A stretch of DNA of 41,297 bases from Nevskia sp. (GTDB lineage Bacteria > Pseudomonadota > Gammaproteobacteria > Nevskiales > Nevskiaceae): assembly GCA_028291705.1 (NCBI GenBank), contig JAQGNS010000135.1, positions 1-41,297 on the forward strand. Reading direction: 5' to 3'. The translations under genes and the position numbers were made by a program. This document shows positions 1-41,297 of this stretch, piece by piece; the first letter of the stretch is position 1, and every line of letters starts with the position of its first letter. The notes beneath the pieces were generated by a model. The model was not told the origin of the DNA and ran no database searches. It saw nothing but the letters and a program-made list of their open reading frames with translations.

Positions 1-21
1 TAACAGCGCGCGCCGGCCGGC

Positions 22-27
22 TATAAT
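22..27 (+). promoter_or_regulatory. -10 box of the tRNA-Leu gene
   Basis: A perfect TATAAT lies 11 nt before the first base of the mature tRNA, so transcription should start only about 5 nt upstream of it and leave a very short 5' leader for RNase P. The -35 region falls at or before the window edge and cannot be judged. Confidence 0.7.
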
Positions 28-38
28 CCGCCTCCCAA

Positions 39-126
39 GCCTGAGTGGCGGAATCGGTAGACGCAGCGGACTCAAAATCCGCCGAGGCAACCCCTCGTGA
101 GAGTTCGAGTCTCTCCTTAGGCACCA
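39..126 (+). tRNA. tRNA-Leu (anticodon CAA)
   Basis: The sequence folds as a class II tRNA. The acceptor strand GCCTGAG (39-45) pairs with CTTAGGC (116-122), allowing one G-T pair. The D-arm carries GGTAG. The anticodon stem GCGGA/TCCGC encloses the loop CTCAAAA with anticodon CAA at 73-75, which reads the UUG codon. A long variable arm follows, then the T-arm with TTCGAGT. CCA is encoded at 124-126. Its 3' part is repeated with few changes at 28084-28156, so this gene may be an attachment site of an integrated element. Confidence 0.97.
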
Positions 127-134
127 GTTAAAAG

Positions 135-157
135 AGCCCAGTTCGACTGGGCTTTTT
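135..157 (+). terminator. Rho-independent terminator of tRNA-Leu
   Basis: An 8-bp perfect stem, AGCCCAGT/ACTGGGCT, closes a TCG loop and runs straight into TTTTT. It lies 8 nt after the encoded CCA, so the transcript is a single tRNA. Confidence 0.92.
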
Positions 158-200
158 GCATTTTCGTGGGCCTCATACTTTTTGCGCGAATACAGAGTCA

Positions 201-235
201 GTAGCCGCAGCGGACTAAAAGTCCGCTGCGGCTAC
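201..235. repeat. perfect 16-bp hairpin resembling the tRNA anticodon arm
   Basis: The arms at 201-216 and 220-235 are exact reverse complements and enclose only AAA. The inner part, GCAGCGGACT then AAAA then GTCCGC, closely follows the anticodon arm of the tRNA-Leu about 140 nt upstream (GCAGCGGACTCAAAATCCGC at 64-82), but has been made fully symmetrical. No T-run follows it, so it is not an obvious intrinsic terminator. It could be a REP-like palindrome or a tRNA-derived remnant at an integration junction. Confidence 0.75.
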
Positions 236-240
236 GCAAT

Positions 241-706
241 TTACTGTTTCCAAAGAATTTATCGGCAAGAACCTACTTACACATAAATTTCCACATTTTG
301 TTTTGCTGTGAACTGCATTGACGCAGAGGCGCACAACTTCATGGAAAGCAGAATGCTGGTTGTCGCCGATGAGCGTTTCATGCATCTCGCACAGCCACGG
401 CTGGTGGGTGGCTGCGTTCCGTTCGGAACGCGGACGCCAACGTGCTGCCCCTTCGGACAGCACTCCCAAAAGCGCGTCATCGGTTCCGATGACGCAGTTG
501 CGGTCAGACATGCTGGCTATCGGTCTATGAATGCGATTGAAGTTAACGGCCTGGCCGTGACAATCGAATACCTGCCCGCGTCGATTTCCGCTTTCAGGAA
601 CTCCCTGCGTCGTCTCCGCTCGGCCAAATGCGGACACTCAATCTGCAAATCTCGCAGTAGAAAAAGCGGACGTTCAGCTTTTATTCCTGACTCCCAAACC
701 GGGGCG
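241..706. other. gene-poor stretch with no recognisable product
   Basis: Between the tRNA-side hairpin and the end of the first protein gene I find no frame that resembles a known family. The best candidate is a minus-strand frame (about 215-508, start at an ATG near 508) whose translation includes the segment LSEGAARWRPRSER. It has no convincing ribosome binding site and overlaps strong stem-loops. The stretch may be a decayed mobile-element end or encode a structured RNA. Confidence 0.45.
392..495. other. four consecutive stem-loops, possible structured RNA
   Basis: Four hairpins follow one another. CAGCCA/TGGCTG occupies 392-397 and 409-414. GCGTTCCG/CGGAACGC occupies 414-421 and 424-431. 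GTGCTG/CAGCAC occupies 442-447 and 458-463, with extra inner C-G pairs. GCGTCATCGG/CCGATGACGC occupies 474-483 and 486-495. All arms match exactly. Which strand, if either, is transcribed cannot be told from sequence. It matches no ncRNA family I recognise. Confidence 0.4.
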
Positions 707-1768
707 TCAGTTTGCGAAACGGCGGCGTTCGACGCCGAATTCGCCCATCGCCAGCAACACGCCGTGCCATTCGATGACGCCGGCCAGGGTGCCTCCGCCC
801 GGCTCGCCTGAAATCCGGGCGAAGCGCTTGCTGTCGACATGTCCATCGGCGCCGATGAATATGGCGAGGCCGTCCGCGCCTACCAGCGCCGCTCCGCCCT
901 GCGCCAGCGGCACACCACCGAATATCGACTGGGTGGTTCCCAACTCGATCTTGCTCCATGCGCCCGAGTGGACATCATCGGTCGTGTAGACATTGCCGCG
1001 CAGGCCGAATACCAGGACACCTTTCGCGCCCCACGGCAGGGCGCCGAAATAGGAACCCTCGTAGGGCGGCTTGAGCCTTGCCCATGTGATTCCATCGGCT
1101 GAGCTGCCCAGCAGGCCGGCTTCCCCCGCCAGGAAGAGCTGGCCGTCATTGAGCTTGAGGATGGCGTTGAGGTGCAGCCCGTCGGCACGGATGGCGGGCG
1201 CATCCAGCTCGCTCCAGGTGGTGCCACCGTCCTTGGTCGCCAGGAACGAACCGAAGGAGCCCACCGCGTAGCCGCGGCTGCTATCGGTGAACAGGACGTC
1301 CATCAAGGGTTTTTGCGCTTCGGCGTCAAAGTGCTGGAGCCTCCAGCTGCGGCCACCGTCATCGGTATGCAGGATGGCCGCATCGTGACCCACCGCCCAG
1401 CCGTGATCCGGATCGGAAAAGCTGACGCTGGTCAACATGGATCGCACGGGAGAGGCGACTTGGGTCCATTGCTCGCCGTCGCTGGAGATGACGATGTTGC
1501 CGCGCTCGCCTACACCGATCAGGCGCTTGCCGGTGTTGACGATGCGTAGCAGCATGCTGCGCGCCGCCAGTGGTGCGATCTCGGCGGGCTCGGGCTGCAC
1601 GACGGCAGCCTTCGCCGTCACCACGGGATCTTGCTGTTGCGCGGACGCCGTAGCGACGAGAAGAAACACCGCCAGCGCCAGGACCGCGCCGGAGCGCTTC
1701 AGCATCAAGCGCTGCGTTGGCGGCGGAAAGCCGCTTGAAAAATAGCGCACCGAATCATCCTTTTTCAT
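707..1768 (-). CDS. YCF48/BNR-repeat beta-propeller protein, exported
   Basis: The 353-residue product has an N-terminal hydrophobic signal segment (about residues 22-45, ending ATASAQ) and several propeller blades with the Asp-box signature, for example SSDGEQW, TDDGGRSW and KDGGTTW. This is the fold of photosystem II assembly factor HCF136/YCF48, which in heterotrophs commonly sits beside MMPL-type RND pumps. The ATG overlaps the stop of the upstream transporter gene as TGATG and has a GAGGAG ribosome site, so the two are translationally coupled. An alternative ATG at 1705 would give a shorter signal peptide but lacks a ribosome site. It is probably a periplasmic accessory protein of the pump; the substrate is unknown. 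Confidence 0.85.
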   Translation of the reverse strand: MKKDDSVRYFSSGFPPPTQRLMLKRSGAVLALAVFLLVATASAQQQDPVVTAKAAVVQPEPAEIAPLAARSMLLRIVNTGKRLIGVGERGNIVISSDGEQWTQVASPVRSMLTSVSFSDPDHGWAVGHDAAILHTDDGGRSWRLQHFDAEAQKPLMDVLFTDSSRGYAVGSFGSFLATKDGGTTWSELDAPAIRADGLHLNAILKLNDGQLFLAGEAGLLGSSADGITWARLKPPYEGSYFGALPWGAKGVLVFGLRGNVYTTDDVHSGAWSKIELGTTQSIFGGVPLAQGGAALVGADGLAIFIGADGHVDSKRFARISGEPGGGTLAGVIEWHGVLLAMGEFGVERRRFAN

Positions 1769-4353
1769 CAGACCGGCTCCTCGCCGACAGGAGCCGCGAC
1801 AAGCTTCGGCCGCTTCATCAGGAACGCGGCGAAAGCGGGCAGCAGGATCACGGCCGCCGCCGCATTGGCGATGAACATGATGGTCAGCAGGATTCCCATG
1901 TTGACCTGGAACTGGAGATCGGAGAGCAGCCAGGTGCAGACGCTGGCGGCCAGGGCGGCGGCGGTGACGATGACGGCCTTGCCGGTCTGGTTGAGGGTCT
2001 CGATGTAGGCTTCGCGCAGTGGCATACCCCTGGCCTGCACGCACTCCTCCAGCACGCTATAGATATAGATGCCGTAGTCGACACCGATACCGGCGGCGAA
2101 GGCCGCAACCGGCAGGGTCGAGACGGTGACGCCGATATCGAGGAATACCATCACCGCGTAGGTGAAGACCGAGACCAGCGCCAGCGGAACCAGGATGCAG
2201 ATCACGGCACTGATGCTGCGGAACGAGACCCAGACGCACAGCGCGATGCAGGCATACAGCCACAGCAATACCTTGTGATCGGAGGCCTTGACCGTATCGT
2301 TGCTGGCCGCCATGACGCCGACATTGCCGGAGGCGAGACGGAATTTGACCCGCGCATCCGGCTTCTGTTCGGCAATGAACTGGTTCGCCGAGGCGACGAT
2401 GCCGTCGATGGTTTTGGCCTTGTGGTCGGTGGTGAAAACGAACACCGGCATGGCGCTGCAATCCTTGTTGAGCAGCCCGCTGGAGGTGGGCACCTGCTGA
2501 CCGGCCAGCACCAGGCCGTCGCTGTCCCTGGGCAGGTTGAAGAATTTCGGGTTGCCCTCGCTGAACGCCTGGAATACGGTTTTCTCGACCTGCGGCATGG
2601 ACAGGGTCGATTGCACACCCGGCGTGTTCTGCATGCGCCAGCCGAAGCGGTCGATTTCCGTCATGCTGCGATAGTCGATGCAGCCGTTTTCCTTGTCCTC
2701 GGCGATCACCTTGAAGATGTCCACGCCGATGGCGTAGTTGCGCGCGATGGTTTCGGAATCCTGGTTGTAGCGCGAGCTGGGGCGCAGCTCCGGAACTCCG
2801 GGGTGCAACTCACCGTACTTGAGGTCGCGTCCGATGTATTCGGCGGCGCCCCAGGTCATCGCGGCGAGCGCCAGCACCACCACCGCCCAGCGCGGCTGCG
2901 TGACGTAGGCAATCAGCTTCCACAGGTGCAGCAGCGATGCATCGCGTTTGAGCTGGCGTTCGCGGAACCGGGCGGGATTGCCGAGCTTGACGTAGGAGAG
3001 CAGGCAGGGCAGCAGGATCTTCTTGCAGACGATCACCGCCATCAGGCCAAACATGGCGTTGATGGCCATTTCGCGGATGATGCCGACCGGGATGAGCAGG
3101 ATCGTGCCGAATCCGACGACGTTGGTGAGCAGGGCCGTGATGCCCGGAATGACCAGGCGCGAATAGGTGTTGCGGGAGGCATCGAAGCTGTTTGAGCCGC
3201 GTGTCGAGATTTCGAGCAGCCAGAAGCTGGTGATCTGGATACCGTGGGAAACGCTGATGGCCAGCACCAGGAACGGCACCAGGATGGCAAACGGATCGAG
3301 GCCGTAGCCGGCCAGATGCAGGATGCCCAGCTCCCACACCACCGCGAGCACGCCGCAGCTCAGCGGCAGCAGGGCGATGAACGGCGAACTGGTGTACCAC
3401 CACAGGATCAGCCACACCAGAAACAAGGTCAGGGCGAAGAAGGCGACCACTTCCAGGGTGGCGTCGGCGATATCGCCAACCGCTTTGCAGAAGCCGACGA
3501 TCTGGATATCGACATTGGGGTTGTAGTCGGGATTGTCGGACTCCTTCAGATCCAGCTCGTCGGCCTTGAAGCTGTAGTGCTCGCCTCCTACCAGGGCCTG
3601 CACCACCTTGAAGCCGGACAAGGCACCCCGCGGATCGATGTATTCCTGCTTGACCACGGCTCCCGCCTTGAGTGGTGCGTGATCGTTCTTCAGCCGGTAC
3701 TCGAACATCTTCGGGCTGATGAACTGGCGGCGGACTTCCTCGATCAGGTGCGCGGTGGCGAAATAGTCCAGCTTCTCGTCGGTGACCGGATCGCGCTCCA
3801 GCAGCTCGCTGAACACCATGGCGCCGGTCTGATCGTTGCTGACGTAGCGGCCGACGAACTTGGCCTTGAACACATGCGAACGGACCTCCTCCATCATTTC
3901 CGGAGTCGGCGAGAAGTTCGAGGGGATGATGTTGCCGCCGCGGAAGCCGTCCTCCACCACCTCAACGTAACGCGTGTCCGGCGTGAACAGCGAACTGACG
4001 TGGGCGCGGTCGATGCCGGGGATGAAGAACACCGCCGAGGTCAGCGCCTTGTAGGTGTTCATGAACGAGGGCTGGTAAATATCGCCATGGCCCTTGTTCA
4101 GGGTCAGCGAGAACAGCACCGTGTTGGCGCCGCCGAAATCCTGTCGGTATTTCTCGAACACCTGGATGTAGGGATGGCCGAGCGGTAGCTGCTTCTCGAA
4201 GCCGGCGTCCAGCTTGAGCCTGCTGGCCTCGTAAGCCATGAACAGGGTCAGTGCGCCGATGACGGCCAGCGTCAGCTTGCGGTTGCCGAATACGATCGGC
4301 AGGGTCAGCTTGAGAAAAAGCCGGGCAAAAGGCCCCTTTTGTTCACCGTGCAT
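1768..4353 (-). CDS. RND/MMPL-family transporter
   Basis: The 861-residue inner-membrane protein has the duplicated RND layout: a first membrane helix near residues 25-42, a large periplasmic loop, a block of helices about residues 280-480, a second periplasmic loop, and a final helix block. The motif GIGVDYGIYIYS in the second block carries the membrane Asp typical of MMPL/HAE proton-coupled carriers. The start has a GGAGG site 7 nt upstream. It ends overlapping the YCF48-like gene and follows the DUF1329 and DUF1302 genes. This four-gene set recurs in lipid- and hydrocarbon-using proteobacteria, so a hydrophobic substrate (fatty acid, sterol or wax precursor) is likely, with direction of transport unknown. 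Confidence 0.9.
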   Translation of the reverse strand: MHGEQKGPFARLFLKLTLPIVFGNRKLTLAVIGALTLFMAYEASRLKLDAGFEKQLPLGHPYIQVFEKYRQDFGGANTVLFSLTLNKGHGDIYQPSFMNTYKALTSAVFFIPGIDRAHVSSLFTPDTRYVEVVEDGFRGGNIIPSNFSPTPEMMEEVRSHVFKAKFVGRYVSNDQTGAMVFSELLERDPVTDEKLDYFATAHLIEEVRRQFISPKMFEYRLKNDHAPLKAGAVVKQEYIDPRGALSGFKVVQALVGGEHYSFKADELDLKESDNPDYNPNVDIQIVGFCKAVGDIADATLEVVAFFALTLFLVWLILWWYTSSPFIALLPLSCGVLAVVWELGILHLAGYGLDPFAILVPFLVLAISVSHGIQITSFWLLEISTRGSNSFDASRNTYSRLVIPGITALLTNVVGFGTILLIPVGIIREMAINAMFGLMAVIVCKKILLPCLLSYVKLGNPARFRERQLKRDASLLHLWKLIAYVTQPRWAVVVLALAAMTWGAAEYIGRDLKYGELHPGVPELRPSSRYNQDSETIARNYAIGVDIFKVIAEDKENGCIDYRSMTEIDRFGWRMQNTPGVQSTLSMPQVEKTVFQAFSEGNPKFFNLPRDSDGLVLAGQQVPTSSGLLNKDCSAMPVFVFTTDHKAKTIDGIVASANQFIAEQKPDARVKFRLASGNVGVMAASNDTVKASDHKVLLWLYACIALCVWVSFRSISAVICILVPLALVSVFTYAVMVFLDIGVTVSTLPVAAFAAGIGVDYGIYIYSVLEECVQARGMPLREAYIETLNQTGKAVIVTAAALAASVCTWLLSDLQFQVNMGILLTIMFIANAAAAVILLPAFAAFLMKRPKLVAAPVGEEPV

Positions 4354-4440
4354 CGCCAGCCTCCATTGATCTTTTTCTAGTCCGCCGCCGGAGCAAGCAG
4401 ATCCGGCAGCGTCGAGGATGCCGACGCCCAGTGTAGACCG

Positions 4441-5778
4441 CTATTTGGTAGTGCGCTTCTGCACGGCTTCGGCGGTGAAATACTCGTCGTTGAAATTCCG
4501 GGTGAAGTCGAGCGGCTTGTCCTCGTTGAACATCCCGGTGAGGAAGTAGCGCCCGGAATCGAAGTGGTAGATCACCTCGGGTACGTTGCCATTGGTCAGC
4601 AGGTTGGTGGCGAAAATATTGTGACCTTCCTGGTACTGGTAAAGCTGGTCGCGGGAGTCGTAATCTTCCACACCCAGGATGGTCCAGCCGTCCTCATCGA
4701 TGTACATCAGGCGCCGCTTGAAAGTGTGATTGGTGCCCTGCCTGAGCGTGGCATCCACTACCCAGACCCGGTGCAACTCGTAGCGGGCGAGATCCTGGTT
4801 GAGGTGCCGGGGCCGGGCCATGTCGGCATATTTGGTCGCGCGGCTGGCGACCTTGTACGAATCGTAAGGAACGTACATCTCCTTCTTGCCCATCAGCTTC
4901 CAGTTGTAGCGCTCCAGGGTGCCGTTGAACATGTCGACCTGGTCGTAGAACTGCATGCCGTCAGTGCCCTCGTAAGGATTGTCGCAACATACGGTTGGCG
5001 CTCGGCGGATACGCTTGAGGCCGGGCGAATAGAGCCAGGCGTCCCGGCTATCGACGTATTCGTGCACCAGGATATAGGTACCCGCCACCCTCGGTGGCGA
5101 AACAGTCTGCGAGGCATACTTGATCGCCAGCGCATGGCCATTGGCCGTCACCGGGTTGGTCAGAGAAGCATAGAAGAATTTCACGTCCTCCACGATTTTG
5201 GTCAACTGGGTGCTGCCGCTCGGCTGCACGATCATCTGGTTGTTGTAGCGGGTCACGGATTCGCCGCGCCACTTCAGGCGGTGGTTCCAGATCGCCTCGG
5301 CGCCGGACTTGGGAATCGGGAACGGCAGGCCCAGCCTGGCGTTACTGATCGTGTCCGTTCCCTGCAATTCGGCCGTGGTGGCGTTGGCGACGGTCGCCTT
5401 GAGCACGGCATCCGGGAACGTCTCGATGCGGTGGCTCGGGTAGACATTCATCTTGTAGGTGTCGTAAGTCTGCAGCAGCTTCTTGTGGCCGGCGTCAAGC
5501 TTCTCTGCATACTGCGCCATATTCGCCTTGGTGATGGTGAACAGAGGCTTCTCCGCCTCGATCTGCGGATTGGAAGCGAATTCTGTGGGGGTGCCTTTCT
5601 GCTGGGCGGGCGTCCATGCGGGGATGGTGCCTTCCTTGTTGCCGGCCTTTTCGGCGCCAACCGGCGTCAGATCCTGACCAAGGTGGGCGGCCTCCGTCGC
5701 GGTCACCTTGGCCATCGCGGATGGAACAACCGCACCGAGCAACAAGGCGCCGAGCAGCAGCGTCAGAGCGTGCTTCAT
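4441..5778 (-). CDS. DUF1329 outer-membrane lipoprotein-sorting-like protein
   Basis: The 445-residue product begins with a clear Sec signal (MKHALTLLLGALLLGAVVPS, cleavage after AMA) and then has the DUF1329 body, rich in Tyr, Asp and Arg, with features such as DSRDAWLYSPGLKRIRR and VEDYDSRDQLYQYQEG. The family resembles LolB/LppX-type half-barrels that hold lipid. It lies 17 nt after the DUF1302 gene and upstream of the RND pump, in one probable operon. A periplasmic lipid-binding shuttle between pump and outer membrane is the likely role, inferred from context. Confidence 0.9.
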   Translation of the reverse strand: MKHALTLLLGALLLGAVVPSAMAKVTATEAAHLGQDLTPVGAEKAGNKEGTIPAWTPAQQKGTPTEFASNPQIEAEKPLFTITKANMAQYAEKLDAGHKKLLQTYDTYKMNVYPSHRIETFPDAVLKATVANATTAELQGTDTISNARLGLPFPIPKSGAEAIWNHRLKWRGESVTRYNNQMIVQPSGSTQLTKIVEDVKFFYASLTNPVTANGHALAIKYASQTVSPPRVAGTYILVHEYVDSRDAWLYSPGLKRIRRAPTVCCDNPYEGTDGMQFYDQVDMFNGTLERYNWKLMGKKEMYVPYDSYKVASRATKYADMARPRHLNQDLARYELHRVWVVDATLRQGTNHTFKRRLMYIDEDGWTILGVEDYDSRDQLYQYQEGHNIFATNLLTNGNVPEVIYHFDSGRYFLTGMFNEDKPLDFTRNFNDEYFTAEAVQKRTTK

Positions 5779-5795
5779 GGAAAACCCTCTTCGTA

Positions 5796-8378
5796 TCAGA
5801 ATTGGAGCTTGAGGAATGCCTGGGCGAAGTCACGATCGGACAAGGTGTTGTAAGCGCCACCACCCCAGAACCAGGAGTAGCCGAGCCCGAGCGAGAGATC
5901 CTGGTGATAGCGGAATTCGAACAGGGAATTGACCTGCTTGCGTCCGGCGACGAAGTTGCCGGCCGGGCCCGGCGAGGTCCCCGCCACGTCATGCGAGAAC
6001 ACCACCAGTGGCTTGAGGGTGACGCCGGGCAGGACCTGCTCGTAGTCGAGCTGGGCGATGATGCGGTAACCCCAGGAGAGCTTGTCGGGGTAGCCGGTGT
6101 GGTCTTGCTGATGCGGATTGAAGCGCAGGCCATCCGGGCCGTAGGAACAATCCGGGATGTTGGAGCAGCCCATGCGCGAGCCGTCGGCACCGGAGCCGTC
6201 GGCACCGGCGGTCGGGCCATAGTTGGTGCCGGGTGCCTGCAGTACCAGTTGATCGTAGGACGGCAGGAAAGGAATGTAGTCCGCCCCTACTTCGTACAGC
6301 AGGATCACCTGGTCGGCACCGACGAAATTGTCGGTGCTGCCGTAGACGCGTGTGGCGCCGAGATTGAACTCGAAATCCTGCAGGCGCTGGTAGCCCTGGA
6401 TGTAGCAGGGGCTGCTGCGGTTATAGGGATAGTAGGGGTGCTGGAACTTGTCGAAGCCGAACTGTGCATCGTCGGCGCTGCCGGGCTGCGGATAGCAGGG
6501 CGTGTTCTGGCCAACCACGCCGCCGCGATAGGGGATGATGAAGTTGGGGAAGTAGCGCTGTGAGCCGCCGGCGTGGCCGATGACCAGGTCATAGGTGTCG
6601 TGCTGCGTGACCTGTCCACTCTTATTGACGGCATCACTGCTGCCATACAGCGCGGTGCCGCCATCGGGCGCATTGCCGATGCCGTTGAGGCTCAGCGCAC
6701 CGAGCGGGCCGCTGGTTCCGGTGCAATTCACTCCCGGCTGGCCGCAGGCCGTACCGGCGTGGCCAAGTGCGGCGAAGGCCAGATCGTGCGCATCCACCTG
6801 CATCGGCTTGTTCGGGCGGTAGGCGATTTCACCCTGCAACGAATAGCTGCCGACCGTGGTGTTGAAGCTGGCGCCGATGAGATGGATGTCTTCCGGATAC
6901 TCCAGCCTGAACTTGATGGTATCCAGATCCAGCGAGTCGGACTTGGCCTTTGTCGGGTCGCCGATAGCCAGTAACGGGAGATTCGGGCAATCGAGCAGGG
7001 TGGTGACGACGTCGGTGGCGTCGTTGTTGCGCGCATTGCCTTCCTTGCGCAGGCAGCTCGGATAGGCAGAGAAGAAACTGACGTAGGGCAGACGGGAGTG
7101 GTAATTCTCGTAGTACAGGGAGAAGTCGGTACCGTTGTTGATGGTGTCGCTGTAGTAATCGAGCTTGATGCCGTACTGGCCGGAGGTGCGCGGCTCCAGG
7201 TCCGGCAGGCGGAACACCGTCGCACAGGTCGGGGTCAGGCCGGACAGCGGATTGTCGAGCAGCTTGCCGACGCAGGAAGGGTCTTCCGCACCGCCGCCGA
7301 AGGTAGCGCTCAGACTGTTGGCGGCGTTCTTGGTGCCGATATCGGTGTCGGAAAAATACGTGCCCGGTGTCGGCGCCTCATCCGGCTGCCATTCGAGCTG
7401 GTAGAAACCTTCGATGGTGAAGTTCTCAAGCGGGCTCATGCTCAGGTCGATCATGTTGATCGGCGTGAACACCTCTTCGACCTGCGAGCCGATGCGGTAG
7501 AAATTGTTGGCGTTGATCGGGTTTGCCGAGTTGACGCTGTTGATCTGCAGCGTGGTGCTTTCACCCCAGTTCACCAACTGGCGGCCGATCTTGAAGGTCA
7601 GGTCATGGTCTGCCCACAGCGGCAGCTTGCCGAAGAAATAGCTGTCCAGGTACTGCATGCCGGTGCCCGCTTCCCGCAGGACTTCGCTATCGCTGCGCTT
7701 GTTGCGCACCACGCCGCCTGGCCCATAGAAGCGGCCGGTAATGGCGGTGGCGTTGAGCAGGGATACCGGCACCCCCAGTTGCGACAAGCCGCCGACCACC
7801 GTACTGAGCGCGGGTATCGGGAAAGTGCTCCCCACCCGACCGACCTGGGCAGCATTCTGCGGTGTGATGCGGTTGGGATGGTTCTCGGTGAAGTCGTTGT
7901 TGCGCACATCGAAAAAGTAAAGAACGCGGGCAAAGATGCCGAAGTCGCCGTAAGTGAGGGTGAGATCCGGCGTGACTTTCAGAGGCGCCTGGAAGATGTC
8001 GCCCTTGTGCGCGTAATTGAGTTCGCCGTCGTCGATGTTGGTGCTGGCTGCGCCCCGCGCCGCAAACAGGTGCGCGGCCGGATAAGTCTGGGTACGGAAC
8101 AGGCCCTGGCAGGTCTGGTATGGCGGGGCGCAGACATTGGGATTGAGATTGGACTTGCCGATCAGGTTGTCGCTGGGGCTCTGCATGCGGACGCCGACGC
8201 CGCCCGTAAAAGTGGTGTTGAGCACACCCTTGACCTCATCCTTGGCCAATGGCGGCTCGAAGCTGAAGTCGATGGCCCGGGCGGGCGATCCGATCAGCGT
8301 CAGTACGGCCAGAAGTACGAGTTGAAGCGCCGGCTTTTGCAGCGCTCCCATCCGGATCACGCAAAATTTCCTTTGCAT
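5796..8378 (-). CDS. DUF1302 family outer-membrane protein
   Basis: The 860-residue product has a signal peptide ending near GSPARA and then a long beta-rich, Asn/Gly/Tyr-rich body. It ends in the aromatic residue F (FLKLQF), as expected for an outer-membrane barrel. Segments such as IGRQLVNWGEST and QYGIKLDYYSDTINNGTDFSLYYENYHSR are typical of DUF1302. The first ATG is preferred because GGGGGA precedes it; a second ATG 9 codons later is possible. It is the first gene of the DUF1302-DUF1329-RND-YCF48 set. The likely role is an outer-membrane channel or adhesin for hydrophobic compounds. Confidence 0.9.
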   Translation of the reverse strand: MQRKFCVIRMGALQKPALQLVLLAVLTLIGSPARAIDFSFEPPLAKDEVKGVLNTTFTGGVGVRMQSPSDNLIGKSNLNPNVCAPPYQTCQGLFRTQTYPAAHLFAARGAASTNIDDGELNYAHKGDIFQAPLKVTPDLTLTYGDFGIFARVLYFFDVRNNDFTENHPNRITPQNAAQVGRVGSTFPIPALSTVVGGLSQLGVPVSLLNATAITGRFYGPGGVVRNKRSDSEVLREAGTGMQYLDSYFFGKLPLWADHDLTFKIGRQLVNWGESTTLQINSVNSANPINANNFYRIGSQVEEVFTPINMIDLSMSPLENFTIEGFYQLEWQPDEAPTPGTYFSDTDIGTKNAANSLSATFGGGAEDPSCVGKLLDNPLSGLTPTCATVFRLPDLEPRTSGQYGIKLDYYSDTINNGTDFSLYYENYHSRLPYVSFFSAYPSCLRKEGNARNNDATDVVTTLLDCPNLPLLAIGDPTKAKSDSLDLDTIKFRLEYPEDIHLIGASFNTTVGSYSLQGEIAYRPNKPMQVDAHDLAFAALGHAGTACGQPGVNCTGTSGPLGALSLNGIGNAPDGGTALYGSSDAVNKSGQVTQHDTYDLVIGHAGGSQRYFPNFIIPYRGGVVGQNTPCYPQPGSADDAQFGFDKFQHPYYPYNRSSPCYIQGYQRLQDFEFNLGATRVYGSTDNFVGADQVILLYEVGADYIPFLPSYDQLVLQAPGTNYGPTAGADGSGADGSRMGCSNIPDCSYGPDGLRFNPHQQDHTGYPDKLSWGYRIIAQLDYEQVLPGVTLKPLVVFSHDVAGTSPGPAGNFVAGRKQVNSLFEFRYHQDLSLGLGYSWFWGGGAYNTLSDRDFAQAFLKLQF

Positions 8379-8445
8379 CGCTTTCCCCCCACTCTTGGTG
8401 TATCCGCCAATTGCGCCTGTTGCGCACCAGCGTGCTTTTTTTGAA

Positions 8446-8463
8446 ATCGGGCTTGAGCCCGAT
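8446..8463 (-). terminator. weak terminator-like hairpin
   Basis: ATCGGGCT and AGCCCGAT are exact complements around a 2-nt turn. Read on the minus strand the stem is followed only by TTTC, so termination would be weak. It lies between the end of the DUF2505 gene and the start of the DUF1302 gene and may separate the two units. Confidence 0.4.
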
Positions 8464-8539
8464 GTACAGCGACTCTACCGGTCGCAGACAATGCCTTGAA
8501 CGTGCTTTGCGGACCTGGTTTTGCGATTTCCGGCAGGAT

Positions 8540-9031
8540 TCACAGGTAGTCCTTGAGCAAGCCAATGCCTGCCTGGGTCTCGGCCATCAGCTTCCTCTCA
8601 AGATCCGCCATCAGCAGCTTTTCGAGTGCGCCGCCCAATAGCGGCACCTTCGCGCCGATGTCCCAGTCATAGCGCAGCAGACTATGCTCTTCCCGATCGA
8701 TCAGCGCCGTGCGACAGGACAGCTCGACCGGCAATCCCTTGACCTCGAAGTCCACGGCACCAGACCGATTTGGCACGTTCCAGCAATCCTCGTGGGTCAC
8801 GGTGATCTCCGCCGGAGTAAATCTCCTCAGCGCAGCCGGTACCGGCGCGCTGATGGCCATCTTGCGCCGGATCTTGATGCTGAAGTCGCCGCCGTCGAAG
8901 TGATGCGCCAGCACGGTGTAGGGCGCCAATCCCAGGATTTCCAGCTTGCCGGTATGGAACTCGCGCGTGGTCATCATCTTCAACACGACTGCGGCAGAGG
9001 CCGGATAGCGGCATTCGATGCTAAGTTTCAC
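8540..9031 (-). CDS. DUF2505 domain protein
   Basis: The 163-residue product has no signal or membrane segment and matches the DUF2505 pattern. It begins with an SRPBCC-like strand (MKLSIECRYPASAAVVLKMM), has a central DCWNVPNRSGAVDFEVKGLP region, and ends with GGALEKLLMADLERKLMAE. The family is thought to form a START/SRPBCC-like hydrophobic pocket. It starts 4 nt after the acyl-CoA synthetase stop, so it is co-translated with that gene. A cytoplasmic lipid-binding partner of the synthetase is plausible but unproven. Confidence 0.85.
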   Translation of the reverse strand: MKLSIECRYPASAAVVLKMMTTREFHTGKLEILGLAPYTVLAHHFDGGDFSIKIRRKMAISAPVPAALRRFTPAEITVTHEDCWNVPNRSGAVDFEVKGLPVELSCRTALIDREEHSLLRYDWDIGAKVPLLGGALEKLLMADLERKLMAETQAGIGLLKDYL

Positions 9032-9035
9032 GGCG

Positions 9036-10709
9036 CTATTCCCAGATCACTGTCTGGCCGGCCTTGAGCCAGCGATCGGCCATCGGCAGATAGCGCTCCT
9101 CGATGACGCCGCGCTTGATCTTCATGGTCGGCGTGAGGAAGCCGTTTTCCATGTTCCATGGGTCCTTCACCACCACCAGGTAATCCAGGCGCTCGTGGCC
9201 TTCCAGGGTGCCGTTGACCTGCTGCAGCAGCGTCGCGAAATCGGCCTGGATGGCGGTATTGCCATTGAGTTCCTGGCGGGCTTCCGGCGACAGCAGCAAT
9301 AATCCGAACGGCTGCGGCTGACCCTGTCCAGTCACACACACCGCCTCCAGCTTGGGATGGTTGCCCAGCAGTTGCTCGATCGGCACCGGCGCCACGTATT
9401 TGCCCTTGCTGGTCTTGAACAGCTCCTTGACCCGCCCGGTGATGCGCAGCCTCTGCTGGCTGTCGATCTCGCCGCGATCGCCGGTCCTGAAGTAGCCGTC
9501 CGGCGTGAGATCGTCAACGGTCTTCTGCGGCATCTTGTAGTAGCCCAGCATCTGTCCCGGGCTCTTCACCAGCAGTTCGCCGTTGTCGTCGATCCGGCAT
9601 GTGACGCCGGGCGCGGGGCTGCCGACGTAGCCGATACGGACCTGTCCGGGGCGGCTGGCATGGGAGACGCCGAAGTTCTCGGACATGCCGTAGCAATCCA
9701 GCAATTCCAGGCCGAGCTTGCGGTACCAGGCGATGATGTCCGACGGCAGCGGCGCCGAGCCGGTGATCGCCGCCCGCACATGGTTCAGGCCCAGCTCGCG
9801 CAGGAGCTTGTTCTTGAACAGACGGGAAACCACCGGCAGCGCGAACAACAGCCGCTGCAATGAAGGTGACAGTTTCTGGTTGATGGCCTGGTGGAACTTG
9901 GTCCATAGCCGCGGCACCGAGAAGAACACCGTAGGCTGCGCCCGCTTCAGGTCCTGCTGGAAGGTGTCGAGGCCGCCGGAGAAATACACCCGAAAGCCGA
10001 AATATAGCGAAGTGGATTCGACCGCGGCCCGCTCGGCGACGTGGGCCAGCGGCAGGTATGACAGCATGCGGTCTTCGCTGGTCAATTTATACATCTGGCT
10101 CAGCGCCGCGCTGACTGCCATCATGCTGCCGAAACTGTGCATCACACCCTTGGGCTGGCCGGTGCTGCCGGAGGTGTAGACGATGGTGGCCAGTTCGTCG
10201 GTTTGCGGATCATGCAGCTTGCGCAGCGGCAGGTGCTTCGCGATCAAGTCATCCCATTGCGGCACATCCGGTCGCGGCGACATGGGCAGGCCGATCAGCG
10301 GCAGGTCCTGTGGAATGCCCTGCTGCATCTCGATCCAGCCGTCGGTCTTGCCATCCAGCTTGCCCAGGAACAGCAGCCGGGCCTCGCTGTGGGCGAGGAC
10401 ATATTTCGCCGTGGCGGCATTGAGCGTCGGATACAGCGGCACGGTGACGTGGCCCGCCATCCAGATGGCGAGATCGGCCATGATCCAGTGGGCGCTGTTC
10501 TTGCCCAGCAGTGCAATATTGCTTTTTGGCGGCAGCTCCAGCGACTTCAGATGGGCCGCCATGCGCCGCGCCTGATCGCCGACTTCCGCCCAGCTGTAGT
10601 CCAGTACGCGCCCATCGGGATACGGCTGCGTGAGATAGGTGCGCTGTGGATTGATCTTTTCCCAGTGCTGGAAGCAGCCGAGTAGCGTTTTTCTGCCGTG
10701 ATCTACCAT
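9036..10709 (-). CDS. AMP-forming long-chain acyl-CoA synthetase
   Basis: The 557-residue product has all the motifs of the adenylate-forming family: the phosphate loop YTSGSTGQPKG near residues 176-187, the aromatic-acyl pocket region GYVGSPAPGV, the ATP-binding YFRTGDRGEID, and the hinge RITGRVKELFKTSKGKYVAP. The catalytic-Lys region of the C-terminal lid reads PTMKIKRGVIEERY. It activates a free carboxylic acid to its CoA thioester with ATP, feeding beta-oxidation or acyl transfer. It is the first gene of a unit with DUF2505 and is divergent from the AraC-type regulator. The chain length cannot be read from sequence. Confidence 0.92.
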   Translation of the reverse strand: MVDHGRKTLLGCFQHWEKINPQRTYLTQPYPDGRVLDYSWAEVGDQARRMAAHLKSLELPPKSNIALLGKNSAHWIMADLAIWMAGHVTVPLYPTLNAATAKYVLAHSEARLLFLGKLDGKTDGWIEMQQGIPQDLPLIGLPMSPRPDVPQWDDLIAKHLPLRKLHDPQTDELATIVYTSGSTGQPKGVMHSFGSMMAVSAALSQMYKLTSEDRMLSYLPLAHVAERAAVESTSLYFGFRVYFSGGLDTFQQDLKRAQPTVFFSVPRLWTKFHQAINQKLSPSLQRLLFALPVVSRLFKNKLLRELGLNHVRAAITGSAPLPSDIIAWYRKLGLELLDCYGMSENFGVSHASRPGQVRIGYVGSPAPGVTCRIDDNGELLVKSPGQMLGYYKMPQKTVDDLTPDGYFRTGDRGEIDSQQRLRITGRVKELFKTSKGKYVAPVPIEQLLGNHPKLEAVCVTGQGQPQPFGLLLLSPEARQELNGNTAIQADFATLLQQVNGTLEGHERLDYLVVVKDPWNMENGFLTPTMKIKRGVIEERYLPMADRWLKAGQTVIWE

Positions 10710-10804
10710 TGCAACAGCTCTCCTGAGTGCTGCGCGGGATGGCCATATGCAGCGCAGCGGGGTCTTCAGCCCGTGGGAGAACCTTAAGGAAGTTGGGGAA
10801 CGGC

Positions 10805-10839
10805 TTGAACAGTACGTCCGGACGCCGATTTGCTATATT
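10805..10839 (+). promoter_or_regulatory. divergent promoter/operator region, acyl-CoA synthetase and AraC gene
   Basis: The 173-nt gap between the two divergent starts holds an extended -10 element, TGC followed by TATATT (10831-10839), pointing toward the regulator gene. Just upstream is the perfect 10-bp palindrome CGTCCGGACG (10815-10824), placed where a bound regulator would touch the -35 region. TTGAAC at 10805 is too far away (23 nt) to be its normal -35. Autoregulation by the AraC-type protein is a reasonable inference. Confidence 0.5.
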
Positions 10840-10882
10840 CGGACATGAGGGGTGAGATACCAAAATATAACGTTCGTTCAAC

Positions 10883-11923
10883 ATGGACTGGCGATTTCCG
10901 AGGAGCAGTTACAGCGTCGGCCTGATGTGTTCGGCCGCGGCCGAACACGGGCTGTCGCAGGAGCAATGCCTGGCCGGCAGCCGCATCGAAGCCGCGGCGC
11001 TCCACGATCCCGCGGCGGAAATCTATCCCGAGCAGGAACTGGCGGTGATCGGCAACATCGTGCGCCAGCTTGGCCATGTGCCGGGCATCGGCCTGGAGAT
11101 GGGCTCGCGCATTCACATGTCGGTTTACGGCATCCTGGCGTTCGCGCTGTCCAGCTGCGCGACCATACGGGAACTGATGGAGCTGGGAATTCGCTATAGC
11201 CGTCTCGCATTCTCGTTGACGGACAAACGCTTCGAGCAGCATGGCGACGAATTCCATGTCTATTTCGACGATCAGCACATTCCCGAGCCGCTGCGCCGCT
11301 TTGTGCTGGAGCGCGATCTTGCCGGCATATTCAACATACAAGTCGAATTGTTCTCCAGACACGTTCCCTTTCGCAGGATGTTGTTGCAGCTGGAACAGCC
11401 GGCGTATGCGGATCGTTTTGAAAAAATTTTCGGGCTGCGGCCGGAATTCGGGGCGCAGCGGAGCGTGCTGATCGCCGATGCCGCCGTGCTCGATCTGCCT
11501 TTGCCGCAAGCCAACCGCCACGCCCTGCGCTATTGGGAAACGCAGTTGCAGGATCTGCTGACGAAGAAAGCGGCACGCGTGGGCATGGCCGGCAAGGTAC
11601 GCAGCATTCTGCTGCGCAGTCCAGGGGAGGCACCGGACATGGAGAGGATCGCCGCGGAGCTGTGCACCACCTCACGCCACCTGCGCCGGCTTTTGACCAC
11701 GGAAGGAACCTCGTTCCGCGGCCTGGTCGATGAAATACGCGAAACCATGGCCGAAGAACTGCTGTGCTCGGCACGGCTGACTGTGGAGCAGGTCGCCGAC
11801 CGGCTCGGCTACAACGAAGTCTCCAGCTTCACCACCGCCTTCCGACGCTGGAAAGGCATGCCGCCGCGCGACTGGCGCAGCGCCAATCTGCGCCAGACGG
11901 CACCGCCGGCGCGGCTATCCTGA
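10883..11923 (+). CDS. AraC-family regulator with Arabinose_bd-type N-domain
   Basis: The 346-residue product has an N-terminal sensor domain of the OruR/ArgR-like AraC branch (about residues 15-200) and a C-terminal double helix-turn-helix. The first helix pair is MERIAAELCTTSRHLRRLL, and the second is LTVEQVADRLGYNEVSSFTT followed by AFRRWKGMPPRDWR. This branch often senses small lipophilic or amino-acid-derived effectors. It is the only plus-strand gene among the lipid genes and is divergent from the acyl-CoA synthetase, its most likely target. The gene on its other side converges with it, 32 nt away. Confidence 0.92.
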   Translation: MDWRFPRSSYSVGLMCSAAAEHGLSQEQCLAGSRIEAAALHDPAAEIYPEQELAVIGNIVRQLGHVPGIGLEMGSRIHMSVYGILAFALSSCATIRELMELGIRYSRLAFSLTDKRFEQHGDEFHVYFDDQHIPEPLRRFVLERDLAGIFNIQVELFSRHVPFRRMLLQLEQPAYADRFEKIFGLRPEFGAQRSVLIADAAVLDLPLPQANRHALRYWETQLQDLLTKKAARVGMAGKVRSILLRSPGEAPDMERIAAELCTTSRHLRRLLTTEGTSFRGLVDEIRETMAEELLCSARLTVEQVADRLGYNEVSSFTTAFRRWKGMPPRDWRSANLRQTAPPARLS

Positions 11924-11955
11924 TTTCATCTCCGTCGCGGTAACCTCCACGGCGT

Positions 11956-13662
11956 TTACGGACCACAGCCAGCGCGGATGTCCTCGCAATGCTGCCGATG
12001 GCCCGAGCGATCCGGATAGTCGCGCGCCGAACGGGAGCGGAAACTCATCTTGACCGCGCCCTCGCTGCCGGCGTCATCGACCAGGCGCGTATCGGCATCG
12101 GCATAGCCGGCTTCGCCAGGCTTCTTCAGCCAGCGGTCGAGCCAGGCCAGGGTGTAGTACTGCGCCATCGGCTCGCCCCAGCCACCGGTACAGGCGCCGC
12201 TTTTGGTGTCCGGGCACCACGAAGTGGTCGGAAAAGCCGGAATCTGGCTCCATTCCGCATGCGAGCTGCCCTGGATGGTGAACTCGAACACCGGGACGCC
12301 GGCGGCCTGCCAGGCACTGAAGCCCTGGCTCTTGCGCTGCTCCGGATCGGGCGGCGTGAGGTAGGGCGAGACGAACAGGCCGTATTCCGACGACTGCCCC
12401 ATCGCCGGCACGCGCGCGCCGAAGTTCGGCAGACCGCGCTCGATGACCAGGCGGAACAGGGGATCGGCAATGCCCAGCTGGTACAGGATGTTGCCGATAC
12501 CGCCCCCCTGCTCGGCGCCGCCGATCAGGCCGCCGCCAGGCTTGAGCAGGCCATCCCAGGCCACGGCGACCTTGACCGGATTGGACTTGTCGATCTTGCC
12601 CGGCCAGGGATCGGCGCCGGGCGCGCCGTAACCCTGCACCACGGCGACGCCGATGGAGCCGAGCGAGTGGCCGGCGATACCCAGGCGATCCGGATCGATC
12701 GCGGCGTAAGCCGGGTTATACGGCGCCACCTTGGTCGGATAGGCGTAGCTGCAGCTGATGTTGTTCGGATACGGCGTGCCGGGCGTGGAACGGAAAAAGT
12801 CGATGGCATCGACCAGGCCGGTCCAGAACACGCTGGGATTGATGTTGGTGCCCTGGCCGCCGCTGGGCGTCTGCTCGTCGGAGCGCCCCTGGCCGCGCGG
12901 GTCGAAGGTCAATACGACATAGCCGCTGCGCACCAGGGCCTGTGCCGCCCACCAGTACAGCGGCTCCGGCGCTTCGACCGAACCATTGTCGATGACCACG
13001 CCGGGCAGCGTGGCGCCCGCGGCAATGCTCTTCGGCTGCCACACCCGCCCGGACAGGCGGGCACAGCCGGAGTCGTAGAACACCACCGGCGTCACCACCG
13101 CTTCGTTGTTGTAGAAGTCGTCGCCGTCCGGTCCTTTCACTCCCGGATAGCGGAACGGGTCGCCGGCGGCGGAGAGGACATAGCTGCCGAGCAGCGGCGT
13201 CACCGGCGTGTCCAGCGACAGGGATAGCGCGTGTTCCGGATCTTCCAGCACTTCGGCCAGCACCTGCTGCAAGGTTGTGCTGAGCATGGCGGGGTTCTTC
13301 AGTGCCGCCAGCAACTGGTCCAGCGGGGTGGAAGACACCAGCAGCCAGCTCGGGTCGGCCACGTCGCGTGCAACCAAGGTGCCGATATTGGTCAGGCTTT
13401 GCCCGGTCAGGCGCGCCAGGAAAGCAGGGTTGGCGACCTCTTCCAGCGGGGCCTGCAATACCTTGGCGAAATTCTGCGCCTCGCACTGCGTCCATTTCGC
13501 CGAGGGATAGAGCGCCACATCGCAGCTGCGATCGAGATTTTGCGGCTGCGTCGGCACCACCGCCTGTGCGCCAGCCGTGCCGTCAACCGGGTCGGAACCG
13601 CCGCAAGCGGCCAGCAGGGCGCCGCAGGCCAGCAGGACCATCGTCAAAACTTTCGCGCGCAT
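11956..13662 (-). CDS. lipoprotein alpha/beta hydrolase
   Basis: The 568-residue product begins with a lipoprotein signal. The lipobox LAAC puts the lipidated Cys at residue 20, followed by GGSD. About residues 180-520 form an alpha/beta-hydrolase fold. FDPRGQGRSDEQ follows strand 5, the nucleophile elbow GHSLGS has its Ser near residue 332, and SSHAEW near the C-terminus offers the His. The roughly 150-residue N-terminal part after the signal is helical and not recognised. An AGGGG site precedes the ATG. A surface or periplasmic esterase/lipase that frees fatty acids for the neighbouring synthetase is likely; the substrate is unknown. Confidence 0.85.
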   Translation of the reverse strand: MRAKVLTMVLLACGALLAACGGSDPVDGTAGAQAVVPTQPQNLDRSCDVALYPSAKWTQCEAQNFAKVLQAPLEEVANPAFLARLTGQSLTNIGTLVARDVADPSWLLVSSTPLDQLLAALKNPAMLSTTLQQVLAEVLEDPEHALSLSLDTPVTPLLGSYVLSAAGDPFRYPGVKGPDGDDFYNNEAVVTPVVFYDSGCARLSGRVWQPKSIAAGATLPGVVIDNGSVEAPEPLYWWAAQALVRSGYVVLTFDPRGQGRSDEQTPSGGQGTNINPSVFWTGLVDAIDFFRSTPGTPYPNNISCSYAYPTKVAPYNPAYAAIDPDRLGIAGHSLGSIGVAVVQGYGAPGADPWPGKIDKSNPVKVAVAWDGLLKPGGGLIGGAEQGGGIGNILYQLGIADPLFRLVIERGLPNFGARVPAMGQSSEYGLFVSPYLTPPDPEQRKSQGFSAWQAAGVPVFEFTIQGSSHAEWSQIPAFPTTSWCPDTKSGACTGGWGEPMAQYYTLAWLDRWLKKPGEAGYADADTRLVDDAGSEGAVKMSFRSRSARDYPDRSGHRQHCEDIRAGCGP

Positions 13663-13826
13663 AAAGCCCCTGCCCTTTTTGTAATGCCTGGAGTTTCACA
13701 CTCCCTGCCGCGAGGACTCCATGCTTGCACCGGACCTGGATTTTTGAATTGCGGACAAGAAACCGCCGGCGGCACATGAGTCGGACAAACCTGATCAATG
13801 CGTCAGGCTTCGCAGGCTGATGCGAC

Positions 13827-15062
13827 TCATCTCGCGACTTTCTTCTTTCCCGTCCTGGCCCCTGGCTTTGCTTTTTTGCGCGGGGGCGTGCCGGCTTGCG
13901 GCACGGATACCGCCGAGCGCTCACCGAGCCAGTCCGCTGCCGGGCTCCACACTTCACCCAGCGCCTTGCTGCCCAGGATCACGCCCATGTGGCCGCCGGC
14001 CGCGATGGTGAAACGCTTGTCGGCGGAGGCGACCAGGTCCACGCTGTTTCTGGCGATGGGCGGCGGCACCAGCACGTCGCTGGCGCCGGCGATGACCAGC
14101 ATGGCGGCGTGGATGCGGTCGAAGCGCGACACCTGCCCGCCGATCTCGAGCTGCCCCCTGGACAGGCTGTTGTCCATGCCGACCTTGATCACCATGTCCT
14201 GCAGCACACCGGCCGGGTACATCAGCATGTTGTTGAGGTAGTTCGAGGTGGTGGTGTGCGAGGTAACGAACTCGCGGTCCCACAGGCGTGTCAGCAGATC
14301 CCAGTAGGTGGTGACGCTGCCGACCGGATCGGTCAGCTTGAAGGCCAGGGTGGTGAACCAGGCGGGCATCTGCATCCTGGCGGGGTCGAGCGCATGCAGG
14401 CGGAACTCGGTGTACTTGCGGATCAGCTGCGCCGGGGTGTTGATTGCCGAGGCCAGGCCGGCGACGATGCCGCCGCCGCGCATGTCGATGGGGCTGGCCA
14501 CGGTGACGATATTGACGATGCGCGGATCTTCCCGGAGGCCGGCGTGGATCAGGCACAGCAGGCCGCCCATGCACCAGCCCATCAGCGACAGCGGCTCGGT
14601 GCCGGCGTGCTTGCGGATGCGGGCCAGCGCCAGCGACATCATGTCGTCGGCATACTCCTTCATGCCAAGATGGGCGTGCCGCTTTTCCGGCTTGCCCCAG
14701 TCGATCAGGTAGGTGCGGAAGCCGCGCGCCGCCATGTAGCGCGCCAGGCTGCGCTGCGGCATCAGGTCGAAGGTGTTGGCGGTCACGCCCAGCGGCGGCA
14801 CCAGCACCAGGGGCACCGGGTGCTGCCTGCGCTCGACCGCCATGCGGCTGCCGTTGGCCAGTTCGATCGTGTCTTCTTCCGGCAGGCCGTAGTAGCGCAC
14901 CGACATCGGGTCGCCGTCGTAAACCAGCTCGAACCAGGTCTTGCCGGACTTGACCAGACGGTCCGAACGGAACAACCAGTCGAAGCCGTTGAGCACGGTG
15001 CCGGCCAGGCGTTGATTCAGCGCCAGGCCGCGGCTGCGTGCTTGCCGGATCAGTTCACTCAT
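13827..15062 (-). CDS. PHA-synthase-like alpha/beta hydrolase with Cys nucleophile
   Basis: The 411-residue product looks like a class III PhaC-type protein. Residues 60-130 hold VPPLGVTANTFDL and RTYLIDWGKPEKRHAHLGM. The nucleophile elbow is GWCMGG with Cys164, a Cys where ordinary lipases have Ser and the hallmark of PHA synthases. ASDVLVPP gives the Asp and AAGGHMG the His. The C-terminus is Lys/Arg-rich. Its ATG at 15062 lies inside the end of the WS/DGAT gene (8-nt overlap), so the two are translationally coupled. No PhaE, PhaR or phasin gene is nearby, so polymer synthesis is not certain; it may acylate or hydrolyse CoA esters. Confidence 0.85.
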   Translation of the reverse strand: MSELIRQARSRGLALNQRLAGTVLNGFDWLFRSDRLVKSGKTWFELVYDGDPMSVRYYGLPEEDTIELANGSRMAVERRQHPVPLVLVPPLGVTANTFDLMPQRSLARYMAARGFRTYLIDWGKPEKRHAHLGMKEYADDMMSLALARIRKHAGTEPLSLMGWCMGGLLCLIHAGLREDPRIVNIVTVASPIDMRGGGIVAGLASAINTPAQLIRKYTEFRLHALDPARMQMPAWFTTLAFKLTDPVGSVTTYWDLLTRLWDREFVTSHTTTSNYLNNMLMYPAGVLQDMVIKVGMDNSLSRGQLEIGGQVSRFDRIHAAMLVIAGASDVLVPPPIARNSVDLVASADKRFTIAAGGHMGVILGSKALGEVWSPAADWLGERSAVSVPQAGTPPRKKAKPGARTGKKKVAR

Positions 15063-16449
15063 GTGCCGCTCCCGCGATGACATCTTCCAGGTCCTGCAGC
15101 GCCTGCTCCATGTACACCGCCATGCGCTGCAGATGCGGCAACGCATCGCGCGCGCCAGCCAGTCCGAAGTTGACTGTGTCGGCGTAGCGGTAACAGGCGA
15201 TGCTCAGCGCGCCATCCTGGGTCAGGGGGAACATCGGATAGATAGCCTCCAGCCGCGAACCGTCGAGGTAAAGCGGCTGGCGGGGCCCGGCCAGATCGGA
15301 GATCACCAGGTTGAACATGCGCGGCACCAGGGCGTGGATGCCGCTCAGGCGTCCGAGCAGCAGCGGTGCCGCGATGGTCAGCGCATAGGCTGGAAGCAGC
15401 GTCGGTGGCAGCGCATCCAGATGCGCCCGTGTCGCACGCACCGAGCAGCGGATCGCCGCCAGACGCTTCAGCGGATCGGCCAGATGGGTGCCCAGACTGT
15501 AAAGGCTGATGGCGCCGTAGACGTTGTCGCCGACTGCTGCGTCGCCATCCGCATGCAGCCCAGGCATTGCCGCCACCAGGGACCGCTGCGGCAGTGCGTT
15601 GTACTCCTTGAAGAAGCGGCGCAGCACGCTGGCGCATAGGTACAGCACGATTTCGTCGACGCTGGCCTGCGCAGCAGTGGCCGCGCGCTGCAAGCGCGCC
15701 AGTTCGAATTGTTGCGTGGCGAAGCGGCGCTGGGGCCCGATGCGCACGTTCAAGGCGGAGCGCGGGGCCGTGTACGGCGCGGGCAGGTCATCACCAGGTT
15801 TTCTCGCCGCCTGCAGCAGGCGCTGCATGGCCTGGCGCATGGCGCGCTGTGAACCTGCGGCAGCGCCGCCAAACAGGCCGCGCAATGACTCTCCGAGCTG
15901 GCCGCCGGCGACGGTGCGCTGTGATTGCTCCGAGGGCAGCGCCCATAGCGGGGGCAGGCCTCGCTGGCGTGGGTTCTTCGACAATGCGCCGGTGAGCCCG
16001 CGCAAGACGTCGCCCACATCCATCAGCGCGTGGTGGACCTTGAAATACAGGGCATAGCGTCCGCCGTGCAGGCCCTCGATCAGATGGCATTCCCAGGGGG
16101 GCCGGCTCAGGTCGAGCGCATGGCTGTGCAACCGCGACACCAGCATGCCGAGTTCGCGCTCGCCGCCGGGTGCCGGCAGGGCCGACCGGCGCAGGTGATA
16201 CTCCAGGTCGAAGTCCGCAGCGATTTCCCAGCCTGGGCTTAGGCGCCGACGCATGCCGCGCACCAATTTCAGATTCCATGGCGCCAGTACGTCGGTCTCC
16301 GCGCGCAGTCGCTCGGCCAACTGCGCCACAAAGTGCGGCCTGGCGTCGTCCGGCGCACTGAAGATCAGCAGACTACCGATGTGCATCGGCGTGTCAGCCG
16401 AGTCCATCAGCAGCCAGCTTCGATCCAGGGCGCTGAGCGAGTGGTTCAT
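15055..16449 (-). CDS. WS/DGAT: wax ester synthase / diacylglycerol acyltransferase
   Basis: The 464-residue product starts with the family signature [20 protein letters not shown]. The acyl-transfer motif HHALMD is at residues 139-144. The C-terminal region has [10 protein letters not shown] and LYPMF-like strands, as in bacterial WS/DGATs. These enzymes join an acyl-CoA to a fatty alcohol or diacylglycerol at the inner membrane. The usual HHxxxDG reads HHALMDV here: the catalytic His140 and Asp144 are kept but Gly is replaced by Val145. It is the gene between a GMC oxidoreductase (47 nt upstream) and the PhaC-like enzyme (overlapping). Confidence 0.88.
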
Positions 16450-16496
16450 GCGGCTGTTCTCACGGTGGCGGAGATCTCGCGGCCGATCTTCGAGGT

Positions 16497-18152
16497 TCAG
16501 GCATTCTGCGCCTCTTCTAGAATCATTGCGGCGCCCTTCTCGCCGATCATGGTGGCGGGCGCGTTGGTATTGCCGCCGACCACGGTCGGCATGATCGCGC
16601 AATCCACCACCCGCAGGCCGCCGATGCCGTGCACCCGCAGGCGCGCATCGACCACTGCCATCGCGTCCACGCCCATCTTGCAGGTGCCAACCGGGTGGTA
16701 AGCAGTTTCGGCGGTGCTGCGTACCCAGGCGGCCAGGTCGGCGTCGGACTGAATCTGCGGACCAGGCGCCAGCTCCTCGCGGTTGTAGACTGCAAGTGCG
16801 GGCTGGGCGGCGATGGTGCGCGCCAGCTTCACGCCGCGCACCAGGCGGTCCACATCGCGTTGATGTGCGGCGTAGTTGGGGTCGATCAGGGGCGGCGCGA
16901 ATGGATCAGCACTGCGCAGGCCGACCCGCCCGCGCGACAGCGGCCGGTTGTCGTAGACCATGATGGAGTAGGCATACCATTTCAACGCCGGCCACAGATT
17001 GAGCGCATGCCGGGTGGCGGGCACCGGGATGAGGTGCAGCTGCAGGTCGGGAATCGGCTCGTCCGGCTGGGAACGTATGAATGCACCCGCCTCGCCGGGG
17101 TTGTGGGTCAGCTCGCCACGCTTGAAGAAGACGTAGTCGAACATCTGTATCACCCAGCGCCACCATGCGGTGGGATGGAACGACATGGGGTCATGCGTAC
17201 GGGTGCGCATGACCAGGAAAATATCGAGATGATCCTGCAGGCTCTGGCCGACACCGGGCAGTTCGTGTGCCAGCGGAATGCCGTGCTGCTGCAATTCTTC
17301 CCTCGGCCCGATGCCCGAGAGCAGCAGCAGTTGCGGTGAATTGAAAGCGCCGCCGCAGAGAATCACTTCGCGCCTGGCCCGCGCCTGATGCAGGGCGCCG
17401 CCGCGGCGGTATTCGACGCCGACTGCGCGCTTGTCCTGCAGCAGCACCCGGGTGGCATGGGCGCCGCTGAGGACGGTGAGATTGGGGCGGTTGCGGACCG
17501 GCCATAGATAGGCACGCGCATTGCTGCAGCGCTGGCCGTCCTGCTGGAAGGCGCGATACAAACCCACGCCCTCCTGATGCGCGCCGTTGAAATCATCGTT
17601 CAGCGCAAGACCCGCCTGCTGGCCGGCTTCGACAAAGGCCAGTCCCATGCGATTGGTGGAACTGCGGTCCTTCACGTTGAGCGGGCCGTGCTGGCCGTGA
17701 TATTCGGCCAGGGACCGGGCCTCTTCCCCGGCCGCCGCCGCCAGCGGCTCGTAGTGCTCGGACTGCTTGAAATACGGCAGCACCTCGCGATACGACCATC
17801 CTGCGCAGCCGAGTTCCGCCCAATGGTCATAGTCCCAGGCGTGGCCCCGGATGTAGACGCAGCCGTTGATTGAGCTCGATCCGCCCAGGGTCTTGCCGCG
17901 TGGCTGGAACATGACGCGGTTGCCCAGGTGCCGCTGCGGCGTGGTCCAGAAGCGCCAGTTGAAGCGGCGGCTGTGCATCAGCTGGATCGGCCCCATCGGC
18001 ATATGGATAAAGGGATTCCAGCGATCGCTTGGCCCCGCTTCCAGCAGCAGCACGCGGAACCGGCCATCGGCCGACAGACGATTGGCGACGACACAACCGG
18101 AAGAGCCGGCGCCCACCACAATGTAGTCGTACTCGTCCTGGCTGTCGGCCAC
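16497..18152 (-). CDS. GMC-family FAD-dependent alcohol oxidoreductase
   Basis: The 551-residue product has the FAD motif [14 protein letters not shown] near residues 13-26, both GMC signatures ([18 protein letters not shown] and [17 protein letters not shown]), and the C-terminal active-site pair: the His in [10 protein letters not shown] and the Asn in GGNTNAP. It oxidises a primary or secondary alcohol to an aldehyde or ketone. The start is taken as GTG at 18152 because GAGG sits 8 nt upstream; a GTG at 18158 is the alternative. It begins 10 nt after the racemase stop. Next to a wax ester synthase and beta-oxidation genes, a fatty or sterol-side-chain alcohol is the likely substrate. Confidence 0.9.
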
Positions 18153-18162
18153 GGGCACAGCC

Positions 18163-19284
18163 TCAGGCGGTTTCCGCAAGCGCTTCGGGCAAGGTGCCAA
18201 TGATCTCGGCGGTATGCTCGCCCAGCCTGGGGCTGTGACCGCTGCGGACGAAGGCATTGCTGAACTGGATCGGCAGATTGAATGCCGGCTTGCCGCCCTC
18301 TTCGACGATCATGCCGCGGGCCTTGAAATGTGCGTCCTGCAAGGCCTCCAGCGGCGTCAGCACCGCCGAGACACAGGTATCTTCCCCAGCCAGCAGCTGC
18401 TCCCATTCTTCGCGGCTGCGGGTCTTGAACAGGCTACCCAGTTCCTGGCGCAGCTCTGCTCCCGCGGCGCCGAAGCCCTGCGGTTTCTTCAGCAGGTCCG
18501 GACGCTGCAACAATTGGCACAGGCGGCTGAAGAACTTCGGCTCCAGCGCGCCCACCGCCAAATACTTGCCATCCGCACAGGGATAGGCGCCATAGTTCGG
18601 CAAGGCGCCGGAGAGCATGTCGCTGCCCCGCTCGTGGGCACAATCCATCGAGCGGATCGCACCCAGCGCCAGCACCTGCAGCGCCAGCGTGCCGTCGGTC
18701 ATGCTGACGTCAACAAAGCTGCCGATGCCCGAGGCGCGGGCTCCGATCAGGGCGCCGAGGATGCCGATGGCGCAGGTGAGGGCGCCGCCGGCCAGATCGG
18801 CGACCTGGAAGTTGCCGGCAGCCGGAGGGCCGCTGGCACTGCCGGTCTGGTCCAGCTCTCCGGCGTACCCACGATAGTTGATATCGTGGCCCGGGCGATG
18901 ACTGTAGGGGCCGGTCTGTCCGTACCCGGTAAGCGCGGCATACACCAGACGCGAGTTGATCCGGCGCAGCTCCTCGTAGCCGCAGCCGAGCTTTTCCATC
19001 ACGCCGGGACGGAACGACTCCAGCACCACATCGGCGCTTGCCACGAGGTGCTTGAACGACCGCACATCATCGGCCTTGCGCAGATCCAGCGTCACCGACT
19101 TCTTGGCGCGATTGATCTGGTTGAACAGCTCCGGCGAGAGGCGCGCATAGTCGCCGCCATTGGGCTCTTCGATCTTGATCACTTCCGCACCCATCTGCGC
19201 CAGATAAAGCGTGCAGAACGGACCGGGGAGCAGGCGCGACAGGTCCAGCACGCGGACGCCAGACAGCAGGGGGTTGCAGTTCAT
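18163..19284 (-). CDS. alpha-methylacyl-CoA racemase (CaiB/BaiF family)
   Basis: The 373-residue family III CoA-transferase fold protein begins GVRVLDLSRLLPGPFCTLYLAQ. The racemase residues are in place: GHDINY gives His133, and Asp163 in QVADLAGG lies exactly 30 residues later, the spacing of His126/Asp156 in the mycobacterial racemase. This argues for a racemase over a formyl-CoA-type transferase. It interconverts (2R)- and (2S)-methyl-branched acyl-CoAs, which is needed before dehydrogenation of sterol side chains or isoprenoid acids. Neighbouring acyl-CoA dehydrogenase, MFE-2 and SCP-x-type thiolase genes support this. A 170-nt gap separates it from the upstream hydrolase gene, so it may have its own promoter. 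Confidence 0.88.
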   Translation of the reverse strand: MNCNPLLSGVRVLDLSRLLPGPFCTLYLAQMGAEVIKIEEPNGGDYARLSPELFNQINRAKKSVTLDLRKADDVRSFKHLVASADVVLESFRPGVMEKLGCGYEELRRINSRLVYAALTGYGQTGPYSHRPGHDINYRGYAGELDQTGSASGPPAAGNFQVADLAGGALTCAIGILGALIGARASGIGSFVDVSMTDGTLALQVLALGAIRSMDCAHERGSDMLSGALPNYGAYPCADGKYLAVGALEPKFFSRLCQLLQRPDLLKKPQGFGAAGAELRQELGSLFKTRSREEWEQLLAGEDTCVSAVLTPLEALQDAHFKARGMIVEEGGKPAFNLPIQFSNAFVRSGHSPRLGEHTAEIIGTLPEALAETA

Positions 19285-19454
19285 GTTTTCTACCTGTGGT
19301 TAACCGGCGCACCTGGATTGGATGCGACCGGTTCTTTTTGCGGATGATGACGAAAAGCGTTGCATTCCGAGCCTGGTCCCAAGCCAGAATGGGCGCAGAT
19401 GCCGCGGCTGTGAATGCGCGTAACGGACGTAGTGTTGGGGGTTCCGGACATGCC

Positions 19455-20621
19455 TCAGTCCCGGCTCAGGCCGCTATGGCGATCCATGAAACGCTTCATC
19501 AGCCGCAGGTATTCGCCCTGGCGCAGGTGCAGCAGATGATTCCCCGGGAACCAGTGCAGCTGACTGCCGGGAAAATGCCCATGCAGCAGACGCACATGCC
19601 GAGGAGGCGTGAAGCGGTCGCCGGCGCCGCCGATGATCAGCATGCGCTCGCTGGCGATCTTCGGCGCGTAGGTGAGCGCGGCGTGCATGGCCAGGCCGTG
19701 GCGCAACTCCGACAGCGGCGTGCCGGAGCGCTTCATTCTGGCGCCCGCCAGCATGCCCAGCGGCTGCCATTCCCGCATCAGATCTACCGGGCTGACTACC
19801 GGCGAGTTGGGGATGCAGAATGCGAGGCGTTCGTCGACCGCCGCCAGTAATGCCGAGGTATAGCCGCCCAGTGACAAGCCGGTAACGCCGATCCTGCGCA
19901 CACCCTGGCGCTCCAGATAGTCCATGAACACGCGAACATCATGGATAGCGTGAGCCATAGCCTCATTGAACTGCGCCAGGCCGCCGGCGAACAGGCGATA
20001 GCCGCTGAACCAGTCCCAGTGCTCGCCGCGGTGTCCATGGAATGGCAAGGTGTAGAGCAGCACGTCGTAGCCCTGCTGGTAAAACCAGCGTAGCGAGAAC
20101 ATTTGTGCGTTGAGCCAGTAAGGATCGATCAGGAAGCCGTGAATCACGATCAGGGTGGGCCGGGGACCACCTTTATGAAACCAGTATTGGGCGCCGGCCC
20201 TGGCGTTACGGCGCTGACCGCCATAGCTCTGCCTCAACTCCGGATTGAGTGGCTGGAACGGGCTGTCGAAGCTCAGCATCCGATAGGGAATGCCGCGCGG
20301 CCCATAGGCCAGCCGGCTCGGCCGCAACTCCTGCACCTGGATGCCTCTGCGGGGACGCGGAAATGCCAAGGCGCTGTCCGCCAGGTCAGCCAGCTTCGCG
20401 TAGTACTTCAAACGCTCGATCTCGCGCTGCCAGCCGCTGCGGCTCAGGATGGCGGGCGCCATCGCCAGCGACATCATGCCGGCCAGGACCGAACGCATGA
20501 CGCGATCGACTGCCGCGGTGGCACCAACCTTGAAGCGATGGTGCCGATCCAGTTCCGTGCCATCCGGCTGCCGGAAGAAATCATCCGGTAGCTGATCCCA
20601 CCACCGCGGCGCTGTACTCAT
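19455..20621 (-). CDS. alpha/beta hydrolase, ABHD18-like
   Basis: The 388-residue product has no cleavable signal. The hydrolase core includes LIVIHGFLIDPYWLN (oxyanion strand), YTLPFHGHRGEHW, the nucleophile elbow GLSLGGY with Ser near residue 249, GAGDRFTPP with the acidic residue, and FPGNHLLH with the His. The N-terminal 130 residues are helical and Arg-rich. The ATG at 20621 is chosen because upstream in-frame starts run into the nitroreductase side without a ribosome site. Its place inside the beta-oxidation run suggests a thioesterase or esterase for a bulky lipid. Confidence 0.82.
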   Translation of the reverse strand: MSTAPRWWDQLPDDFFRQPDGTELDRHHRFKVGATAAVDRVMRSVLAGMMSLAMAPAILSRSGWQREIERLKYYAKLADLADSALAFPRPRRGIQVQELRPSRLAYGPRGIPYRMLSFDSPFQPLNPELRQSYGGQRRNARAGAQYWFHKGGPRPTLIVIHGFLIDPYWLNAQMFSLRWFYQQGYDVLLYTLPFHGHRGEHWDWFSGYRLFAGGLAQFNEAMAHAIHDVRVFMDYLERQGVRRIGVTGLSLGGYTSALLAAVDERLAFCIPNSPVVSPVDLMREWQPLGMLAGARMKRSGTPLSELRHGLAMHAALTYAPKIASERMLIIGGAGDRFTPPRHVRLLHGHFPGSQLHWFPGNHLLHLRQGEYLRLMKRFMDRHSGLSRD

Positions 20622-20704
20622 GAGGTCCTCAATCGATAGCACCGGAAGCCGGGCTTGGGAACTACAGCGGGAAACTCGGGCTGCAATTTGTCGATGGGAT
20701 CGGG

Positions 20705-21370
20705 TCAGAAGCCCTGCAACACCGCAAACTGCTCCAGCGGCGCGCGTTCGCTGCGCAGTCCGTTCACCGGCGCGGCCGGGTCGGCGTGGCCGATACCCAT
20801 GCCACAGAACAGCATCCACTCCGGCGGCGACTGCAGAAACGCGCCGACGGTGCGGTGCTGTGTTGCCCAGGCCTCTTGCGGACAGCTGTCCAGACCGCGC
20901 TCGCGCAACAGCAGCATCAGGGTCTGCAGGTACATGCCCAGGTCGGACCACTGCGCCGAACCCATCTCACGGCCGACATAGCAAAACAGGCCGATCGGTG
21001 CACCGAAGAACTCAAAGTTCCGCATCAGCCACTTCATCCGCGCCATCTTGTCCTCGCGCGGAATGCCGAGCAGCGCGTACATCTCCTCACCGACCTTGTA
21101 ACGTGAACTGCGATAAGGTTCGCCCAGTTTTTCCGGGTAGATCGGATATTCGGGGGGTGCCGGCGACGATTGACGCACGGCCTGCTTGAGCTGGGCCAGA
21201 CGCTCGCCGGCGAGCACGTAGATACGCCAGGGCTGCACATTGCCGCCGGAAGGGGCGAGCGCCGCCAGTTCCAGCGCCTCGCGCAACAGCGTTTCCGGCA
21301 CCGGGGTATCGAGAAACGCACGTACGCTGCGGCGCGAGCGCACCGCTTCACTGACCGTGATCGGGGACAT
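20705..21370 (-). CDS. nitroreductase-family flavoprotein
   Basis: The 221-residue product shows the nitroreductase pattern. An N-terminal AVRSRRSVRAFLDTPVP holds the FMN-binding Arg cluster, LALAPSGGNVQPWR follows, and the C-terminal half has GMYLQTLMLLLRERGLDSCPQ and FCGMGIGHADPAAPVN. Such enzymes use NAD(P)H and FMN to reduce nitro groups, quinones or conjugated enones. AAGGAAGG precedes the ATG. A strong hairpin separates it from the thiolase gene upstream. An enone or enoyl intermediate of lipid breakdown is possible as substrate, but nothing in the sequence decides it. Confidence 0.88.
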   Translation of the reverse strand: MSPITVSEAVRSRRSVRAFLDTPVPETLLREALELAALAPSGGNVQPWRIYVLAGERLAQLKQAVRQSSPAPPEYPIYPEKLGEPYRSSRYKVGEEMYALLGIPREDKMARMKWLMRNFEFFGAPIGLFCYVGREMGSAQWSDLGMYLQTLMLLLRERGLDSCPQEAWATQHRTVGAFLQSPPEWMLFCGMGIGHADPAAPVNGLRSERAPLEQFAVLQGF

Positions 21371-21407
21371 CGTGACCTTCCTTTGTGGGACGAATCGAGC
21401 AGAGTCA

Positions 21408-21433
21408 GCTGCCGGAGGAAATCCTCCGGCAGC
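21408..21433 (-). other. 12-bp perfect intercistronic hairpin
   Basis: GCTGCCGGAGGA and TCCTCCGGCAGC are exact complements around AA, between the thiolase stop and the nitroreductase start. No T-run follows on either strand, so it is more likely an mRNA-stabilising or processing stem, or a partial Rho-type boundary, than an intrinsic terminator. Confidence 0.6.
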
Positions 21434-21446
21434 GCGGGGCTATTGC

Positions 21447-22628
21447 TCAGTCACGCCGGTACATGGTCACCACGCAGGCGCCGCCCAGACCCAGGTTGTG
21501 CTGCAGCGCGACCCGAGCGCCTTCGACCTGTCGCTTCTCGGCCTGGCCACGCAGCTGCCATACCAATTCGGTGCACTGAGCCAGCCCCGTCGCACCCAAT
21601 GGGTGTCCCTTGGACAAGAGGCCGCCGGATGGATTGGTGACAACCTTGCCACCATAGGTGTTATCGCCGTCCCAGATGAACTTCTCGGCTTCACCTTCGG
21701 GACACAGGCCCAGCGCTTCATAGGTCAGCAATTCGTTGGCAGTGAAGCAATCGTGCAACTCGACCACCTTGATGTCCTTCGGGCCGATACCGGATTGCTC
21801 ATACACCTGCTTGGCGGCGTTACGGCTCATGTCGTAGCCGATCATTTTGATCATCGATTGCGGCTCAAAGCTGCTGGCGTAGTCGGTGGTCATGCTCTGC
21901 GCGGCGATGTACACCGGATTCTTGATCTTGTGCCTTTTGGCAAAATCGTCCGAGCAGATCACCGCGGCACCGGCGCCGCAGGTCGGCGGACAACACTGGA
22001 AACGCGTCAGCGGATCGAATACTTCTTCCGAGGCCAGAATTTCCTCAAGGCTCAGCTTCTGGTTGAACAGTGCATAGGGATTGTTGCTGGCGTGGGCCCT
22101 GGCCTTCACCGAAATCTTGGCGAAGGTTTCCTTCTTGGTGCCGTGCTGCCAACGGTACTCACGCGCAGCACCGCCAAACATCTGCGCTGCGCCGGGCGCC
22201 TGGTTGAAACCCTGCATGTCGTTCATCACCTGGGCGTGCTTGCCCAGCGGCGGCTCGCGATCATTGAACTTGGCCGCCAGCGCACCCTTTTCCATCTTCT
22301 CGAAGCCCAGCGCCAGCACGCACTCGGCTGCCCCGCTCTCTACCGCCTGGCGTGCCAGCCACAGCGCGGTTGAGCCAGTCGAGCAGTTGTTGTTGACGTT
22401 GACTACCGGAATTCCGGTCAGTCCCAATTCGTACACCGATCGTTGGCCGCAGGTGGAGTCGCCGTAGACATAGCCTACATAGGCCTGCTCGATTTCGGTG
22501 TAAGGCACGCCGGAATCTGCAAGAGCCTTTTGTCCGGCCTCGCGGGCCATCTCGTAATACTCGGGGCTGGCGCCCGGCTTGGTGAATTTGGTCATGCCCA
22601 CACCGACGACATTGACGCGACGTTTCAT
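21447..22628 (-). CDS. SCP-x-type thiolase / lipid-transfer protein
   Basis: The 393-residue product matches the SCP2-thiolase branch. The nucleophile Cys82 sits in [19 protein letters not shown] near residue 292 holds an active-site His, [14 protein letters not shown] near 342 the second His, and HNLGLGGA closes the chain. This branch cleaves 3-oxoacyl-CoAs with a 2-methyl branch or sterol side chain, releasing propionyl- or acetyl-CoA. Unlike animal SCPx it has no fused SCP2 domain; instead SCP2 domains are on the neighbouring MFE-2-like protein. AAGGAG precedes the ATG. Confidence 0.93.
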
Positions 22629-22657
22629 GGCTTCTACTCCTTCAATTCGATTCGTAG

Positions 22658-22683
22658 CCCCCTTTCCCGACGGAAAAGGGGGG
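22658..22683 (-). other. G/C-run hairpin in the thiolase leader
   Basis: CCCCCTTTCC pairs with GGAAAAGGGGG around a short loop, with one extra A, between the MFE-2-like stop and the thiolase ribosome site. It could modulate read-through or mRNA stability. No terminator tract is present. Confidence 0.4.
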
Positions 22684-22691
22684 AAACAGAC

Positions 22692-25600
22692 TCAGATCAA
22701 GCTGTCGAGGAACGACAGTTTCTGCGCGAATCGCACATCGCCATCGACGCGCAATTTGCCGCGTTGGAACAGGTCCTGGGCCTTTGTCTCGCCCTTGGCC
22801 AGCGCGACCAGATCCTCGTCGGCGATGCCGAACACCGCTGCCGCGCCGCCGTTGGCACTTCCCTGCTCGACTTTCGGCGGAGCGGACTTGAAATCCACAA
22901 TCCAGTGCGCTTCCGGGTTGCTGACATTGAACTGCAGCACGGCACCCGCTGCCTCAGCCTTCTTGGTCTTGCCCAGACGTTCTGTCAGGGCAGCGAAAAT
23001 CTCGCTGGCTTTGCCGGCCTTTGACGCGGTCGCTGCTGCTGCCGGTGCCGTCGCGGGTGCCGCACCGCCGGACGCCAGGCGCGCGCGAGTGGCCGCTTCG
23101 ACCAGCTTCGGGTCCATCGACTTGAGGAACTCAAGCTTGGATGCCGCCATCATGTTGCCGGCGATCTTCAGTTTGCCGGCAAAGAACAGCTTCTGCGCAT
23201 CGGCGGCACCAGTGCACATGGCGATGAAGTTCTCCTCGGTGGCGGTGAGGGTCGCATCGGGTTTATCGACCAGCCCCGACCGGACGCTGCCCGTGTCGTT
23301 CTTCAGGTCCACCACCCAATCCGAATCCGGCTCGCTGAGCTTGAACTGGAATAGCGTTTTGGCTTGCTCCACCAGTTTCGGGTTCTGCGCGACGTAGGCA
23401 CCGATCGCGCTGAACACATCGGCGGAAACCGGTCCGGTTGGCTGCGCCGGCACCGATACCGCCGCTACCGCCGGCGCAGCGCCGCCACCCGCTGCCAAGC
23501 GGGCTTTCATCGCATCCTCAGCCAGTTTCGGGTCCATCTTCTTGAGGAACTCGAGCTTCGCGGCAGCCATCATGTTGCCGGCAATCTTCAGCTTGCCGGC
23601 GAAGAACAGCTTCTGCGCATCGGCGGCACCTGTGCACATCGCCAGGAAGTTCTCGTCCGAGGCGTCGAGCGTGGCGTCGGGTTTATCCACCGTGCCTTGG
23701 CGCACGTCGCCCTTGCCGTTCTTCATGTCTACCACCCATTGGCTGTCCGGCTCGCTCAGCTGGAACTGAAACAGGGTTTTGGCCTGCTCCACAACGCCCG
23801 GGTTTTGCGCGATGTAGCTGCCGATCGCGGCGAACACGTCGGCGCTGATCAACTTGGCCGGCTGCACGGCAACCGCTCCAGCAGCGGCAACCGCCTTTGC
23901 CTTGGGCTTGGCCAGAGGAATCTGCTCATATAACTCGACCGCTGCGTTCTTGATCACGACCTCGTCGCGCTCCTTGACCTTGGTCTCGAAGACGATACGC
24001 AGGTCGGATTCCTTCCACATCCGCGTGACCAGGGTTTCGCCCGGGTAGACACTCTTGGCGAAGCGCACCTTGATGCTCTTGAAGCGGCGCGGATCGTTGT
24101 CGCAGAAGGCCTTGATGACGTGACGGCCGACATAGCCGAAAGTACACAGGCCATGCAGGATCGGACGATCGAAGCCGAAATTTCGCGCGAACTCCGGATC
24201 GACATGCAGCGGATTCCAGTCGCCGGACAAGCGGTACAGCAGCGCCTGGGCGTCGCCGATCTTCTCCTCGATCACTGCGTCCGGCTCTCGCTGCGGAGGA
24301 ACGTTGACGTCACCGGAGGGGCCGCGATCGCCGCCCCAGCCGCCGGCACCGCGCAGGAAGAAAGTGATTTCGTTGTAGGCGACTTCCTCGCCAGTCTCAT
24401 CGTAGCTGTGCACGTCGATGATGCCGATCGCATCCTTGCCCTTGTCATAAGCGTCGCGCATCTTGGACTTGTGCTTGAGCTTGGCGTGCGGCGGTAGCGG
24501 ACGCTTGATCTCGGTGTACTGTTCGCCGTGCAGCACACGGTCGAAACCGACATTCATCCCTGGCGGCTGCTTGCCTTCCTGCATCAACTTCATGAAGCCG
24601 TTGAGCGCGGGCATCACGCCGTAAGTCGGCAGCGGATAGAACTTGTCGCCACGCTCGTGGATCAGGCGCAGCTCCGAGGAATCGAGCGGATTGGCACCGG
24701 CGCCGACGCCGAGGGCGTACAGGGACAAATCACGCTCGTCGTAGCTGGTCTCTACTTCGACCGGCGGCTGCGACATGGCCAGATCGAGATCGATGAACTG
24801 GTTACCACCACGCTTCGGATTGTTGACGTTGTCGAGAACCGACGACATCGACGCCGCAATCGTCTCCGGGTGCTCGGCATCGGTGAAATCGCAGATCTTC
24901 GCCCACTTGGCCTCGTAGTCCTCCGGGCTGATCGTGGTATTGACGCGGAAGCCGTGGCCGCGGGTGCGCTCCCAGCGCAGCTTGTTGACGGTGCCGGCGC
25001 CCACCTCGAACAGGCCGCCGGTCTCCTTGCATTCCTCGCTGCACAGCCAGCCGACCAGGGGGCTGACGTATTCGGGCTTGAGATGCTGCAGGATTTCGGG
25101 CGGCAGCACCGTTTCGGTCAGGCGCGAGGCGGCGATCGGGGCGATGGTGTTGACATGGACGTTCTTGTTGCGGCCTTCGATCGCAAGGGTGTTGGCGAGG
25201 CCCACCAGGCCCAGTTTCGCCGCCGTATAGTTGGCCTGGCCGAAGTTGCCGTAGATGCCGGCGGCCGAGGTGGTCATGATGATGCGGCCATAACCCTTGT
25301 CGCGCATGATCGGCCACGCCGCATGGGTGACGCGGAAGGCGCCATTCAGATGCACGCGGTAGATCAGGTTCCAGTCGTCCAGCGTCATTTTCTGGAAACT
25401 GACATCGCGCAGGATGCCGGCGTTGTTGACCACGATGTCAACCGTACCAAATGCGTCCAGCGCGGTCTGAACGATCTTGTCGCCATCCTCCACCGAATTG
25501 TAGTTGGCGACAGCTTCGCCGCCGAGCGCCTTGATTTCCTCGACCACCTTGTCGGCTGCCGCCGAAGACTTGCCGTCGCCGTGGGCGCCGCCGCCAAGAT

Positions 25601-25718
25601 CATTGACCACGACCTTGGCGCCGCGGGCACCGAACAGCAGCGCATGTGATTTTCCCAGGCCGTTGCCGGCACCGGTGATGATGACGACCTTGCCGTCGAA
25701 ACGCAGTTGTTCAGACAT
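22692..25718 (-). CDS. MFE-2-like multifunctional enzyme with three SCP2 domains
   Basis: The 1008-residue product combines several activities. Residues 1-300 are a short-chain dehydrogenase: TGAGNGLG, VNNAGILRD, and Ser with YTAAK, like the (3R)-hydroxyacyl-CoA dehydrogenase of peroxisomal MFE-2. About 320-605 is a double hot-dog hydratase 2 with DWNPLHVDPEFAR carrying its catalytic Asp and His. Then come three SCP2 lipid-binding domains at about 625-745, 764-884 and 902-1008. The first two are near-duplicates, about four residues in five identical by eye; the third is diverged. Human MFE-2 has only one. It hydrates enoyl-CoAs and oxidises the D-3-hydroxy product, the middle of beta-oxidation. 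It lies 48 nt after the acyl-CoA dehydrogenase gene. Confidence 0.93.
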   Translation of the reverse strand: MSEQLRFDGKVVIITGAGNGLGKSHALLFGARGAKVVVNDLGGGAHGDGKSSAAADKVVEEIKALGGEAVANYNSVEDGDKIVQTALDAFGTVDIVVNNAGILRDVSFQKMTLDDWNLIYRVHLNGAFRVTHAAWPIMRDKGYGRIIMTTSAAGIYGNFGQANYTAAKLGLVGLANTLAIEGRNKNVHVNTIAPIAASRLTETVLPPEILQHLKPEYVSPLVGWLCSEECKETGGLFEVGAGTVNKLRWERTRGHGFRVNTTISPEDYEAKWAKICDFTDAEHPETIAASMSSVLDNVNNPKRGGNQFIDLDLAMSQPPVEVETSYDERDLSLYALGVGAGANPLDSSELRLIHERGDKFYPLPTYGVMPALNGFMKLMQEGKQPPGMNVGFDRVLHGEQYTEIKRPLPPHAKLKHKSKMRDAYDKGKDAIGIIDVHSYDETGEEVAYNEITFFLRGAGGWGGDRGPSGDVNVPPQREPDAVIEEKIGDAQALLYRLSGDWNPLHVDPEFARNFGFDRPILHGLCTFGYVGRHVIKAFCDNDPRRFKSIKVRFAKSVYPGETLVTRMWKESDLRIVFETKVKERDEVVIKNAAVELYEQIPLAKPKAKAVAAAGAVAVQPAKLISADVFAAIGSYIAQNPGVVEQAKTLFQFQLSEPDSQWVVDMKNGKGDVRQGTVDKPDATLDASDENFLAMCTGAADAQKLFFAGKLKIAGNMMAAAKLEFLKKMDPKLAEDAMKARLAAGGGAAPAVAAVSVPAQPTGPVSADVFSAIGAYVAQNPKLVEQAKTLFQFKLSEPDSDWVVDLKNDTGSVRSGLVDKPDATLTATEENFIAMCTGAADAQKLFFAGKLKIAGNMMAASKLEFLKSMDPKLVEAATRARLASGGAAPATAPAAAATASKAGKASEIFAALTERLGKTKKAEAAGAVLQFNVSNPEAHWIVDFKSAPPKVEQGSANGGAAAVFGIADEDLVALAKGETKAQDLFQRGKLRVDGDVRFAQKLSFLDSLI
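23068..23848 (-). repeat. tandem duplication of an SCP2-domain coding unit
   Basis: The segments at about 23486-23848 and 23068-23428 encode the first and second SCP2 domains and remain very similar in DNA, start to end, including the CTGGxKLKIAGNMMAA-coding part. The spacing of about 420 nt covers one domain plus its Ala/Pro-rich linker. The high DNA similarity points to a fairly recent in-frame duplication. Confidence 0.85.
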
Positions 25719-25766
25719 ATTGGTTCCTCTTGCGGTGTTGCGATGTTTTGGAGGGGAAGGAATTTG

Positions 25767-26906
25767 TTACAGCGTGCGCGCGACGAGCTCGCGCATGATT
25801 TCATTGGTGCCGCCGTAGATACGTTGTGCACGGCAGTCGATGTAGGCACGGGCAATCGGGTACTCCAGCATGTAGCCGTTGCCGCCGTGCAGCTGCAGGC
25901 ACTGGTCCATGACCCTGCCCATTAACTCGGAGCACCAGAACTTGGCTGTGGCGGCATCGTCCACACCGAGCTTCTTTTTCAGCACCAGTTCAAGACAGCG
26001 ATCAACATAGACCCGCCCGATCGCAAGTTCACCTTTCATCTCCGCCAGCTTGAAGCGCGTGTTCTGATAGGCCGCCACTGGCTTGCCGAAGACCTTGCGG
26101 TTCTTGGTGTACTCAATGGTCTGCTGCAGCGCTGTTTCTGCGCCGGAGATCGAGGTGATGGCGATGATCATCCGTTCCCAGGCCAGCTCCTGCATCAGCG
26201 CGATAAAACCGCCGCCTTCCTTGCCGAGCAGGTTGGCTTTCGGCACCCGCACGTTTTCGAAGAACAGTTCGCAGGTGTCCTGCGCCTTCATGCCGATCTT
26301 CTTCAGCGGCTTGCCCTTGGAAAATCCCGGCGAGTTGGCTTCGACCAAGAGTAACGAGATGTTCTTCGCCCCTTCCCCCTCGCCACCGGTCTTCACGACG
26401 ACGATTACCAGGTCGCACAGCTGCCCATTGGTGATGAAGGTCTTGGAGCCGTTCAGCACATAGTGGTCGCCGTCGCTGACCGCCGTGGTCTTGATCGCCT
26501 GAAGGTCGGAGCCGGTACCCGGCTCGGTCATGGCGATGGCAGTGACCAGCTCGCCGCTGGCCATACGCGGCAGCCAATGCTTTTTCTGCTCGGCGCTGGC
26601 GAAGTTGTTGATGTAGTTGGCAACGATGTCGGTATGCAGCGGAAAGCCGATGCCGCTGGTCCCGGCCTTGGCCAGTTCTTCCATCATGACCACGCTGAAC
26701 AGCCGATCGACGCCGGCGCCGCCGTATTCCTCCGTCATGGTCACGCAGAGGAAGCCCAGCTCGCCGGCGCGGTTCCAGATCTTGCGGTCAACACACTGCT
26801 GCTCCTCCCACTTCTCGTGGTGAGGAACGATCTCCTCATCGACGAAGCGCCGGAACGACTTGCGGAAATCTTCATGCTCGGCACCGAACAGCGTCCTCGG
26901 AATCAT
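25767..26906 (-). CDS. acyl-CoA dehydrogenase
   Basis: The 379-residue product has the full FAD-dependent acyl-CoA dehydrogenase layout. FLCVTMTEEYGG is in the N-terminal helical domain, TAIAMTEPGTGSDLQAIKTTA and VLNGSKTFITNG are in the middle beta domain, and the C-terminal LHGGNGYMLEYPIARAYIDC is followed by IYGGTNEIM. The spot where medium-chain enzymes have the catalytic Glu (YEGT) reads Gly, so the base is probably elsewhere, as in long-chain and isovaleryl types. ATG at 26906 is chosen for its AGGAG site 7 nt upstream. As first gene of the beta-oxidation run, behind the TetR operators, it introduces the 2,3-double bond. Confidence 0.92.
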   Translation of the reverse strand: MIPRTLFGAEHEDFRKSFRRFVDEEIVPHHEKWEEQQCVDRKIWNRAGELGFLCVTMTEEYGGAGVDRLFSVVMMEELAKAGTSGIGFPLHTDIVANYINNFASAEQKKHWLPRMASGELVTAIAMTEPGTGSDLQAIKTTAVSDGDHYVLNGSKTFITNGQLCDLVIVVVKTGGEGEGAKNISLLLVEANSPGFSKGKPLKKIGMKAQDTCELFFENVRVPKANLLGKEGGGFIALMQELAWERMIIAITSISGAETALQQTIEYTKNRKVFGKPVAAYQNTRFKLAEMKGELAIGRVYVDRCLELVLKKKLGVDDAATAKFWCSELMGRVMDQCLQLHGGNGYMLEYPIARAYIDCRAQRIYGGTNEIMRELVARTL

Positions 26907-26940
26907 CAAAATCTCCTGTGGCTGATCGCCAGATTTAAAC

Positions 26941-26980
26941 ATACAGTCCGGCCTGTATTTACATACAGGTTGATCGGTAT
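26941..26980. promoter_or_regulatory. two tandem TetR-type operators in a divergent promoter region
   Basis: ATACAGTCCGGCCTGTAT (26941-26958) is an 18-bp palindrome with 6-bp perfect arms. ATACAGGTTGATCGGTAT (26963-26980) is a weaker copy (arms 5 of 6). Their centres are 22 bp apart, about two helical turns, so two dimers could sit on the same face. They lie 35-74 nt before the acyl-CoA dehydrogenase ATG and 93 nt before the tetR ATG. A third copy is at 28034-28051. The motif is read from sequence; its binding by the adjacent TetR protein is inferred. Confidence 0.7.
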
Positions 26981-27072
26981 CATAATAAGGCCGAGTGCGA
27001 TGTCAACGAAGATCGGGTTAAGGCAACATAACCCTCTAAACTTCAACGCTATTTAGTTTCGAGGATTGGAAT

Positions 27073-27780
27073 ATGAGCAAGGCCGCAATCGCGCCGATGG
27101 GTCCTGCAAGCCAGGCGCCGCGCCGTTTGACGCAGGCGGAGCGCAGCGAAGCGATGCGCAAGCGCCTGCTCGAGGCGACCCTGGAAAGCCTGGCCGAGGA
27201 TGGGTACGCCGGTACCAGCCTGAATTCGATCGTGCGCAGGGCCGGTGTTTCGCGGGGCGCCCAAACCCACCACTACCCCAGCAAGCAGGCGCTGATCCTG
27301 GATGCGGCGGAAGACCTGTTACGACGCAGCTACCGCACGCTGGGCCAACTCATCCTGTCCAGTGCCGACGAGGGCAATCGCCTACAAACTCTGATCGAGG
27401 CCACATGGGCACAGCTGTTCGACACACCGCTGTACCACGCCTATGCCGAATTGCTGACAGCAAGCCAGCGCGACGTGCAGCTCGCCGATGCCTTGCGCGA
27501 ATTGCTGCTCCGGGTGCGCCGCATGTTCGAACCGGCAATCGAACATTATTTCGAGCCCGCGCCTGGAGCGCGCGAAGATCTGAGAGTGCTGTTTCTCCAG
27601 CTCAGCTTCCTCATGGTCGGACTCTCCTCGCAGGTGCACTTGTTCAATGACAGGGGTCTTGTACAGGCCCAGATCAAGCTTTGGATCAAACAGGCGGCTC
27701 CGCTGATACGCGCCAAGAAGGGCATCAAAACACCACCGCCGCGGCCAGACTCCTTTGATCGGCCGCTTGCGGCTGACTAA
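27073..27780 (+). CDS. TetR-family regulator, probable repressor of the beta-oxidation genes
   Basis: The 235-residue product has an N-terminal TetR helix-turn-helix. The region RLLEATLESLAEDGYAGTSL is followed by NSIVRRAGVSRGAQTHHYPSK, with the usual Tyr and Lys that contact DNA backbone. The ligand domain follows, about residues 75-210. GAGG precedes the ATG. It is transcribed away from the acyl-CoA dehydrogenase/MFE-2/thiolase run, and the intergenic region carries tandem palindromes that suit this family. An acyl-CoA or sterol-CoA ligand is likely by analogy with FadR, KstR and PsrA-type TetRs, but cannot be read from sequence. Confidence 0.92.
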   Translation: MSKAAIAPMGPASQAPRRLTQAERSEAMRKRLLEATLESLAEDGYAGTSLNSIVRRAGVSRGAQTHHYPSKQALILDAAEDLLRRSYRTLGQLILSSADEGNRLQTLIEATWAQLFDTPLYHAYAELLTASQRDVQLADALRELLLRVRRMFEPAIEHYFEPAPGAREDLRVLFLQLSFLMVGLSSQVHLFNDRGLVQAQIKLWIKQAAPLIRAKKGIKTPPPRPDSFDRPLAAD

Positions 27781-28026
27781 AACAACCACACGCACCCACT
27801 TGATAAAACATCTCGTGTCCGCAGACCAAAATTTCCGTGGCGCCGTTGTCGCGACCGGAGCCCGGTAGAAGATCTGCTGTAGTTTCAATCTGTGAACCGG
27901 CGTCAGACAGCGCCAATTCACTGAACGCAAAACACGAGCTTCAGCTTCTAGCCCCTTAGCTCGCGCGGAGTTGCCACTCCCTCCTACGATCTGTACATTT
28001 CATTATGCTGTAGGTCGATTTACACA
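27781..28026. other. non-coding stretch downstream of the TetR gene
   Basis: I see no credible gene here. The stretch becomes AT-rich toward its right end, leading into the promoter at 28027. No terminator with a T-run follows the tetR stop. Confidence 0.5.
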
Positions 28027-28057
28027 TTGTCTTACACAGTCCGGATTGTGTTATAGT
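28027..28057 (+). promoter_or_regulatory. promoter with embedded TetR-type operator
   Basis: TTGTCT (28027-28032) and TATAGT (28052-28057) form a -35/-10 pair with a 19-nt spacer. The spacer is filled by ACACAGTCCGGATTGTGT (28034-28051), a near-perfect palindrome (8 of 9 pairs) that matches the operator at 26941-26958 in 14 of 18 positions, including the central AGTCCGG. A bound TetR dimer would block this promoter. It points at the tRNA-like sequence and terminator just downstream. Confidence 0.6.
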
Positions 28058-28083
28058 TTAGTTGTTATTTATCAAGCGCTTAT

Positions 28084-28156
28084 GGTAGATGCAGCGGACT
28101 CAAAATCCGCCGAGGCGACCCCTGGTGAGAGTTCGAGTCTCTCCTTATAGGCACCA
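28084..28156 (+). pseudogene. tRNA-Leu(CAA)-like fragment lacking the 5' acceptor strand
   Basis: From the GGTAG of the D-loop to the encoded CCA this copies positions 56-126 with three substitutions and a 2-nt insertion (TA) in the 3' acceptor strand. The anticodon arm with CAA and the T-arm are unchanged, and the D-arm spacing is kept. Upstream bases do not pair with the 3' acceptor strand, so it cannot form a normal tRNA. It is either the displaced 3' end of a tRNA gene left by integration of an element, or part of a small RNA, because it has its own promoter and terminator. Confidence 0.85.
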
Positions 28157-28165
28157 GAACGAAAG

Positions 28166-28190
28166 AAGCCGGCTCAATGCCGGCTTTTTT
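28166..28190 (+). terminator. Rho-independent terminator after the tRNA-like fragment
   Basis: AAGCCGGC/GCCGGCTT closes a TCAAT loop and ends in TTTTTT. With a start near 28064 the transcript would be about 125 nt. The sequence is unrelated to the terminator at 135-157, so the resemblance between the two loci stops at the CCA end. Confidence 0.9.
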
Positions 28191-28311
28191 GTTTGTGCAC
28201 AGTGGATTGCAGTTTTCTACCCGCGTCCTGCGGAAAGAATTGTGGTCTGTCCCCGATTGTTGGGCATATGCAGTCGTGCTATCCGGCACCCCATCGTCAT
28301 CACATACCGCT

Positions 28312-29241
28312 TCACATTTTAAGGGAGCGGTAGACCGATACGATGAAAATGCGGCTCTCCCGATCATTCACTCCGAGCCGGGCATCGAAGTCCGCGAACG
28401 GCTTTGCAGCAACCACCTCATCTTCGCTCTTGTCCGCACCGATCAGCTTCTTCATGCGTTCGCGCGCAGTTTCCAGCATTGCCTGATATGCAAGCAGCTC
28501 CGTCTTGCCGATCACGGGGCCGTGTCCTGGAATGACGCGCGTGCCGTCGTCAACATGCTTGAGCAGCGCATCCACGCCGGCAATCATGCCGTTGATGTTT
28601 CCGCCGTTGGGAAAATCGATGTAGGGATAGCGACCGATCGAGACCAGGTCACCGGTCGCCAGAACGTTGGCGTCGGCAAAATAGACGTAGGTGTCGCCAT
28701 CGGTATGCGCCGCCGGCACATGCCGAAGCTGCGCCTCGCGTCCCTTGAGCTTCAGCGTCAACTCGTCGGCGTAGGTCTTGGTCGGCAGTGCTTCCGGCGG
28801 GGCGGGCGGGATCTTGTTCCCCATCATCCCCTGGGTTCCCGCGGCCAGGCGCACGCGTACGTTCTCCTGGGCGACAATGACCGCTCCGTCGGCAGCGAAA
28901 GCGGCATTGCCCCCGGTATGGTCCGGATGGAAATGCGTATCGACCAGGTATCGGATCGGCTTGTCCGTTACTGCTGCGATCGCTGCCTTGATCCTGTCGT
29001 GCAGCGGCGCGAACTCGCTGTCGACCATGATCACGCCGTCGTCGGCCACCGCCACGGTGATGTTGCCGCCCTGGCCTTCCAGTTCATAGGTGCGATGACC
29101 AAGATCGGTGGTCTTGATGCTGACGTTGGAGAAATCCATTCTCATGCCGGGCTGCGGCTGCCCCGGACCCGGCTGCTGCGCCAATGCATCTCCGGCCAGG
29201 GTGGAAAGAACCATTGCGGCCAGATACTTCCTGTAGTTCAT
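28312..29241 (-). CDS. secreted metallo-beta-lactamase-fold hydrolase
   Basis: The 309-residue product has a signal peptide (cleavage after DALA, residues 18-21) and a class of MBL fold with the metal motif HFHPDH at residues 103-108, AAHTDGD, the bridging Asp in ATGDLV and the His in IPGHGP. Such periplasmic MBL proteins hydrolyse esters, lactones or phosphate/sulfate-type bonds, and some are cyclase-like; the exact reaction cannot be told. Its start codon, first codons and leader are a near copy of those of the next upstream gene. It is the last gene of the run beginning with the porin, but a terminator precedes it. Confidence 0.9.
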   Translation of the reverse strand: MNYRKYLAAMVLSTLAGDALAQQPGPGQPQPGMRMDFSNVSIKTTDLGHRTYELEGQGGNITVAVADDGVIMVDSEFAPLHDRIKAAIAAVTDKPIRYLVDTHFHPDHTGGNAAFAADGAVIVAQENVRVRLAAGTQGMMGNKIPPAPPEALPTKTYADELTLKLKGREAQLRHVPAAHTDGDTYVYFADANVLATGDLVSIGRYPYIDFPNGGNINGMIAGVDALLKHVDDGTRVIPGHGPVIGKTELLAYQAMLETARERMKKLIGADKSEDEVVAAKPFADFDARLGVNDRESRIFIVSVYRSLKM

Positions 29242-29308
29242 GAGTCATAGTCTCCGAGGATCAATGGGTAAAAAAATCGGGCGGTGACCGTTGTGCGGAA
29301 ACCGCCCT
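29228..29308 (-). repeat. leader/terminator module, copy 1
   Basis: About 81 nt covering the first codons (MNYR), the ribosome site, the leader and the upstream gene's terminator match 29994-30075 except for a few bases and a 1-nt length difference. The repeat therefore joins the end of one gene to the beginning of the next. Confidence 0.9.
29270..29307 (-). terminator. terminator of the 226-residue protein gene
   Basis: Read on the minus strand, GGGCGGT/ACCGCCC (29301-29307 with 29279-29285) is followed by a run of seven T within 2 nt. It follows the stop of the gene at 29327-30007. Confidence 0.8.
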
Positions 29309-29326
29309 ATCTGCTGCGGCTGCGGG

Positions 29327-30007
29327 TTACTCGGCGCCGAGGTACTTGAAGTCCTCGCTGACGAAGACGTGGTGGGGCCAGTTGATGCTGATGTTGTGCA
29401 CCTCGTAGCTGCCGTCGCTCAAAGAGACGACGCGGTCGACGACGCCGCCGGGGAACATGGCTTGCGCGACCCATGCCGCGACGTACGCCTGGGTGCCGCT
29501 GACGAGCGTGCCCGCGCCTTCGGTGTAGGAAGCCGGGATGGTGCCGACCAACTGCACGGGCGACGGCACCCCGGCCTCGAAGGGAATCACTCCATGCGCC
29601 TTGGCGGCGCTGGCGCCGCCGTCGCCGTGGGGCTGGATGACGATCCAGTCGGCGGTGATGGTGCTGGTGTTGTCCAGTCCAAGCACCAGGACGCTGCTGC
29701 CCCTGCGTACGTCGCCGTCGACGATGCCGAATAACCCGGCGGGGTCCTCGGACGTCTGGGTGAAAGGGGTCTTGTTGACGGTGACCTTGATGCCGGTGGC
29801 CGTGGTCATCGTGAAGCCCGATGCGGAGGTGGTGTCGACGAGGCCGGTCGTGCCGCCGTCGGCCGGTCCGCTGCGGGCTTGCGCGCTGGCCGTGTTGCCA
29901 CCGGCGGCAGCGAGTACCACCATGAGGCCTAGCACAGCGGGCGTGAGCCCTCCGCGCGAATCTTTGAATGCGGGTTCTTTGCGAGAAGGTTCATTCCTGT
30001 AGTTCAT
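29327..30007 (-). CDS. secreted protein of unknown function, DUF5666-like core
   Basis: The 226-residue product begins MNYRNEPSRKEP, has a hydrophobic signal segment about residues 22-43 ending NTASA, and then a small beta-rich domain. SGFTMTTATGIKVTVNKTPF is followed by GDVRRGSSVLVLGL and TITADWIVI, which resembles the OB-like repeats of DUF5666 proteins. The C-terminal part (INWPHHVFVSEDFKYL) is not recognised. It lies between the porin and MBL genes, each boundary marked by the same duplicated leader/terminator module. A periplasmic binding or accessory role is a guess. Confidence 0.7.
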   Translation of the reverse strand: MNYRNEPSRKEPAFKDSRGGLTPAVLGLMVVLAAAGGNTASAQARSGPADGGTTGLVDTTSASGFTMTTATGIKVTVNKTPFTQTSEDPAGLFGIVDGDVRRGSSVLVLGLDNTSTITADWIVIQPHGDGGASAAKAHGVIPFEAGVPSPVQLVGTIPASYTEGAGTLVSGTQAYVAAWVAQAMFPGGVVDRVVSLSDGSYEVHNISINWPHHVFVSEDFKYLGAE

Positions 30008-30075
30008 GAGTCATAGTCTCCGAAGATCAATAGGCGGAAAAAAATGGGCGGTGGCCGTTGTGCGGAAACCGCCCT
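29994..30075 (-). repeat. leader/terminator module, copy 2
   Basis: This is the second copy of the module at 29228-29308. It holds the MNYR start of the 226-residue protein, its leader with CATGAGTCATAGTCTCCGA, and the porin gene's terminator hairpin. Confidence 0.9.
30038..30074 (-). terminator. terminator of the porin gene
   Basis: On the minus strand, GGGCGGT/ACCGCCC (30068-30074 with 30046-30052) is followed by seven T. It lies 20 nt after the porin stop. Confidence 0.8.
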
Positions 30076-30093
30076 CAATGGCGCAGCGACCAC

Positions 30094-31617
30094 TCAGAAG
30101 AACAGGCTGGTCCCCAGCAGGAAATTCAGGGCACTGCTGTACGAGTTTGACGTCGGCGTGGTGATCGACGAGCCGAAGGCAGGATGCTCGGTAAAGCCTA
30201 GTCCACCGTTGATGTACCAGCCCGGCGTGATATGCGCCAGATAGGCGAGCGTCAATGCATTTTGAGCGACATGGGGAGCAACGATGTGTCTTGCTGCCTC
30301 CGCGGCGCCGCTGAACATGCTGTGATTGCCGATGATGGAGACGATGTCCGCCGGGCGGTTCGGAATGATGCCGATGCCGTACAGGCGGACTTCACCGTAC
30401 TTGCAGAAGAGGGTGAGGTCGCAGTCCGCATTCATGAACGTGCCGCCGATATAGTATCCCCGCCCCGGCGTGTTGGGATCGGTGTGCGCGCTGCTCAATT
30501 TCAGAAACTGATGATCGGCCAGGATGTATTCCACGGAACTATGGCTCGTCGTTCCGGGATTACTGTAGCTTGCAAATCCGCTGTCGTTGTGAAAATAACC
30601 GGCGCGAACCCATGTCAACGAAGAGTTCTCGTCAGGGCGGTGCCTGTAGCCGAACTCGTTGATGACGATTGCGCCCATTTCCCGATTGGGAACTTCGAAG
30701 CGGGTACTGGTGCGATTGTAGGTGAAGTTCGGCGTGGCGCCGCCTGGATCGGTGCTTCTCGTAATGCCGAAGCGGTCGTAGAAGTCCTTCGATATGTTGT
30801 AGGTGAAGGACGCGGACGGTGACGACAGCGCCGGGGATGTCAAACCCTGGGAATACTGAATGCTGGCGCTGATGCCGTTTGCGCCGCCGGCCAGGGTCCC
30901 CCCGAGCTGGGCACCGATGTACTCGAGCGCCATCGCCATGTAGCCGATCTTGAATTCCAGCTTCTTGTTGAACAGGGACTGATACCAATAAGCCGAGTTG
31001 AGAGAGTTCCCACTCGGCCCAAGCGACACCCAGGTGTTGCGGGTGGCAGTGCCTCCAACGACCAGCTGGCCATCCGCATCCCCCAAGGCTCCCAGGTTGT
31101 ACGTGATGTACAAATTGGTCAACGAACTCAGTGTCGGCTTTTGCCCGCCAAAGGCCTGCGTCTTCGGCTGGGCGGTATCGTTGTTCATGACGTTGGAGGA
31201 GAAGTTGTTGATGCTGTACAGGGAAATGCCGATGCCTGCGCTTGCGAGCGAGGATCGGATACCCCAACTGTCCCCAAGGATGGTATCGCAGGAAGATGGC
31301 GAGCGGACAACCCAGCTCCTGATGCCTACGGCCTGATCGAGCTGCCGGCATGATGATGCCCAACTGGAACGATTGGCCGGATCCTGCGGCAGCGACGCTG
31401 CAGTCACGGCGTCTCCTGCCCCCTGTGCTTCGGCCGCCGGCGAGCTGCCGAGTGTGGCGACCCCACAGGAAAGAACGGCCAAAGCGGCAATGCTACTGTT
31501 GACCTTCCCGCGCCGATCGTCGCGCGACCGGACCTCGTTCCCTGCTTGCTCGATGTTGCGACGCTCAGATTCAGCCAGGCGGACGCATTTATTGGGCACC
31601 TTACCCGTAGTACTCAC
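30094..31617 (-). CDS. OprB-like carbohydrate-selective porin family protein
   Basis: The 507-residue product has an unusual N-terminal extension (about 35 residues) before a hydrophobic segment SSIAALAVLSCGVATLGSSP. It then has DTILGDSWGIRSSLASAGIGISLYSINNF, the characteristic start of OprB barrels, many alternating aromatic strands, and a terminal Phe (TSLFF). The GTG at 31617 is chosen for AGGAG 8 nt upstream; an ATG about 20 codons further up is possible. It would let small sugars or aromatic acids cross the outer membrane. It belongs with the MFS carrier and secreted hydrolases in this locus. Confidence 0.82.
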   Translation of the reverse strand: MSTTGKVPNKCVRLAESERRNIEQAGNEVRSRDDRRGKVNSSIAALAVLSCGVATLGSSPAAEAQGAGDAVTAASLPQDPANRSSWASSCRQLDQAVGIRSWVVRSPSSCDTILGDSWGIRSSLASAGIGISLYSINNFSSNVMNNDTAQPKTQAFGGQKPTLSSLTNLYITYNLGALGDADGQLVVGGTATRNTWVSLGPSGNSLNSAYWYQSLFNKKLEFKIGYMAMALEYIGAQLGGTLAGGANGISASIQYSQGLTSPALSSPSASFTYNISKDFYDRFGITRSTDPGGATPNFTYNRTSTRFEVPNREMGAIVINEFGYRHRPDENSSLTWVRAGYFHNDSGFASYSNPGTTSHSSVEYILADHQFLKLSSAHTDPNTPGRGYYIGGTFMNADCDLTLFCKYGEVRLYGIGIIPNRPADIVSIIGNHSMFSGAAEAARHIVAPHVAQNALTLAYLAHITPGWYINGGLGFTEHPAFGSSITTPTSNSYSSALNFLLGTSLFF

Positions 31618-31940
31618 AGTACTTTCTCCTCTTATGTCACTAATTATGTACGATGCATCCGTCATCAGGACGACCCGTCTAGCCACGCACAGGGCTGATG
31701 CATATAGGAACCGTGCGAACAGCAACCGCTCTCTGACTCGTAAGCCCCGAGGTGGAAGTCGCGGTAGAGCCCTTTGAATATCGACAATCGATTTCATGGG
31801 CGCACAGCTTCCAGTGCCACCTTCGGGTACTCGGCGGCCGTCCATAGCCGAAACTCTTTTTTGGGACCAACGCTTGGTTACGTTTTAATAATCATTCTTC
31901 TCCGGCCTCAGCCTGCAATCCAATCACTACGCGCGTCGCA
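31618..31940 (-). other. leader/promoter region of the porin gene
   Basis: This 323-nt stretch lies between the GlcG-like stop and the porin start. It holds an AT-rich patch near 31880-31900 that could be a promoter and a ribosome site AGGAG just before the GTG. I see no gene in it; the in-frame upstream extension of the porin reading frame is Arg-rich and does not look like protein of this family. Confidence 0.5.
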
Positions 31941-32393
31941 TCACGCTTTCACCGACGGCGCCTGCCCGGGGTCTGCGTGCAGTCCGGCTTGCTCTATGCC
32001 GTAAACAGCGCATGCCTCATCGTTATCCGGGTAGTCGCCGCTGATACCAACCGCACCGACAATCTCGTTGTCCGCAGCGCGAATGAGCACTCCGCCCGGT
32101 ACAGGAACAACACGACCTTGCGAGACACTGGCGAGTGATACGAAGAACGCCGGAGCCATCTCTGCACGATGCGCGAGCGCGCGGCCGCCCAGTCCCATGC
32201 CCAATGCTCCCCAGGCCTTGCCTTGTGCAATCTCGGGCCGCAGGATTCCCGATTGATCCTGGCGCTTGAACGCGACCAGATGGCCGCCGGCGTCCAGAAC
32301 CGCAATGGTGAGCGGTTTCAATCCAAGTTCCCTGGCGCGATCCAGTCCGGCATCCACGATGCGCGCAGCCTGCTGCAGCGATAAACCAATCAT
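31941..32393 (-). CDS. GlcG/HbpS-family protein
   Basis: The 150-residue product shows the family pattern: an N-terminal helix LSLQQAARIVDAGLDRARELG, then PLTIAVLDAGGHLVAFKRQD, a central segment from RPEIAQGKAWGAL, and the strands GGVLIRAADNEIVGAVGISGD. Members include heme-binding HbpS and the glycolate-locus GlcG, often linked with aromatic or glycolate catabolism. No signal peptide is visible, so it is cytoplasmic. A strong GGAGGAG site precedes the ATG. It follows the MFS gene by 62 nt and is likely co-transcribed. Confidence 0.9.
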   Translation of the reverse strand: MIGLSLQQAARIVDAGLDRARELGLKPLTIAVLDAGGHLVAFKRQDQSGILRPEIAQGKAWGALGMGLGGRALAHRAEMAPAFFVSLASVSQGRVVPVPGGVLIRAADNEIVGAVGISGDYPDNDEACAVYGIEQAGLHADPGQAPSVKA

Positions 32394-32455
32394 TTAATGC
32401 TCTCCTCCAGTACGTGCGCCCAGCCGTCGATCGACGATGGCCTGCCGCAGTCAAT

Positions 32456-33823
32456 TCACACCCGCTGAACGGATGCAGCCTGTCCGATTCCAAAACGACC
32501 CAGGGTGAAGATGGCCGCGGCAGATCCGAGGGACATCACGCCGACCACGATGAACAGGGACTGCACAGCCACACCCGAAGCGATCAACGCTCCACCCATC
32601 AGCGGACCGATGATCGAACCGATGCGGCCAATGCCGATGGCCCAGCCCACACCGGTCGCGCGCAACGAGGTTTCGTAAAAGCTGGCGCAGTAAGCGACTG
32701 TGCACATCTGCGCGCCGATGCTCAGGCTGCCGGCAAGAAAGGTCGCGCCGAGAAGCAGGGCGCTGGAGTGGCCGGTAGTCCCGATCAGTGCGATGGCCAG
32801 TGCGCCGAGGGCAAACCCGACGGAGATGTTGCGCGTGACCCTGCCGAAGCGGTCGCTCAGCCGGCCGATGCCCAGGCAACCAACGATGGCGCCGCCGTTG
32901 AGGGTGGCCACCGCCAGTACCGCCGCTGTCATGCCCACTCCGTTTCTGCGAGCCAGGAGCGGAATCCAGTTGACCAGGAAATAAGTCAGCAACAGGCTCA
33001 GGAACAGCGTGACCCACAACAGGATGGTTCCGGGGGCCCTGCCGTCCTTGAACAGTTTTGCCACCGGGGACTGCCGTGCTGGCGTGGCGGCAGTCATTTC
33101 TCCGTTCCACAAGTGCCGCCAACCCATGCGTTCGAGGACGCGGACAATACCGGTCCGATCCTGCTTGAGTGCCAGGAATCGGATCGACTCCGGCAGCAGC
33201 CTGGCGAAAACAGGCAGCAGCAGCAGGGTAATGCCACCGCTGACCCAGAACATGCCCTGCCAACCCAATGCCGGGACGATGGCTGCGGACGCGATCCCTC
33301 CGATTACAGCGCCCAGGGGAAAGCCGCAGAACATGACCGACACCAGCGTCGAGCGCTGCCTTAGCGGCGCGTACTCGGAAGCCAGGGAGATGATCCCCGG
33401 CAGCGCGCCGCCCAAGCCCAGCCCGGTAAAAAATCGGGCCAGGGCCATGCCCGGGAGAGACGAAGTCAGGGTCGTGGTCAGCGTAACCAGTGCAAACCAG
33501 CCCACCGCCGTCAACAGCGCGGGCCGCCGCCCATAACGATCACCGATCACCCCGAAAGCCAGAGCACCCAGCAGGCTGCCGAACAGGCCGGCAGCGAACA
33601 CCATGCCGAAGTGGGACGGATCGACATGCCAGGCGGTAGACACCGCCGGGGCAACGAGCGCGACCGACTGCGTATCGAACCCGTCGACAGCCGCCACCAA
33701 CGCGCAGATCAGGAGGATCACCGCGTGGCGGCTGCCCAGCGGGCTGCCGTCCACTATGGCCTCAAGGCCGATCTCTCCGCCGCTCGTGTGCGCGGCTTCC
33801 GTCGGGGCCGTGGAATAAGCCAT
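32456..33823 (-). CDS. MFS transporter, aromatic-acid:H+ symporter (AAHS) type
   Basis: The 455-residue protein has 12 predicted membrane helices. DGFDTQ in helix 1 matches the DGxD motif of AAHS carriers, GVIGDRYGRRPALL is the loop 2-3 motif A, and RQRSTLVSVMFCGFPLGAVIG lies around helix 5. These carriers import compounds such as 4-hydroxybenzoate, protocatechuate or vanillate with protons. The ATG at 33823 is preferred for GGAGG 8 nt upstream; an ATG at 33859 would overlap the fusion-protein stop by 14 nt. The gene follows the large secreted hydrolase directly, suggesting that the hydrolase product is imported here. Confidence 0.9.
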   Translation of the reverse strand: MAYSTAPTEAAHTSGGEIGLEAIVDGSPLGSRHAVILLICALVAAVDGFDTQSVALVAPAVSTAWHVDPSHFGMVFAAGLFGSLLGALAFGVIGDRYGRRPALLTAVGWFALVTLTTTLTSSLPGMALARFFTGLGLGGALPGIISLASEYAPLRQRSTLVSVMFCGFPLGAVIGGIASAAIVPALGWQGMFWVSGGITLLLLPVFARLLPESIRFLALKQDRTGIVRVLERMGWRHLWNGEMTAATPARQSPVAKLFKDGRAPGTILLWVTLFLSLLLTYFLVNWIPLLARRNGVGMTAAVLAVATLNGGAIVGCLGIGRLSDRFGRVTRNISVGFALGALAIALIGTTGHSSALLLGATFLAGSLSIGAQMCTVAYCASFYETSLRATGVGWAIGIGRIGSIIGPLMGGALIASGVAVQSLFIVVGVMSLGSAAAIFTLGRFGIGQAASVQRV

Positions 33824-33845
33824 GGTTTCCGCCTCCGGCATCGGG

Positions 33846-36800
33846 TTAATGGTTGACATGGGTCACGGAACCATCCGCGTTCCTCTGCCACTGCTTGAAG
33901 TAATCCCATTCAAGCTGCGCCTGCCGCGGATCGCCGCCGTGCGCCAGATCCTCGACCCAGACGAAGCTGAACAGATCAAGCGGCTTGGGATCGTTGCTGT
34001 GGTAGCGGTAGATGCCGAATCGACCCTTCGGATAACGCTGGTCGACGCCGCCGCGCACCAAGGTCGCGCCCGGAACCAGAACCTCGTACGGATCGGAGTA
34101 CTCGCTGTGGTACAGCTCGGCGCGGTCCGGCGTGGTGATGTGGTCGTACGCCTTGACCTCGTCGAATGCGCCGCGGATGACGCCCTGCGCGGGCAGCTTG
34201 CCGTCGGTGGAGCCGCCCGTGTCGACGTTGCCGTAGACCATGATCATCGGGATGCGGACGTCCGACTTGGCCTTCAGGTCGGCGATGCGCGCCTCAACGT
34301 CCTTGCTCATGGGACCGATGCCGCTGTTGGGCGACACCGCGGCAAACAGATCCGGATGCGTGATGCCCATCATGTAGCTCAGGCCGCTGCCGAGCGAGAA
34401 GCCCTGCATGTAGATCCGGCGCGGATCGGCACCGTCCTTGGCTTCGACGTCGGCGATGACATTCTCCACGAACCTGGCATCTGCGCCGTCGGGCGAGTTG
34501 AAATCCCAGGCGGGTCCGGGTCCCTGAATGTACGCCGTCAGGAAGCCCTCCCGATCGCCCACTTCGTGCATCTTGATCTGGCTCAGGTAGCGCCAGGCGG
34601 GATAGCCGAAGCCGTGGGCGGAGATCACCAGCGGCAGCGATTGGCCCTTCTGGTAGCCGGGCGGATGCTTGAGGTAGTACTTGTACGGCTTGCCATCGAT
34701 GTCCAGCGAGCGCACATCGAACAGGTTGTTGACTTCCGCCTGGGTCAGCGCGGTTCCCAGATCGCCGTTGGGCGACGAAGTCCAGCGCGCCACATGGGCG
34801 AAGAAGCCACCCCAGATCGCCGCCGCCGTGGCTTCGTCGAACTTCGCCGAAGCCGCCACGGTGCTGACGCGAACCTGTTGCGCCTCATTGCCGGGATTGT
34901 GGTAGACCGTGGTCTCGAACCCGGCGATGGAAGTCTGCGGTGCCGTGGGGGCAACACGATCGACATGTTTCCAGTAGTCGGCGAGCCGCTTGTCAGGGGC
35001 ACCGGACGAGGAGTTGAACAGCCAAACCGCGACCGGCACATCCTTCTTCAGCTGCTTCCACACCGGTGGAGCGTTCTTCATGCGCATCTGCTGGTAGTAA
35101 CCCTGCGCCTGCTCGTCGCCCTTGGCATAGATCGCGCTGAACGGCGTGGCGTTGAACGTCGACACCGCCGCGTAGACGCCGGGATGGTTGATGGCGAACT
35201 CCTGGGCAACCCTACCGCCCGCTCCCACACCGGTCAGGTACTGGAACGGGAACCAGGTCATCACCCGCGGCGGCCCGCCGCGGCGGCCACCACCCTCGCC
35301 TTCCCCGCCACCGCCACCGCCACCGCCATTGGGACGCGCGCCGGCTCCAGCCACATCGCCACCAGCATTGGGACGCGCACCGGCTCCGGCCACATTGCCA
35401 CCACCATTGGGACGCGCGCCGGCTCCAGCCACATCGCCGCCACCATTGGGACGCGCGCCGGCTCCGGCCATATCGCCGCCGCCATTGGGACGCGCGCCGG
35501 TTCCGGCCACATCACCACCGCCGTGGCGCCGGCCGCCACCCGCATCGCCGCCATTGGGACGGCCGCCTGGCGCAGCTGCGCCGGCGTCCCCGTTGGGTTG
35601 CCCGCCGCCTTCGGCCACTTCATGGTGGGGTGGGCTGACGGCTTCTTCATGCTTGGGCGGACCGAAGCCCTGTGCCTCGGCACGGCCGGCAGGCAGCAGC
35701 ATATGGGTGGAAGCATCGTCATATACCGCCTTCAGATAGGCATCCTCGCTGCCGCTGTTGGCGGCCCAGGCGCTATCCGCGGCATCCGGAAAGACCACGA
35801 CGAAGCCGTTGTCATCCGCCACCTTCTTCCAGCCGGACTGCTCGGCGAACTCTTCCACCGTTTGCCCGTTGTCACGCAGGGCATAGATCACCGAATTGAA
35901 GCCGGTGCGATCGACTTTCGCCGGCACATAGTAGAAGTAGCTGCGGTCGTGGCCGTCGACGCTGATCTTGTTGCTGACCAGCGGGGCGCTGACCGGCTTG
36001 GGCGGCGGCAGGTCCGTGGCAGGCTTGGCCACCGGGACCAGGGCGTTTTCGCAGTAGGGATTGGACGCATCCGGGGCGGCATTGCAGCTCCAGCGGGCGG
36101 AGCGGGTCAGGCCCAGCCATTTGATGCCGGTGGGGCTGCGCTCGACATTGGCGAGCCTCACCATCTCCCAGGCGAGATTGCCAACGGCGAACGCGGTGGC
36201 CTTCTGCAGCGTTTCCGCATCGGACCCCTTGTAGGGCTTATCGTCGTCGTGGTCGATGCGCGGCGGCGGTCCGCCTGCTCCGGCACCACCCGCGCGGGCA
36301 CCCGGCTGACCTTGGGGCTGCGCACCCGCGGGCTGGGCAAAATCGCGCGAGTTCTCATCCGGATCGTATTCGACCTGCTCCCAGTCGGGCCGGCGGAAGT
36401 AGAGCTTTTCCGTGGTCCACGGCTTGGTGAACATCTTGGGATCTTCGACGGTGATGTCGTCTTTCAGCGCGTGGCCGTCGGGAGACCAGATGCGCTCGAC
36501 GATGTGCATGGCGTCGCTATGCGCGCCGCCGCCGGGAAGCCGGGTGTCGTCGCGGAGGCCGACGGTGTCGACCACCAGGGTCTTGCCTTCCCAGTGGCCG
36601 ATCGAGTGGCCCTTGGCGCTGGGCAGGGGATCGACTGGATGCTGGCGGCCGTCGGTATAGATCACCCGCGTGCCGCCGTTGGAGGTGACGATGACGACTT
36701 CGTGCGGATTGACCTCGATGTCCATCGGGAACAGCGCCATCATCATCGCCGGCATGGTGGCGTACATCCCGCCGCCTTTGAAATTGCGCGGACGCCCGGC

Positions 36801-37100
36801 CAGCGCGGCGACCCGCATCTCCGCGCGCGCCGCCTCGTAGTCCTTCATCGCCTGGTCGTTGTACGGCGGGGCCTGCGGCTCGCCCGGCTGGTAGGGCAGG
36901 CTGTCGTCCCAGACGATGTCGCCGCCGCGCTCCCACACGCCGTTCCAGTTCGGCAGATTGTCCCAATCGGGAAGCTTGGGGCCACCCTTCGGATAGTTCG
37001 CGGTCTGCGCCAACGCAGACGGCCCCGGCAGCGCGCACAGGCCGGCGGCAAAAGTCAGCAGACAGAGCTTGAGTGCCCGGTATATCGGAGTGCTATTCAT
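33846..37100 (-). CDS. secreted three-part fusion: DUF6152-partner domain, degenerate alpha/beta hydrolase, active esterase domain
   Basis: The 1084-residue product has a signal peptide (cleavage after SALA). Residues 35-265 (LPDWNGVWERGG, GHSIGHWEGKTLVVDTVG, MHIVERIW) match a domain usually encoded as a separate gene beside DUF6152. About 385-470 plus 600-750 is a PHB-depolymerase-like alpha/beta hydrolase whose elbow reads GVGAGG: the nucleophile Ser is Gly, and no late His is evident. A Gly/Pro-rich insert (about 475-600) with a 13-residue tandem repeat splits it. About 780-1084 is a second hydrolase with GFSLGS (Ser near 902), Asp in YGNVDTGG and His in LAHGGDPRQ, like feruloyl/tannin esterases and PHB depolymerases. 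It likely cleaves an external ester; the target is unknown. Confidence 0.82.
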   Translation of the reverse strand: MNSTPIYRALKLCLLTFAAGLCALPGPSALAQTANYPKGGPKLPDWDNLPNWNGVWERGGDIVWDDSLPYQPGEPQAPPYNDQAMKDYEAARAEMRVAALAGRPRNFKGGGMYATMPAMMMALFPMDIEVNPHEVVIVTSNGGTRVIYTDGRQHPVDPLPSAKGHSIGHWEGKTLVVDTVGLRDDTRLPGGGAHSDAMHIVERIWSPDGHALKDDITVEDPKMFTKPWTTEKLYFRRPDWEQVEYDPDENSRDFAQPAGAQPQGQPGARAGGAGAGGPPPRIDHDDDKPYKGSDAETLQKATAFAVGNLAWEMVRLANVERSPTGIKWLGLTRSARWSCNAAPDASNPYCENALVPVAKPATDLPPPKPVSAPLVSNKISVDGHDRSYFYYVPAKVDRTGFNSVIYALRDNGQTVEEFAEQSGWKKVADDNGFVVVFPDAADSAWAANSGSEDAYLKAVYDDASTHMLLPAGRAEAQGFGPPKHEEAVSPPHHEVAEGGGQPNGDAGAAAPGGRPNGGDAGGGRRHGGGDVAGTGARPNGGGDMAGAGARPNGGGDVAGAGARPNGGGNVAGAGARPNAGGDVAGAGARPNGGGGGGGGEGEGGGRRGGPPRVMTWFPFQYLTGVGAGGRVAQEFAINHPGVYAAVSTFNATPFSAIYAKGDEQAQGYYQQMRMKNAPPVWKQLKKDVPVAVWLFNSSSGAPDKRLADYWKHVDRVAPTAPQTSIAGFETTVYHNPGNEAQQVRVSTVAASAKFDEATAAAIWGGFFAHVARWTSSPNGDLGTALTQAEVNNLFDVRSLDIDGKPYKYYLKHPPGYQKGQSLPLVISAHGFGYPAWRYLSQIKMHEVGDREGFLTAYIQGPGPAWDFNSPDGADARFVENVIADVEAKDGADPRRIYMQGFSLGSGLSYMMGITHPDLFAAVSPNSGIGPMSKDVEARIADLKAKSDVRIPMIMVYGNVDTGGSTDGKLPAQGVIRGAFDEVKAYDHITTPDRAELYHSEYSDPYEVLVPGATLVRGGVDQRYPKGRFGIYRYHSNDPKPLDLFSFVWVEDLAHGGDPRQAQLEWDYFKQWQRNADGSVTHVNH
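35326..35524 (-). repeat. 39-bp minisatellite encoding a 13-residue Gly/Ala/Pro repeat
   Basis: About five units of 39 bp in frame encode variants of GGGDVAGAGARPN (DVAGTG, DMAGAG, DVAGAG, NVAGAG). Units differ by one or two bases, so the array is likely to vary in copy number between strains. It sits in the insert that interrupts the first hydrolase domain of the fusion protein. Confidence 0.93.
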
Positions 37101-37143
37101 TCAGAATCCATTGATTGGTGGAGGCGTCCGCAGTGCTAGCGGA

Positions 37144-37551
37144 TCAGCTCGGCGTGGGCGATTCGGTGAGCGTGGTGCCGTCAGCTTTGATGGCCTTGAC
37201 GAAGGCGCCGCCGTCAGCGCCGCTCTTGAGCGGGCTGATGACCACCGTGATCTTGTCGCCCGGCGCGAAGGTGTGGGGACCGAAGCCCTGACGGATCAGG
37301 GTGTTCACGCTGGCACCCTCGATGTTGTACTCCACGGGCGTGCCGTCCCTCATCACCATCAGCACCAGCCAGCTGTGTGGATTGGTGAACTCCCAGGATT
37401 TGACCGTTCCCTCGACCTGCACGGGATGCTGCGGGTCGAACATCGCAAAGGAATGATGGGCGGACGCCGGGGCGGTGGCGAGCAGCATCGCGCCCGCGGC
37501 AAGCACCGGAAATACGGCGGGGCGCCACCCAGCCAAAAGATGAAACTTCAT
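37144..37551 (-). CDS. DUF6152 family secreted protein
   Basis: The 135-residue product has a signal peptide ending TAPASA followed at once by the family hallmark HHSFAMFD. The rest is a single OB-like beta domain (VEGTVKSWEFTNPHSWLVLMV, GDKITVVISPLKSG). The exposed HH near the mature N-terminus and NPHSW suggest metal binding, which is an inference. A GGAGGAG site precedes the ATG. It starts the run with the fusion protein 43 nt downstream, whose N-terminal domain is its usual genomic partner. Confidence 0.92.
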   Translation of the reverse strand: MKFHLLAGWRPAVFPVLAAGAMLLATAPASAHHSFAMFDPQHPVQVEGTVKSWEFTNPHSWLVLMVMRDGTPVEYNIEGASVNTLIRQGFGPHTFAPGDKITVVISPLKSGADGGAFVKAIKADGTTLTESPTPS

Positions 37552-37913
37552 AACTCTCCTCCACTATGCCAGGAACCGCGTTTTAGCTCCTGGCCGAATC
37601 GCCCTCCGGGAGAGGGCTCCAGTTGTCAGAAATAAAACTTGTAATATTTATTGGTGGTGAAATATACACGCGCTTATCCGCTTATCTTTCAACTTTACTC
37701 CGGACATATATGGGCCTACATAACGACATAATTTGATACATTTCATGCTATCGGCTTGGTCTATACTCCTGACAGATCAAGTCCGTATGAATCCGAGGAC
37801 ATGAACCGACACAGAGCGACATATCCCTGTGCAGGTCTTCGGCGGTAGTACACAATTAATGCGCATCGAGCACGCGATCCATGTAGTCGCGCGCCAATGG
37901 AGGAGAGAGAAAG
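37552..37913. other. divergent intergenic region, DUF6152 and response-regulator genes
   Basis: This 362-nt AT-richer stretch separates two divergent units and should hold both promoters. TATACT at 37762-37767 is a fair -10 toward the response regulator, but TTGATA at 37733-37738 lies 23 nt before it, too far for a normal pair, so an activator may be needed. I see no gene here. The sequence ACTCCGGACAT near 37697 echoes the TCCGGA core of the TetR-type sites but is not palindromic beyond it. Confidence 0.5.
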
Positions 37914-38693
37914 ATGATCACATCTGTCGTGCGAAATCCGACGCAGGGTGCGGAGCAACGCAGCGGGTATGCGACGCAGCAGACACTGCTGATCGTCGAT
38001 GACGACGGCGAAATCCGCTCACTCGTTACCGAGCCGCTGGCGAAGGCGGGCTACCTGGTCCGCACGGCTTCCGATGGCCCGTCCATGTTCGCGGTGCTCA
38101 ACTCGTCGCCGGTGGATCTGGTCGTGCTCGATCTCAACCTCGTAGGCGAAGACGGCCTTTCGCTGTGCCGCAGATGCCGCAGCCAGCGGAACATTCCGAT
38201 CATCATGCTGACCGCCCGCGGCGAGCCCGTCGACCGCGTCATCGGCCTCGAGGTTGGAGCGGACGACTACATTACCAAGCCCTTCGATCCACGCGAACTG
38301 GTGGCGCGGGTACGCAGCGTCATGCGTCGCGTCTACGTCCCGCTTGAACCGCAGGAGCCCGCCCCGCCCAAGAAGGCGACATTCCAGGGCTGGACGCTCG
38401 ATTTCCGCAGCCGCCGGCTGACTGATCCAGGCGGACGTGTCGTGATGCTGTCGGGCAATGAGTACAGCCTTCTGAAGTTCCTGGTCGAGCATGCAAACGA
38501 GGTCCTCACGCGCGAGCAACTGCTGATGCTGGCCCCCCACCCCGCGGCGACCGATGGCTCCGCCCAGAGAGTCGCTGACCTTCAGGTCAGCCGGCTCAGG
38601 CAGAAGCTGAACGACGACGCGCGGGCCTCGCAGTTGATCATGACCGTTCGCGGGCAGGGCTATGTACTGGCTTCGGCGGTGACTTTCGAATGA
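37914..38693 (+). CDS. OmpR-family response regulator
   Basis: The 259-residue product has a receiver domain at about residues 23-140: acidic pocket VDDD, phospho-acceptor Asp73 in VVLDLNL, Thr in MLTARG and Lys in ITKPFDP. A winged-helix DNA-binding domain follows (LSGNEYSLLKFLVEHANEVLTREQLL, then VSRLRQKL and the wing MTVRGQGYVL). A GGAGGAGAGA site precedes the ATG. It overlaps the kinase gene by 4 nt (ATGA). Placement opposite the DUF6152/fusion/MFS run suggests it controls that run. Confidence 0.94.
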   Translation: MITSVVRNPTQGAEQRSGYATQQTLLIVDDDGEIRSLVTEPLAKAGYLVRTASDGPSMFAVLNSSPVDLVVLDLNLVGEDGLSLCRRCRSQRNIPIIMLTARGEPVDRVIGLEVGADDYITKPFDPRELVARVRSVMRRVYVPLEPQEPAPPKKATFQGWTLDFRSRRLTDPGGRVVMLSGNEYSLLKFLVEHANEVLTREQLLMLAPHPAATDGSAQRVADLQVSRLRQKLNDDARASQLIMTVRGQGYVLASAVTFE

Positions 38694-40090
38694 GCCTGAA
38701 GCAATACTTCGGCTCGATGGCGGGCCGCCTGATGCTGTTCCTGCTGATCGGCGTCATCGGCTCCGCCACTCTGGCTCTGGGATTGGCGGATGCATACCGG
38801 CAATCCGACCTGAAGAGGATAAATTTCGAGCGGGTGGTCGACCGGCTGCAGGACTTCATCTCCCTGATCAACAGCGCTCCGCCTCAACTCAGGGCGCAGT
38901 TGATCGCCAGGGGCATCCCCGGTTTGCATCCTCCGGTCGGCACCGAGAAGCTCAAGGGAACCGACGGCGAACTGAGCGACCTGCTGGCTTCCCGCCTTGG
39001 AGCGAGCAGCCGGGCTGAACAAGCGGACCCTTCGACCTGCCTTCCGTTGTCGTCAGCGCGCTCCTTTTATGCCCAGATCAATTGCTGGTTGCTCTCGGCG
39101 CCGCTGGCCGACCACTCGACGATCACGCTGGTGGCTTTCAGCCCCCGTCTCGACACCTTCGACCGGCCAGGCCGCGACCTGCTGTTCCTGTCCGTACTGG
39201 CCATCGGCGCCGGGCTGATCGCGTTCTTCGCTGCGCGAATGGCGGCGGCGCCGCTGACCGATCTGTCTTTGGCGGCGCGCGCGCTCGGCAGCGACCTTGA
39301 TCGCTCACCACTTCTTGAGCGCGGCCCTTACGAGGTCCGCCATGCGATCCGCGCGTTCAATACCATGCAGCAGAAGCTGCGGGACAATGTCGTGGAGCGA
39401 ACGCGAATCCTGGCATCCATCACCCACGACCTGCAGACGCCCATGACCAGGCTGCGTCTTCGACTCGAAAAAGTGGATGACATCGCCTTGCGCAGCCGCT
39501 TGATCGACGATCTCGACGGGATGCAAGTCCTGATCAAGCAGGGGCTCGATCTCTGCCGCGGCACGCAAAGCGAGGAGCCCTTCGTTTCGATCGCCCTGGA
39601 TTCGCTGCTCGAAAGCGTCGTCGAGGATGCGGCCGAGGGCGGCAAGCCCATCTCACTGGTACAGCGCTCGGGCTATGACGTCGAGGCTCAGCCAAGCGCG
39701 CTGCAAAGATGCCTGGCGAACCTGCTGGACAATGCCCTGAACTATGGCGGCGGCGCCGAGGTATCGGCAGCGATGGAAGAAGGCGAAATCCATATCAGGA
39801 TTCGCGACTTCGGCCCAGGCATCCCAACCGAGCATCTCGATTCGGTGTTCGAGCCCTTCGTCCGGCTCGACGGCTCGTCCACGCGATCGGTGGGCGGCGT
39901 CGGATTGGGTTTGACGATCGCCAAAGCCCTCGCGGAAAAAAACGACGCCAGGCTGATCCTGTCGAACCATCCTCACGGTGGACTGGAGGCCAGCCTGATT
40001 TTGCGGCGCGGACTTGTCGCCGGTTTGACGCAGCGGGAGGCGGCCCAAGCCGGGGCTCAACCTGAATTGGACCCCATCGATACCAAGTAG
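38690..40090 (+). CDS. EnvZ-type sensor histidine kinase
   Basis: The 466-residue protein has membrane helices at about 13-33 and 163-182 flanking a periplasmic sensor of about 130 residues, then a HAMP domain (MAAAPLTDLSLAARALGSDLD), and the dimerisation/phospho-transfer helix with ASITHDLQTPMTR (His246). The ATPase has CLANLLDNALNYGG (N box), RDFGPGIP (G1) and GVGLGLTIAKALAEK (G2). The periplasmic domain has Cys117 and Cys132, which could form a disulfide or bind a ligand. It is translationally coupled to the response regulator. The signal is unknown. Confidence 0.94.
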   Translation: MSLKQYFGSMAGRLMLFLLIGVIGSATLALGLADAYRQSDLKRINFERVVDRLQDFISLINSAPPQLRAQLIARGIPGLHPPVGTEKLKGTDGELSDLLASRLGASSRAEQADPSTCLPLSSARSFYAQINCWLLSAPLADHSTITLVAFSPRLDTFDRPGRDLLFLSVLAIGAGLIAFFAARMAAAPLTDLSLAARALGSDLDRSPLLERGPYEVRHAIRAFNTMQQKLRDNVVERTRILASITHDLQTPMTRLRLRLEKVDDIALRSRLIDDLDGMQVLIKQGLDLCRGTQSEEPFVSIALDSLLESVVEDAAEGGKPISLVQRSGYDVEAQPSALQRCLANLLDNALNYGGGAEVSAAMEEGEIHIRIRDFGPGIPTEHLDSVFEPFVRLDGSSTRSVGGVGLGLTIAKALAEKNDARLILSNHPHGGLEASLILRRGLVAGLTQREAAQAGAQPELDPIDTK

Positions 40091-40105
40091 AGATGAGCCA
40101 GGGGT

Positions 40106-40627
40106 TCAGCTACCCCCGACGGGACCGAACTGGTTCTCGATGCTGAAGCTGACAAGACGTCCGCAGGTTACGACGCCGACCCAGAATGTCAGAGACAAAG
40201 CAGCCGCGATCTTTGCCGCCCGCGGCGGCGGAACCCCATGATCCCACAGAGCGACATTTGAGTAGGTGAAGCGGTGAAAGACCGCCATGTTCACACCGGC
40301 CAGAAACAGGAGAACGAACTTCAGCTGGAACGGCACATCGGCGATGTACTTGCCTGCCGCCGAGATGAACATTACCGAGCCGGCGATAGCCGCGATCCCG
40401 AAACTGCTCCAGGTCCAGGGCAGGACTTCCTTTGCGATCTCGGTGATCGGCCGCTGGGTCCAGGAGATGCCCAGCAGCCGCAGGTCGAGCACCGCGATCG
40501 ACCCTACGACCAGCGCGATGGCGATGACATGGATTGTTTCAGCGGCCGGGAACATCCACGCAGACTGACTGATCGCTTGCGCCGGTACCGTAGCCTGAAT
40601 CCACTGCGCGATACCCATAATTGACAT
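40106..40627 (-). CDS. DUF6644-type integral membrane protein, paralogue 1
   Basis: The 173-residue product has about five hydrophobic helices and shares a pattern with the next gene: a His in the first core helix (ETIHVIAIALVVG), LDLRLLG, PWTW, FQLKFVLL, VFHRF, and SLTFWVGVVTCGRL. This fits DUF6644. Two conserved membrane His residues in separate helices could hold a heme, as in small b-type cytochromes; this is an inference. ATG at 40627 is chosen for the GGAG site. It converges with the kinase gene, 15 nt apart, and lies 43 nt after its paralogue. Confidence 0.85.
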   Translation of the reverse strand: MSIMGIAQWIQATVPAQAISQSAWMFPAAETIHVIAIALVVGSIAVLDLRLLGISWTQRPITEIAKEVLPWTWSSFGIAAIAGSVMFISAAGKYIADVPFQLKFVLLFLAGVNMAVFHRFTYSNVALWDHGVPPPRAAKIAAALSLTFWVGVVTCGRLVSFSIENQFGPVGGS

Positions 40628-40670
40628 CGATCTAGCTCCTACCAATTCTCGAATTTGGATGCTGCCGGCC

Positions 40671-41165
40671 TCAGCCGGCCATGAAATAGGCGATGAGGCG
40701 TCCGCAGATGGCGATGCCGATCCACAGGCTCAGGGTTGCCGCCGCGGCCAGCCGGACGGACAAGTTACCTTTGCGATCCTCTTCCCAGATGCGGGCGCCT
40801 CTGCGGACCGAGACATGGAACATGAGCGTCATGGCCACGGCAGCGAGCAGCAGGATCATCTTGATCTGGAAGGCGGGATTCAGCAGGTCACGCCGAGGCT
40901 CTCCGATGATCAGCACGGTGCCGCTCAACACCATCAGCGCCAGTGCGGTCCATATCCATGGCAGAAAGCGCCGTGCCATGTCGGGTATGGAAACACGCCG
41001 TGCCGCCAGGCCCATCACTCTGAAGTCGAGCAGAACCGCGGAAGACAGCACAACGCTGAGGCAAAGGATATGGATGATCTGGCCGACTGGAATGATCCAG
41101 TCGACGTTCTGAATCGCCGCGCTGAGCGGCGTGCGCTCAAGCCAGGCGCAAAACGTTTCAAGCAT
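40671..41165 (-). CDS. DUF6644-type integral membrane protein, paralogue 2
   Basis: The 164-residue product is colinear with paralogue 1: PVGQIIHILCLSVVLS, LDFRVMGL, LPWIWTAL, FQIKMILLLA, LMFHVS and LSLWIGIAICGRLI occupy the same order. It lacks a cleavable signal and has a GAGGAG site before the ATG. It is the first gene of a two-gene unit. DUF6644 genes are commonly found near DUF6152, so this pair probably belongs functionally with the run beginning at 37551, though it lies beyond the two-component genes. The last 132 nt of the window show no gene. Confidence 0.87.
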   Translation of the reverse strand: MLETFCAWLERTPLSAAIQNVDWIIPVGQIIHILCLSVVLSSAVLLDFRVMGLAARRVSIPDMARRFLPWIWTALALMVLSGTVLIIGEPRRDLLNPAFQIKMILLLAAVAMTLMFHVSVRRGARIWEEDRKGNLSVRLAAAATLSLWIGIAICGRLIAYFMAG

Positions 41166-41297
41166 GATTGAGCTCCTCTAATTTCAATTGTGCTTCCGCC
41201 TTCCCAAGCGTCTGCGCGCAAGATCGGTTGGAACGGAAACGATGTTTGTGCGGCAGCAGTTTATCCCGAGCATTTCGACACACGACATTAATCTTTC

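Follow-up and report, generated by a model that had tools for sequence, protein, structure and literature searches.

The locus and its cargo

The window analysed in the current study is a 41,297 nt stretch of Nevskia sp. DNA that makes up an entire contig (C105) of a 614-contig, 5.88-Mb genome (G000). Near its start lies a complete tRNA-Leu(CAA) gene (nt 39–126, plus strand; called by ARAGORN and matched by Rfam RF00005 at 56.2 bits), at the left border of a probable integrated element or immediately outside it. The cargo of this segment consists of lipid-type genes, recognised from ORFs and Pfam matches. They occupy the minus strand (nt 1771–26942) and encode MMPL, DUF1329 and DUF1302 proteins, an AMP-binding ligase, a CoA transferase III, a GMC oxidoreductase, a nitroreductase, a thiolase, an MFE-2/SCP2 protein, an acyl-CoA dehydrogenase and others, with an AraC gene on the plus strand among them (nt 10883–11923). 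A TetR-family regulator follows on the plus strand (nt 27073–27780; PF00440, E 8e-13), and has a 68% homologue on contig C173 of the same genome. Beyond it, at nt 28027–28190, come promoter-like letters, a palindrome, a tRNA-like piece and a terminator-like hairpin. The first-pass annotation, which did not mention the complete tRNA gene, had read this feature as a TetR-controlled small RNA.

A probable displaced tRNA-Leu(CAA) fragment

As had been claimed, a tRNA-Leu(CAA)-like sequence runs from the D loop to the CCA (nt 28084–28156). The fragment as aligned (nt 28084–28157, core at nt 28096–28108) is on the same strand as the complete gene and is 93% identical to nt 56–127 of the window (69 of 74 columns, E about 1e-25). 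It differs by three substitutions, one of which disrupts a variable-arm pair (by eye), and by 2 extra nt within the 3' acceptor strand; the anticodon and T arms are both unchanged, again in agreement with the earlier description. A functional tRNA was rejected, as ARAGORN called no tRNA at nt 28084–28157 and no Rfam family reached its gathering score there. The weak Rfam matches at the fragment (best AgrB and tRNA-Sec) all fell below gathering and were rejected. The strong terminator that had been reported is also present, as a GC hairpin plus T6 (nt 28162–28190, plus strand). The hairpin appears in the predicted fold, the terminator scan lists a minus-strand reading only, and this is probably the terminator of the original tRNA gene.

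The intact gene and its cognate fragment show most of the features by which Islander recognises islands: they share one replicon and one orientation, the 3' fragment is downstream and reaches the tRNA end (CCA at nt 28156), and the 28 kb between them falls within the allowed 2–200 kb. Of an integrase gene inside or overlapping the segment there is only a 44-nt relic of the gene start (see below), and the locus is therefore filed as the attachment junctions of a degenerate element and not as a complete island.

Two other tRNA-Leu(CAA) 3' fragments, on G003 C55 and at G008 C105:1479, have different DNA in the 90 nt upstream, and neither the arm motif described below nor the palindrome was found within that distance. 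The first-pass annotation had named relatives in which the fragment decays and the operator is missing as adverse to its reading, and these two touch on that point. A further contig of the same genome (C225) carries a reversed exact copy of nt 1–80 of the window and ends there, in the anticodon arm; as regards the junction this is suggestive only.

To judge from its neighbourhoods, the tRNA-Leu(CAA) site is an integration hotspot. In 7 of 27 loci the tRNA is immediately followed, on its downstream side, by an integrase of a different type (six long matches, including the query's own, and one of 74 aa). In a comparison of 28 loci, from which L024 and L034 were excluded beforehand and L015, ending at the tRNA, was dropped, upstream DNA was common to 148 of 325 locus pairs and downstream DNA to 33 of 300; one of these 33 pairs includes a locus that offered just 476 nt. 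The first gene to the right of the fragment was not beside tRNA-Leu in relatives, so that these offered no empty site for comparison with the window. At the G008 locus (L035, nt 1484–18591), 17 kb of catabolic-looking genes (by eye) lie between two tRNA-Leu pieces, and may form another island at this tRNA.

The probable right-hand junction

Just inside the fragment are two arm-type sites in direct repeat, TTACACATT and TTACACAGT (nt 28020–28041, plus strand), and an IHF-like site, TATCAAGCGCTTA (nt 28070–28082, plus strand), so called by comparison with WATCAANNNNTTR, which we take to be the IHF consensus. An arm pattern built from the window and G008 has 0-mismatch copies in 3 of 18 genomes of the genus (the window, G008:C105 and G006:C19). 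In all three the 22-nt arm starts 74 nt before the tRNA-Leu anticodon-arm core GGACT(C/T)AAAATCC. The IHF-like site stands at the same offset at the three right ends with 0, 1 and 1 mismatches, and none of 20000 dinucleotide shuffle sets was as good, the motif having been picked after looking at these ends. The core at G006:C19 belongs to a tRNA-Leu(UAA)-type 3' half, and the armed copy in G008 retains only about 26 nt of exact tRNA. About 720 nt inward of the arm were compared, and the three right ends showed no similarity there. Behind the G006:C19 arm (L082/L083) are genes for a patatin, a DncV-like synthase and an E1/E2 protein (CBASS-like), a MobA-type relaxase and a NikA/MobC-like protein.

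The 22-mer arm, searched with up to 2 mismatches, occurs as a single copy in each of 4 of 85 genomes, and its reversed control not at all. The fourth copy, in G001, has 1 mismatch; it lacks a core 74 nt away, though there is an intact tRNA-Leu(UAA) at a distance of slightly less than 5 kb. A looser pattern (3 mismatches) gave 8 matches in 6 of the 18 genomes, while its reversed control gave 4; only the four matches at 0–1 mismatch were used. A scan of an 84,980-species collection recovered two exact stretches of the arm, both from Nevskia sp., and viral contigs yielded no exact stretch. Searches with nt 27990–28090 gave no match in plasmids and a single 24-nt match (E 3) in phages, and the TTACACAT/G motif was absent from 30 integrase loci (of 57 places from a PF00589 scan). 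At the level of sequence the right end thus has the lambda-type attachment order, of core, IHF-type site and direct-repeat arm sites at fixed spacing.

The promoter-like letters overlap this arrangement. TTGTCT (nt 28027–28032) and TATAGT (nt 28052–28057) are present as reported, and TGTTATAGT is a possible extended -10 (by eye). The proposed -35, however, sits within the arm motif that is conserved at two other element ends (G008 and G006), and TATAGT is absent from both. The palindrome said to fill the spacer is there (nt 28034–28051, 8 of 9 pairs complementary), but the distance between TTGTCT and TATAGT is 19 nt. The pair is missing from the output of the sigma-70 promoter scan because that scan covers spacers of 16–18 nt. 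Unlisted by the scan and not preserved as a whole at the right ends of G008 and G006, the proposed promoter does not mark a conserved transcript unit. The palindromy of nt 28034–28051 is by itself unremarkable; the window has 15 palindromes of this quality, that one counted.

The probable left-hand junction and integrase relic

Behind the complete tRNA gene, nt 195–235 (plus strand) resemble a decayed 5' part of tRNA-Leu, with the core GGACTAAAAGTCC (nt 212–224), now a palindrome. This stretch is identical to the tRNA, from the D arm, at 33 of 41 positions (0 of 2000 mononucleotide shuffles as good), and aligns with the severed tRNA-Leu(UAA) 5' halves of G006 and G065 described below. The motif TTACACA occurs in the window, on both strands, only at nt 277, 28020 and 28032. 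The first of these (nt 277–283, plus strand) is the candidate left arm-type site; it is 65 nt from the core at nt 212, and the same interval is 66 nt in G006. Next comes a probable relic of the start of an integrase gene (nt 313–356, plus strand). Its 44 nt are 75% identical to the beginning of the integrase gene in G006, a level that none of 1000 shuffles reached. From TTACACA to the start codon or its equivalent is 40 nt in both the window and G006. No IHF-like site within 1 mismatch was found at the left end of the window.

When the window was searched at the protein level with the G006 integrase, the matches listed all had E values of 0.2 or worse, and the relic therefore rests on DNA similarity and spacing. 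PF00589 found no intact integrase gene on the window contig, a null result weakened by the G006-type family scoring below that cut-off. For the same reason an earlier search for relics, using ORFs of at least 180 aa from the integrase loci of the PF00589 scan, found none in the window. The G006 integrase protein has no match in the window's genome at E 1e-10.

G008 has the same left end behind its own tRNA-Leu(CAA), with 85% identity over 40 nt and 89% over 87 nt; the query nt 195–420 had missed it and nt 395–505 found it. No integrase relic was seen in the aligned G008 left end (by eye). The 87-nt match covers an array of short hairpins inside the left end (nt 406–492, plus strand), which among 85 genomes is matched in G006 and G008 (87–88%) and by one 21-nt stretch in G062. 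In G006 its orientation is inverted relative to the core and junction.

Two readings of the left border may be considered. In the classical one, the element would have rebuilt the tRNA at nt 39–126; in the G006-like one, the junction would be nt 195–235 and the tRNA at nt 39–126 a neighbouring intact copy. The latter is favoured because of the equal spacing (65/66 and 40/40 nt). In both, nt 28084–28157 would be the displaced 3' half.

Severed tRNA-Leu(UAA) genes beside an integrase in G006 and G065

On the minus strand of G006:C77 a tRNA-Leu(UAA) 5' half ending in the core is followed by an IHF-like site (perfect, in inverted orientation), by TTACACAG and TTACACAT, and by a recombinase gene. 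The recombinase, of 420 aa, is an integrase according to PHROGs (5e-24) and matches Phage_integrase in Pfam below the cut-off only, which is probably why the PF00589 scan did not list it. When the 5' half on C77 and the 3' half on C19 were joined, ARAGORN called a tRNA-Leu(taa), and from this fit we infer that the two contigs are linked. Directly after the recombinase gene is a complete tRNA-Leu(UAA) whose anticodon loop is interrupted by an intron of 218 nt (ARAGORN). This intron, the only one scored against Rfam Intron_gpI, reached 32.9 bits (E 9e-7), below the gathering score of 50. With introns allowed, ARAGORN also called a tRNA-Ala(ggc) with a 262-nt intron elsewhere on the same locus (L152, nt 18916–19269), possibly a false call.

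A genome of another genus, G065, has the same order: a severed tRNA-Leu 5' half, a homologous integrase, and then a tRNA-Leu(UAA) with a 225-nt intron. The two integrases share two long stretches of 55 and 73% identity and a short one of 47%. In both genomes, then, the integrase stands between a severed 5' half and an intron-bearing tRNA-Leu(UAA) (L152, nt 5665–7420, on G006:C77, and L154/L157/L159 on G065:C134). Homologues of the G006 integrase occur in 4 of 85 genomes (G006 itself, G065 and, more weakly, G001 and G017), and the three weaker homologue loci have no tRNA-Leu core or TTACACA nearby. None was found in phage records or viral contigs. There were homologues in 24 plasmid records; of the four with long matches that were inspected, none has an intron-bearing tRNA and three have a tRNA 3' end upstream (by eye).

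These complete relatives seem to break a tRNA gene and to carry their own intron-interrupted spare copy. The intron-bearing tRNA-Leu(UAA) would perhaps be a replacement that the integrase cannot cut, its intron hiding the core from the recombinase. The window itself has an intact tRNA and no intron-bearing one, and does not show such tRNA-dependent integration. It is conceivable, if on balance doubtful, that the scar is a decayed member of a group of elements that break tRNA-Leu at the anticodon arm and carry a spare tRNA-Leu, in which a self-splicing intron in the anticodon loop of the spare removes the recombinase target, and that both recombinase and spare have been lost here.

The predicted TetR operator and the operator-like palindrome

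Inspection of 22 of the 30 loci returned for the TetR homologue showed a palindrome of the ATACAGTCYGGACTGTAT type upstream in 18, the window's own locus counted (seven exact, 11 with one mismatch); the other four were below the palindrome filter. In the window this predicted operator lies between tetR and the acyl-CoA dehydrogenase gene (nt 26941–26958). At this divergence, nt 26941–26969 hold two overlapping palindromes, where the other loci with a match show one.

The reported likeness of nt 28034–28051 to the operator before the beta-oxidation genes holds, with 14 of 18 positions identical to nt 26941–26958. The palindrome overlapping the arm is closer to the homologue consensus (15 of 18) than is the window's own operator (14 of 18). 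Within 3 mismatches of that consensus there are five places in the 5.88-Mb genome, against one match per strand for the reversed-pattern control; they are the operators of the two TetR copies, nt 28034–28051, and two that match on one strand only. The palindrome at nt 28034–28051 has 3 mismatches on both strands. Its left half, however, is set by the arm, and the G006 and G008 arms have this half without the right one. The conserved consensus lends the claim of an operator here some support. For the right half, a chance fit is expected in about 8 of 10,000 cases, given an assumed composition and a single look.

Interpretation of the feature at nt 28027–28190

With high confidence, the feature can be read as the right-hand attachment junction of a degenerate 28-kb integrated element. 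The tRNA-like piece is most probably half of a tRNA gene, left behind at the border of imported DNA, and not a new regulatory RNA. Confidence in this was raised by the integrase relic and by the junctions of G006 and G065. The intact tRNA with its 93% direct 3' repeat favours it, as does the G006 left end, where the same spacing of core, arm and gene start goes with a whole integrase gene. The tyrosine recombinase of the element would have crossed over in the anticodon arm of tRNA-Leu genes, leaving the displaced 3' half with its terminator at the right. The DNA just inside would be a lambda-like arm, in which a core, an IHF-type bend site and two direct-repeat arm sites are the presumed protein targets. 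At the left, the decayed 5' part (nt 195–235) would be followed by an arm site and the integrase-start relic, the rest of the integrase gene having presumably been deleted. The '-35' would then be part of the arm, and the '-10' and 'small RNA' would need no function. The operator-like palindrome is left unexplained by this.

The first-pass annotation proposed instead that the tRNA fragment is transcribed, under TetR control, into an RNA of some 125 nt that could act as a decoy or regulator. The palindrome's consensus match (15 of 18, one of five genomic places), the -10-like TATAGT and the terminator speak for it, and the fold of nt 28064–28190 has a z of -2.8 (1 of 200 shuffles as good), much of which comes from the terminator hairpin (by eye). 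The tRNA-Other of B. cereus (PMC3399842, from the text available) is a precedent. The fragments and arms of relatives nevertheless lack the palindrome, the 19-nt spacer goes unlisted by the promoter scan, the changes in the fragment are not kept by structure, no Rfam match reaches gathering, and the full combination was seen in one genome only. Integration accounts for the tRNA piece and the promoter is not conserved at the other right ends, and we regard this RNA as unsupported and very unlikely. A degenerate tRNA-Leu copy made by local duplication, with no integration at all, would fit the 93% identity to the intact gene and the second tRNA-like piece at nt 195–235. It would leave unexplained the integrase-start relic, the reappearance of the arm, its spacing and the IHF-like site beside tRNA-Leu pieces in other genomes, and the severed tRNA-Leu halves beside the same integrase family in G006 and G065, and it can be given hardly any weight.

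Compatible with an attachment junction is the proposal that TetR binds nt 28034–28051 for some purpose other than a small RNA, as a weak auxiliary operator or in competition with the recombinase at the arm. Binding over the arm is plausible: the consensus match is one of five such places, the site is about 250 nt past the end of tetR, its 3 mismatches hold on both strands where the two other 3-mismatch places match on one only, and the chance figure for the right half is low. Against this, the arm dictates the left half, the right half can also be read as an ACACA-type arm site in inverted orientation (by eye), and the combination is seen in one genome, so the proposal is best regarded as tentative, with the balance somewhat against it. 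That TetR would cover the arm and thereby tie excision, or an RNA, to lipid supply is highly improbable. A TetR-like site over the arm bears on whether a cargo regulator can touch mobility, and the locus illustrates that half of a tRNA gene, once displaced, can look like a regulated gene for a small RNA.

Comparison with known systems

Islander (PMC4383910), in the text available, describes tRNA-targeted islands with an anticodon-centred core (2083 such sites) and 3760 islands with 3' fragments. The window shares with these a tRNA gene, a cognate 3' fragment downstream in the same orientation, and an anticodon-centred core. It differs in having an integrase relic only and two tRNA-like pieces besides the intact gene, and in its 2-nt insertion in the acceptor strand, where some of the islands described there have a small deletion near that point. 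The order of core, IHF site and arm-type sites is that of the P' arm of phage lambda as given in the accessible part of PMC4880445, while arm sequence and target are different. At attL of the KplE1 prophage, at argW, promoter elements likewise overlap arm sites beside a tRNA piece, but according to the portion available of PMC2951348 that promoter drives the integrase gene, whereas the one proposed in the window points into the tRNA piece.

For the small RNA, the first-pass annotation knew of no described system like it, and open-licence literature gave no TetR-controlled RNA from a displaced tRNA fragment. A caveat comes from B. cereus, where the available text of PMC3399842 describes a pseudo-tRNA (tRNA-Other) beside a genomic island and under Fur control. 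It shares with the window the position at an island edge and the regulator sites upstream; transcription and a deletion phenotype were demonstrated there, while the window is known from its sequence.

The attachment motif leads to elements in two genera in which a recombinase adjoins both a severed tRNA-Leu(UAA) and one with an intron, and the open-licence literature gave no intron-bearing replacement tRNA beside an integrase. The G006/G065 arrangement resembles the tRNA-dependent lysogeny of mycobacteriophages, as far as described in the available part of PMC10865867, with an intron added: the tRNA of these elements has a group-I-like intron in the anticodon loop. The G006 element also carries mobilisation and CBASS-like genes, and only decayed ends are left in the window. 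It has been proposed that introns in tRNA genes give protection from integration (Randau and Soll, cited in the accessible text of PMC4390854), and the elements of G006 and G065 make this idea testable in bacteria.
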